Origin: Chlorobium sp.
GTDB lineage: Bacteria; Bacteroidota; Chlorobiia; Chlorobiales; Chlorobiaceae
Length of the DNA: 56,440 bases
Direction of reading: 5' to 3'
Assembly (NCBI GenBank): GCA_005843805.1
Contig: SZXY01000024.1
Location: 1-56,440 of the forward strand
A model generated the notes under the pieces. It was not told the origin of the DNA. It worked only from the letters and a program-made list of their open reading frames with translations, and did not search any database. Shown piece after piece: positions 1 to 56,440 of this stretch. Position numbers and translations under genes: made by a program. How positions within the stretch are numbered: position 1 is the first letter of the stretch; each line of letters opens with the position of its first letter.

Positions 1-390
1 TCGTATACAATGGATAAAAGGGGATTGGTTTCTGTGTCAGGAGCAGATGTGTCAGGTTTATCTTTCATGGCGAATGGTTATCGCGATTTTCCTTTAAAAA
101 ATTCCGGCATTATTCCTTATCTGACGGCAGGTCTTGGTATTGCCAAGGTTAAAGGTGCGGATACATCAAGTGCGGTATTCTCACTCGATCAAAGCAAGTT
201 TGCATGGCAAGCTGGTGCTGGTTTGGGTATCAAGGCTTCGGATAACGTTATTGTTGATCTTGGCTACCGTTATTATAAGATATCAACGGCAACTGGTATT
301 AGTCCTGATAACTCTGGTACGGGCGAAACATTTGAAATATCCAATCTTGGAGGAAGCCAGTTTCTTGCTGGTGTACGGTACGGTTTCTAA
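1..390 (+). CDS. Outer-membrane beta-barrel protein, C-terminal part (5' truncated by the window edge)
   Basis: Frame is open from base 1; alternating beta-strand pattern, 'VIVDLGYRYYKIS' and terminal 'SQFLAGVRYGF' ending in an aromatic residue, typical of OMP barrels. Confidence 0.75.
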   Translation, partial: SYTMDKRGLVSVSGADVSGLSFMANGYRDFPLKNSGIIPYLTAGLGIAKVKGADTSSAVFSLDQSKFAWQAGAGLGIKASDNVIVDLGYRYYKISTATGISPDNSGTGETFEISNLGGSQFLAGVRYGF

Positions 391-418
391 GGCGTTATTG
401 CTTTTTGTGCAACACGTT

Positions 419-448
419 ACCGGCAGTAAATTTTTACTGCCGGTTTTT
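419..448 (+). terminator. Rho-independent terminator
   Basis: Inverted repeat accggcagtaaa / tttactgccggt followed by a T run, just after the porin-like stop; may also serve the converging minus-strand operon. Confidence 0.7.
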
Positions 449-508
449 ATATCTTTTCACCCCAATCTGTCAGGACGACATGAAGCTTCAGACAAAAAGC
501 CCGGAAAT

Positions 509-751
509 TCATCTGGACGTGACGAGCTTGTAATGCTTGAAAGGCTCAACCAGTCTGAAATTCTCTTCATTCCACCCATCTTCCGTTTTATCCACCCATG
601 AGATAAAATTCAGTACTTCTGGACTGGCAGCCGCCAGGTGGTTCAGGTTATACCAGGCAGCAACGGACATGCTCAACGATGATGCGGGCAGTTGACCGAC
701 AGGAAGTTCAACATCGTTCGGTCTCTTCAACAGTTTCTGCAGAGCATGTCG
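509..751 (-). other. Open frame continuing in the same reading frame past the stop codon of the 1562-aa NRPS gene (about 80 codons)
   Basis: Both 509 and 752 are in the same frame; reading is ...QRQSGTL-TAA-RHALQKLLKRPNDVELPVGQLPASSLSMSVAAWYNLNHLAAASPEVLNFISWVDKTEDGWNEENFRLVEPFKHYKLVTSR-stop. No family recognised. Confidence 0.35.
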
Positions 752-3700
752 TTACAGCGTTCCGCTTTGGCGTTGGGGATGAGTGGTGGCTCTGTTTTGC
801 TCTCTTGGTAAACTCGTGCTTACTTTTTGCAGCGAGCCTGCACGATCAGCCATTATTTTTTCCTGCTCTTCTTGGGGCAGGATTTCAAGCAGGGAAAGCG
901 GTGTTTCGGGAGCTTCTTCAAGCGCCGTGACCAGGGTTTCCAGGGCATATTGCATCAGGTTACAAATCCGTTCAGGATCAATGGAGGCATCAATTTGAAC
1001 AGTCAAGCCAAACCCTTCTTTCAAATCATCGATGGACAGGCTGATTGGATAGTTGGTTCGTTCTTCAGTATGGCGGATGAGTTCAATGCCTTCAAGGTCG
1101 AAAGCGACATCATTTTGTTTTCCTCCCTGTCGATAGTTCAACAGAGAGGAGAAGAGAGGTGTCGAGACCGGAACAGCACTGCAGCGTTGAGCCATGCTCA
1201 GTGAGGCATACTCATGGAGCATCAGTGCCAGAAGGCGATGCTGGGTATCACGAAGCGCTTCTGAAACCTTGCGCGCACTGCAGGTAACCCGAAACGGGAG
1301 AGTATTGATGAATAGACCGAGTGCCCGCTCAACTCCTTCCCCTCCCTGCATTCGACCCAGGAGTACTGTGCCGAAGACCACATTCTCCTGATTGCAACAA
1401 CGGGAAAGGATAAGAGCCCAGGCCAGATGGAAAATAGTGGCCGGAGTTGCACTGAAACAACGAGCCTGTGAGCGTAACCGCAGAGCCAATTCCAGTGGCA
1501 GAGTGCGGTGTGCTTCGACAATCCTTGATCCATCACCTTGAACATCGAGCAAACCAAATGGTGTGGTTGGACTCTTGATATCATTTAGCATGTTTCGGAA
1601 AAAAGTTTCGTGAGCCTCGTTTGTAATTTCTCCTCGCATGTTGGCGATAAAATTACGGAACGGCACAGGTGTTTTCAGTCCCTTTGTATCTTTCTTCAGG
1701 TATGCTCTGATTTCTTCAAACATGATCTCCATGCTCCATTGATCCATGACAAGATGGTGAGCGATCAGAAGCATCAGCCAGCGTTTCCCGTCCTTTGCTA
1801 TTGCGATCCGAAGCAAGGGCGCGTGAGTGAGATCGAGACGAAGCTGGCGGGGATGGAAGGATTCCATCAATTGGTTGGCAATGAAACCCTCTTCGGGATT
1901 GAAATGCAGCACGTCAACCGCCAACCGGGCATGACGCCAGACAACCTGGAGCGGTTCCGGTAACTGTTTCCACACAAACGCCGTGCGCAGTATGTCGTGG
2001 CGATCGATAACAGATTGCAGTGCTGCAATAAATGCTTCGCAACGCTCCAGAGAGTCGATACTGAAAAGTTGGTGGCTCAGGTAGAGATCACTATCGCTTT
2101 GCAGTTGGTAGTGGAAGAGCATGCCTTCCTGGAATTGTGTCAGTGGATAGATATCCTGAACGTTGCTTGCACCCTCCTCGACACTCTGCACCACTTTGTC
2201 GATGTCAGTCTGTGAAAGGAGTGGCAGCGAGAGAAGATCCGTTGTAATTCGGGTTGTGCCAGGAAGAATGCGGTTAGCCGGAATGGTCACGAGTGCTTCA
2301 TGTTTATGGCCAGATCTACGGATTCGCCCGGCAAGTTCAAATGGCGTTGGAGCTTCAAAGATCCAGCGGATTGGTATGGAGATGCCGGTGGCATCGCGCA
2401 GCATAGAGGCAAGTTTGGTCGCCAACAGGGATTCTCCACCAAGTTCGAAAAAGTTGTCGTGGACGCCAGGGCGGTTCTGTTGGAAAAGTGTGGCCCAGAT
2501 ATCGACAAGGATCTCTTCAATGGTGTCGATCGGGGCAACGCTGTCGCTCTGTATGAAGGCTTCGGGTTCGGGAAGCGCATGTCTGTCAATTTTTCCGTTG
2601 GGGGTCATGGGCATCGCTTGAAGGAATACAAAAGCCCCTGGCAACATGTAATCGGGAAGAGTGATCTTGAGAAAGGCTCGCAGTTCAGCGGAGGTAAGCA
2701 GCGCTTCCGGCGAAACGACATAGGCGACAAGACGCGTTTGTCCTGATTTCTCTGTGCGAGATATGATCAGGGCTTCCCGGATGGAGGGATGAGCCGTGAG
2801 GGCACATTCTATCTCTCCCGGTTCGATGCGAAATCCCCGGATCTTGATCTGATGATCGATGCGGCCAAGAAATTCAATATTTCCGTCAGGTCGGTATCGG
2901 GCAAGGTCGCCGCTCTTGTAGAGACGTGCGCCTGGTTTGCGGGAAAAAGGGTCGGAAATAAATTTTTCAGCAGTCAGCTCGGGGCGGTTCAGATAATTGC
3001 GAGCCAGACCGACACCTCCAATGTGAAGTTCGCCGACAACTCCTGTGGGGGTTGGCTGCAGGTGGCGGTCGAGGATGTAGATCCTGACGTTTGCAATTGG
3101 TCTGCCAATGGAGAGTGGCGTGTCAGCAGAGATGCATGAATGGTGGCATTCGGCAATGGTGGCACATACCGTTGCTTCGGTTGGGCCGTAGGCATTGAAC
3201 AAACGTCGCCCTTTAGACCAGTAAGATACCAGAGCTGGAGGGGATGGCTCACCGGCTACAATCAGGCTCTCCAATACAGGCAAAGGATATTGCGGGAGGG
3301 CAGCAAGCACCGTTGGAGGCAAGGTCAGATGGGTGATCGCCGCCTCATCGAGGTAGTGAAGCAACGAGAGACCGGGAAGGCGTTGTTCGTCATTGGGAAG
3401 ATGAAGTTCAGCCCCGGCACAGAGAGCCATAAATATTTCAGATACGGATGCATCAAAGCTGAATGAGGCAAACTGGAGTACCCGGCTTTTTGCGCCAATC
3501 GCAAAGGATGAGATCTGGGCACAGGCCAGGTTGGCCAGACCGCAATGTGCAATTGCAACACCTTTTGGGGTTCCGGTTGAGCCTGAGGTATAGATGATGT
3601 ATGCGAGTTGTTGCGGATCGATTTCAAGATCGGGGTTCTTGATGGGTTGAGTCGTAATAACTCTCTCATCATCATCGACATAAAGGGTATGTTGTGCAGC

Positions 3701-5440
3701 AAGATGTAATTTGTCATGCAGGGATTTGGCGGTGATCAGAATTCTTGTATTGGAATCCTCAAGCATGAAGCGGAGGCGTTCGAGAGGATAAGAGGGATCA
3801 AGGGGGAGGTAGGCACCGCCAGCCTTGAGGATAGCCATCACGGCAACAATCATGGCCGGAGAGCGTTCCAGCGCAATGGCGACCGGCCTGTCAGCTTCGA
3901 CACCAAGAGCAATAAGCGTGTTTGCAAGATGGTTGGCTTTTTCGTTTACATCATTGTAGGTGAGTCTCTCATTTTCAAAGACAACTGCCACAGCATGAGG
4001 GTTCTTTGCTGCGTGGGCTTCAAACATTTGATGAACATGGTTTTCTGGCAAGGTGCTATCCGTTGCGTTCCAGTTTGTCAGCAGTTGTTGGCTTTCAGCG
4101 GGTGGCAGCAGCTCTAATTGAGTGATTTGCTCTTCAGGTCGAGAGAGCACCTCTTCCATCAAATGCATCAATCGTCTCTTGATTCGCTCTATTTCCAGAG
4201 CATTGAAATATGCCAGGTTATAGGCAAAGTCGATCTGGATATCCTTATTTCCGGAGTAGTCCCGCACAAAAATCGCCAGCGGAGTTTGCTCATATTCATG
4301 CACTACCGCAACGGTTTGGCTGATGTGACTGGAGCCGAAAGTTGCAGCACAATTGAGTTTTTCAAATGAGAAGGTGAGGTCGAACACTCTCTTTCGAGCG
4401 GTCTGAAGCACTCCGGTCAGACGATTGATCTCGCTTGCAGGTAGACATTGGGAGTGGTAGCTCTCTCGCAAGGTTTTGGCGATTGCCTTTATCAGTTCAA
4501 TAAAGTGGATCTGACGGCCATAGGCGAAACGTTCAGGAATCATAGTGACAAAAAGACCTATGGTTTTCTTGAAAGCAGGAGTGTGACGGTTAAGGAGTGG
4601 CAGTCCGATGACACATTCATCCTGATCCTGAACACGGGTGAAGTAGACATAGAGGATGCCAAGCAAGAGGTGGAAGAGCGATACAGAATGCAATCGGGCA
4701 AGGCTGTTGAGTCGTTCGTATTGAGGCCGGGGAAGGAAAGTGGTGTGGACTCCTCCTTTGATGATCTCCATGCGGTCGCCATACCCGGCCAGCGGCGAAA
4801 AGAGTGGCGCAGGAAGGGTTGAAAATTTTTCCATCCAGTAACGCCGGTGAGCATTGAAACTGGCGGATTCATTACCGGCAGTGTCGATAACGATAAATTT
4901 CTGGTATGCATTGTTAACTCCCCGAGGGAGTGATTCACCTTTCAGCAGGGCATTGTAGTGTGCCGAAACCTTTTGAATGATCAAGGATGTTGCCCAGCGA
5001 TCAACCACCAGATGGTGATAGGTGTGTGACCAGATATAGTAATGTTCAGGGAGTTTGTAAAGGTGATGGCGAAACAGTGGCTCTTCGAAAATACGGAACG
5101 GTTGATTGACAACGTTTCGGATGCTTGAGAGCGCTCTCTGCAGTGGATTGGCATCATCCGGGAAGTCAAAAATCGTGAGCGTTACTTGGGGCATTGGGGG
5201 AAACGACTGGAGAGGAACGCCGTTCACTTCACTCAGTTTAAGACGCATTGCATCGGTTTCTTCTACCATCAGTGTGATTGCCTCGCGAAATATTTGCAGG
5301 TCAAGCTCTCCCTCGATCTGATTGTAGCATCCCACGTTATAAACCGGGGTGTCAGGATACAGTGACTGATCACACCAGATTTCACGCTGAACCGATGAAA
5401 GAGGGTAAAGCGCCTGCAATTCGCTGTCTGGAATATTCAT
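752..5440 (-). CDS. NRPS, C-A-T-C (1562 aa); no release domain
   Basis: C: YPLSSVQREIW, HHLVVDRWA; A: YIIYTSGSTGTPKG, NAYGPTEATVCATI, LYKSGDLARYRPDG, PNGKIDR; T: DNFFELGGESLLATKLA; second C: DIYPLTQFQEGMLFHYQL, HHLVMDQWS. Confidence 0.93.
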   Translation of the reverse strand: MNIPDSELQALYPLSSVQREIWCDQSLYPDTPVYNVGCYNQIEGELDLQIFREAITLMVEETDAMRLKLSEVNGVPLQSFPPMPQVTLTIFDFPDDANPLQRALSSIRNVVNQPFRIFEEPLFRHHLYKLPEHYYIWSHTYHHLVVDRWATSLIIQKVSAHYNALLKGESLPRGVNNAYQKFIVIDTAGNESASFNAHRRYWMEKFSTLPAPLFSPLAGYGDRMEIIKGGVHTTFLPRPQYERLNSLARLHSVSLFHLLLGILYVYFTRVQDQDECVIGLPLLNRHTPAFKKTIGLFVTMIPERFAYGRQIHFIELIKAIAKTLRESYHSQCLPASEINRLTGVLQTARKRVFDLTFSFEKLNCAATFGSSHISQTVAVVHEYEQTPLAIFVRDYSGNKDIQIDFAYNLAYFNALEIERIKRRLMHLMEEVLSRPEEQITQLELLPPAESQQLLTNWNATDSTLPENHVHQMFEAHAAKNPHAVAVVFENERLTYNDVNEKANHLANTLIALGVEADRPVAIALERSPAMIVAVMAILKAGGAYLPLDPSYPLERLRFMLEDSNTRILITAKSLHDKLHLAAQHTLYVDDDERVITTQPIKNPDLEIDPQQLAYIIYTSGSTGTPKGVAIAHCGLANLACAQISSFAIGAKSRVLQFASFSFDASVSEIFMALCAGAELHLPNDEQRLPGLSLLHYLDEAAITHLTLPPTVLAALPQYPLPVLESLIVAGEPSPPALVSYWSKGRRLFNAYGPTEATVCATIAECHHSCISADTPLSIGRPIANVRIYILDRHLQPTPTGVVGELHIGGVGLARNYLNRPELTAEKFISDPFSRKPGARLYKSGDLARYRPDGNIEFLGRIDHQIKIRGFRIEPGEIECALTAHPSIREALIISRTEKSGQTRLVAYVVSPEALLTSAELRAFLKITLPDYMLPGAFVFLQAMPMTPNGKIDRHALPEPEAFIQSDSVAPIDTIEEILVDIWATLFQQNRPGVHDNFFELGGESLLATKLASMLRDATGISIPIRWIFEAPTPFELAGRIRRSGHKHEALVTIPANRILPGTTRITTDLLSLPLLSQTDIDKVVQSVEEGASNVQDIYPLTQFQEGMLFHYQLQSDSDLYLSHQLFSIDSLERCEAFIAALQSVIDRHDILRTAFVWKQLPEPLQVVWRHARLAVDVLHFNPEEGFIANQLMESFHPRQLRLDLTHAPLLRIAIAKDGKRWLMLLIAHHLVMDQWSMEIMFEEIRAYLKKDTKGLKTPVPFRNFIANMRGEITNEAHETFFRNMLNDIKSPTTPFGLLDVQGDGSRIVEAHRTLPLELALRLRSQARCFSATPATIFHLAWALILSRCCNQENVVFGTVLLGRMQGGEGVERALGLFINTLPFRVTCSARKVSEALRDTQHRLLALMLHEYASLSMAQRCSAVPVSTPLFSSLLNYRQGGKQNDVAFDLEGIELIRHTEERTNYPISLSIDDLKEGFGLTVQIDASIDPERICNLMQYALETLVTALEEAPETPLSLLEILPQEEQEKIMADRAGSLQKVSTSLPREQNRATTHPQRQSGTL

Positions 5441-8400
5441 GGCAATTCGCTCTCTGAACTGGTCGTTGGCAAGCTTTCAATGCTGGCGCTTTTGGCAAAC
5501 TGAATAAAATAGTCAAGCCAGCGCTCAATGGTTACGGCATCGAGTATATCAGTGTTGTATTCGAGCATCAGTTCGGTTTTTTCTTCCTGGTCAACATAAA
5601 AAAAGATCAGGTCGTGCTTTGCGGTCTGTGTGTAGACGACTTCATTGAGTGAACGCTCAAATGTTTCGCTTATTGGTGGCGCAGGCGGGAAAATGTTTGT
5701 GGTATTGACCGGTTCGAAACGCTGATACTCAAATACAACGTTTATAAGGGGCTGCCGGTTACCTGTGCGCTTTGGAGCAAGGTCACGCACAAGACAATCA
5801 AAAGGATAATCACGATGCTCAAGCGCAGCCATAAGCGCCTCATGTACCTGGGTGACAAGAGCGTTGAATTCGCTTTCTTCATCAAGATGGATACGGATGG
5901 GCAGTACGTTGACAAAAAACCCGATTACTCCCTCAAGTTCTGCATGGTCACGTCCGGCAACACCCATGCCTATGACCATGTCACACTGGCGGGTAAGGCG
6001 AAAGAGCAGGGCAGAAAACAAGGCAAGAGCAAGTGCGGCCATGCTTGCCCCACTCTGGCGGGCAAGAGATTGCAGAGCCCAGGCGATTTCTGGCGGGAGT
6101 TCTTTTATTAGTGTGGCGCCTTTGTTCGATGCTTTTTCAGGCAAGGGTCGATCACACGGAAGTACGATCTGCTCAGGAGCATCTTGCAGGTTTTTTTTCC
6201 ACCAGGCGGAACTCTTTGACCAGTCACGGGTACGTTGCCAGATTGCATAGTCGCGAACAGTGAGCGGCAGGGGAGTAAAGTTTGACTTGGTTCCCTGCAT
6301 TGCTGCCAAATACGAAATCTGCAGCTCACGTAAAAAAATTCGTGAAGACCAGCCGTCATGGACAATGTGGTGGGTAATGATGAGAATGAGATTCTGTCCC
6401 TCACCAAGACGCATCAGCCTGACGCGGAGAAGTGGTGGCCTCCGGAGATTGAAAGGATGTGAAACTTCCTGCTTTGTCAGTTGCAGGGCCACTGAAAAGG
6501 GGTCGGAAAGTTGACCAAGATCCTCTTCTTTCCAGTCGAGGTTTATTGATGATGTATTTTCAATTCGACGAATGATCACTCCTTGCTCTTCCTCAAATCC
6601 GGTGCGCAAGGATTCGTGCCGATCAACGAGAGTCAGAAGTGCCTGCCGCAACGCTTCTCTGCGGAACTCCCTGCCCGCACGAAACATAAAGGTCATATTG
6701 TAGGCAGCCGCTGTGGTATCGATGCTATGCATCATATAAAGCCTTTCTTCAGAATGGCTTGCGAAAGGAAATGCGTTCTGTGGGGCACAAGGAATGTGTG
6801 TGCTGATTTTATCCTTGTTTTTGCCGGTATCGACCCGGGAAGCAAGAGCTGCAAGAGTGGGAGAAGAAAAAAAGTCGCTCACTGCAAGACGGATGCCGGA
6901 ACGCTGGGCAATCCGGTTTATGGCGCGAATGATAATGAGGCTGTGACCACCAAGATCAAGAAAGCTTGTATTGCGATCTTCTACAGAACAAACGAAGATT
7001 TCAGAAAAAACTTCGGCAATCATTTTTTCTGTTTCACTCTCTGGGGGGGCGACTGTTGTCAAGTCGTCATCGGGGAGTCTTTTTCCGTTTTCGGCTTCCC
7101 GGTCAAGAAGGAATCGGTCAACTTTGCCGTTGGCATTGACTGGTATGCTCTCAATCTGAATGAAGCGTGCAGGAACCATGTAGGCGGGGATGCGATGCAA
7201 GAGCCAGGAACGGAGTTCGCTGGCATGAAGAGCATCCTTGTCGGCAGAGAGTAAACAGGCAATAAGCTCTCCTGTTTTGGGACGAAAAAGAACTGACGCA
7301 TTTTTCACCAGGGGGTGGATTAAGAGTGCAGCCTCAATTTCTGCCAGTTCAATGCGAAAGCCTCTGAGCTTGATCTGTCCATCTTTGCGTCCTCCGAATT
7401 CAAGAACTCCATCCTTCCTCCACCGTCCAAGGTCACCTGTTCGATAGTAGCGATTGCCCGAAGGTTCTGAAAAAAACCTGGCAGCGGTCAGTTCTGGTTG
7501 ATTCAGGTAACCATCAGCCACCCCATCTCCGCCGGTCACGATTTCGCCCCAAATTCCGATCGGGACCAGTTGGCCTCTATCGTCCTGCACTCTGACTGAA
7601 GAGTGAGGGAGAGGGCGACCAATGGGAATTGTATTTTCTGTCAGGTCACTCTGGCTGATCTGATAGGTTGTCGAAAAAGTTGTATTTTCGGTAGGGCCGT
7701 ACCCGTTTATAAATGTTGTTGAAGGGCAACTCTCCATCACCAGGCGCACATGTGCAGGGCTTATCGTGTCTCCCCCGGTGATGACTGTTCGGAGTGTGGA
7801 AAAACTTTCCGGCAATGTTTCGGCCTGTCGGTTGAAGAGTCCGGTTGTCAAAAAGATGATGCTGATCTGCTGGCATTTCAGGATTGCTGCCAGTTCAACC
7901 GGGTCGAGTATTTCGTTGCGACTGGGGATGTAAAGGCGCGCTCCGTTCAGCAGTGTCCCCCAGATTTCAAACGTTGAGACATCAAATGCGAGAGGTGCAA
8001 TTTGAAGTATGTGATCGAGGGGAGTCAAACATACATAGTTCTCATCAACAACAAGGCTTATGATGCCGCGTTCAAAAATTCTTACACCCTTGGGTAATCC
8101 TGTGGAACCCGATGTGTACATGATATAGGCAAGCGGCTCTTTATGATGCTTTATTCCGGGAAAGAGGCTGCTTGCCTGAGCCAATTTCTCTGCATCAATG
8201 ATCTTCCGTATCGCTGCAACCGGCTGATTATCAACTGTTTTTCCTTCTGTTTCAGCCGCCTTGTCTGCTTCAGCCAGTGATTTTCGGCCAGAAGCATCAG
8301 CAACCACTATCCGACAGGAGGCATCAGAGAGTATCCAGGCAATACGAAGCGGCGGATACGCTGGATCAAGTGGTAAATAGCAGGCTCCGACAGCATTGAT

Positions 8401-11400
8401 ACCAAGAATGGTGGCAATTGCTGTGCAACTTCTTTCCATGTGCATGGCGACCGTATCACCCTCGCAAACCCCTGCCTCAATAAGTTGTTTTGCTATGCCT
8501 CCGGCCCTGTAGAGCAATTCGCCATAGCTGAGACTTTCGGTATGGTCGCTGACCGCAATTGCATCGCTCTCTTTTTTTGACCTGGCAGAAAAAATTTCAA
8601 AAAGAGTTGCTGCTGCCGGTAAGGGAGGGGTTTTTGTGATGTTTCCTGCTCGATCAAGCCAGCTCTTTTCTGTTGCTGAGAGTAGCGGAAGATATGCGAG
8701 CCTGTCATCGGCTTGTGACTCTGTCAGTGCAGCAAGCAAGATATTGAAATGTTCTCCCATACGTTCAATGCGGTCACGATCAAAAATGGCGCTGTAGTAT
8801 TCGCAGACAACGCTGATTTGTTGGGGAAGATCCCGCATAAAGATGGAAAGGTCGTTTTTTCCATCACTGCGTTCGATGCCGGAAAGGCGAAAAGCATCAT
8901 CGTTCTCCCCCTCAACCCCTCTTCCCTCGGCATAATTCATGTACGAGAGAGTTACTTCAGAAAGCAGGGTGCGTTCGGGTGTAACTGGTGGCGCGAGTGC
9001 TTCGAGCAACATTCCGAGGGGACAGGCCCGATGGCTCATGGCATCGGCAACATTGGCATGAACTCGTTTGATAAAACTATCCACTGATTCATCCTGCTCG
9101 AATGAGAAGCGCAATGGAAGCAGTGATACCATCATGCCTGGCATGCCCGGTGTGCCAACCCTGTCACGGGCATCTACCGGTACAGCAATGACAATATCAT
9201 CGCTATTGCAATAGCGGGCAAGTAATGCCGCCCAGGTAGCCAGTACCACGGTAAATGGTGTCGTGCTGTGAGCCGAGGCAAATCGGCGCAAGCTTTCCGC
9301 CCTCTCTTTTGGAAGAGAAAAGGCAACACTCTCGCACTGCCATGTGCAAAATGGCGGGCGTGCTCGATCTGTCGGCAAATCAAGAAGTGGCAGCGGTAAA
9401 CTATAACGTTCAAGCCAATATTTTTTGGCATCTTCAACTGCCTCAATACCAGCTCCCTTTCGACTCCACCATGCGTAATCCTTGAACTGCAGTGATAAGG
9501 GAGTCAGATTTATTCCTGCATAGAGCGCTGCAAGGTCGCCTGTCAATATTTCAAGGCTGAGACCATCTGCCAGGCTGTGATGAATGTCGATGAGGAGGGC
9601 TTCAGGTTTGCCGTCAGAATGTTCAACCAACTCAAAACGGTACGGGAGTTCTGTTTCCAGATCAAAAGGACGAACCCACTTTTTATAGAAAGCCGTTGTC
9701 ATCCCTTCCCGGGGACGAAGGCGTGGTAATCGAGGAGTCACTTGGGAGAGTATCTCCATTTCAGGCTCACTCTTTTGCAGATGAAAGCGGGTGCGAAGAA
9801 TGTCGTGACGGGCGATGAGCAATCCAAGGGCGGCTTCCAGTCGCTCAGGGTTGCAATCCTGTGGCAGGGTGAGGATATTTGGCAAATTAAAGGCAATGCT
9901 TTTCTCCGCCGCCATCTGTGCGCGAATGACTGCCAGTTGTTCCCAGCCAAGAGGGTAACGGTTTTCTGGTGGAGCCGGGGTGAGGAGAGTGAGTGTGCGT
10001 GAAGCAAGAGCCGGGTTTGGACTCTGCGCCTGAGTGCGAAGCCGTGCTGCAAGTATTCTGACCGTTGAGGACTCTGTAAGATCGGCAAAGGTTACTGGAT
10101 GGCCGAGATCCTTGACGATGCGATCGACGATATCGATGCCCGACATCGAATCCCCCCCAAGAGCGTAGAACTCATCATCGTATTCAACCTTTTCATAGCC
10201 TAAAGTCTCTGCCCATATTTCTGCCAGCGCTTTTTCCAGAATTATTGATGATTGTTGCAATGGTGCTGGAACTGGTTCCGCTTTTTCTTTGGTTTCTTCC
10301 CCATAAAGCAGCGAGACTTGTGCTGATCCTGAAGATAGTGCCCATCGCCAAAACCTGATGACCTCCTCCTCTGAAAGAGAGTACTCGGCAAATCTGCCCT
10401 CAATTATTCTTGCGGCCATTCCTGTTTTTCCGATCTGACACCAGTCGATTGTGAGGGCGACTCTTCCCTCACTGCGTCGCCAGATTGCAAAGGTGTCGAG
10501 GAATGCATTCGATGCTGTATATGCTCCGCTCCCGGCACGACCCTCGATCGCTGTCAGTGACCCTGAGAGGACAAATGCCTCAAGAGGATCCTTACGAGTC
10601 AGTAGGTCGAGATTACGTGCACCATCCACCCTGGCTGCCGTTGCGTGTGCAAATGACGCTGCGTTTTCCTTCACCAGAAGGGAGCTGTCCGGCAGGCCGG
10701 CGTTGTGAACCACAGCGGTGATTGGGCCGAGTTCAGAACGGACTTCGTCAAGGACCTGAGAGAGTTGTGCCTGGTCACTGACATCAACGCACCAGTGACG
10801 AATGTTGATGCCGCTTTTCAAGAGAGTCTCCAGAAGCTCAAAACGCAGGCGCGAGTCAGCATCATCGCCAGCGGCAAGCTCGTGGCGAGAGAGCAGTGCA
10901 AGCGCCACTCTGCCTCCTGCAGCAAGTTCTGCCGCAAGAAGCAGGGCAAGGCCTCCGGTACCGCCACTTATAACACAACAGCCTGAATTTGGCCAGGCCA
11001 TGGTGGACGAAACAGGCAAAACCGGAAGCGGCACAAACTTCTGTATCAGACGTTGCCCGCAGTGATCGAGCAGAACAGGAGCATTTTCATGCTTGTCGAA
11101 GCGTGCAAATTCATTAAAAATGGAGTCAAGTGGCGCTTCATCATGCAGTTCCAGGTAACGTGCCGAGAGCATCGACTCTTCACGTGCTGCAACCATAACC
11201 AGGCCAGCCATGAGTGCCATATCAGGCTGCATCTTGCCGGGTTTCTGTTCGACCGCAAACGCTCCCTGTCCGATTGCCAGGAGCTGCAGGGGTTTGTGCA
11301 TGACGAGCAAAATGCGGCGGAGCAGGCTGGCAACTCGGAGACCAAGATCATTGCCTGGCGCGGGGATCAGAAGAATATGGCTGACAACTCCTTCGGCAAT

Positions 11401-14400
11401 GGCGCTCAATGCCTCTTCAGAGGGATCATGGGAGCCTGTCGTTGTGAGCGGAGTTGTTTGGAGCATTGGGTGCGAGCGGACTTTCTCGTAAAGATCGCCC
11501 TCACCGATGAGAAGAAGTGCAGGAAGAGCAGTCATGGTTTGCTCCGCAGGAGCAGGCACCCATACCGGTGATGACGCTATCACTGGAACTTTCCAGCCGG
11601 CGCGGTTTGCCGGAGCAATGAAACGCAAGTTGCTGAACGTGATACAGAGCAACCCGCTTTCCATGTCGAAGAGGCTGACATCGGTTGCAATTTCCTCATC
11701 TGACAAGAAGCTTTTTGTGGCGTGAGCCAGAACTTTTGGAGGCAACGGGCGGTATACCTGAATCTCGGAACAACTTGCAGGTACCAACCCTGGCCTTTCA
11801 AGAACAAGGCTGACTGCGCTGTCGAGAAGTCCGGGATGCAAAGCCTGCAAGTTCCCGCTTTCTTGAACGGAGTCAGGCAGTTCAAGGTGAGCGAAAATTT
11901 CATTCTCCTTGACACAGATGGCACGCAGGCAATTCCATCGATCGCTGACTTGAATGTTCTCATTTTTCTCCCCAATCCGGAGATTTGCCGGGGATAGTTC
12001 GCCTTTTTTTTGCTCGATTTGCTCAATATCCAGAAATACCGGAGGGGGTATGGGAGCGCTCTTGCTTAAAGTGGCTTCAGAGAAATTTTTCCAGTTTCCG
12101 TCCAGCCCGCGACCGCCGAGGATGGCATGGTGTTGGTCTGCATCGGCTTCCGTGATGAGCAGGCTGACGCTGCCAGCTTTAAGCAATGGTGTTTGCAGGG
12201 GTCGAAGCCACCGGATCTCCCTGATTGAAAATGTTGAACATTCTTTGCCGCTGATGGCGGCCATCGTATCGGCAAGAAGAGGTAACATTCCCATACCCAC
12301 GAGAGTTGGAACTCCTCCAGCAAGGTGTTCGGCTATCGGCCAGAACATTGGAGAGTGCACATCGAGAGGATAACGGATTCCTTCAGGGGTATCGAAGGGC
12401 AATCGATAATGAAGCGATTTGGTTTCACGCGCTCCATTGCCAGAGTGGCCTTCAGGACGGCAGATTATTCTCTGCAAGGGTGTCGGAGGAAGGTGAAGGC
12501 GATGGGCTCGATGTTGCGGAGGCCAGGTGAGTAGCGCACCTTCAGCAAAAGCCTGTGCCGCCGCAAGGGCTGAATCTTCATCGGCAACCTGGCAAAAAAC
12601 AGGGACGGCAGAGTGCTTCTTTTTATGACGGGGGAGCGTGCTGGTCAGCCGCCTTTGGTCATCATTGCCTGAAAGAAAATTTTCCCATGCAATGATTAAC
12701 TCTTTGCGGTTACGTACCCAGACCACAAGACGTTCTGAAAGCGAATCACGTCCTGTATTCAGGGTATATGCCATGTCGGCAAGTAAGTAGTCTGAATTAT
12801 CACGGATGAGGTCAGTCAGGGCTTTCACTGAATCAGCGAGCAACTCTTTGGTTGCAGCAGAGAGTCCGATTACCGTCCAGCCAGAATAAAGGGGATACTG
12901 GTGCAATGAAGGTGGAGGCGGAACTTCAATGATAGTATGAACATTGATTCCACTCAATCCGAATGAACTGACACCGGCTCGGCGTGGTGTGCCGCGATCA
13001 GGCAATGCAAGCAGTTGCCTGCTGACTTGAACTGGCGCATTGGCAAAGTCGATACGGGGGTTTGCCTGGCAAAAAAATGGCTGAGGTGGCACCTGGTCAT
13101 TTTTTAAGCAAAGGAGGGCACGCAGCAAACCAAGAGCACCTGCACAGGAGTCGAGGTGGCCATAATTGCCTTTTCCTGAACCGATGAAGGCAAAGGCGGT
13201 TTCCCTGGTTTCAGCGCCAAAAGCCAGACGAATACCCTCGATTTCAACTGGATCGCCAAGATGAGTGCCGGTACCATGCGCTTCGATATAGGAGATGGTG
13301 GCAAGCGACACGCCAGCTTTGGCCGCAGCCGCCGTAATTACCTCTGCCTGTGCTGTCGGATTGGGTGCTGCCATTCCGCTTGAAGCTCCATCCTGGTTGA
13401 TGGCTGTTCCAAGAATCAGGGCGTGAATTGGATCGCCATCAAGGGTGGCCTGTTCCATTGTTTTTAAAAAGAAGACAACTGACCCTTCTCCCGCACCAGT
13501 GCCATCGGCACTCTCGTCAAATGCATGGGTACGGGAAGTTGAGGATTCGATGGTGAAGCGTGTGGCCGATGAGGGCGGTATCATTATCAGCTTGGCACCT
13601 CCGACCAGTGCGGCGCGGCACTCTCCGTTAATGAGCGCCTGGCTTGCCAGATGCAGGGCTGTCAGTGCTGAAGAACATGCGGTATCAACCAAACTTGCCG
13701 CTCCCCTCCAGTTATGAAGAAATGAGAGACGGGTGGCGATATTGGAGGGTACATTGTTGACAAATATCTGTTCTGCACGTTCAGGGAGAGCTTTCAGTGC
13801 ATAATCGCTCCAGATCGATCCTCCTCCGCTCATGCCGACAAAAACACCGATTTTTTCATTATCCAGCGCGTTGCCTCCATAGCCGGCATTTTCCAGGGCC
13901 ATAAGTGCAGTCTCCAGAAAAAGTCGTTGCTCAGGATGAACAAGAGCGGCGTCAGCCGGAGAGATTCGAAAACGTTCCGGGTCGAAGGAGAATATATTGT
14001 CAAGCCAGGCTGCTTCACGGAACTCTTCCGGAACTGGAAGAGCCAGGAGCTCCATCATTTGTCGAATCTGCTTTGCGCGTTCTTCTGGCATGGCACAAAC
14101 CCGATCAACACCTTTTGCTATATCACGCCATGATGCTTCCAGCGTTTCAGCCCCCGGGATACGCACTCCAATGCCGACGATTGCTATATGACCGGATGTT
14201 GTAACTGCCTTCTCCGGCAGGGAAGTGATTCTCTCCTTCCCCTCTTCTGCACTTTTTTCCCGTATGAAGCTGGCCTGAGCGGCAATGGTCATGATGGAAA
14301 AAAGTCGGGCCACGCTAAAGAGTCCGGGCCAGCAGGATGCAAGCTTTTCATGCAGACGAAGAAGAAGCAATGAATTGCCTCCAGCGTCGAAAAAACCGTC

Positions 14401-14976
14401 ATCGACGCTGAAATCGGCACCTGGCAGGAGGGTCTGCCAGATCGCATGAATTTTGGCTTCAAGAAGGTCGTTGCCGTTGTTCGACGAGCCGGACTGGTTG
14501 AAAAGAAACAGAGAGTCGAAAAGGGGAGAACGACCGCCAATGGTTTCCATGTCGGCCAGCAGGAGATCACTGTGCCGTCGACTTGCTTCTTCAAGCTCCG
14601 AAACGCGAAGGAGAGTCTCGCTCCAGCTTTCATCATTGCTGGTGGCGTTGAAAATCAGAGGAATCGGGTTTTCGTCAGCTCCGCTATTTACCGTAATTCC
14701 TGTCACGGTTCGTTTTTCAGGGCTCTGCATTGACAGAACTTTAAGATGAACCGCAAGAAGAAGAGTTCTCGGCGAAATTCCATGTGTTTCGGCAAATGCC
14801 TTGAGCAGCCTGGTTTGAACCGCATCGAGCTGTAGTTCGATTATCTCACTCTCTTTTGCGCAAGAGGGCGATGATGATCCATAACTGCGTGAAGCAAACT
14901 GAAGTGGTGGCAGATCAGCCAGCAATCTGCGCCAGAAATCGTGCGATTTGGTTGTCATGTTTCTATGAGATTGCAC
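5437..14976 (-). CDS. Hybrid NRPS-PKS: (C-lobe fragment)-T-KS-DH-KR-T-C-A-T-C (3179 aa); no AT domain
   Basis: KS: VDTACSSALTA, IEAHGTGTHLGDP, GNYGHLDSCAG; KR: ISGGTGGLALLLAAELA, SGAYTASNAFLD; T: GGNSLL, GGDSMSGID, GGHSLIIIRA; C: HHSLADGLS and HHIVHDGWS; A: YIMYTSGSTGLPKG, NGYGPTENTTF. ATGA overlap with the downstream gene. Confidence 0.93.
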   Translation of the reverse strand: MQSHRNMTTKSHDFWRRLLADLPPLQFASRSYGSSSPSCAKESEIIELQLDAVQTRLLKAFAETHGISPRTLLLAVHLKVLSMQSPEKRTVTGITVNSGADENPIPLIFNATSNDESWSETLLRVSELEEASRRHSDLLLADMETIGGRSPLFDSLFLFNQSGSSNNGNDLLEAKIHAIWQTLLPGADFSVDDGFFDAGGNSLLLLRLHEKLASCWPGLFSVARLFSIMTIAAQASFIREKSAEEGKERITSLPEKAVTTSGHIAIVGIGVRIPGAETLEASWRDIAKGVDRVCAMPEERAKQIRQMMELLALPVPEEFREAAWLDNIFSFDPERFRISPADAALVHPEQRLFLETALMALENAGYGGNALDNEKIGVFVGMSGGGSIWSDYALKALPERAEQIFVNNVPSNIATRLSFLHNWRGAASLVDTACSSALTALHLASQALINGECRAALVGGAKLIMIPPSSATRFTIESSTSRTHAFDESADGTGAGEGSVVFFLKTMEQATLDGDPIHALILGTAINQDGASSGMAAPNPTAQAEVITAAAAKAGVSLATISYIEAHGTGTHLGDPVEIEGIRLAFGAETRETAFAFIGSGKGNYGHLDSCAGALGLLRALLCLKNDQVPPQPFFCQANPRIDFANAPVQVSRQLLALPDRGTPRRAGVSSFGLSGINVHTIIEVPPPPSLHQYPLYSGWTVIGLSAATKELLADSVKALTDLIRDNSDYLLADMAYTLNTGRDSLSERLVVWVRNRKELIIAWENFLSGNDDQRRLTSTLPRHKKKHSAVPVFCQVADEDSALAAAQAFAEGALLTWPPQHRAHRLHLPPTPLQRIICRPEGHSGNGARETKSLHYRLPFDTPEGIRYPLDVHSPMFWPIAEHLAGGVPTLVGMGMLPLLADTMAAISGKECSTFSIREIRWLRPLQTPLLKAGSVSLLITEADADQHHAILGGRGLDGNWKNFSEATLSKSAPIPPPVFLDIEQIEQKKGELSPANLRIGEKNENIQVSDRWNCLRAICVKENEIFAHLELPDSVQESGNLQALHPGLLDSAVSLVLERPGLVPASCSEIQVYRPLPPKVLAHATKSFLSDEEIATDVSLFDMESGLLCITFSNLRFIAPANRAGWKVPVIASSPVWVPAPAEQTMTALPALLLIGEGDLYEKVRSHPMLQTTPLTTTGSHDPSEEALSAIAEGVVSHILLIPAPGNDLGLRVASLLRRILLVMHKPLQLLAIGQGAFAVEQKPGKMQPDMALMAGLVMVAAREESMLSARYLELHDEAPLDSIFNEFARFDKHENAPVLLDHCGQRLIQKFVPLPVLPVSSTMAWPNSGCCVISGGTGGLALLLAAELAAGGRVALALLSRHELAAGDDADSRLRFELLETLLKSGINIRHWCVDVSDQAQLSQVLDEVRSELGPITAVVHNAGLPDSSLLVKENAASFAHATAARVDGARNLDLLTRKDPLEAFVLSGSLTAIEGRAGSGAYTASNAFLDTFAIWRRSEGRVALTIDWCQIGKTGMAARIIEGRFAEYSLSEEEVIRFWRWALSSGSAQVSLLYGEETKEKAEPVPAPLQQSSIILEKALAEIWAETLGYEKVEYDDEFYALGGDSMSGIDIVDRIVKDLGHPVTFADLTESSTVRILAARLRTQAQSPNPALASRTLTLLTPAPPENRYPLGWEQLAVIRAQMAAEKSIAFNLPNILTLPQDCNPERLEAALGLLIARHDILRTRFHLQKSEPEMEILSQVTPRLPRLRPREGMTTAFYKKWVRPFDLETELPYRFELVEHSDGKPEALLIDIHHSLADGLSLEILTGDLAALYAGINLTPLSLQFKDYAWWSRKGAGIEAVEDAKKYWLERYSLPLPLLDLPTDRARPPFCTWQCESVAFSLPKERAESLRRFASAHSTTPFTVVLATWAALLARYCNSDDIVIAVPVDARDRVGTPGMPGMMVSLLPLRFSFEQDESVDSFIKRVHANVADAMSHRACPLGMLLEALAPPVTPERTLLSEVTLSYMNYAEGRGVEGENDDAFRLSGIERSDGKNDLSIFMRDLPQQISVVCEYYSAIFDRDRIERMGEHFNILLAALTESQADDRLAYLPLLSATEKSWLDRAGNITKTPPLPAAATLFEIFSARSKKESDAIAVSDHTESLSYGELLYRAGGIAKQLIEAGVCEGDTVAMHMERSCTAIATILGINAVGACYLPLDPAYPPLRIAWILSDASCRIVVADASGRKSLAEADKAAETEGKTVDNQPVAAIRKIIDAEKLAQASSLFPGIKHHKEPLAYIMYTSGSTGLPKGVRIFERGIISLVVDENYVCLTPLDHILQIAPLAFDVSTFEIWGTLLNGARLYIPSRNEILDPVELAAILKCQQISIIFLTTGLFNRQAETLPESFSTLRTVITGGDTISPAHVRLVMESCPSTTFINGYGPTENTTFSTTYQISQSDLTENTIPIGRPLPHSSVRVQDDRGQLVPIGIWGEIVTGGDGVADGYLNQPELTAARFFSEPSGNRYYRTGDLGRWRKDGVLEFGGRKDGQIKLRGFRIELAEIEAALLIHPLVKNASVLFRPKTGELIACLLSADKDALHASELRSWLLHRIPAYMVPARFIQIESIPVNANGKVDRFLLDREAENGKRLPDDDLTTVAPPESETEKMIAEVFSEIFVCSVEDRNTSFLDLGGHSLIIIRAINRIAQRSGIRLAVSDFFSSPTLAALASRVDTGKNKDKISTHIPCAPQNAFPFASHSEERLYMMHSIDTTAAAYNMTFMFRAGREFRREALRQALLTLVDRHESLRTGFEEEQGVIIRRIENTSSINLDWKEEDLGQLSDPFSVALQLTKQEVSHPFNLRRPPLLRVRLMRLGEGQNLILIITHHIVHDGWSSRIFLRELQISYLAAMQGTKSNFTPLPLTVRDYAIWQRTRDWSKSSAWWKKNLQDAPEQIVLPCDRPLPEKASNKGATLIKELPPEIAWALQSLARQSGASMAALALALFSALLFRLTRQCDMVIGMGVAGRDHAELEGVIGFFVNVLPIRIHLDEESEFNALVTQVHEALMAALEHRDYPFDCLVRDLAPKRTGNRQPLINVVFEYQRFEPVNTTNIFPPAPPISETFERSLNEVVYTQTAKHDLIFFYVDQEEKTELMLEYNTDILDAVTIERWLDYFIQFAKSASIESLPTTSSESELP
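12900..14195 (-). other. Ketosynthase domain plus trans-AT-style post-KS linker (approximate bounds)
   Basis: HIAIVGIGVRIPGAE ... DTACSSA ... EAHGTGT ... NYGHLDS ... then LSAATKELLADSVKALTDLI...ADMAYTLNTGRDSLSERLVVWV. Confidence 0.85.
14250..14976 (-). other. N-terminal C-domain C-lobe fragment (no HHxxxDG) followed by a T domain
   Basis: 'KSHDFWRRLLADLP...ISPRTLLLAVHLKVLSM...SPLFDSLFLFNQ' matches the second half of a C domain; then 'DDGFFDAGGNSLLLLRLHEKL' (T). Confidence 0.6.
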
Positions 14977-15698
14977 GGAAAAATCAGTTGTTCATTACAA
15001 AACAATGGTTTCATTCTTTTCAACTCTCCACTTTCCTGAGGCCAGGCTACAGCCAATCGATGAAGGGAAGAGAGTTGTTCACGCCATAAACTCCAGTTGC
15101 TGCCTGAAGAGCTTTCATGTTCAGGAATAGTCGCGGTGTTTCTTGCCCGATCAATCCGGATGAGGGAAAAAGGAAGAGAAAGGCCGCGTCCGTCAGCCTT
15201 GGCAACGGCTTCCCGTGCGGTCCACAGATCGAAAAATGCGTCACTTCTTTCGGGTTCGGAAAGCGATGCGAGCTCTGTTTTTTCTTCATGACTCATTCCA
15301 AAAGCTGATACATCGTGCTGAGGCATCATCTTTCGATCAACCGCCTCGACATCGACACCGACTTTTCCAGCCTTACTGATAGCGACCGCGACCATGCCTG
15401 CAGTATGAGAGATATTAAAATCGAGACGGAGAGATTCTGGTGCATGGAGAAAAGGCTTTCCCATGCTGTCACGTGCAATAATCAGGGATGCTGGAGGTAA
15501 CCCGAGAGTCTGGCTGAGTGTGCATCGGAGCAGGGCATGTGCTGCAACGTAGGCAATCCGGTCGCGTTCCTGCCGAAACCGCAGGCAATGCAAGCGCTCT
15601 TCGTCACCAAGAAGTTCGAACCACTGAGGAGGGAGCATTACTATCTCCTTGAGGTCAAGCGTCCATAAGCTGACAGTATGGCGATTGTTCCGGTTCAT
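14955..15698 (-). CDS. Sfp/HetI-type 4'-phosphopantetheinyl transferase (247 aa)
   Basis: Motifs GKPFL, FNISHTAGMVAVA, GVDVEAVDR, FFDLWTAREAVAKADGRGLS. Confidence 0.92.
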   Translation of the reverse strand: MNRNNRHTVSLWTLDLKEIVMLPPQWFELLGDEERLHCLRFRQERDRIAYVAAHALLRCTLSQTLGLPPASLIIARDSMGKPFLHAPESLRLDFNISHTAGMVAVAISKAGKVGVDVEAVDRKMMPQHDVSAFGMSHEEKTELASLSEPERSDAFFDLWTAREAVAKADGRGLSLPFSLIRIDRARNTATIPEHESSSGSNWSLWREQLSSLHRLAVAWPQESGELKRMKPLFCNEQLIFPCNLIET

Positions 15699-18600
15699 GG
15701 AGCTGTTCGATCGATGTATTGGCGAATATGGTCAGCCATTTGTCCCGCAAAAGGTGGATGCAGCATCTGTCCGTGTGTGCCGTCGATCCAGCGTAACTCT
15801 ACTTTGCCGCCAACAAGGGAACTCCAGCCATTATAGTCGTCACCCGGAATACCTGGAGCTTGACTTGAGGGAATTCTCGGACGGATGAGAAGCAAATCTT
15901 CTGTGCTTGCTGGTGGCTGGTAGCGTACGGCAGCCATGCCGTTATTCTGGAAAAGAGCAAGGAGACGGCGCATTTGCTGACGATCCAGCCCGTTGGGCAG
16001 ATAATCTCCGCCGCGATCAAGAAGGACGATCTGATCGAGTCGTTCTTCCGGAGTGAGGCTCCTCAAAAATTCAGCACTTCCAAGTCCCATCTCATCGAAC
16101 AGGGTAGCAATAAAATCGGCTTCATCTTTTTGAAGCATGCTGCGGATGGGATCGGGGGTGGCAATTCCGTCGAGAATAATGACGCTCTCGATTTTTCTGC
16201 CCATTTGTCGCAATTGGTGTGCAGCCTCCCAGGCAAGCAGACCTCCAAAGCTCCATCCAGCCATGATGAGGGGATGATGGGGTATTATTTCATTTAACTC
16301 TCGCAGATAACCGGAAACCATCATTTCGATAGTTGGTTGCAGAGCCTGGCCTGCTTCCAGGCCGGAGGCCTGAACCATGTAAAGGGGCCAGTCACTGCCA
16401 AGAGCCTCGGCAAGAGCTTTGTAGCAAAGAACATTGCCACCTACCGGATGAAAGCAGACCAGAGGTGTGTGGCTCCCCCCGGTATGGATTGCAACGACGG
16501 AATGCCACGCAGAGGCCTCCTGTCGAGCTTCAATCCGGTCAGCCATCCGGGCAATTGTTGTCGACGTAAAAAGCTCTGTCAATGGTATTTTTACACCAAA
16601 GCTGCTTTCAATAAGGGAGAGTAATCGTATTCCAAGAACGCTGTGACCACCCAGCATAAAAAAGTCGTCGTCAGTGGACTCAACTGGTAGATCGAGAATT
16701 TTCTGCCACAAGGCTGCCAGTTTGCGTTCTGTATCGCGGGTGAATAGCTTACGCGCTCGATTGTTCGGGTTGAGCCTGTCAGTTTTATGCAAAGATGGCA
16801 GACGGCGCTCATCTATTTTTCCATTTGAAGTGATAGGCAGTTCATCGATTTCCACAATAAGGGTTGGCATCATCCAGGCAGGAATACGCAGATCCAGATC
16901 GGCTCGACAACGTCCAGAATCAAAACCTTTATTTGCAACAATATAGGCAACCAGAACCCGGTCACCGTCATTGCGTGGATCAGCGACCACTACAGCCGCC
17001 TGACGAACCAGAGGAGAAGCCAAAAGGGCTGACTCAACCTCCGAGAGCTCAATGCGGTAGCCACGCACCTTTACCTGGCGGTCTTCTCGTCCTGTGAATT
17101 GCAGAAGGCCTGGCTGAAGCCAGCGTCCAATGTCTCCCGTACAGTACCAGCGTTTTCCCTCTTCATCCAGAACGAAATGGCGTGCAGTCAGTTCAGGTTC
17201 ATTGAGGTATTCACGGGCCAGACAGGCACCGCCGATCCTGATCTCTCCGGGTATACCTGTTGGCATTGAGCGTCCGGCCTCATCACAGATCTTGATATCG
17301 ACACCGGAGAGAGGCGAGCCGACAGGTGGGGGTAAAAATTTATTCCAGGTCGAAGCGCTCATCCGGTATTGGCTGGCAGAGACACAGGTTTCGGTAGGGC
17401 CATAGGCGTTCCACACTTCACTGTTCAGGTGTTCAGTGAAAGCGTAAAAACGTTCCATGAGAGAGGTGCTGAGAGCCTCGCCGCCGAGGATGAAGCAGTT
17501 TGCGGTGCATCCCCTTTCATTACTCTCCCAGTAATCGATAAGCAGGGCAAAAAGGCTGGGTGTGGCATCGACGACATTGAGCCGATGAGACTCAATAAAA
17601 CTGTGCAGTCGCTCCGGGTCTTGCCGTGTTTCTTCCAGAGGCAGATGTACGGTATGTCCATTGAGTAATGGAGTGAATATTTGATGAATGGAGCCGTCAA
17701 AAGCGAAAGAGAAACAACAACTGATGTCGAGGGAGCCTTGCTTTGTTTCTGCCAGGAGGGGGGCGTAGATCTTTTCTTCAATCGCATGGCTCAGATTGAT
17801 GACCGGTCCGTGTTCTACAAGCACTCCCTTTGGTTGTCCACTCGATCCGCTTGTAAAAATCAGATATGCAGCCCTGCGAGGGTTGATTTCCATTCCGGAC
17901 GGTTCAGGAGGGTTTGGTTGTTCAGCAAAGAGTGCCCTGCGGTCAAGATGGAGAGGCGATCGGCTCTCTTCAGATGGAGTGCCTTCCAGGGATTCCTCAA
18001 AGCTGATAATAACATCAAATGCATAGGGCGCAGGATCAAAACCGGGAGCTTCGATTCTTGATGCCATGATAGAGGGATTTTCAGCTTGTTGAGCTGCCCA
18101 GTTTAGGAAAAAGGCAGAGGGTACAAAAAAACTGCCGGCAAGATTGCTGCGGGTAGAATAACCCTCATCGGCATGTGTTCGGGCAAATTCAGCGAGATCA
18201 GCCAGGTAGGCGTCATGACGTTCCAGATCCCACAAATTGCCGAGAAACAATCTTCCGCCAGGTGCCAGCAAGTTTGTCGATTTGTTGAGAACCATGCGAA
18301 GATAACCGTAACCGGGAAAACTTTCGATCACGCTGTTCAGGATAATGAGATCGAAACTTCCTTGTGGCAATATGTCAATGTCATGAGCCGCCAGATGGCG
18401 ACCGGTAACGTGGCGCATGCCGAGACTTCGGGCAACAACCTCGACTCTTTCTGCATTGTGCCGGGAGAGGTCTGTGGCAAGATAAGAAGCACTCAGAGGT
18501 GCAATGTAGCGCATGGTAAAGCCGGATGCACAGCCGATTTCCAGAACTCTTGCTCCAGGTTTGAGAAGAGGTGCGATTTTTTTCAGGGCGTTGGTACCAA

Positions 18601-19228
18601 ATTCTGCCATCGCCGAAGGGGTGAAAGCGAGACCGGTAAAGGCGCTTTTCCAGCCACCTGCATCGATATCATCATCTGCTTCAGCAGCAATATGATCCCA
18701 AAGCTCTTCCCTCATAAGCTCTCCTGGTGTTTCAATCAGGGAATCAACATCGTCGGAATCAAGTGTGAGGCTGAATTTCAGTTCAGGGCACATCCACTCC
18801 AGTTTTTGCATGTCACCGGCGGTTTCGGCAGAAGCAAGAAGTGCAACGGCATTGGCTAACGAAAGAAGCTTGCTGCGACGTTCAAGTGGAAGAGTCGGGT
18901 CAATGGGAAGATAGACACACCCGGCCTTAATGACGCCAAAAAGGGCTGCAATAAAGAGACGATGCCGCCCGATCATGACGCCGACCCGACTCTCCGCCGT
19001 CACCTGCTGGTGATTCAGAACATCTGCAATGCGATTTGACAGCTCGTCAAGTTCCGCGTAACTCATGCATCCCTCTTCATCGACTACCGCATGACGTGCA
19101 GGAAAAAGGCGGACAATTTCAGAAAAACGTGAAACGATATCGGCAGAGCCAATGGCAGCAGAGGATTGAGGGCTTCCTGAAGCAACCTTTGCTGATGGGT
19201 CATCAAAAGTAAAATTTGCAATTTTCAT
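15695..19228 (-). CDS. NRPS: interrupted A domain (methyltransferase between A2 and A3)-T-TE (1177 aa); no C domain
   Basis: A1/A2 region (GVIKAGCVYLPIDPTLPLERR), then SAM-MT fold (VLEIGCASGFTMRYIAPL), then A3 YLIFTSGSSGQPKG to A10 ITSNGKIDERRL; T: DDFFMLGGHSVLGIRLL; TE: AGWSFGGLLAWEAA ... GTHGQML. Confidence 0.93.
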   Translation of the reverse strand: MKIANFTFDDPSAKVASGSPQSSAAIGSADIVSRFSEIVRLFPARHAVVDEEGCMSYAELDELSNRIADVLNHQQVTAESRVGVMIGRHRLFIAALFGVIKAGCVYLPIDPTLPLERRSKLLSLANAVALLASAETAGDMQKLEWMCPELKFSLTLDSDDVDSLIETPGELMREELWDHIAAEADDDIDAGGWKSAFTGLAFTPSAMAEFGTNALKKIAPLLKPGARVLEIGCASGFTMRYIAPLSASYLATDLSRHNAERVEVVARSLGMRHVTGRHLAAHDIDILPQGSFDLIILNSVIESFPGYGYLRMVLNKSTNLLAPGGRLFLGNLWDLERHDAYLADLAEFARTHADEGYSTRSNLAGSFFVPSAFFLNWAAQQAENPSIMASRIEAPGFDPAPYAFDVIISFEESLEGTPSEESRSPLHLDRRALFAEQPNPPEPSGMEINPRRAAYLIFTSGSSGQPKGVLVEHGPVINLSHAIEEKIYAPLLAETKQGSLDISCCFSFAFDGSIHQIFTPLLNGHTVHLPLEETRQDPERLHSFIESHRLNVVDATPSLFALLIDYWESNERGCTANCFILGGEALSTSLMERFYAFTEHLNSEVWNAYGPTETCVSASQYRMSASTWNKFLPPPVGSPLSGVDIKICDEAGRSMPTGIPGEIRIGGACLAREYLNEPELTARHFVLDEEGKRWYCTGDIGRWLQPGLLQFTGREDRQVKVRGYRIELSEVESALLASPLVRQAAVVVADPRNDGDRVLVAYIVANKGFDSGRCRADLDLRIPAWMMPTLIVEIDELPITSNGKIDERRLPSLHKTDRLNPNNRARKLFTRDTERKLAALWQKILDLPVESTDDDFFMLGGHSVLGIRLLSLIESSFGVKIPLTELFTSTTIARMADRIEARQEASAWHSVVAIHTGGSHTPLVCFHPVGGNVLCYKALAEALGSDWPLYMVQASGLEAGQALQPTIEMMVSGYLRELNEIIPHHPLIMAGWSFGGLLAWEAAHQLRQMGRKIESVIILDGIATPDPIRSMLQKDEADFIATLFDEMGLGSAEFLRSLTPEERLDQIVLLDRGGDYLPNGLDRQQMRRLLALFQNNGMAAVRYQPPASTEDLLLIRPRIPSSQAPGIPGDDYNGWSSLVGGKVELRWIDGTHGQMLHPPFAGQMADHIRQYIDRTAP
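18000..18720 (-). other. Methyltransferase domain embedded in an adenylation domain (approximate bounds)
   Basis: RVLEIGCASGFTMRYIAPLSASYLATDLS ... FDLIILNSVIESFPGYGYLRMVLNKSTNLLAPGGRLFLGNL. Confidence 0.85.
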
Positions 19229-22200
19229 GTGAGAGTATCCCGTTGACTTGGCAGAGTAGTTTGGGAGGGTGCATGCAAGTCAGAAGATTGACTGGCGATT
19301 TCCTTGAGCAGGGATGAATAGTCTCTTGCAAGTGCAGCTCTTTCATCCGGCGAGATCATGGCGGTATTGAAACAAAGGCTGAGTGTCAGGGTTTCACTGC
19401 TCTCATCAAGATGGAAGGAGGTTGTCAAAGCTGTATTTCGCTGGCTCTCGTACCTGCTCTTCGGGATAAGCGGTTGTGGCGATGATGTTACAATGGTTTT
19501 TGAATGTTGCTCCAGATATTTCCTGTCGAGTTTTCCGTTCAAGGCAAGAGGCAGCTCTTTGAGTGGAAAAAATCGTGCAGGAATCATGCTTTCCGGAAGA
19601 TGCTGCCGGAGAAAATGACGCACAGCCCCAATATCAGGGCTACCTTCACACACTATCCATGCATGAAGTTCGGTAACATTATTGTTTAATGCAGGAACGA
19701 CGACGGCCTGCTTTATCTGGCCACAACGTTCAAGAACATGTTCAATTTCGCCCGGTTCAATTCGCTGGCCACGAATTTTTACCTGCCAGTCAGAACGTCC
19801 AAGGTATTCGATGCTGCCATCACTTTTCCATCGGCCTGTGTCACCGGTTAAATAGATCCGGCCTTTCGGATTAAACTGGTCTGTGATGAAGCGTTCGAGA
19901 GTGAGTTCCGGGCGGTTGAGGTAGCCGCGTGCCACTTGAATGCCGCCAATTGCAATTTCGCCGGAGATTCCTGCAGGCAAGGGTTGATGGTTTTCATCAA
20001 GAATGTAAAGCGTGGTGTTGGCAATGGGTCGGCCAATGGAGGGTATTTTTTCCCCTGACCATGGTGACGCCGCTTGCCAGCTCACATCTACAGTGGCTTC
20101 AGTTGGGCCATAAAGGTTATGGAGTTCAGTACCGTAACGATCATACAGGAGTTGGTTAAAACGTTCGGCCAATACAGGGTCGAGAGCTTCACCACTGACA
20201 AAGACAACTCTCAGGCTTGACAGGGAGTGGTACTCTATGTGGCCACCGCACAGAGAGTCAAGAAAAACGGTGAGCATGGACGGAACGAAGTGAATGATCG
20301 TAACCTGATGTTTTTCAATTGCTTTGGCCAGTGCTTCAGGATCTTTTTCATCCCCTGGTTTAAGCATGGCCACAGCAGCTCCGCTCCATGACCACCAGAA
20401 GAGTTCCCAGATCGAAACGTCAAAGGTTATTGGCGTTTTCTGTAAAATAACGTCACCCCGGAGGATCGGGAATTTACTCTGCATCCACAAGATGCGGTTA
20501 AGCACGGCTTGATGCTCGATCAAAACACCTTTTGGTTTTCCGGTCGACCCGGATGTATAGATGATATAAGCCAGGTCATCAGGAGCAGCCAGACAGAGTG
20601 GTTCCGCGTTACTTTCGGGTGCTGGAAGGGAAAGGTATCTGCAGGAACCTGACAATTCTGGAAGCATCGGCCCATCAATGAGGACAAATGGCTGGTGAAG
20701 ATCATCAAAGATGTCACGAAGACGCGCCAGTGGCTGGTTTGGGTCGAGAGGAACATAGACGGCTCCTGCCATAACTATTCCAAAGATTGCTGCCAGCATT
20801 TCCGGAGAGCGGGGAAGCAGCATGGCGACTCTCTGGCCTCGCTGGACACCTGCTTTTTTTATATGTTCAGCTATGGCGCCAGCCCGACGGGCAAAATCGA
20901 TGTAATTAGTCCTCTCTCCATCCGCCGAAAAAACTGCAGGGTCGCTGGAGTGGGTGAGTACTCTATCAAGAAAAGGTTCTGGAATGGAGCGTTGCGTCGG
21001 CAATGCCAGTGCTGTGTCGTTAAAATCTTCGATGACCTGTTTTTTCTCTCCTGGAAGCCAGATATTCAGTTCAGCAACCAGAGCGTCGGGTTTCTCTGTG
21101 ACAGCGGCGATAAGTGCCAGCAGTCTGCCAGCGAACCTTGTAATAGTTGGCTCTTCGAACAGTTCGCCGGAAAATTCAAGGAAGAGTTCGATCTCTCTTT
21201 CCTTCCTCAGGAAGTTGAAGGAAAGGTCGAATTTTGCAAATGGAAGGTTGGTCGGAATCGACGAGCTTTTTAATCCAGGCAATGCCGGAGCTTCTGGAAA
21301 GGAATCCTGCCATACCACGAGAACGTCAAAAAGTGGATTGCGTGCCAGGTCGCGACTCAGGTTCAGGCACTCAACGAGCTTGCCGAAAGGGCACTGCTGA
21401 TCGGACAGCGCAGCCTGCCACTCCTCTTTGACACATGCAAGGTGTTCGTGAAATGTCTGGTCAGGTTTGAGGTGGCAAGGTATTGCAAGGGTATTGACAA
21501 AAAATCCGACCAGTTCCGATAACTCAGTTCGGTCACGACCGGACGTTAAGGCGCCCAGAGCAAAATCGTTTACTCTCTGGTGACCAGAGAGTCGATAGAG
21601 AAGCAGTTCAACGATAGCCAGAAGCAGGACAAACGGTGTTACTTCGCAATCTCTTGCGAGTTGGTCCAGGCTTTGGCTGATCGAGGAATCGAAAGGGAAA
21701 TGGAGTGTTCTACCTCCAAAATTACGATTCAGCGGTCGAGGATGATCGGTCGGCAAATCAAGTGGTTCCAGGGGCGGGCTCAGTCGCTTTATCCTGCGAT
21801 CGAGCATTTGTTGACTTGCTTCGCTTTTCAGAAAGGTGATTTGTGAGTCAACATAATCCGACAACTGATACTTGATGGGTGAAAGCGGAGTTGCTGGCAC
21901 TCCTGTTTCAAGGGCATAGAAAGTCGCAAGATCGTGCAGCAGAATTCCTAAACTCCAGCCGTCGCATGCGATGTGGTGAATGACCATTAAAAAACGCCAG
22001 TGATCTTCATGCAGCTTGAAGAGAAAAGAGCGTCCCGGAGTTTCATGCTCCAGGTGGAACGGCCGGATAGTTTCGGCCAGCATCTTTTCGTTTGTGGCGC
22101 CTTCAGGGTCAGCAACCCGGCTGAAATCAAGGGTAAGCGGGGAGAGATTGCCTGCGGCCACCAGACGTTGCCGGGCGATATGGTTATTGTCGTCTGCCGG

Positions 22201-24417
22201 GCAGATGAGAAGCCGGAGTGCAAGGTGTCGCTTTTCAAGGGAAATGAGTGCCCGTTTGAATGCCGCAACATCCAGGTTTCCCTTTATTTCAAAGGCTGAG
22301 GGAATATTGTAGAACGCAGAATCAGGAGTCAGCCGCTGCAATATCCAGAGCCGTTCCTGGCCATTTGAGAGGGGGAAAAAAGCGGTTTCCTTATGGAGTA
22401 TCCTGCTCAGTGCCTCACGATCCTTTTTCCCGTTCGAAGTAATCGGCAAAGAGTCCATCACGATAAAACGTGCTGGCATCATGTAGATGGGAAGACGTTC
22501 GGCAAGATGGTGTCGCCATGCCATTTCTTCATTGTTACTTGAGGCGATGAATGCAACCAGTTCCTTTGTTTCCCCTTCACCATCCACCATCACCAGTGCA
22601 TCATGAACGCCCAGGCAGCCAGAAAGAGTGGCCTCAATTGCGGAAGTCTCAACACGATGTCCGCGCAGTTTGATCTGTCCATCGCGTCGTCCGCCAAATT
22701 CAAGCACCCCGTCTTTGCGCCAGCGGGCAAGATCGCCGGTTCGATAGATGCGTTCTTCAGGATGAGCCGGCAAGGAGACAAATGATTTGTCGGTGAGATC
22801 TTTCCTGCCGGCATATCCAATAGCCAGACCATCACCGGCAGCGCACAACTCTCCCCATGTGCCGATCTCTGCCGGCGACAACTCCTCGTCGAGCACATAG
22901 ACCCTCGTATGGGCAATGGGGCGACCTATGGGTATGCTGCTGGCCAGAAGATCAGTTGCAGTAACAGCATGCAGTGTGGTGAAGGTCGTATTTTCCGTGG
23001 GGCCGTAACCGTTCAATATCTGAAGGTTTGGACAAGCGGCCATCACTGTTTTTATATGGGGAATACTGAGCACCTCGCCACCGGTCAGCAAAACTTTAAG
23101 CGGGTCAAAGGCCTCGGGGCGAAGGTCAGCGATCCGGTTGACAAGGCTGGCGGTCAGCCACATTGCCACCACACCCTTCTTGTGCAGGTAATCGCCAAGC
23201 CATTCAGGTTGCATAAGCAGGCTCTCTTCTATGAATACGAGAGAAGCGCCGGAAAGCAGTGTTCCCCAGATTTCCAGAGTCGAAGCATCAAAGCCAAACG
23301 GCGCGGTTTGTGCCATTGCATCTCCCGGATTGAGTGCAAGCACATTTTTATCAAGCGCAAGACGTATCACGGCGCGGTGGGGTACAATCACACCCTTTGG
23401 TTCTCCTGTTGAGCCAGAGGTAAACATGATATAGGCCGGGTCGCTGCCACACGTTTCAGGAATTTCAGGTATTGCTGCAAGAGCTGAAATTATTGTCAAC
23501 TTTTCGAGCGGAAGTATTCTGATCTCTGCGAGTGATAAAAGCCTTTCTCGTCCAGCAAGGTCGGCAATGAGCCAATGCGCATCAGAGAGAGCCAAAAGGC
23601 TTGCGGTCAGCATGGGTGGCATTTTTTCATCCAGTGGCAGATAAGCCGCACCACATTTGAGAACAGCAATAAGGGCGGCTACAGCTTCAGGTTTGCGTTG
23701 CAGGGCCAGCGCTACCGTGCAGCCCGCTCTGACCCCTTCAGCCAAAAGGCCTGCTGCGATTCTGCTCGACCACTCGTCAAGTTGTTGATAACTGATGCAT
23801 TCATCGCCATACACCATAGCTGTCAGGCTCCCATGACGTTTTGCCGCAATCTTCCATAAATGGGCCAATGAGAGATCACGGGGATAAGGATCGTCACTCT
23901 GCATTGAGCTTGAAGTGCATGGCATCACGGAATTCGGCCCGTCAACTGATGGCTGGAAAACTTTTTCAGGCAGTCGAATCAAGGTGTTCCCGGCGTTATC
24001 GAGCAGCAGGGCCATTTTTTTGAGGGTTCTGGCGCTCATTGCCTGAGCAAGATCGATGTTCCCCATGCCAGAAGATTCAATTCGGTGTACAAGTCGCATG
24101 AGGAGCAGGCTGTGTCCTCCGAGGATAAAAAAGTCGTCGTTACGGCTTATGTTATCACTGTTTAAAAATTCACTCCAGAGTAGTGCCAGTCGTTTTTCGG
24201 TCTCAGTTTGTGGTGGTTCAGGAGCAATGAGCGGGTGATTCCGCTCTTTTTCAAGGAATGCAATCAACTCGGGTTTTATTGCCAGCACTTTCTTACGGAG
24301 CTCCTCGTTGAAACTGCCTTCAGGAGCATTGAAATGCAATGTGCCCTCTGAAACCCAGAGTCGAATATCAAGTTCACTCAGTTCGGCAAGCAGATCTTTG
24401 ATCGACATCATGTTCAA
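19225..24417 (-). CDS. NRPS: TubC-type docking domain-T-A-C-A with a C-domain-like tail; no T after the second A (1730 aa)
   Basis: N-terminus MSIKDLLAELSELDIRLWVSEGTLHFNAPEGSFNEELRKKVLAIKPELIAFLEKE (TubC_N-like); T: DDFFILGGHSLLLMRLV; A1: YIMFTSGSTGEPKG; C: IHHIACDGWS; A2: YIIYTSGSTGKPKG, NLYGPTEATVDVSW; tail TSFHLDESSETLTLSLCFNTAMISPDERAALARDYSSLLKEIA. Confidence 0.92.
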   Translation of the reverse strand: MNMMSIKDLLAELSELDIRLWVSEGTLHFNAPEGSFNEELRKKVLAIKPELIAFLEKERNHPLIAPEPPQTETEKRLALLWSEFLNSDNISRNDDFFILGGHSLLLMRLVHRIESSGMGNIDLAQAMSARTLKKMALLLDNAGNTLIRLPEKVFQPSVDGPNSVMPCTSSSMQSDDPYPRDLSLAHLWKIAAKRHGSLTAMVYGDECISYQQLDEWSSRIAAGLLAEGVRAGCTVALALQRKPEAVAALIAVLKCGAAYLPLDEKMPPMLTASLLALSDAHWLIADLAGRERLLSLAEIRILPLEKLTIISALAAIPEIPETCGSDPAYIMFTSGSTGEPKGVIVPHRAVIRLALDKNVLALNPGDAMAQTAPFGFDASTLEIWGTLLSGASLVFIEESLLMQPEWLGDYLHKKGVVAMWLTASLVNRIADLRPEAFDPLKVLLTGGEVLSIPHIKTVMAACPNLQILNGYGPTENTTFTTLHAVTATDLLASSIPIGRPIAHTRVYVLDEELSPAEIGTWGELCAAGDGLAIGYAGRKDLTDKSFVSLPAHPEERIYRTGDLARWRKDGVLEFGGRRDGQIKLRGHRVETSAIEATLSGCLGVHDALVMVDGEGETKELVAFIASSNNEEMAWRHHLAERLPIYMMPARFIVMDSLPITSNGKKDREALSRILHKETAFFPLSNGQERLWILQRLTPDSAFYNIPSAFEIKGNLDVAAFKRALISLEKRHLALRLLICPADDNNHIARQRLVAAGNLSPLTLDFSRVADPEGATNEKMLAETIRPFHLEHETPGRSFLFKLHEDHWRFLMVIHHIACDGWSLGILLHDLATFYALETGVPATPLSPIKYQLSDYVDSQITFLKSEASQQMLDRRIKRLSPPLEPLDLPTDHPRPLNRNFGGRTLHFPFDSSISQSLDQLARDCEVTPFVLLLAIVELLLYRLSGHQRVNDFALGALTSGRDRTELSELVGFFVNTLAIPCHLKPDQTFHEHLACVKEEWQAALSDQQCPFGKLVECLNLSRDLARNPLFDVLVVWQDSFPEAPALPGLKSSSIPTNLPFAKFDLSFNFLRKEREIELFLEFSGELFEEPTITRFAGRLLALIAAVTEKPDALVAELNIWLPGEKKQVIEDFNDTALALPTQRSIPEPFLDRVLTHSSDPAVFSADGERTNYIDFARRAGAIAEHIKKAGVQRGQRVAMLLPRSPEMLAAIFGIVMAGAVYVPLDPNQPLARLRDIFDDLHQPFVLIDGPMLPELSGSCRYLSLPAPESNAEPLCLAAPDDLAYIIYTSGSTGKPKGVLIEHQAVLNRILWMQSKFPILRGDVILQKTPITFDVSIWELFWWSWSGAAVAMLKPGDEKDPEALAKAIEKHQVTIIHFVPSMLTVFLDSLCGGHIEYHSLSSLRVVFVSGEALDPVLAERFNQLLYDRYGTELHNLYGPTEATVDVSWQAASPWSGEKIPSIGRPIANTTLYILDENHQPLPAGISGEIAIGGIQVARGYLNRPELTLERFITDQFNPKGRIYLTGDTGRWKSDGSIEYLGRSDWQVKIRGQRIEPGEIEHVLERCGQIKQAVVVPALNNNVTELHAWIVCEGSPDIGAVRHFLRQHLPESMIPARFFPLKELPLALNGKLDRKYLEQHSKTIVTSSPQPLIPKSRYESQRNTALTTSFHLDESSETLTLSLCFNTAMISPDERAALARDYSSLLKEIASQSSDLHAPSQTTLPSQRDTLT

Positions 24418-24444
24418 TGAGCTTTATTATGAGATGAACCAGGG

Positions 24445-26085
24445 CTAACTGTTTTCGTTCCTGTTTTCCTGAAGCTTTTCGATCTGGCCATCATGCATTT
24501 TGTACATGCTGTCTGCCAGGTGGAACCATCGATCATCATGCGTTACACATATAATGATCTTTCCACGTTTTTTGAGATCCGGCAAAATTTCTTCGTAAAA
24601 GATGCGGCGAAAGTGAGGATCCTGGTCTGCTGCCCATTCGTCAAGGACAATGATCGGTTTGTTCTCAAGTTCAGCGACGATAAGTGCGAGCCGTTTCCGC
24701 TGTCCAGAGGAGAGATCTATTGTACTGAAAGAGCCATCGCAAACCGTCACTTTGTCTTGCATGCCGAAACGTTCGAGCATTTCACCAATCCTCGCCGGAT
24801 TTGGTTCTTCAATTGATGTGAGGCGTCTTGAAAGATGGAAATCGGAAAAAATGGCCGAAAATCTGTTTCGATAGTCCTGCATCTGCTCAGTTTTGAGTTC
24901 TGTGCCATCAGCCAGGAGAGAGCCTGTGTCAAGTGGAATAAGGCCGGTGAGCAGTCGCAGCAAGGTCGATTTGCCGGAACCATTTCCCCCGGTGATGAAG
25001 GTGATCTGGCCGGCATGGAACTCAGCAGTTAGTGGACCGACTTTGAAGAGGGAGATTCCTTCCTTGTCACGGTAAGAGAGTTCGGCGTTTCTGAGGGCAA
25101 TTGACAAGGGTGATTTTTCCAGCGAACCCGTCTCCTCACTTGATACTGTTTTTGCAGCGGCAGCCAGCCGGTTTTTTATGTTGTCAATATTTTCAAGTGC
25201 CAGTTCGGCTTTTGTTACGAGGGGAGTGACAAAGGAAACCGTACTTACCGGTCCTGAGATAAAAAGTACAGCGATAGTGGCAGGAAGAACTACCTCGTGG
25301 AAGCCGGCAACGAAGAGCGGGACAACGAAAACCATCAAGCCAACCAGAGAAAACAACATTGCCTCGATGACGGCATAATTTCGGCCCCACTGCGCTTTGA
25401 GTAATGAGCTGGTTGTGCGTGATTCTTGAGATGCCTCCCCGAGGGTTGCTGTTACATCGTCCGCACGCGCTCCGCTCATTCTGATCTCTTTGAATCCGTG
25501 CAGGAGCTCGGTAAGGCCATCAAAAACCCTTTTTTCAGCGTCGGAAGCTGATTGCATCATTGTTCGCAGTGCCTTGACGCGAGAAAAACGTATCGCGACG
25601 GTTAACCCGGCAAGACCGAATGCGAGGATACATGCAAAAGGTGAAAGCCAGGCAAGGTAGGCTGCAAGGAAAAGCAGCATGACAGCCTGCTGAAACCCTA
25701 TGACGAGCATTGGCAGCACTTCGGCAAGAATTTGCGTATCCTGGGTAAGAGCACCCTGAAGGGTGGCGTGACCGATTTTTTCGATCGTGACCAGATCAGT
25801 TCGGCGGATCAGCTCGAACAGGCCAACACGCAGCTTGTGTATCAGTCGTTCGGTATCTTTCGAGGCCGTCACCAGCGTATAGATGTGTGTTACGTGATAG
25901 AGTGCCAGAGTGATGGCGAACATCAGCATAAGACGTCCGCTGATTTGGCCGCTTCCGCCCTCTTTTGAAGCTGTCGAAACCAGTGCGACGAGGGACATTG
26001 TTGCCACTGCTGACAAAATATTCATCAAGAGGAGTGATTTGAGATTTTCCGGAATTTCCCGCACAACGGCGTTAAATAGTCTCAT
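24445..26085 (-). CDS. Cyclic-peptide-type ABC exporter, fused TMD-NBD (SyrD/PvdE-like), paralog 1
   Basis: Walker A TGGNGSGKSTLL, signature LSSGQRKRLAL, Walker B PIIVLDEWAADQDPHFRR, H-loop CVTHDD. Confidence 0.9.
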   Translation of the reverse strand: MRLFNAVVREIPENLKSLLLMNILSAVATMSLVALVSTASKEGGSGQISGRLMLMFAITLALYHVTHIYTLVTASKDTERLIHKLRVGLFELIRRTDLVTIEKIGHATLQGALTQDTQILAEVLPMLVIGFQQAVMLLFLAAYLAWLSPFACILAFGLAGLTVAIRFSRVKALRTMMQSASDAEKRVFDGLTELLHGFKEIRMSGARADDVTATLGEASQESRTTSSLLKAQWGRNYAVIEAMLFSLVGLMVFVVPLFVAGFHEVVLPATIAVLFISGPVSTVSFVTPLVTKAELALENIDNIKNRLAAAAKTVSSEETGSLEKSPLSIALRNAELSYRDKEGISLFKVGPLTAEFHAGQITFITGGNGSGKSTLLRLLTGLIPLDTGSLLADGTELKTEQMQDYRNRFSAIFSDFHLSRRLTSIEEPNPARIGEMLERFGMQDKVTVCDGSFSTIDLSSGQRKRLALIVAELENKPIIVLDEWAADQDPHFRRIFYEEILPDLKKRGKIIICVTHDDRWFHLADSMYKMHDGQIEKLQENRNENS

Positions 26086-27731
26086 TTTGTATCCTCCTTG
26101 TCTATATCGAGTTCTGTCAACTGACCTTCCTCAAGATGCAGACGACGGTCTGCACTATCAAAATAGCGGTCATCGTGCGTTACAGCGATAATGGTTATTT
26201 TTCGACGTTTTAGTTCCGGCAGGATTTCACGATAGAATTTATGCCTGAAGTATGCATCCTGGTCAGCGGCCCATTCGTCAAGGATCAGGATTGGTTTTTT
26301 TTCAAGGAGTGCCGCCACAAGAGCAAGACGCTTGCATTGACCCGTAGACAAGTCAGTGCGGGTAAATCTGTCGCCATTGATTCCGACCACACGCTCCATC
26401 TCCATCCAGTGCAGAAGATCTTCTGCGGTTACATTATCGACTTTCCCAAGTCCGTAAAGCTTTGAGAAAAGGTGAAAGTCAGAGAATACCGGTGCCATCA
26501 GGGAACGGTATCCTGAGAGGTTTGTTGGTGAGACAACCCTGTTGTCTTTCAACAGTTGGCCACGTTGGGGATGATAGAGACCGGTCAGCAGTTTGATGAA
26601 GCTTGATTTTCCCGAGCCGTTGCCACCGGTGATGAACAGGACTTCCCCTGGATGTATGGTGACGTTCAGCGGGCCGAGAGTGAAAGGAATCTCTCCTTCG
26701 GGGGCTGGATACGCAAATTCAATATCAGCCATCCGGATTTCGTTGAAGTTGGTTGAAGGTGGCTCGGCAGCTTCCGCACTGCTTTGCTCTTCAATGCTTG
26801 CCAGTTCGCTGTCAAGTGCCATCATACGGCCTGCTGCAGCTTTTGCCGCACGCAAAACGGTAAGGGATTGCATCAGTCCAAAAACAGGCGGAACCATGAA
26901 AAGTACCGCTGCTGATATCTTTACCAACTCACTCCTGATTGCAGGAGAATAAATCGGGACAACAAACACCACAAGTCCCAGCATCAGGTTGAACATCGTT
27001 TCACCAAAGACGAACTGTTGCCAGCTTTGGCGGTGCAGTTCGCTTCGTGTTGTGACCGTGTGGGTAGAGAGCTCATTAAACTCATCGCCAAGAGCCTGGC
27101 TCCGTTTGCTGTTGAGTCGCTGCTCCTTGAATCCGTCAAGGAGGTCGGAGACGCATTCAAAGAGTTTGGCTTCATCGGTGGATAACTCTTCCTGGCATTT
27201 CTCCAGCGAAAGACCAAGCTGGTAGTATGCATAAGAAGCGGCGACAAGCAGGATTGTCAAAAGCAGAAAGGCGACCAGCGAGATTGTGGCGATGTAGATG
27301 AGGATCATCGCGATCTGTATGACTGAACGTGTTGCCAGGGCAAGGTATTGGGAGTTGGATGAAACGATCTTGCAGCTCTGCGTGATGTTTCCGAACAGCC
27401 TGCTTTGGCCAAAGTGTTCGAGTTTCCAAAGATCGCCATGGCGAAGCCGATAGATCAATTTCATTCGCAGTTTGTCTATCGCTTTTTCAATATCAGACGC
27501 AAACTGCTCAACCAGACGGCTTTCATAGACAACGTAGATCAGCAGGCAGATTAAAAAGAGCCCGGCAACCGGTACATCGACAAATTCCTCTTTCGTATCA
27601 TTGATCTTTTGCGCAGCGATGGTAACAACTGCAAGTACAAGGGTGGTGCTTAATGCCGATGCTGACGCAAAGGCAAAAAGCTTGCGGAGTGGTTTGTCAC
27701 TGATCGATTGCAGGAGGCGAAGCAGATTCAC
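26082..27731 (-). CDS. Cyclic-peptide-type ABC exporter, fused TMD-NBD (SyrD/PvdE-like), paralog 2
   Basis: Walker A TGGNGSGKSSFI, signature LSTGQCKRLAL, Walker B PILILDEWAADQDAYFRH, H-loop AVTHDD; ATGA overlap with paralog 1. Confidence 0.9.
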   Translation of the reverse strand: MNLLRLLQSISDKPLRKLFAFASASALSTTLVLAVVTIAAQKINDTKEEFVDVPVAGLFLICLLIYVVYESRLVEQFASDIEKAIDKLRMKLIYRLRHGDLWKLEHFGQSRLFGNITQSCKIVSSNSQYLALATRSVIQIAMILIYIATISLVAFLLLTILLVAASYAYYQLGLSLEKCQEELSTDEAKLFECVSDLLDGFKEQRLNSKRSQALGDEFNELSTHTVTTRSELHRQSWQQFVFGETMFNLMLGLVVFVVPIYSPAIRSELVKISAAVLFMVPPVFGLMQSLTVLRAAKAAAGRMMALDSELASIEEQSSAEAAEPPSTNFNEIRMADIEFAYPAPEGEIPFTLGPLNVTIHPGEVLFITGGNGSGKSSFIKLLTGLYHPQRGQLLKDNRVVSPTNLSGYRSLMAPVFSDFHLFSKLYGLGKVDNVTAEDLLHWMEMERVVGINGDRFTRTDLSTGQCKRLALVAALLEKKPILILDEWAADQDAYFRHKFYREILPELKRRKITIIAVTHDDRYFDSADRRLHLEEGQLTELDIDKEDTK

Positions 27732-27785
27732 GTATCTCTCCTTGTTATTAAAATAGCTGAACGCAAAATGTTACTTGTCCGGCGT

Positions 27786-29051
27786 TCATGGGTTGAGATA
27801 ACTCGTTATTTTCTCCACATTTTTCTTGAAAGCTTCACACAACAGCCTGTGGCTCTCTTCTTTAAGGCAGCTTTCAACCCCGAATCCTGTTTTTCCTTCT
27901 CTGCTCAATCCGTTTATCTCCACAATATTGCCAAACCGGTTATCGGGGTTCATGCTCTCGCCACTTGACTCTCCCATGCGTATCTGCCAGAATTTCTCTT
28001 CTGTCCCGCCAACATGTTCAAGATAGTTAAAGAGAATTTCAGGCAACTGCTCATAGCCATGTATTGCTCCGTATCCTATGGCCTTGTGACGAACTCTGCT
28101 TTGGCTATTGCGGTTCCTCTCGATTGTATCGTCGATATCTTTGCCGACACTTAAACAGAGAGGGAAGAGTGTTGTGAACCATCCCACCGTTCGACTTATA
28201 TCTGTATGGTTGTCCAGCTTGTCCCGCCCATCTTTTTCGACGGTGATCCAGTTCTGCTTTTTGCCACTTACCTCATAAAGAGCATAACTCAAGCCGCTCA
28301 ACAGCACATCATTGATGTCGGTATTTCTTGCGCTTCTCTTTGTCTGAAATAACGTCCTGCTGATCTCTGCCGAAAAATCCACTCTGCTGTATCGTAACTC
28401 GCGGTCATCTTTTTCGGCAAGTTCCTGCCACTCATCTTGTTGATGTTCTTTGCGCTCTCTGTGCCATTCAAGCCAGTATTGGCGCTCTTCTGCGGTCGCG
28501 GTTTTTCCATATTCCTTCACAGCTTCAACCCATTGAGGGTAACTGCTGCAATTGTTTTCGACTTCCCTGCCTTCATAGAGCGCTTTCAGCTCTTCCCGGA
28601 TTATCGGCCAACTGGCGGCATCGAACACCAGATGGTGGAAAGCAAGATATATCCGTTCGCTCCCGTCTGCATATCCTCTCAAGATACCGCATTGCCAAAT
28701 ATAGCCTCTCTCGGTGTCAAACCCGCTTTGCCACTGTGTCAGTTCATGGAATATCTCGTCTTCTTTTTTTCCTCTGATATCCAGCTCCCTGATTTCCGCT
28801 ATTGGGCTCTCTTTGCGAATGTATTGTTTTCCGTCTCGATATACGGCCCTCAACATCGAATGCCGCCTGTTCAGCTTTTCAAGCGCTCTTTGTACTCTCT
28901 CTTTGTCCGTTTTTTCATTGACATAAATAAGAAAAGAGTGGTTAAAATGATTTGCTGCCGGCAATGTTTTTGCCATAAACCATTTTTGAATTGGCAGATA
29001 TCCAATGGGTTCCATTTCCATTTGCTTATCGAATACGGGCATGCTCTTCAT
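27786..29051 (-). CDS. Free-standing NRPS epimerization (E)-type condensation-superfamily protein (421 aa)
   Basis: PIQKWFMAKTLPAANHFNHSFLIYV, FHHLVFDAASWPIIREEL, VEKDGRD...TDISRTVGWFTTLFPLCL, IGYGAIHGY, PEILFNYLEHV: order and content match E domains; no A or T on this ORF. Confidence 0.82.
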   Translation of the reverse strand: MKSMPVFDKQMEMEPIGYLPIQKWFMAKTLPAANHFNHSFLIYVNEKTDKERVQRALEKLNRRHSMLRAVYRDGKQYIRKESPIAEIRELDIRGKKEDEIFHELTQWQSGFDTERGYIWQCGILRGYADGSERIYLAFHHLVFDAASWPIIREELKALYEGREVENNCSSYPQWVEAVKEYGKTATAEERQYWLEWHRERKEHQQDEWQELAEKDDRELRYSRVDFSAEISRTLFQTKRSARNTDINDVLLSGLSYALYEVSGKKQNWITVEKDGRDKLDNHTDISRTVGWFTTLFPLCLSVGKDIDDTIERNRNSQSRVRHKAIGYGAIHGYEQLPEILFNYLEHVGGTEEKFWQIRMGESSGESMNPDNRFGNIVEINGLSREGKTGFGVESCLKEESHRLLCEAFKKNVEKITSYLNP

Positions 29052-29099
29052 AACAACGCTATCTTTTTATGGCGTACAGGAGGTTTGTTGTTTTTTTTC

Positions 29100-30250
29100 T
29101 CATGCGTTGAAGGTTGTCATTGCCCTCCTCAAAAGAGCCTTCACTCCTTTTGCTGGAATTGAGGGCCAGGTGATGCCGGATTTCTCAAGCAGCAGCCGGG
29201 TTCGATCTGAAGCAACCTCCATTCCATGTTGCCGGGAGAAGGGTGAGTGGCCTGTTTGAAGTCCATAATTTTCAACGGTTTCAGCAAGAGCAGATTCCAT
29301 CTCCGGCTCGTCGATTGCGCCAAGTAATCGTTCAAGAAAAGAGCTGAAGTTGCAGGTGCGGACTTTACCATCCAGCTCTCCGGCTGAAAGAATTATGTCG
29401 GCCAGCGACTCCCTGCGTGAGGTGTCAATATGGTGAATCTCATTGGAGAGCGTTTTTCTGCCAGCGAGTGCAATGATCGCTTTTGCAACAATGTCAACAT
29501 GGCAAAGCGATGCTGAAAGTTCAGTCGGCAGGCAGCCAAGGCGCAGAAACGCCGAAAGTTGGCGGAAAAAAGCGTTATCTGAAATGTTCCTTTGCAATTG
29601 TGTGCTGTCTGTTGCAAAGGCAATGTTACCTGCACGATGGATGCATGTGTTTGCCAACACTTCCCGTGATGAGATTACCAGCCGTTCTGCCTCCTGTTTT
29701 GTGCGGATATAGTAGTTGTCATCGGCAGTTTCAGGGGCGTAGTCATACTCTGTAAAGAGTCTGAAATCGCTTGACGATGCGCTGGCGAATACCGAAAGAG
29801 TAGAGACAAAATGAAAATCAGCCGTGACCGGTTTTTTTTGTGCAGCCAAATTCAGCAGGTGTCGTGTTGCGGCTACGTTGTCAGCAAAAAAATCACGGTA
29901 GAGCCCTATATGGTTTACATTGGCTGCGCAGTGAAAAATGGCATCCACACTGGCTGCAAGTTGGTCGTAATCGTGCCGTGGGAGAAGAAGTGTCTCGTCC
30001 CTCAGGTCACCTGCCAAAACATGCAGGCGCGGGTTGTCGCCTAACGCGCTGCCATGCTCACTTCCGAAGTAGCCTCTCAAAACCTCTCCAAGACGGCTGC
30101 GAGCAGTTTGGTTGTCGTTGCTGCGTACCAGCGTTGTTACCTTGATCGACCGGTCGGCAAGAAGCTCACGCAAAAGGTAACTGCCAAGATAGCCGGTTGC
30201 TCCGGTGAGCAGCACATGACGGTATGAGTTGCGCGATTCAATATCACGCT
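29100..30250 (-). other. Thioester reductase (R/TD) release domain (approximate bounds)
   Basis: HVLLTGATGYLGSYLLRELLADRSIKVTTLVRS ... IFHCAANVNHIGLYRDFFADNVAATRHLL ... YIRTKQEAERLV (YxxxK). Confidence 0.9.
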
Positions 30251-33200
30251 GGAGATCAGCCTGTATCCTTGTTTCATAAAGGGTGCGTTGCGGTCGCAGT
30301 GCATTGTCACGTTCGCTTGCACGAACTGCCTGCAGACTCCGGCCATCATCATATTCTTTTTGGGCACTCTTGATCATCAAGCGCAGGTGATCGGGACGTG
30401 GACGGCAAAGAAGGGCGAAGTCCGAAAGAACCGGATGTTCGTAAAGGTTGTTCACCTGACACTCGAACTCGCGGCGGAGTCGGTTTATCACAGCGATTGC
30501 CCTGAGGCTGTCGCCGCCAAGTTCAAAGAAATTATCCTCTCGTGCGGCATCAGCACCATTGAGCTGAGCCGACCATATTTCAGAGATCCGCTTTTCAATG
30601 CCGCTCTGCGGAGGAGTTCGCACTCTGTTGTTTCTGGCCTCCGGGATCTCTTTAATTCCACAATCTGCTGCTCGGTTCATCATGTCGAGCAGTGCACGGC
30701 GATCCACTTTGCCCGCCGCCGTAAGCGGTATTTCGGAGACACTGAAAAAGGATGACGGAATCATATAGGAGGGCAGTGATTCTCTCAGGAAGGCTGACCA
30801 CTCGGCCTGGGTTGGAGTCGCATGAACGGCATCAAGTTTGACGAAAGAGCGGAGTGCTTGTGTCTGGTCTTCCAGTGTTTCTATGAGGGCTACAGCCTGC
30901 ACTACACCCGGAAAGGTTGCAAGGCGATGTTCGATCTCGCCAAGCTCAACCCTCTGTCCGCGCAATTTGACCTGTGTGTCTCGACGGCCAAGGATTTGTA
31001 ATTCACCTGTCCGGAGCCAACGTCCCAGATCGCCGGTTCTGTAGAGTCGTTCACCCCCCGAATCCACGAAAGCTGCAGCGGTGAGATCTGGACGATTGAG
31101 GTAACCTGCAGCAAGTCCGATGCCTCCAAGCAGCAGTTCGCCGATAACTCCAGGAGGGAGAGGATTCAAGCACTCATCCATAATGTAGACACTCATGTTG
31201 GAGAGAGGCCTTCCTGCCGTGATGAGCTCCGTGTCGGGAAAAATACGGCCAAGTGTTGTTGCGGCAGAATTTTCGGTTGGGCCATAGCCATTGAAGTAAG
31301 CGAGCTTCGAGGCATAGTGGCGTGCGTCATCCGCAATGGGCGATTCTCCGACGGTCATCAGAATCTTCAGGCCAGGGAAATCAGCTCGCCCGAAAAGCCG
31401 CAGATAGGATGGTGACATAGTCGCAATAGTGACTCCGAGTCGCTCGATCAGCGCTTGTATGCCGGAAATGTCATTCATCTGCTGGCGCCTTACTGGAACC
31501 AAACATGCACCCCTTGCCCATGTTATCACAAGATCGCTGATCCATAGATCGAACGATGGTGATGCAATCTGCATGGTACGGTCATCTTTGCTGATGCCAA
31601 AAATTCGGCTCTCGTCCATAGCGAGATTGAGCATGCCTTTGTGGCGCAGTGCAACCCCTTTTGGAACGCCGGTTGAACCCGATGTGTAGATAATATAGGC
31701 GGTTTCGTCGGGAGTGATTGTTATGTCGAGAGCGGGTGGATCAACTGCACCGGCAGCAATCTCTTCGGGTCGAAGAGAGGTAAAGTGATCACTCTTGAGT
31801 TCAGGTGGAAGAGAGAGAGAGTCCAGCACAATGATCAAACGTAACCCGGCATCCCTGGCCATGAAGGCAAGTCGTTCTGCGGGAAGATCGGCAGTCAGGG
31901 GCAGATAGCATGCCGCAGCCTTCCAGATTGCAAGGACAGTTTCTGGAAGCGCGGCTGACTGTTCTGTGAAAACCCCGACTGTTTCGCCGCGCCTGACACC
32001 AAGGTTGATGAGTGCCCTTGCAAGGGCATCTGCGCGACTGTTGATTTCCTCGAAGCTCACTACCCCGTCGTCAGTGACTATTGCCGCTCGTTCAGGGTAA
32101 GCCGAGACTATCTGCTGAAACAGCTCAGGGAAAGAAGTTGCAGGCAAAGAACGGATCGGGCCATTCTGCCACTTGTCAAGCAGTTCTCTTTCCTCTGGCA
32201 GCAGTTTCGGAAGCTGCATATCGTTTTTGTAAGAGTTCTCCCCGAGGAATCGCATCCAGCCAACAAGCGAATCAAACCATGTAAGGGCGCTCTCTTTCAG
32301 GTAAATTGCGGCATTGGCGTACCATGTCAGGACAAGGGAACCATCGCTCTCTGACTCATGTACCAGTACCAGGTCTTGTGCAGGAGCATTGCGCCGCAGT
32401 TCGTAGCTGGTTACTCCAGCCTCATGAACTGTCGTGGCACTGAAACAGGGATCTCTTTCAGGAGTGACCCTGAACGCAGGGTTTTCGGTGACCGCAATGT
32501 CAAAAAGCGGATAACGGGCAGGGTGCGTTGCAAGTCGATGTTTCTCTCGAAAGTTACCATAGATGCGCACAAAAGGGAAGCGGGAATGCTGCAGTGCTTC
32601 TGCCAGATGTTGTTGCATTGCTTGTACCAATTCATCGAAAGAGCCTGATTGAGGAATATGGCAGGCAAGAGGAAGCATGTTTATAAAGTAGCCGATTATT
32701 TGTGCTTCGGCTGCCGACTGGCGGGTTGAGCTTGCTGTGCCCATCAGAAATTCAGAACGTCCTGTGCGGCGCCGTACTTCGTGTCCGAGAACGGCAAGCA
32801 TGAGTGCATGGAGAGTAGAGTTGTTTCGCCTTGCAAGTTTTCGAAGTGCATTTGCCGTTACAGCGTCAATCCGTGTTTGTAAACAATGGCTTCCCGGGCA
32901 AGAGGTTGCCGAACGAGCATTGGTGCGTGGTATGTCAAGAGGCCATTCGTCGAGAGAATCTGGTGCTCGCTCAATCAGGTTTTCGATGACCTTTTGCCAG
33001 TAGTCGGCATCTGAACTGGCGGTTTGGCTCTCAAGATATGCCGCTTCGTTAGCTGCTGCCCGGTCAAATCCTGCTGGTGGGGGAGGCAGCCTTTCGCCTT
33101 TCATCAGTGCAGAAAGCTCATCGATGAGGATACCAAGCGAAAGACCATCCCCAATGGCATGATGCATGACAAACCAGAAAATTGTTTGATGGCTCTCTGT

Positions 33201-36200
33201 AACTTCCGTCAGACCGGCACGCCAGAGAGGCGGCATGGCCATGGAAAAAGGTTCTGTCTGGCGATTGCCAATATGCAGATACGCTTCATTGCTCGATGCT
33301 GCAACATGCAGCTCAAGGGTTTTATCGATTTTTTCAGTGACAACACGTCTGAGAATACCGGCCTCGTTTTCGAGGAAAGCTGTGCGCAGAGCCTCGTGTC
33401 GTGAAATCAGTTCGTTCCATATTGTTTCCCATCGTTCGATGGCAATCGCATTGCCATGCACGACAAGCTTCAGTGGAATATTGAAACCGCTTGTGTCGAG
33501 TCCCGCCTGCTGGGCTGTCCAGAACTCACACTGTCCAGGCGTTGCCAGATCGGTTGAGATATCGGGGGCTGGCCTGGAAGGTCGGGCAAGACGAACTCTT
33601 TCGGTAAAACCCGCAAGTGTTGGTTCAGCGAACAGTTCGCGGGCTGGCACTTCAAAGCCGAGCGATTTTTCGAGCTGGTGGACGACTGCGATTGCAAGCA
33701 GGCTGTGTCCTCCGAGCGCAAAGAAGTTGTCCTCCAGATGGATATGATTTCGTCCGAGTACTGATGCCCAGATTTCAGCAACGCAACATTCCAGTTCATC
33801 CCTGGGTGAAGTGGAGCCTGATGGCAGAGTCTGCTCTCGGAGCAAGGCATGCAGTGCGGTTCGGTCAACCTTGCCTGCAGCCGTCAATGGAATCGATTGC
33901 AGCGCAATCACACCGGAAGGAATCATGTGCGAAGGAAGTCGCTCTCCGAGGAAGGCTTTCCATTCATCCATCTCCGGCATCTGGTGTCCAATCGACATCA
34001 GGACAAAGGCCCATAGACTTTTTATTCCTTCATCCTGCTCCAGGAGCACAACCACAGCCTGCGAGAATGCCGGATGGCTTGCAAGTGCATACTCGATCTC
34101 GCCGGGTTCAATGCGGATTCCGTTCAGCTTTACCTGATTGTCTTTACGTCCGATGATCTCGATTGTTCCATCCTGGTGCCAGCGGCCAAGATCGCCGGTG
34201 CGGTAGCGACGTCCCGATGGTGTGACGATGAAACTTGCCTCAGTCAGTTCTGGCTGGTTCAGATAGCCCTGACAGATACCTGCTCCACCAAGCCAGATCT
34301 CTGCGGCAACTCCTGGAGCAACCGCATCTCCTTTATCATTGCAGATATGAACGCTGGTATTGGGTAGAGGTCTGCCAGCCGAGATATAAAGCCCTTCGTC
34401 ACCTGTAATGCGCCCCATTGTACTGGTGATAGTGTTCTCCGTAGGGCCATAGGCATTGAAATAGCTGAGTGTCGAACCATATTTTTTTACATCAGCCGCC
34501 AGCGGCGCCTCTCCACCGGTGACCAGAATCCGCAGGGAAGAAGGAAGTGCAGCCCCTTCGAAGAGTCCAAGGTAGGTTGGCGTGATATCTGCCACTGAAA
34601 TGTGCAGCCTGTCGAGGAATTCAATAAAACGGTTTGGTGACTCAATGATGTTGTAAGGAACCGGGCAGATCGCGGCTCCGCAGACGAGAGGCAGTCCAAT
34701 ATCGGAGAGAGAGACATCGAATGAGGGTGAGGCGAACATCAGGCAACGATCGATGGCTTTCAGACGGAACATGCCGGCAGCACCGAGTACCATGTTCACG
34801 AAACTGTCGTGACCGATTATAGTGCCCTTGGGTTTGCCAGTCGATCCGGATGTATAAATAATGTAAGCCGCATCATCATACTGGCTGAAAGAGAGAGGTT
34901 TTTTTGAGTGTCGCTGACAAAACGATTCGGATAACTCCTCCGGGCGGAGGGGTTCCGGTAATCCTTCCGCCAGAAGATCAGGCATGGTAATGCCGTCGAG
35001 AGCAATAAGGTGCGAGATTCCGGCGTCGTGAGCCATAAAGGAAAGACGTTCGGAAGGCTGGTCTGAGGCAAGAGGCAGGTAGGTGGCACCCGCTTTCCAG
35101 ATACCAAGCAGTGTGGCAGGGATGTTCAGGGAGCGGGCGGTCAGAACACCGACAATGCTTCCGCGTTTGACCCCTTGCTGTACAAGGCTGTGGGCGATGG
35201 CGTTGGCTTTCTCATCGAGAGCTCGATAGGAAATGCTCTTTTCGAGGGTGATTATGGCAGGACGACCATCTTGTCCTGGCTGCTGAACCATCATTTCGAA
35301 CAGTTCGTCGAAGCGCAATCGAGGTCGCTCGATGCTCTCTCCCTGTTCCCGGATAGCCAGAAGTATTTCTTCTTCCGGCAACAACGGTGGAAGGGGTTGT
35401 GTTGCATGTTTCGGATTTTCGGCGAGCCAATTTGCCCATCCTCTCAGAGATTCCATCAGGATTCTTGCACTCTCTTCGGTGTAGATTGCCGCGTTGACAT
35501 GCAATTGCAGAAGAAGTCCGCCTTCTTCCAGATTTTCATGAATGAGGACCATATCCTGCCCCGGAGAGGCATCAGTCCGTTCATAGCTTATGGTGCCGGG
35601 AAGCTTTGCTGCTCTTGCCACCGTAAAACGACGGGGCAGGCTTCCGGTTCGGCTGCCGGGGTTTTCGGTTACTGCAATGTCAAAGAGAGGGTAGCGCTGG
35701 GGATGGCGTCTGTCGGGGTACTCCTTCCAGAATGCACTGTAAATGCGGGAAAATGGCAAACGTGCATGTTGCAGGGCTTCAGCGAGAGTTTGCTGCGTTG
35801 AACGCAAGAGGTTCCGGAAGCACTCCTGTAAATCCGGACGAAGGTGCAGCGGCAGCATGTTTACGCCGTAACCGATAATGTGCGAGTCAGATGTTGACTC
35901 CCTGACGGATGCTGTCGTGCCGATCATGATGTCAGAACGACTGCTACGGCGAGCGCTTTCCATTGCAAGGAGCGTCACTATCAGCGAGTGAAGAGTAGAC
36001 TCGCAAGTTCGAGCAAGAGTTCTCAGGGCTTCTGCTCTCTGTGGGTCGATAAGAACCTCAAGACGATGGTTTCCTGATGGAGTTCTCGATGAACGCATCA
36101 TATCAAGGGGCCACTCCTCAAATGCTTTGGAAGGTACTTTTTTCAGGAGATCACTCCAGTATTGTGAGTCATCTATGGAGTCTGATGAGGCAAAGTATAA

Positions 36201-39200
36201 CTCTTCGCGGGCGGCAAACACCTTTGCTCCAGGCGAGGCCGAGGAAAGCTTTCCTTCGTCAAGTACTACTGTCAACTCGTCAAGGAGTGTGCCGACTGAT
36301 TGTCCATCACCAACGGCATGGTGAAGGGCAAGCCAGAAAAATTGAGAGTTCTCATCACGCGCTTCAACGATACCGGCACGCCAGAGTGGGGCAACTTTCA
36401 TTGACAGTGGAGCAAGCTGGCGCTGGCGGATGAGAGTCAGTGCGTCAGAGGCAGAGGAGGTAACGCTGAATTCCAGAATGACATCGATTTTCGAGGTGAC
36501 CCGTCGTTTCAACTGCCCGGTTTCATCACTTTCAAAAAACGTTCGTAATCCATCGTGTCGGTTTACCAGCGTTGACCAGGCGCTCTGCAAGCGCTCCGGG
36601 GAAAGGTTTCCAGTGACGATCTGGTTAACAGGAATGGTGAAGGTACGGGTATCGAGCCCTGCCGATTCAGCAATCCAGAACTCTTTTTCGCCTTCAGTGG
36701 CAAGATCAGTTTCGGGCAGCTTCTCATTGTGTTCCTGAAGAGCAGATTGCCTGGCAATTATTTCAACAAACCCCGCAAGAGAAGGGGCAGCAAAGAGTGC
36801 ACGTGCTGACACCTGAAGCCCGAGACTCTCCTTCACGCGGTGCGCCACACTTACCGCCAGCAGGCTGTTGCCGCCAAGAGCAAAGAAATTGTCGTTGCGG
36901 GCCACAGGAAGTTTGAGCAGATCAGACCAGATGGCAGCGATACGCTTTTCAAGCGGATCTTGAGGCATCTCTTGAACAACGCTCCTGTGCTGCTGTCTGG
37001 CATGGTTGAGAAGCGCTTGCCGATCAATCTTTCCTGCAGGGGTAAGCGGGATAACGGCAACCGGTATGATCGTCGAAGGGATCATGTGTGCGGAAAGATG
37101 TTCGGCAAGAAATGCTGTCAGTGAAACCTCGGAGAGTGCAGCCTGGTTGTTTGGTTGAACAAACGCCTTGAGAACCTTGACGTTTATCTCTGACTCCTCG
37201 ACAAGAACGACAGCATTGGCGACTTCAGGGTGTCGGCAGAGTATCTGTTCTATTTCACCAAGCTCAACCCGTTGGCCGTTCAGCTTGATCTGTTGGTCGA
37301 TACGGCCACTGATCACTATCTGGCCCTCTGTATTCCAGTGTCCAAAGTCTCCTGTTCGATAGAAGAGCGTTTCTGGTGTGGCCACAAAGTGCATGGCACT
37401 CAGTTTGGGCTGGTTGATATAACCATGTGCAATTCCGATACCTCCGAGCCAAAGCTCACCCTTGGCACCGGGTGGTACCAGGGAGCCGTCTTCACGTCGA
37501 ATCGAAATTCGTACATTTGGCAGTGGTCGTCCAACCGAGAGCGGCATATCCGGATCATGATCGCTCAGGATATGTTCTCCTGAAACCACGATTGTTGCTT
37601 CAGTTGGGCCATAAAAATTCCAGAATGCGCACCGGTCGGCATAATGGCGCAGGTCATTATAGTTCGGTGCTTCTCCACCAGTCAGCAGGATGCGCAATCC
37701 CTCAAAAGGAAGCTGTTCGCTGACACGCAGGTAGGAGGGAGCATGAAAAGCAATGGTGACACCGAGTTCACGATAGTATGGTTTCAGCAGCCAGGGATCG
37801 TCACGAAGGCTCTGCGATACAGGCACAAGGGCAATCCCACTCAGTAATCCGTGTCCAAGTTCCCAGAGAGATGCGTCGAAGCTGGCAGTGGAGACCAGCG
37901 CTATACGGTCATCAGGGCGAAGGCCAATTCTCTCTGTCACTCCGAGAATGGTATTGATATATGCAGCATGGGTGACGGGAACCCCTTTTGGCGTTCCCGT
38001 CGTGCCAGAGGTGTATATTATATAGGCAATGTCATCGGGAGAGGCCTGCGTGTTTAAACGGCGCAGAGAAGGAGTAAACTCCCCGGTATGGATAATGGTT
38101 TGTACCGATTCTTCCAGAGCAGGCGGGATGGTAAGTCCGTCAAGGACGATGAGTATGGATGCACCTGCGTCGCTGGTCATTCTCGCCAGTCGTGCTCCTG
38201 GCAGTTCATAAGCAAGTGGCAGGTAGGTTGCGCCTGTTTTCCATATTCCCAGTATAGTTGCCGGAAGATCGGGTGAGCCGGCAGTGAGCACGGCAACTGT
38301 GCTTCCTCGAACTGCACCACGCTCTGAAAGTCCCTGTGCGATTCCATTGGCCAGGGTATCGAGTTGTGCACAAGTTGTGATGCGATCGCGGCAAACGACA
38401 GCCTCTTTATTCGGATGCTTCTCACTCAACGCTTCGAAGAGTTTGTGGCAGCACTGGTCTGGACGAGGCTGCTTTGCACCCTGTTCCCAGAGTTCCAAAA
38501 GAGTGATTTCGTGGGGGAGCAATGCCGGAACCGGACAGAAAACGCGGTCGGGATCCTCGGCAAACCATCGTGCCCATGCAGCAAATGAGGAGAGCCATGC
38601 CCTGGCACACTCTTTGGTGCATACATCAGGGTTCCATGTCAGAAGGAGATTCAGTACTCCACCGTTTTCAGGGGATAGCTCATGGCTGAACGAAAGATCA
38701 AGACCTGCAGCCGTGTGTTCGAGCTCTCCCGGCAATGAGTAAGGCGCCAGGGTGAGAGCCGCTTCCTGGTCTATGCTGATTCTTGGCGGTATTGCTGTCA
38801 GTGCGATATCAAAAAGCGAGGTGCGTGAACCTGCCCGACAATCGGGATGACGTTGGCGGAACTCCCTGTAGAGCAGGCCGGCTGGATAGGAGCCATGTTC
38901 AACCGTTTCGGTAAGAGCGTTCTGGGTGCTTCGAAGAAGATCAGGAAAGGTCAGCTCTTTTTCTTGCGGAAGGATTACGGGAAGCACATTGACAAAGTGC
39001 CCGACAGTGCTATCGTCTCCTGCGGGGCGGATGGTTATGCCGCTGCCAACCATGATGTCACGGTGACCGCTCCGTCGCCTTATCTCTATGGCGAGGATGG
39101 TGAGCAAAAGTGCGTGCAGTCCGATTGCATGCATTTTTGCAATGCGGCCAAGTGCAGTAAGCGTGATGGTATCGAGTTGTTCGGCAAGGGGTTCTGCACC

Positions 39201-41654
39201 TCGTCCACCGGGTACTGCTGGTCGCGGGAGTTCGGTGACGCACTCATTGAAGGCGTCGCTTTCACTGAGAGCAAGATCATCGAGCCTGCTTAACCAGAAC
39301 TCCCTGTCGCGAGTGGCTTTTGCAGAAGCAAAGTATTGTTGTTCTGCAAAGCTTGCCAGGGCGATACCGTTTGGTACCGGCGGCAAGGGACGCAGGGCAA
39401 GCAATGCAAGCAAATCCTCCTGGATCAAACGGGCTGATGAACCATCTGCCACGCAGTGGTGGAGGACAAACCAAAAAAGTGTTTCGTTTTCCTCATCGAT
39501 CGTTATCAAGCCAGCTCTTGCAAGGGGGGGGACAGTAAGCTGGAATCTTTCGTTTGCCCATCGTTCCACTATGTTGCGGGCATCCTCCATCGAGAGGCAG
39601 TGATCAATTCGGATCAATGCAGATGACGGGAGTTCGTGGGATGCTACAGTCCTCCAGCAGAGAGTGCGTTTTTCGTCCAGATACAACGCCGTGCGCAGGG
39701 CGGCATGACGATCAAGCAGGCCAGTCCAGGCCGATTTCCATGCAGCAGGAGATGGTATCCGACCTCTGACTTGCAGAACCCGAACAATGTGGGAGGCAGC
39801 CGGAGCCAAACCAATTTCCGAAGCAATCCAGAAATCCTCCTGGTCAGTCGTTGCAATATTCTCAAGTGAGGTTTCATTGGTAATGTCTGGCGCTTGATGC
39901 TGCATAGCCTCGATATGTGATGCCAGCGCCTTTACGGTCAGCGTTGTGAGTACTGTCTGCACCGGGACGCTGTATCCAAGCCTTTGAAGGCGCTGACTTA
40001 CGGCAATTGCCAGAAGACTCGTTCCCCCTACCGCAAAGAAATTGTTTTCCCTCTGGATCGGTCGTATATCAAGGAGATCCTCCCATATCCCGGCAATTGT
40101 CACTTCCAGTTCGCTCTGCGGAGCTGTTCCGCCATCTCGTTGCCGATCTTCTTTGAAGAGGGATTCGACGCTCTTGAGAAGGGCGTTTTGATCGATTTTT
40201 CCGGCAGAATTGATGGGTATTTTAGCCAGTACGGCAATCTCGGCAGGAATCATCCAGGAAGGCAGTTTCCTTTGGAGAAACTCCCTCCAGTCAACAGCTT
40301 CTCGCTGGTCTGGATTTTTGCACTCCACACACGCCACAAGCCGGCCATTGAGTTGCAAGACCTTCGCTTGTCCCACTGCAGGGTGGCTTTGCAGTGCAAG
40401 CTCAATTTCGCTGGACGAGACTGATTGCCCGGAAATTTTGATGACATTGTCTTCCCGACCGAGTGTCTCAAGTTCTCCGTTTGAGTTCCATCGAGCCAGG
40501 TCGTGCGAACGAAACGCTCGTCCGTAAGGTGTTTCGACAAAATACTCGGCTGTCAGTTGAGGTTGTTTCAGATATCCGGGTGAAACGCCGATACCGATGA
40601 CATGGAGTTCGCCGACCTCGCCTTTCGGGACTTCATTGCCCTCTGCGTCGAGCAGGTGGACTGATGTATTGGCAAACGGTCGGCCACTCGGGATCAACCC
40701 CTTTTCTTCAGGATTGACATGATGCATGCAAATCGTGCCGCAGACTTCGGTAGCTCCGTGTATATTCCAATAGTCGAGATATCGTGCGTAATGCCTTGCT
40801 TCATCATCATTTGGTCGTTCGCCGGCAGTAATGATACAGCGAAGTCCCTTTGGCACGGTTCTGTTGAGCAGATGCAGATATGATGGAGTAAACATTGCAA
40901 TCGAAACGAGATGTCGCTCCATAAATTCGAGAAGGAGAGTCGGGTTGTCGATTGTTGAACGCGATACGGGTACGAAAGAGGCTCCACTCATGAAAGGAAG
41001 GCATAGCTCACGAAAGCCAAGGATAAAGCCTGGTGAGGCAGAAAGTAAAAGACGATCCTCACAGGATATGTTGTGTGCGGCAATATGACCGAGTGCCATA
41101 TTCACACAACCCTGATGCTGGATCATAACACCCTTGGGTATTCCGGTAGAACCGGAGGTAAAGAGAATAGCTGCCAGATCACTCATCTCGGATGTTTGCG
41201 GGCAGACCGGGGAGGTTTCCTGCCAATCTTCCGGTAATAACTCAGGCCGGATAAGTGTTTGAGAGAGAGTCACAGAACCATTGCCTGTCACCTGCTCGAT
41301 GAGCTCAGGGGGAGGTTCAATGCCATCGAGCACAATTAAAAGACGAATATCTGCTTGCCTGGCAATGTTTGCCAGACGTTCTGCGGGCAGGTCGGTGACC
41401 ATTGGAACATAGACACCACCAGCCTTCAGAATTCCCATGAAGGCAGCCGGCAATCCTGCTGATCGCTCAGTAAGCACTCCAACCGCTTCCTGGGCTTTAA
41501 TTCCCAGGCGACGGAGTTCCATGCCAACCTTTTCTGCAGCAGCGTCCAGTTCGCCGTAGGTGAGGAGAAAATCATCGGTAATAAGCGCTGGGGCCGATGG
41601 TTGCTTGAGCGCCAATCTCTTGAAGCTGTCGTGTATTTTTTGGTAATGATGCAT
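29100..41654 (-). CDS. Four-module NRPS, A-T-C-A-T-C-A-T-C-A-T-R, with terminal thioester reductase (4184 aa)
   Basis: Four A domains (ILFTSGSTGIPKG, YIIYTSGTTGTPKG, YIIYTSGSTGKPKG, YIIYTSGSTGVPKG), four T domains (GGTSLLAIA, GGNSLLAVS, GGHSLLAIA, GGDSLRAIA), three C domains (HHCVADGSS, HHAVGDGQS, HHAIGDGLS), C-terminal Rossmann reductase (VLLTGATGYLGSYLLRELL). Confidence 0.95.
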   Translation of the reverse strand: MHHYQKIHDSFKRLALKQPSAPALITDDFLLTYGELDAAAEKVGMELRRLGIKAQEAVGVLTERSAGLPAAFMGILKAGGVYVPMVTDLPAERLANIARQADIRLLIVLDGIEPPPELIEQVTGNGSVTLSQTLIRPELLPEDWQETSPVCPQTSEMSDLAAILFTSGSTGIPKGVMIQHQGCVNMALGHIAAHNISCEDRLLLSASPGFILGFRELCLPFMSGASFVPVSRSTIDNPTLLLEFMERHLVSIAMFTPSYLHLLNRTVPKGLRCIITAGERPNDDEARHYARYLDYWNIHGATEVCGTICMHHVNPEEKGLIPSGRPFANTSVHLLDAEGNEVPKGEVGELHVIGIGVSPGYLKQPQLTAEYFVETPYGRAFRSHDLARWNSNGELETLGREDNVIKISGQSVSSSEIELALQSHPAVGQAKVLQLNGRLVACVECKNPDQREAVDWREFLQRKLPSWMIPAEIAVLAKIPINSAGKIDQNALLKSVESLFKEDRQRDGGTAPQSELEVTIAGIWEDLLDIRPIQRENNFFAVGGTSLLAIAVSQRLQRLGYSVPVQTVLTTLTVKALASHIEAMQHQAPDITNETSLENIATTDQEDFWIASEIGLAPAASHIVRVLQVRGRIPSPAAWKSAWTGLLDRHAALRTALYLDEKRTLCWRTVASHELPSSALIRIDHCLSMEDARNIVERWANERFQLTVPPLARAGLITIDEENETLFWFVLHHCVADGSSARLIQEDLLALLALRPLPPVPNGIALASFAEQQYFASAKATRDREFWLSRLDDLALSESDAFNECVTELPRPAVPGGRGAEPLAEQLDTITLTALGRIAKMHAIGLHALLLTILAIEIRRRSGHRDIMVGSGITIRPAGDDSTVGHFVNVLPVILPQEKELTFPDLLRSTQNALTETVEHGSYPAGLLYREFRQRHPDCRAGSRTSLFDIALTAIPPRISIDQEAALTLAPYSLPGELEHTAAGLDLSFSHELSPENGGVLNLLLTWNPDVCTKECARAWLSSFAAWARWFAEDPDRVFCPVPALLPHEITLLELWEQGAKQPRPDQCCHKLFEALSEKHPNKEAVVCRDRITTCAQLDTLANGIAQGLSERGAVRGSTVAVLTAGSPDLPATILGIWKTGATYLPLAYELPGARLARMTSDAGASILIVLDGLTIPPALEESVQTIIHTGEFTPSLRRLNTQASPDDIAYIIYTSGTTGTPKGVPVTHAAYINTILGVTERIGLRPDDRIALVSTASFDASLWELGHGLLSGIALVPVSQSLRDDPWLLKPYYRELGVTIAFHAPSYLRVSEQLPFEGLRILLTGGEAPNYNDLRHYADRCAFWNFYGPTEATIVVSGEHILSDHDPDMPLSVGRPLPNVRISIRREDGSLVPPGAKGELWLGGIGIAHGYINQPKLSAMHFVATPETLFYRTGDFGHWNTEGQIVISGRIDQQIKLNGQRVELGEIEQILCRHPEVANAVVLVEESEINVKVLKAFVQPNNQAALSEVSLTAFLAEHLSAHMIPSTIIPVAVIPLTPAGKIDRQALLNHARQQHRSVVQEMPQDPLEKRIAAIWSDLLKLPVARNDNFFALGGNSLLAVSVAHRVKESLGLQVSARALFAAPSLAGFVEIIARQSALQEHNEKLPETDLATEGEKEFWIAESAGLDTRTFTIPVNQIVTGNLSPERLQSAWSTLVNRHDGLRTFFESDETGQLKRRVTSKIDVILEFSVTSSASDALTLIRQRQLAPLSMKVAPLWRAGIVEARDENSQFFWLALHHAVGDGQSVGTLLDELTVVLDEGKLSSASPGAKVFAAREELYFASSDSIDDSQYWSDLLKKVPSKAFEEWPLDMMRSSRTPSGNHRLEVLIDPQRAEALRTLARTCESTLHSLIVTLLAMESARRSSRSDIMIGTTASVRESTSDSHIIGYGVNMLPLHLRPDLQECFRNLLRSTQQTLAEALQHARLPFSRIYSAFWKEYPDRRHPQRYPLFDIAVTENPGSRTGSLPRRFTVARAAKLPGTISYERTDASPGQDMVLIHENLEEGGLLLQLHVNAAIYTEESARILMESLRGWANWLAENPKHATQPLPPLLPEEEILLAIREQGESIERPRLRFDELFEMMVQQPGQDGRPAIITLEKSISYRALDEKANAIAHSLVQQGVKRGSIVGVLTARSLNIPATLLGIWKAGATYLPLASDQPSERLSFMAHDAGISHLIALDGITMPDLLAEGLPEPLRPEELSESFCQRHSKKPLSFSQYDDAAYIIYTSGSTGKPKGTIIGHDSFVNMVLGAAGMFRLKAIDRCLMFASPSFDVSLSDIGLPLVCGAAICPVPYNIIESPNRFIEFLDRLHISVADITPTYLGLFEGAALPSSLRILVTGGEAPLAADVKKYGSTLSYFNAYGPTENTITSTMGRITGDEGLYISAGRPLPNTSVHICNDKGDAVAPGVAAEIWLGGAGICQGYLNQPELTEASFIVTPSGRRYRTGDLGRWHQDGTIEIIGRKDNQVKLNGIRIEPGEIEYALASHPAFSQAVVVLLEQDEGIKSLWAFVLMSIGHQMPEMDEWKAFLGERLPSHMIPSGVIALQSIPLTAAGKVDRTALHALLREQTLPSGSTSPRDELECCVAEIWASVLGRNHIHLEDNFFALGGHSLLAIAVVHQLEKSLGFEVPARELFAEPTLAGFTERVRLARPSRPAPDISTDLATPGQCEFWTAQQAGLDTSGFNIPLKLVVHGNAIAIERWETIWNELISRHEALRTAFLENEAGILRRVVTEKIDKTLELHVAASSNEAYLHIGNRQTEPFSMAMPPLWRAGLTEVTESHQTIFWFVMHHAIGDGLSLGILIDELSALMKGERLPPPPAGFDRAAANEAAYLESQTASSDADYWQKVIENLIERAPDSLDEWPLDIPRTNARSATSCPGSHCLQTRIDAVTANALRKLARRNNSTLHALMLAVLGHEVRRRTGRSEFLMGTASSTRQSAAEAQIIGYFINMLPLACHIPQSGSFDELVQAMQQHLAEALQHSRFPFVRIYGNFREKHRLATHPARYPLFDIAVTENPAFRVTPERDPCFSATTVHEAGVTSYELRRNAPAQDLVLVHESESDGSLVLTWYANAAIYLKESALTWFDSLVGWMRFLGENSYKNDMQLPKLLPEERELLDKWQNGPIRSLPATSFPELFQQIVSAYPERAAIVTDDGVVSFEEINSRADALARALINLGVRRGETVGVFTEQSAALPETVLAIWKAAACYLPLTADLPAERLAFMARDAGLRLIIVLDSLSLPPELKSDHFTSLRPEEIAAGAVDPPALDITITPDETAYIIYTSGSTGVPKGVALRHKGMLNLAMDESRIFGISKDDRTMQIASPSFDLWISDLVITWARGACLVPVRRQQMNDISGIQALIERLGVTIATMSPSYLRLFGRADFPGLKILMTVGESPIADDARHYASKLAYFNGYGPTENSAATTLGRIFPDTELITAGRPLSNMSVYIMDECLNPLPPGVIGELLLGGIGLAAGYLNRPDLTAAAFVDSGGERLYRTGDLGRWLRTGELQILGRRDTQVKLRGQRVELGEIEHRLATFPGVVQAVALIETLEDQTQALRSFVKLDAVHATPTQAEWSAFLRESLPSYMIPSSFFSVSEIPLTAAGKVDRRALLDMMNRAADCGIKEIPEARNNRVRTPPQSGIEKRISEIWSAQLNGADAAREDNFFELGGDSLRAIAVINRLRREFECQVNNLYEHPVLSDFALLCRPRPDHLRLMIKSAQKEYDDGRSLQAVRASERDNALRPQRTLYETRIQADLQRDIESRNSYRHVLLTGATGYLGSYLLRELLADRSIKVTTLVRSNDNQTARSRLGEVLRGYFGSEHGSALGDNPRLHVLAGDLRDETLLLPRHDYDQLAASVDAIFHCAANVNHIGLYRDFFADNVAATRHLLNLAAQKKPVTADFHFVSTLSVFASASSSDFRLFTEYDYAPETADDNYYIRTKQEAERLVISSREVLANTCIHRAGNIAFATDSTQLQRNISDNAFFRQLSAFLRLGCLPTELSASLCHVDIVAKAIIALAGRKTLSNEIHHIDTSRRESLADIILSAGELDGKVRTCNFSSFLERLLGAIDEPEMESALAETVENYGLQTGHSPFSRQHGMEVASDRTRLLLEKSGITWPSIPAKGVKALLRRAMTTFNA

Positions 41655-41660
41655 GCAGCC

Positions 41661-42989
41661 TCAAATAGAGCCATTGTTGTCAGGGAATAATCTGGTCTGG
41701 TAACCCAGGCAGCGATAGCCGTTTGCGGCGGATACTTTGTCAATGCTGCGTACCCATTCGGCGTTAGCGCCCAGCTCATGCTTTACCCAGTTGCATAGAC
41801 TGATGGTTATTCCATGTTGCTCGGCAGCATGCTGAATTTTCTTGAGGTACTCAACACAGACGGAGCGTTCAGGCGCTATTCTTGAGCGTTGTTTGATATG
41901 GTTCTGATTTTCATCCGACAAGTATGGCCTAAAAAACTCCTTGACGAGCTTGGGGTCAAAATAATTGATGTAATTGGCAAGGATAACCAGATTTCGTATT
42001 TCTGTGGTCAGGAATTCAGGTTTGATGTTGCGGACTCCGGCTGACACGAGAAGCGCAAAGTATTTGTCGATGTTCTCATCGGTCAGATAGGGAAGCATCA
42101 GTGGCTGACACAACACTGACTCGGCATATATACCGAGTTCCCGGCATTTAACCAGTGTATCCAGCCTTTCCTCAATGGATGCAGCATTTGGTTCGAGCAC
42201 ATCACGAAGATACTTCGGCATGATGCCGATACTTCCGTTCAGTTGGATTTTTGAAGCGATGAGACTCATCAACGAAAAAAGAGAGTCGCCCTTATGGGTG
42301 ATATCGAGGTGCCTTGGGCCACCTTTTGTTGCAATGAAGATACGAATTGCGGAATCCGGGTGCCGGTCAAAATGACGTACAAAGGTGCGAATGATCTCAT
42401 GCGCTATGCCATTGAAAAGGTGTGGCTCCGAGAATGCTTCGGTTTTGGGTGAAAAGTAGTAGAATATGGATCTATTCCGATTTCGCTCAAGGGAGTTTGC
42501 CAGTCGCTCAGCATAGTTAGTATAGACTGTAATTGGTTTTACGTGATTGCCGTCGGTTACCAGACAGTACTGGCATGCCACTGCACACGATCCCGAAGAG
42601 GGAGATACTTCAAGAACGTTGGTTGGACAAAGTCCAGTATAGTTATGAATCTCCAGCTCCTCATTGCTCTCTGTCAGGCTTTCCTGATAATGATTGCCAG
42701 GAGTGAGATTATTGTTTTTATAGAGTTGGCCAAACCATTCTGAACCTCTCAGAAGCTCGGAGGTAACGTTTTGGCTGATTGTGTAGTCACGACCTGGTTC
42801 GTTGAGTACGGTGTTTTCAATGTCCAAAGGGGCAAATCCCTTTAGATCAGGACAGGCCGGTTTTTGTGAAATATACCGGAACTGGATGTCTGAAGGAGTT
42901 GCAGCCTTACATTCCTGACACTGAGTATGAGTGATATGGTTTGATTCCTGGGGCATAAATGAGGGGTTCAATCGTTTTTTATATCCCAT
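41661..42989 (-). CDS. Radical SAM protein, spore photoproduct lyase-like (442 aa)
   Basis: VSPSSGSCAVACQYCLVTDG (CxxxCxxC) followed by an SPL-like layout (YTNYAERLANSL..., IFIATKG..., ...AASIEERLDTLVKCRELGIYAESVLCQPL); extra N-terminal CQEC pair. 6-nt gap to the NRPS start. Confidence 0.82.
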   Translation of the reverse strand: MGYKKRLNPSFMPQESNHITHTQCQECKAATPSDIQFRYISQKPACPDLKGFAPLDIENTVLNEPGRDYTISQNVTSELLRGSEWFGQLYKNNNLTPGNHYQESLTESNEELEIHNYTGLCPTNVLEVSPSSGSCAVACQYCLVTDGNHVKPITVYTNYAERLANSLERNRNRSIFYYFSPKTEAFSEPHLFNGIAHEIIRTFVRHFDRHPDSAIRIFIATKGGPRHLDITHKGDSLFSLMSLIASKIQLNGSIGIMPKYLRDVLEPNAASIEERLDTLVKCRELGIYAESVLCQPLMLPYLTDENIDKYFALLVSAGVRNIKPEFLTTEIRNLVILANYINYFDPKLVKEFFRPYLSDENQNHIKQRSRIAPERSVCVEYLKKIQHAAEQHGITISLCNWVKHELGANAEWVRSIDKVSAANGYRCLGYQTRLFPDNNGSI

Positions 42990-43115
42990 TTATTCAATGA
43001 GTACAAGTAAAAAAAGTAAAAAGCAGGGAACGAGCTATGAAAATATTATCATAGCGGTTTGTAGTAATAATATATCTAAAGCCCTGTTAATCTGTTCATC
43101 ATTTTGTTTGATAGA

Positions 43116-43183
43116 AAGCAAATCACTTCACTGTAATATAAGTAATACAATAGTAACTCTTTTAAAATAGAAGTGGTTTGCTT
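43116..43183. promoter_or_regulatory. Inverted repeat in the divergent intergenic region
   Basis: aagcaaatcacttc (43116-43129) and gaagtggtttgctt (43170-43183), one mismatch, ~40 nt apart, between the minus-strand operon and the plus-strand SPFH gene. Confidence 0.35.
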
Positions 43184-43348
43184 GTATTAAATTTTTGTTT
43201 ATAATAAAAAATGTTGAGCTTTGGATGCTGAGCCTGCAGAACTGAGTCAAGGATAATTTCCCGGACAAGTTTTTTTTATGTATGCTTTTATATATTCACA
43301 TCCTGCGGCATTTGTTATTGGCTACATGAAATATCAGGAACTCTTGTA

Positions 43349-44215
43349 ATGAAGCTTCATCGTCAGTGGCTTGCACATATCAGCTCCCTGAGCAAATCTT
43401 TCATACGGCAAAACGCCCTGCCGTTAATATCGGCTGGTTTATTGGCCACTCTTCTTCTCATATTCTTTTTTAACAGGATTGTAATTTCGATTCACTCAGG
43501 CGAAAGGGGGGTTCTTTGGCGACGGCTTGGTGCCGGCACTGTGATTGATACTGTCTACCCTGAAGGATTGCACCTTATTTTTCCTTTTAACAAGATGTAT
43601 ATTTATAATGTTCGCAAGCAGCAGTTTAGTGATTCGATAGATGTTTTAACGTTTGATGGGCTGACTGTTCGGGTAAAGTACACCGTGCGCTATTACCTTG
43701 ACCCCTCTACGCTGCCTATACTCCATCAGGTCATTGGTCCTGATGTTGTCAATGTCGCAATTCGTCCTGATGTCCGATCTGTTATACGAACTCTTTTCGG
43801 GCAGTACAAGCCCGAGGAAATCTACACTTCGCAGAAAGCTATCCAATTACTTTTGACCGAGCAATCAAAAGTACTTCTTGCCGCCCGTTTTGTCAAGATT
43901 GACGATGTTCCAATTGAATCAATCACTCTTCCAGTCAGCATTTCCCGAGCTATTGAGGAGAAGATGGTTCAGCAGCAACGGGAGGGGGAATATGTCTATC
44001 GTCTTTCTATTGCATCCAAAGAATCGGATCGTCTCAAGATCGAATCCAATGGAATCCGGATGTACAATGAGATGATTAACAAAAGTTTAACGCCATCTGT
44101 TCTCAAGTGGGAGGGTATTCGTGCAACGCAGGAGCTGGCAAAATCGCCGAATGCCAAGGTAGTGGTGATAGGTGCCGGTCAATCTGGATTGCCGATTATT
44201 TTAGGCAAGGATTAA
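43349..44215 (+). CDS. SPFH/Band 7 (prohibitin-like) membrane protein
   Basis: N-terminal TM segment; IHSGERGVLWRRLGAGTVIDTVYPEGLHLIFPFNKMYIYNVRKQ, prohibitin-like. Confidence 0.88.
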   Translation: MKLHRQWLAHISSLSKSFIRQNALPLISAGLLATLLLIFFFNRIVISIHSGERGVLWRRLGAGTVIDTVYPEGLHLIFPFNKMYIYNVRKQQFSDSIDVLTFDGLTVRVKYTVRYYLDPSTLPILHQVIGPDVVNVAIRPDVRSVIRTLFGQYKPEEIYTSQKAIQLLLTEQSKVLLAARFVKIDDVPIESITLPVSISRAIEEKMVQQQREGEYVYRLSIASKESDRLKIESNGIRMYNEMINKSLTPSVLKWEGIRATQELAKSPNAKVVVIGAGQSGLPIILGKD

Positions 44216-44220
44216 ACTAT

Positions 44221-45369
44221 ATGAAGAAGGTTTTTTTTTTGACAGCATCGATTGGATTGCTTGTTTTTCTCTTGCTCTCCCAATTTGGTTCCTATGAGCA
44301 GAAGGGAGAACGTCGAATCGAAGCGTTGGGTTCGCCCTCGAAAGAGGTGCTGGTTGGGGTGTGCTGGCCTTTTTCTGTAAACCGTGACGGCATGGCCAAT
44401 GGTCTTCAGATGGCTCTCGACGAGATCAATTCCCGGAATCTCGCTGGGGGATATACTCTTCGCCTGGTTATACGGGATGATGCTTTTGATGCTAACAAGC
44501 AGAAAAGGATAGCCAAAGAGTTCGCCAGTACACCTGAAATGAGTGCTGTGATTGGATACTATGATGACGGTCCCGCCATCAAGGCTTCGACAATCTTTGA
44601 GTCAAGTCGGTTGCTGCATCTCATGATCGGGCCCAACAGTACGGATATGACCTCTCATGGTTTTCAATATATTGTGCGCACCATTCTCTCCAGCGACCGG
44701 ATTGCCTCGAAACTTGCAGCTATAACAACAAAGCGTCATTACCAGAAGATTGTAGTGCTATGTGAGGAAGATGCCTTTGGTGAGGATCTTGCCCGTCAGT
44801 ATCGGGTAGCTCTTGATAAATTAAACGCCCAGGTGGTTTATCAATGGTCTTATTCCCGTCATCACGCAGACTTTCGCTTACTGGTCAACGAGCTGAAAAT
44901 GATCGATGCGGATGTCATTTTTTTTAGCGGAATAGAACCTTATGCCGGCGATTTTTTACGCATCGCCCGTAAAGTCGGCTTGAAGACTCCCGTCATCGGG
45001 GCTTTCAGCAATACCCCTCAAATGCAGGAACATGCGGGGTCGGCCTATGAAGGCGCCATGTATTTTGATTTTTATGACGCCTGCTCCACAACTCGAGAAA
45101 ATAGTTTGTTTGTCAAAAATTATTACGCGAGGTATGGTACTGTTCCTGATACCTGGGCAGCACAAAGCTATGATGCCTTATACCTTCTTGCGAAGGCTGT
45201 AAAGTTCACAGGATCACGTAACCCCCTTGATTTGTCCTACGCCATTCGGTATTCTGATCCCTGGGAAGGCGCCAATGGGAGATACAAGTTTGACCGTGCA
45301 GGTAATCTTGAAGACAAGCCACTTTTTCTTTATATGATTCAGCACGGAGTACCTGTGTTGATTCAATAA
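44221..45369 (+). CDS. ABC-type branched-chain amino acid (LivK-like) periplasmic substrate-binding protein
   Basis: Start at 44221 (MKKVFFLTASIGLLVFLLLSQFG signal-like segment); type 1 periplasmic binding fold: LVGVCWPFSVNRDGMANGLQMALDEIN, WAAQSYDALYLLAKAV. Confidence 0.82.
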   Translation: MKKVFFLTASIGLLVFLLLSQFGSYEQKGERRIEALGSPSKEVLVGVCWPFSVNRDGMANGLQMALDEINSRNLAGGYTLRLVIRDDAFDANKQKRIAKEFASTPEMSAVIGYYDDGPAIKASTIFESSRLLHLMIGPNSTDMTSHGFQYIVRTILSSDRIASKLAAITTKRHYQKIVVLCEEDAFGEDLARQYRVALDKLNAQVVYQWSYSRHHADFRLLVNELKMIDADVIFFSGIEPYAGDFLRIARKVGLKTPVIGAFSNTPQMQEHAGSAYEGAMYFDFYDACSTTRENSLFVKNYYARYGTVPDTWAAQSYDALYLLAKAVKFTGSRNPLDLSYAIRYSDPWEGANGRYKFDRAGNLEDKPLFLYMIQHGVPVLIQ

Positions 45370-45484
45370 GAGAATGTTATGTTTTTTTACTGCTTCTTTG
45401 AATAGGGTTTATTTTGCTATCTTTGTTTTTATTGGTAATAAGTGAAATCAACTTTAACCTGCCATTTAAGAAAGGAGATTACTT

Positions 45485-46021
45485 ATGAAAGACCAGACAG
45501 TTGAAGCTACGGCGGAAGTGGTATCCGAGAGCGTTAATGACACCCTTGATCGCGACAAGCGTGTTGAAAGACATGCAAGAAATCACATTTTGACAGCAAT
45601 GGGGGTAGGACTTTTCCCGCTTCCGTTAATTGATATGGTAGCCTTGGTTGGTGTCCAGCTCGATATGATCAGGACGCTTGCAGGTGAGTATTCTATTCCA
45701 TTCAGAAAGGATATCGGCAAATCTGTCATCACGACCTTGCTGGGTGGTTTCATTCCTGTTGCCCTGGGAGGCTCACTTGCCAGTTTGATAAAATGTATTC
45801 CTTTAATTGGTCAGACTACGGGTGCCGTTACCATGCCGGTTATTTCCGGAGCCTCTACTTATGCTATTTACAAGGTATTTATACAGCATTTCGAGTCAGG
45901 CGGAACCTTTCTCGATCTCGATCCAGCCAAGGTTAAGTCCTATTTTGCCGAACAGTTCACAAAAGGCAAACAGGTGGCTGCGGATATAAAAGCAGAAGGA
46001 AGTGCTGGTTCATCAAACTGA
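45485..46021 (+). CDS. DUF697-like membrane-associated protein
   Basis: HILTAMGVGLFPLPLIDMVALVGVQLDMIRTLAGEY... pattern; RBS-like aaggag upstream of the start. Confidence 0.7.
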   Translation: MKDQTVEATAEVVSESVNDTLDRDKRVERHARNHILTAMGVGLFPLPLIDMVALVGVQLDMIRTLAGEYSIPFRKDIGKSVITTLLGGFIPVALGGSLASLIKCIPLIGQTTGAVTMPVISGASTYAIYKVFIQHFESGGTFLDLDPAKVKSYFAEQFTKGKQVAADIKAEGSAGSSN

Positions 46022-46050
46022 TGATCTCAACCCATAATTGAAGGCGATAG

Positions 46051-46093
46051 AATAACGCACATGAAGCCTTTGGCCTTTTTGTGCGTTATTTTA
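46051..46093 (+). terminator. Rho-independent terminator
   Basis: aataacgcac (46051-46060) / gtgcgttatt (46081-46090) followed by Ts. Confidence 0.65.
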
Positions 46094-46210
46094 GCACTGT
46101 GTTTCTGGAGTCACCTCTGTTACTCCAATGGCTATTATGACGTTACGGTGGCAGTACTGGTGATTTCAGTCTGATTATCAGCCGTGAACTTAATTGTACA
46201 AGGAAATACC

Positions 46211-46429
46211 ATGACGATTCTTCTTGTGTATCTTACGCTCTGTTTTCTCATTCCCTTTGTTGGAACGAACAGAAAATTTGGATACTGGGGGTATTTTTTC
46301 TGCTGTTTTTTTTTAACGCCACCAATAGGCGCTCTTCTTATCTTTGCATCTGATCCACGACAGAAGCCACTGGAAAAATGTCCAAAGTGTTCATGTTCCC
46401 TTTCTGATTCACCAACTCACAAGCATTAG
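46211..46429 (+). CDS. Small membrane protein with a C-terminal CxxCxC motif (unknown)
   Basis: MTILLVYLTLCFLIPFVGTNRKFGYWGYFFCCFFLTPPIGALLIFASDPRQKPLEKCPKCSCSLSD; hydrophobic segments then CPKCSC. Confidence 0.55.
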   Translation: MTILLVYLTLCFLIPFVGTNRKFGYWGYFFCCFFLTPPIGALLIFASDPRQKPLEKCPKCSCSLSDSPTHKH

Positions 46430-46657
46430 CAGAGAGATACAGTGCCCCTCCCGGATGAGCACTGAGCCATTTTCAGTTGCCTTTGGATATTTCCGGTAGC
46501 ACTAAAAGCTTTCCGTCAGCGTTTTATAATTGGCTGCAATGGTCAAAATATGGATCACTCCAGTCACCGTAGCCTGCCCTTTTATATGAAGATAAAAAGC
46601 GAGTGAAAGCTTTTTTTTCAAGGCCTTAACTTAACTCAACAGAACAGGAAAACCAGC

Positions 46658-47575
46658 ATGTCAGAACAAAATCCGAATCACTTCATTCCTCGTGTTGCAA
46701 TAGTAGTCTCACCGGTCAACAATGTCATGCAGGCATTCAGTGCGGTTACCGGTACATGGGTTTCGTTTTCCGGCACAGTTCAGGATAGTGGCGCCACGGT
46801 TTTGACGGGTACCAACGTCGGTCTTGTGGTTTCTCCAGTCAATAACGTCATGCAGGCATTCAGTGCACTGACGGGGACGTGGCAAAGTCTGAGCGCCACG
46901 ATTCAGGATACAGGCGCTGTCATTCGCGCTGCCGGAAACGTTGGGCTGGTGGTTTCACCAGTCAACAACGTCATGCAGGCATATAGTGCGGTTACCGGTA
47001 CCTGGGCTTCGCTCGCCGGTACAGTTCAGGACACTGGAGCTACAGTTCTTGTGGGAACCAATGTCGCATTGGTAGTCTCACCCGTCAATAATCTCATGCA
47101 TGCTTTCAGTGCGCTGACAGGGACGTGGCAAAGCCTGACGGCCACGATTCAGGATACGGGAGCCGTGATTCAGGCCGCAGGTAACGTAGGGTTGGTAGTC
47201 TCACCTGTCAACAATGTCATGCAGGCATATAGTGCGGTCACCGGCACCTGGGTTTCGCTCTCGGCCACAGTCCAGGACACTGGCGCCACTGTTCTGACGG
47301 GAACCAACGTTGCTCTTGTGGTCTCACCAGTCAATAATGTCATGCAGGCATTCAGTGCACTGACAGGTTCATGGCAGAGCCTGACGGCCACGATTCAGGA
47401 TACTGGTGCCGGCATTCAGGCCGCAGGTAACGTAGGGTTGGTGGTTTCTCCAGTCAACAACGTCATGCAGGCATTCAGTGCAATCACCGGTACATGGGCT
47501 TCGCTCTCCGCCACAGTCCAGGACAGTGGAGCGTCAATTCTGGTTGGAAACATTGCTGGTACCGACGCCGGATAA
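46658..47575 (+). CDS. Tandem-repeat protein, seven ~41-aa repeats (305 aa)
   Basis: Repeats of V(G/A)LVVSPVNNVMQAFSA(L/V)TGTWxSLxxT(I/V)QDTGAxxxxGN through the whole ORF; own start with upstream leader. Confidence 0.8.
   Translation: MSEQNPNHFIPRVAIVVSPVNNVMQAFSAVTGTWVSFSGTVQDSGATVLTGTNVGLVVSPVNNVMQAFSALTGTWQSLSATIQDTGAVIRAAGNVGLVVSPVNNVMQAYSAVTGTWASLAGTVQDTGATVLVGTNVALVVSPVNNLMHAFSALTGTWQSLTATIQDTGAVIQAAGNVGLVVSPVNNVMQAYSAVTGTWVSLSATVQDTGATVLTGTNVALVVSPVNNVMQAFSALTGSWQSLTATIQDTGAGIQAAGNVGLVVSPVNNVMQAFSAITGTWASLSATVQDSGASILVGNIAGTDAG
46694..47575 (+). repeat. 123-bp coding tandem repeat, alternating two subtypes (246-bp higher-order unit)
   Basis: Subtype 1 ends ...TVQDxGATVLxGTN, subtype 2 ends ...TIQDTGAxIxAAGN; order 1-2-1-2-1-2-1. 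Confidence 0.9.
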
Positions 47576-48128
47576 GCATTAAGGCAGTTGTTTTTCATTG
47601 CCGAATCCCGTTAGCGGGGGAGTAGCTTCGAATTTCAAAACCGTCTTTTGCTTGATAGCATGATCGGGATCTCAGCACCTTCTGACGAATTCACCTGCCA
47701 ATGGTGCGATCGCTCTTGCTTGCCAATGGCTTGCCCGACGAGGATGTTGGTGACCACGAGTAAGACATTTCGTTGATGGAACTGGCTGAGCGGGCAATTT
47801 TTGTATGTCCTGATGAAAAAAATGCAGCGTGAGGCTGGTCGGAGAGGATGGGTGTGCTTGACAGGGATGAAGTGTAAATTGCTTTCATTAATGCAAAAGT
47901 AACTGAGGCGGCTTTTCAAGTCAGACTTATTTATGTGTAAAGGTTTTTTTTTCGACTTGACCGGTTACTCTTCTCAGAGAACCGTCGAATTCCAACACAA
48001 GCCTTGGCGCTACCACCATGCAAATCCGGCTGCGATTATTTGCATGAGAACGCTTAAATTCCCTGAATTGTCAACGGGGGGAACGTCGAGCTCCGGCTCT
48101 TAACGGTATAACAAGAAGGCCATAACTT

Positions 48129-48941
48129 ATGAATGAACGTTTTTTTCTGAAGCTTCTTCTCGCACTTTTTTCGGGGCTTATTGTGGCTGAGCTGCTTGTT
48201 GTGGCGCTTTACGGGCTGCGGCTTGAGCTGATTCTGCTCTGTTTTATCATCGCGGTGGCTTTGACGGGCATTGTTATTGTGGCGCGGCTCCTGGTTCCTG
48301 AGCGTTCCGGCAGTGAGTCGGTTTCGATGCGGCGGGCGCGGGCGATGAGGGAAGAGAGTTTGCGGGACCGGTTTGGGGAGTATGCGGTTGACGAGGAGTT
48401 CCTTGACGGCAAGGGTGCCCGGCGTTCCAAAGTGAGTGTGGCGGAACCGTCCATGCCGAAGAGTTCTGGCGGAAGCAGTGATCTCAACAGAGGTGGAGCG
48501 GTTTCGCTGGAGAACTCTATCAGGGCTCATGCGGAGATGTATGGTGGCCTTCGGCAGTTGCTTATGATGATGGAAAAGATCGATGAAACTGCTTTTAGCC
48601 AGCTCAAGGCCAAGGCTGGGCTCGGGGGTGTTTCGAAGAGTGAGGTTATCTGCCAGATTCGCGCCATGGCGGCTGTAGAAGAGGGGGAGTGCTGTGAAAC
48701 TTTTAAAAGCTCGCTCGATGAGACAATCAAGGCGTTTTCCTGTGACCGGGAGAGTTTTGAGGATTATATCCGGCGGAGTATGACTACCGGTGGCGATCAA
48801 TCCTCTGGTGGTGATGAGGGTTTTTCGGTTGAGCTTGACAGTGCCGCGCTTTCCCAGGTTCCTGGCACCATGCCTGAGGACTTTTCCCATGATCCCAAAG
48901 CGGTGTTTTCGAAGCTGAAAAAATCGGGATTGAACTCATGA
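48129..48941 (+). CDS. Hypothetical membrane-anchored protein (270 aa)
   Basis: Two N-terminal TM helices (LLLALFSGLIVAELLVVALYG; LILLCFIIAVALTGIVIVARLL) then a charged cytoplasmic region; ATGA-type overlap with the downstream methyltransferase. Confidence 0.65.
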   Translation: MNERFFLKLLLALFSGLIVAELLVVALYGLRLELILLCFIIAVALTGIVIVARLLVPERSGSESVSMRRARAMREESLRDRFGEYAVDEEFLDGKGARRSKVSVAEPSMPKSSGGSSDLNRGGAVSLENSIRAHAEMYGGLRQLLMMMEKIDETAFSQLKAKAGLGGVSKSEVICQIRAMAAVEEGECCETFKSSLDETIKAFSCDRESFEDYIRRSMTTGGDQSSGGDEGFSVELDSAALSQVPGTMPEDFSHDPKAVFSKLKKSGLNS

Positions 48942-49741
48942 AGCCAGTTGAGACGCTTCCTTTGAGCAAAGCCAGGTTCCGTCATTATGTCAAGCTTCAT
49001 CAGAAAAAGTTTCGGGATCAGGAAGGGCTTTTTCTTGCCGAAGGGCTTCGAACTGTGAGGGAACTCTGTCTTAACTTGCCCAATGAGGAGATGCTTGTGG
49101 CTCTGCTTCTCGGGGAGAGTGAAACGATGGATGCCGGTTTTGTCAGGAGCCGAAAGGAAAAGCTCTTTTCACTCAGCGACAGGGAGTGTTCGGAACTTTC
49201 GCAAACTTCGACGTCGCAGGGCATTTTTGGTGTTTTTCGCAAACAGCGAGAGGGTGAAGCTGAGGCTGGCAGTGGAGTGTCGGGGAAGTCATTCATGGTG
49301 GCACTCGATGATGTTCAGGATCCGGGTAATGTGGGCACCATCCTGAGAACGGCTGTCTGGTTCGGGGCTGACGCCCTTATTTGCAGCGTCGGCACCGCCG
49401 ACCGATATAATGCCAAAGCGGTGCGCTCGTGTGCTGGCAGTATCTATGCTGTGCGTCATTACGGTGTTGAGCGTCTTGACCTTGAACTCCAGCGGCTGAA
49501 GGAGATTGGGTATTCCATTGTCGCCGCGTCGCTTGAGGGAAGGGATTTCAGGGAGTTTGACTTATGGCCGGAAAAGCTGGTGCTGGTGATCGGCAATGAA
49601 GCCAACGGTGTCAGTGAATCGGCAAGAGCACTGGCTGACCGGCTTGTCAGGATACCGCATGGCGGTAACCATGCGCGGGTTGAGTCGCTTAACGCGGCGG
49701 TCTCAGCCGCCATTCTGATGGATCGGCTGGTGCTGCAGTGA
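48938..49741 (+). CDS. SpoU/TrmH-family RNA 2'-O-ribose methyltransferase
   Basis: VALDDVQDPGNVGTILRTAVWFGADALI; LVLVIGNEANGVSES; IPHGGNHARVESLNAAVSAAILM. Confidence 0.92.
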   Translation: MKPVETLPLSKARFRHYVKLHQKKFRDQEGLFLAEGLRTVRELCLNLPNEEMLVALLLGESETMDAGFVRSRKEKLFSLSDRECSELSQTSTSQGIFGVFRKQREGEAEAGSGVSGKSFMVALDDVQDPGNVGTILRTAVWFGADALICSVGTADRYNAKAVRSCAGSIYAVRHYGVERLDLELQRLKEIGYSIVAASLEGRDFREFDLWPEKLVLVIGNEANGVSESARALADRLVRIPHGGNHARVESLNAAVSAAILMDRLVLQ

Positions 49742-49753
49742 TGGGCTGTGTCG

Positions 49754-50596
49754 TCAGACGAGCAGTACCGGGTAGTCGATGCTGTTGACAAGCTCGTGAA
49801 CGGACTCTTTTGGAATGTTCATCCGGTCACTGAGAACGAGCAGGCCGGAGTCGGCCATTCGGATGTAGCGTGCAAGTGTTTTTCCCTCTTTCAGCGGCAG
49901 GTGGTGGTATTCGATATCGGTGGCAGGAATCGCTGTCGTTGCCATTAGCTCGCGCTGCATCTCTTCTGCCTTTTCAGGGGTTTGACCGAGGATAAGCACA
50001 CTGAGCGGGATGCCGGGCTGCAGGAGGGCGAGCGCACTGTTGAGAGCCTGCTGTGATCCTTCTGATCCGTCGTAGAGTACCAGTACTGTCCCATCTTTGG
50101 CGGAGAAACCGGGTCGCATGAGCAAAAGCGGTTTTTTGCCTTCAGCCATAGCTTTTCTTGCTGTTGAGCCAAGTCCTTTTCGGCAGGTGGGCGATCGTCC
50201 ACTTCGACCGAGTACGAGCAGATCGGCTTCAAGCGCTGCAGCGATGACCTCTGCCGGAACCATCCCCCGCGAGACCCTGAAGGTGTATTCAACCATAAAC
50301 TCTCCGGCAATTCGCTGCAGGGCTTCCTCTGCTGCTCTTGCCTGCATTTTCAGGGAGCGTTCAAGCTGTAAAGTCTCTATTTTTTCAGGTTCCTGAGTGT
50401 AGACGCGAATTTCTCGGCTGAATGGCAGTTCCGCCATTCGCAGAAGATTGAGGTCTTCGACAAAAATTCCGGTAAGATCGGCATGCATCCGCCGGGCAAG
50501 TTCGGCTGCAGCCCTCAGCGAGGCTATGCTGTGCGGTGAACAGTCGAGAGCGACTGTGATGTGGCGGATCACCTTGTTGGTGTGTCGTTCCGGCAT
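49754..50596 (-). CDS. Universal stress protein, two tandem Usp domains
   Basis: HITVALDCSPHSIASLRAAAELARRMHADLTGIFVED; ADLLVLGRSGRS; second half VLVLYDGSEGSQQALNSALALL. Confidence 0.85.
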   Translation of the reverse strand: MPERHTNKVIRHITVALDCSPHSIASLRAAAELARRMHADLTGIFVEDLNLLRMAELPFSREIRVYTQEPEKIETLQLERSLKMQARAAEEALQRIAGEFMVEYTFRVSRGMVPAEVIAAALEADLLVLGRSGRSPTCRKGLGSTARKAMAEGKKPLLLMRPGFSAKDGTVLVLYDGSEGSQQALNSALALLQPGIPLSVLILGQTPEKAEEMQRELMATTAIPATDIEYHHLPLKEGKTLARYIRMADSGLLVLSDRMNIPKESVHELVNSIDYPVLLV

Positions 50597-50599
50597 GGG

Positions 50600-53023
50600 T
50601 TATTCCTCTTCGTCGTTTAAAGAGGCATTGAATTTTTTGAGTTTTTCAGCCATTTCGCCAAGGCGTGCCAGTGCCATGCCGTTGATGCTTTCGGAAGGGT
50701 AGTTGCCGTTTTCATCTGCAACACCAGCAGGAATGCCGGTCAGAATTTCGATCCCTTCATCGACATGGGTGACCGGATAGATCGCGAAAAGCCCGTTTCT
50801 CGACGCTTCAACCACCTCCTGACGAAGCATGAGATTATCGACATTGGATGCAGGGATAAGTACACCCTGTTTTCCGGAGAGTTCTCTTGCCTTGCAGAGA
50901 TCAAAAAATCCTTCGATTTTTTCGTTGACTCCTCCTATTGCCTGCACTTCGCCAAACTGGTTGACCGAGCCGGTGACAGCGAAGCATTGATGTATGGGAG
51001 CGCCAGAAAGTGCGGAGAGGAGGGCGTATAACTCGGCTGAAGATGCGCTGTCGCCCTCTATGCCGCTGTATGATTGTTCGAAGACCAGCGATGCGGAGAG
51101 TGAGAGTGGCTGGTCAATGGCAAAGCGGGCGCCGAGAAATCCCGAGAGAATCATCACTCCTTTTGAGTGGATAGGGCCCCCCATTTCAACTTCACGCTCA
51201 ATGTCAATTACCTCTCCTTTGCCGAGTCGAACTCTGGCCGTTATTCTTCCGGGATGACCGAAGCTTTGTCCACCGGGCGAGTATATGGCAAGGCCGTTGA
51301 TCTGGCCGATTTTTTCTGAGTCGGTATCGATAAGAATTGAGTTTTTCAGGGTTGCTTCCCTGATTTTTTCCTGGATTCTCGATGAGCGAACAGTTCTTGC
51401 GTCGATGGCGCGCTGGACATCTTCAGCCTGCACAATATCTTTTTTGGCTGAAACGGCATAGTATTCGGCCTCATGCACCAGGTCGCAGATGCTCTGCAGG
51501 TGCGCTGTGAGTTTTTTTGAGTCCCCCGAGAGACGGCTTCCGTGTTCGATAACCCTTGCGACGGCACCTCTGTCAAAGTGATGCAGGTTGTCTTTTTTTG
51601 CTATAGAGCTTATAATGCGGGCGTAGGCAAGCTTGCCGTCACTGTCGCCTGCAAGTTCGTCTTCAAAATCTGCAGCAACCTTGAAGAGTTCGCTGAAGTC
51701 AGGATCATAAACGCTGAGCAGATAGTAGAGGTGACGTTCTCCGAGCAGAATGACCTTGATGTCGAGCGGAATTGGCTCTGGTTCAAGCGAGACCGTGCTG
51801 ACAAGGCTGTAGAGCTGGGCCAGTGACTCAATGTGAATTTGCCGGGTGCGCAAGGCTTTTTTCAGCGCTTCGTAGGCAAGGGGTTCCATGAGCAGCCGTC
51901 TTGCATCGATGAGCAGATAGCCTCCGTTTGCGCGGTGCAGCGCTCCTTTCTTGATCAGGGTAAAGTCGGTGACCAGGGTGCCCATCTGCGAGATGTGCTC
52001 GATATCACCAACCAGGTTCTGGCATGCAGGTTTGTCTTCATAGACGACCGGAGCGCCTTTGGTTTTGCTGTTGTCGACAATGACGTTGACACGGTAGCGG
52101 TTAAACGAAGCTCCTCTGTGGGAAAATTTTCCGGGAGAGATTCCAAGCAACAGCTCTCTTGGATCAGGCTCTCTTTCAAGGAACTGGTCGAAATTTTCAA
52201 CAAGGTCACTTTCTACGCTCTCCAGATATGCCATCACCCCTTCCAGCAGTTCATAGCTTGTTTTGAGTTCACTAATCAGAGGTTTTACGGCAAAATTTGC
52301 GATGTTGCGGTTCAGCTCCTTGATCTTTTCCTGGGTTTCACGCTGCCATTTGGGGATTTGAGCCATAATGGACTGCATTGCCGTTTTCAGAATCTCTATT
52401 TCTTCTTCGATGCTGTCACGCTCTTTTTTTGAGAGCTGCATGAACTCTTCAGGCTTGATGACTTCACCCTGTTTTTGAGGGGCAAAGGCAAATCCGGCAG
52501 GTGTTCTGATGAGCGCTATCTGGCGTTCTGCCGCTTTTTTTTCAAGTTCTTCAATAGCTTCTGCCTGCTGTTCCTGGAACTTTTCCCGTATATCCTTTTC
52601 TTGTGCCTGGTACTCCTCACTGCTGAACGCTGCAGGCAGGACAGTAAAAAGTGCCTCGACAAGGTGTTCCATATTCCGGGAGAGGGTGCTGGCCTTTCCC
52701 GCCGGAAGTTTCAGTGCTTTTGGGTGACGCGGTTGTTCAAAGTTGTTGACATAGCACCAGTCGGAAGGTACCGCCGCATCGGGGGCTGTGTTGCCGAGAA
52801 AGTGCATTATAGCGGTTTGCTTGCCTGTGCCGTTGGGACCGAGAGCAAAAAGGTTGAACCCGTCGTGCCGTATTCCCATGCTGAAGGTTATGGCGTCGAA
52901 TGCCCTCTCCTGGCCCGTCGCTTTTATGGGGCCATCAAGCTCCGCTGTGGTGTCGAAGCTGAATCCTTCGGGGTTACAGGTTCTGTAGAGTTTTTCGGGA
53001 GCAAGCTTTGCGGGTAGTGCCAT
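50600..53023 (-). CDS. Lon-like ATP-dependent protease (AAA + S16 peptidase)
   Basis: [83 protein letters not shown] (Ser-Lys dyad context). Confidence 0.9.
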
Positions 53024-53089
53024 AGTGATCGCTTCTTTGTAGGGTTGATCTCTTGCTGGTCGCTTTATCCTTCTTATACAATGTACAAA

Positions 53090-53124
53090 AACCCCCGCAA
53101 AACAATCTGAATGTTGCGGGGGTT
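53090..53124 (-). terminator. Rho-independent terminator for the TerC-family gene
   Basis: Perfect inverted repeat aacccccgcaa / ttgcgggggtt; on the minus strand followed by a T run (tttttgtaca). Confidence 0.75.
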
Positions 53125-53155
53125 AACGGAGGGGGATGAACCGGGCAGCTTTCGT

Positions 53156-53914
53156 TCAGGCGCTGTCGCCGTCAATATTCAGGGTTGAATGAAGATGTAC
53201 CGGCTTTATGGTTTTTTTGCGCAGGCGGATGTTCAGCATTTCAACCAAGACAGAAAATGCCATGGCAAAATAGATATACCCCTTGGGAATTTCAAACCCG
53301 GCCCCTTCGGCAAGCAGGGTGACTCCGACAAGGATAAGAAAGCTCAGGGCAAGCATTTTGATGGTCGGGTGCGCTTCGACGAAATCGCTGATTGATTTTG
53401 CGGCCAGCATCATGATGGCGATAGAGATCATGATGGCGATAATCATCACTTCGACATCTTTGGCCAGTCCGACAGCGGTAATGACAGAGTCAAGCGAAAA
53501 AACAATGTCAATAATGGCAATCTGCACCATGGTGATTGCAAAACTGCCTTTTGAGTTGTTTTTGATTGCCTCTTCATCGCCTTCAAGGCTCTGGTGGATT
53601 TCATGGGTGCTTTTTGCAAGCAGAAAGAGCCCTCCGCCAATAAGGATGAGGTCGCGTCCAGAAACAGCGTGATCAAGCAAGGTGAAGAGTCCGGCTGTAA
53701 GTCCCATGACCCAGGTTATCGAGAGCAGGAGGGCTATGCGGGTCATCATGGCAAGTCCCAGACCAATAACCCGTCCCCTGCTGCGCTGCTCTTCCGGCAG
53801 CCGTCCCACAATAATCGAGATAAAAATAATATTGTCGATACCGAGAACAATTTCCAGAGCTGTTAATGTTGCAAGCGCAATCCAGGCTTCAGGCTGTGTG
53901 ATCCATTCCATCAT
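53156..53914 (-). CDS. TerC-family integral membrane protein
   Basis: LTALEIVLGIDNIIFISIIVGRLP; AIIDIVFSLDSVITAVGLAKDVEVMIIAIMISI; conserved D residues in TM segments. Confidence 0.9.
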   Translation of the reverse strand: MMEWITQPEAWIALATLTALEIVLGIDNIIFISIIVGRLPEEQRSRGRVIGLGLAMMTRIALLLSITWVMGLTAGLFTLLDHAVSGRDLILIGGGLFLLAKSTHEIHQSLEGDEEAIKNNSKGSFAITMVQIAIIDIVFSLDSVITAVGLAKDVEVMIIAIMISIAIMMLAAKSISDFVEAHPTIKMLALSFLILVGVTLLAEGAGFEIPKGYIYFAMAFSVLVEMLNIRLRKKTIKPVHLHSTLNIDGDSA

Positions 53915-54096
53915 TGGTGAAAAAGGGTATAGTTTTTCTATATAAGGCTCGACTCATGAGGGTAATGTACTGAACAGATTCTGCCCTGCAAAAAAACCGA
54001 AGCCGTGTGGGTGGCGGGGTTACGGCAGCAGGTGATTTTTCGTTACATTGCAAAGCGGTAAAGGTTTGCTGATAATGTGTTTATACCACCCTTGCC

Positions 54097-55485
54097 ATGC
54101 AGAAAGATGAGATTTTACCTCTTTTGGCGCTATTGAGAGAGTCGTTTGAACGTGGTCTTACCCGTGACCACTCATGGAGGCGTTCCCGGTTGCAGGCCCT
54201 TGAAGCTTTTCTCGTTGAACGCGAAGAGGAGATTGCCACAGCGGTGCATGATGATTTTCGTAAATCCAGAGCTGAAACTTTCTTGACGGAAACGGGATAT
54301 CTTCGTTCTGAAATCCGGTTTGCCCTTAAGCATCTTGGATCATGGATGAAGCCCCGCCGGGTTTCCATTCCGCTCATCTACCAGCCGGGAGATGGCTGGT
54401 ACGCCAGTGAACCCTATGGCGTTGTCCTTATTATCGGAGCGTGGAATTACCCTCTGCAACTTTGTCTTGCCCCCCTTATCAGTGCTATCGCAGCCGGTAA
54501 CTGTGCGGTTGTCAAACCTTCGGAACAAGCTCCCCATACCTCTGCACTTCTTGCGGAAGGATTGTCTCACTATCTTGACAGGAATGCAATTGCGGTGATC
54601 GAGGGTGGGGTTGACGTGAGTCGAACCCTTCTTGAGGAGCGTTTCGACTATATTTTTTTTACCGGAAGCCGGGCGACAGGTTGCGAGGTAATGCATGCCG
54701 CAGCACGGCATCTGACCCCTTTGACGCTTGAACTCGGGGGCAAATGTCCCTGTATTGTCGATCTGGAGGGTGACGTGCGTGTGGCAGCCCGCCGGATTGT
54801 GTGGGCCAAGTTTTTAAATGGTGGCCAGACCTGTGTAGCGCCCGATTATGTTCTGGTACACAGGAAGAGAGAGCAGGAGCTGATCGGGTATATGCAGCAA
54901 GCAATTACCTGCTTTTATGGTGACGATCCCCGTCTGAGTCCCGATTATCCCCGCATTGTCAATGACCATAATTTCATGCGTCTTGAAGGGATTCTTGCCG
55001 ACTCATCGTTCAGGAAAGGAGGAAAAACCGATCCTGGTGAGCGTTATATTGCGCCGACAATTCTTCATGACGTGACGCTGGATTCGGTAATAATGCAGTC
55101 GGAGATTTTCGGTCCCCTTTTGCCGGTCATTGCCTATGAGGATCTTGATGAAGTGTTCGATACTCTGCGCAAAGGGAACGAACCCCTTGCACTCTATCTT
55201 TTTTCTTCTGACAGAAATGTGCAGGAGAGGGTCGTGCGTCAAACCCGTTCAGGTGGTGTGTGTATCAATGACCTGCTCTTTCATGCAGCCATTCACTCTC
55301 TCCCTTTTGGGGGGCTTGGCAGCAGTGGCTTTGGCGCGTATCATGGCAGGGCGGGGTTTGAGACCTTTTCTTTTCAGCGGAGCGTTCTGCGCCGTTCACT
55401 CTGTCCTGATCCTGATTTGCGCTATCCGCCTTATGGCAAGAAAAAGCTCAGCATCCTCAAACGCCTTGTAACTCTTTTTCATTAA
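54097..55485 (+). CDS. Aldehyde dehydrogenase, class 3 / fatty aldehyde type
   Basis: EPYGVVLIIGAWNYPLQLCLAPL; LELGGKCPCIVD; FLNGGQTCVAPDYVLV (catalytic Cys); LPFGGLGSSGFGAYHG. Confidence 0.92.
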   Translation: MQKDEILPLLALLRESFERGLTRDHSWRRSRLQALEAFLVEREEEIATAVHDDFRKSRAETFLTETGYLRSEIRFALKHLGSWMKPRRVSIPLIYQPGDGWYASEPYGVVLIIGAWNYPLQLCLAPLISAIAAGNCAVVKPSEQAPHTSALLAEGLSHYLDRNAIAVIEGGVDVSRTLLEERFDYIFFTGSRATGCEVMHAAARHLTPLTLELGGKCPCIVDLEGDVRVAARRIVWAKFLNGGQTCVAPDYVLVHRKREQELIGYMQQAITCFYGDDPRLSPDYPRIVNDHNFMRLEGILADSSFRKGGKTDPGERYIAPTILHDVTLDSVIMQSEIFGPLLPVIAYEDLDEVFDTLRKGNEPLALYLFSSDRNVQERVVRQTRSGGVCINDLLFHAAIHSLPFGGLGSSGFGAYHGRAGFETFSFQRSVLRRSLCPDPDLRYPPYGKKKLSILKRLVTLFH

Positions 55486-55524
55486 CCGCTGAACGTCGTC
55501 CGGAACGTGTAACGCCAAAAAATC

Positions 55525-56313
55525 ATGAATAATAGAGATATCCAGAAAACAGGTCTCGGGCTCGGAGGCGGAGCAGTGCTTGGTGCTGCCCATGTAGGAG
55601 TGCTCAGGGCACTGGCTGAACTGCATATTCCTGTTGCCATGGTGAGCGGTACCAGTATCGGTGCCTTTATTGCTTCTCTGTACGCTTTCGGCAAAAGCTG
55701 GCAGGAGATTCGCGATATTTCGTTTGATCTCGACTGGCTCGACATGTCTGGTCTTGCGCTTTCGCAGTACGGGCTTTTATCGAACAGGAAATTCGGAGGC
55801 ATTGTCACCGAACTCCTCGGACAGCGAGATATTCGGGATGCCCTGATACCTCTTTCAATGGTTGCTACCGACATCGGCAGCGGCAAAAAAGTGGTTTTTA
55901 CTGAAGGGGATGTAGCCTCGGCAGTGATGGCAAGCAGTTGTATTCCTGGTATTTTCCGGCCAGTGGAGTTTGAGGGTGCGTTGCTTGTCGATGGGGTGCT
56001 TATGGAAAATGTTCCAGTTGCTCCGCTACTCGAAAGCGGTGCGGACTCGGTCATCTGTGTTGATCTTCTGGCCCACCATGCGTTCAGAAAGCCCGACAAT
56101 ATTATCGGACTTCTGCTCAATGCCTTTTACAGTACCATCACCAATACAACAGCCCTGCAGACAGGGGTGGCCGATTTGTGTATTTCACCCGATCTGTCGG
56201 GATTTAACCTGATCGGTACCGGTAATATTCCGGATATTATGGAGGCTGGCTATCAGGCGGCACTGCCCGCACTTAAAGCATGGCTGGAAGGAAAGCGGCC
56301 TGCTCTGCCATAA
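55525..56313 (+). CDS. Patatin-like phospholipase / RssA-type hydrolase
   Basis: [37 protein letters not shown] (GxSxG); [13 protein letters not shown] (DG). Confidence 0.9.
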
Positions 56314-56440
56314 ACCTGGTTACTACCGGACAGATTGGATGGCACGGTGTTGCCGATTATTAATCTGATAAAGCGTTTTCGCATGTAACACGTTGAATAT
56401 TGTTTCCGGAATTTGTAGATTTAAGCAGAAAGTATAGATG

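Follow-up and report, generated by a model that had tools for sequence, protein, structure and literature searches.

What does a radical-SAM (rSAM) protein contribute when its gene stands at the head of a nonribosomal peptide synthetase (NRPS) cluster? The question is raised by a minus-strand open reading frame of 442 codons with an ATG start in a 56,440-nucleotide stretch of Chlorobium sp. DNA (hereafter the window; Table 1). The first-pass annotation had described this gene as promoter-proximal and 6 nt from the start of a 4184-aa NRPS, and its product as similar to spore photoproduct lyase (SPL) and a possible catalyst of an unusual C-C bond formation or supplier of an atypical starter unit. 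The host genome is of Chlorobiaceae type, its closest named relatives being MAGs of this family of green sulfur bacteria. Judged by its homologues, which are 71-77% identical within the genus and 55-66% identical in Bacteroidales, the frame is a conserved gene and not a chance ORF. Its annotated start is probably too early: the homologues align from Met12 onward, and in one locus (L013) the equivalent residue is the sole in-frame start candidate found, so that the true start probably lies at Met12, giving a protein of about 431 aa. The gene is indeed promoter-proximal, since a run of same-strand genes extends from it down to position 752 (about 42 kb, its genes overlapping slightly or separated by no more than 54 nt) and its upstream neighbour (43349) is divergent. 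The ORF coordinates likewise bear out the 6 nt between the rSAM stop codon and the ATG of the NRPS. Because a GAGG that overlaps this stop codon could plausibly serve as the NRPS ribosome site, translational coupling of the two genes is possible. A promoter and terminator scan returned signals at chance level. The neighbourhood of the rSAM gene includes a DUF697-type gene both in the window (45485-46021) and in a Prolixibacteraceae locus (L004, 1773-2294; 45% identity), which may be coincidence.

Table 1. Features of the rSAM-NRPS cluster (window positions) and of the related Bacteroidales operons (positions in their own loci).
Feature	Position	Strand	Basis or remark
Radical-SAM gene	41661..42989	-	442 codons listed; likely start Met12, ~42956
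CxxxCxxC cluster motif (C135, C139, C142)	42564..42587	-	invariant in all aligned members
Pro181, family-invariant, at the SPL H-donor Cys141 position	42447..42449	-	joint alignment
NRPS, 4184 aa, A-T-C-A-T-C-A-T-C-A-T-R, terminal thioester-reductase-type NAD_binding_4	29100..41654	-	domain matches
Starter adenylation domain A1, no upstream C domain	40101..41654	-	domain matches
Ile at the GrsA Asp235 position of A1 (residue 211)	41022..41024	-	code extraction, alignment
Arg at the GrsA Trp239 position of A1 (residue 215)	41010..41012	-	code extraction, alignment
Ala of GATE for Pro of GPTE in A1 (residue 301)	40752..40754	-	alignment
Stand-alone condensation/epimerisation (C/E)-like protein	27786..29051	-	HHLVFDAASW; partial TIGR01720 match
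Two cyclic-peptide-exporter-type ABC proteins, conserved with the core	24445..27731	-	TIGR01194 above cut-off, both
Rest of run: NRPS, PKS/NRPS, methyltransferase-NRPS-TE, phosphopantetheinyl transferase	752..24417	-	in only some relatives
Bacteroidales operons	L005 8652-13316; L092 18428 to L093 3064; L094 14607-19101		

The product is predicted to belong to the radical-SAM superfamily. Its CxxxCxxC motif, already noticed in the first pass, reads C135-AVA-C139-QY-C142, and the top Foldseek matches of the predicted model are radical-SAM structures; the Pfam match (Radical_SAM, PF04055) is weak, with an E of 4.3e-4, below the curated cut-off. The extra N-terminal CQEC pointed out at the same time occurs in none of the homologues, the N-terminus as such being non-conserved, and was rejected as a second metal site for this reason. 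Five other cysteines (C121, C294, C378, C399, C427) are family-invariant, in an alignment with nearly half of all columns invariant, and are absent from SPL and PA0069; they may be ligands of a second Fe-S cluster, as in auxiliary-cluster radical-SAM enzymes. Sequence searches of the PDB gave no relative, and no homologue turned up in plasmid and viral collections. The closest library profiles are those of Rv2578c (NF038135, 33.6 bits against a cut-off of 430), PA0069 (NF033668, 19.7 against 360) and SPL (TIGR04070, 11.6 against 400; TIGR03886, 18.6 against 437.55), all far below their cut-offs. Rv2578c, PA0069 and our protein have the motifs S..T[DE] and EP..R in common. In our tree, in which PA0069 was the one of these two families represented, its sequences make up a deep clade of their own.

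How close is the protein to SPL? The AlphaFold model is of moderate quality (pLDDT 71), and from it SPL emerges as the best PDB match (E 2.5e-6; TM-score 0.41/0.50, TMq 0.41), followed by lipoyl synthase. A profile comparison aligns the same region with SPL at an E of 7.8e-4 and a probability of 25%. With SplB (PDB 4FHC/4FHG; TIGR04070) the protein shares the radical-SAM core, the CxxxCxxC motif and the collinear downstream motifs VY-x-N, TK and EP...R; it differs in a long N-terminal extension, in the C-terminal third, in its five additional cysteines and in its biosynthetic context. It differs, too, at the position of the SPL hydrogen donor Cys141 (Cys140 in the Geobacillus structure), which in a joint alignment is Pro in 15/15 family members with data; the B. 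subtilis reference sequence used here was checked against the PDB, where it matches 4FHC (E 4e-171). The resemblance to SPL noted earlier thus stands as a distant likeness in layout, while membership of the SPL family is rejected on the profile scores and the replaced catalytic cysteine. We regard the protein as a member of a new radical-SAM family distantly related to SPL.

The first-pass annotation had proposed a neighbourhood analysis, and the linkage to the NRPS proved recurrent. In 12/12 Chlorobiaceae-group loci examined the rSAM gene lies directly upstream of the same NRPS, and so it does in the Prolixibacteraceae MAG (L004, genome G309), in which the NRPS starts about 83 nt downstream and is represented on the contig by the starter domain and part of the first C domain. 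Since the Chlorobiaceae loci share descent, L004 is the more independent case. Homologues confined to DNA-repair contexts, the outcome that the first-pass annotation had named as a refutation, were not what the neighbourhoods showed. The starter domain (E <= 1e-200) occurs in 10/61 genomes, nine of which carry an intact rSAM gene; the other 51 have neither. In conservation the rSAM protein equals or exceeds the NRPS domains (71-77% vs 60-72%), and in the tree the NRPS-linked members fall on one side of a branch with a support of 93/98. Two types of cluster have only a core in common (rSAM, NRPS, C/E-like protein and ABC proteins), and their downstream genes differ. In G016 and G033 (L018-L020, L028-L029, L035) this core, including both ABC proteins, is followed by NRPS genes unlike those of the window, as if modules were exchanged around a fixed core. 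In the window, the end of the first NRPS (29100-30300) is of the thioester-reductase type and suggests that the first peptide leaves as an aldehyde, despite a separate thioesterase-ending NRPS (15695-19228) downstream in the same run. The GASSGMAAP motif of the PKS-NRPS (5437-14976) was considered as a sign of a fused protease; this was rejected, as Pfam places the motif in a ketosynthase domain.

The exception among the ten genomes is G010, in which the NRPS is intact and all that is left of the rSAM gene is a 3' remnant of 40 codons containing a stop codon (L036 14341-14800, G010:C81). No second rSAM copy was found in this genome, nor was a counterpart of the C/E-like gene at 27786 found in its cluster. 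As G010 keeps the NRPS after losing the rSAM gene, the enzyme is not strictly required; the Ile/Arg/GATE starter pocket of G010 is unchanged, so apparently either the starter can be loaded without the rSAM protein or the product has changed. A Thr-to-Ala change at starter residue 331 of G010 was examined as a result of the loss and discarded, because G223, in which the rSAM gene is present, shows the same change.

In 14/14 starter domains read, L004 included, A1 has lost the amino-binding Asp235 to Ile, carries Arg239 and has GATE in place of GPTE, whereas A2-A4 of the same NRPS retain Asp235 and GPTE, GPSE or GPAE. The residues read by code extraction against a GrsA reference segment are the same as those obtained by aligning A1 without gaps to the solved LgrA sequence. 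The A2 code (DAWFLGFIV) resembles, we presume from the code tables, that for Leu; the A3 and A4 codes (DVSDVGAIT and DLSTMVGAA) are conserved too. Loss of Asp235 and of the GPTE proline are features of keto-acid domains (StsA I306 and M415, LgrA P483; PMC11253843). A1 resembles the keto- and hydroxy-acid domains StsA/CesA and AulA-A2 in having an aliphatic residue for Asp235, and StsA also in the replaced proline. Unlike keto-acid depsipeptide modules, module 1 has its carrier domain closely behind A1, with no ketoreductase (KR) domain among the Pfam matches of the whole NRPS, and the five keto-acid codes listed by PMC5238615 (Table 1) all lack Arg239. This arginine may indicate that the far end of the substrate bears a carboxylate or other acidic group, and the pocket as a whole suggests a non-amino acid, perhaps a diacid. 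With Ile235 an amino acid is still conceivable, since McyG activates Phe despite Val at this position (PMC11253843).

A second line of evidence comes from Bacteroidales, in which rSAM homologues were found in four genomes among the sampled sets. G309 is the one with the NRPS. The other three (G310 with L005, G534 and G515) have a four-gene operon of a ligase, the rSAM protein directly after it, a GT2 glycosyltransferase and a DegT aminotransferase, followed in G534 and G515 by a WbqC gene on the opposite strand; the GT2 and DegT genes suggest an amino-sugar context. The ligase (P0005) has no Pfam match. It does match the E-64 pathway enzyme Cp1B (profile E 1.4e-14), and of the Cp1B catalytic residues R139, D141, E163 and N165 (PMC12568646) it keeps the first three, with Gly for the fourth. 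Cp1B is an ATP-grasp enzyme that joins trans-epoxysuccinic acid to amino acids, and its electrophile need not be an alpha-amino acid (PMC12568646). The likeness to the E-64 pathway (Cp1A/Cp1B) would extend to an acid cap joined to an amine, with an NRPS-independent amide bond in these Bacteroidales. E-64 formation draws its acid from an O2-dependent Fe/aKG oxygenase, whereas a radical-SAM enzyme would take that part here; moreover, the NRPS version of the cluster, unlike the E-64 pathway, is without Cp1B.

Two unrelated acyl-activating machines adjoin the rSAM protein and both indicate a non-amino acid, which leads us to propose that the enzyme makes or modifies an acyl cap that either the NRPS starter or the Cp1B-like ligase turns into an amide. 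We give this reading a tentative probability of about 45%. The enzyme would act on a carboxylic acid without an alpha-amino group, probably with a second acidic group; a 5'-deoxyadenosyl radical would abstract a hydrogen and some bond change would follow, a chemistry that we assume from the superfamily. An amide would then carry this acid as its N-terminal acyl cap. In Chlorobiaceae and the one Prolixibacteraceae genome, the starter domain of the adjoining NRPS would activate the cap and join it to a short peptide, and the terminal reductase domain would release the product, probably as an aldehyde; in the other Bacteroidales the Cp1B-like ligase would join the cap instead. The gene, its linkage to and co-occurrence with the NRPS, the altered starter pocket, the Cp1B homology and the missing SPL cysteine are computational results; the acid as substrate or product of the rSAM protein, its nature as a diacid and the order of the steps are what we infer. 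Supply of an atypical starter, as first suggested, thus becomes our favoured reading in view of the adjoining A1, and is weakened by G010, which retains the NRPS and its starter code without the enzyme.

That same genome makes a later tailoring role a serious rival, though a doubtful one. The rSAM protein might act on the chain while it is carrier-bound or on the peptide once released, forming for example a C-C or C-S crosslink, and not make the starter acid; the loss of the gene in G010 with the whole NRPS and starter code kept is what one would expect of a dispensable step, and the coupling of the rSAM gene to the NRPS fits as well. What speaks against it are the Bacteroidales homologues with no NRPS nearby. 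Their operon partners are limited to an acyl-activating ligase, a glycosyltransferase and an aminotransferase, and the family as a whole therefore does not share a peptidyl-carrier substrate. Alternatively, the enzyme could make an unusual amino acid or amine for a later position, either in module 3 or module 4 or, in Bacteroidales, as the acceptor amine. We consider this unlikely: the conservation of the A3 and A4 codes and the DegT aminotransferase, which could make such an amine, are compatible with it, but both codes retain Asp235 and GPTE-type motifs and the starter alone is clearly abnormal; modules 3 and 4 also lie beyond the end of the L004 contig. Hardly credible, finally, is an SPL-type enzyme of DNA repair whose position next to the NRPS would be incidental. 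The fold match and the collinear, if distant, alignment would agree with repair, but the scores far below the SPL cut-offs, the invariant proline at the catalytic cysteine and the strict co-occurrence with a biosynthetic cluster all argue against it.

Returning to the acyl cap, a bolder version can be envisaged, which we think quite improbable: an oxygen-independent route in which the rSAM protein would turn a simple acid into an unusual cap or warhead, to be attached to amines by the NRPS starter module or the Cp1B-like ATP-grasp enzyme. The outcome would be an anaerobic counterpart of the E-64 strategy, and the resulting peptide aldehydes might be protease inhibitors.

Peptide natural products of anaerobes are little explored. 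Our literature searches, which were limited, gave no radical-SAM enzyme that prepares or modifies a non-amino-acid NRPS starter and no on-topic match for SPL-like or radical-SAM enzymes with NRPSs. DNA repair is otherwise the role known to us for the SPL-like branch. If the proposed cap pathway holds, the acid loaded by A1 would be a directly testable substrate, and the pairing of a radical-SAM enzyme with an acyl-activating enzyme, in two unrelated forms, would provide a marker for mining the genomes of anaerobes.
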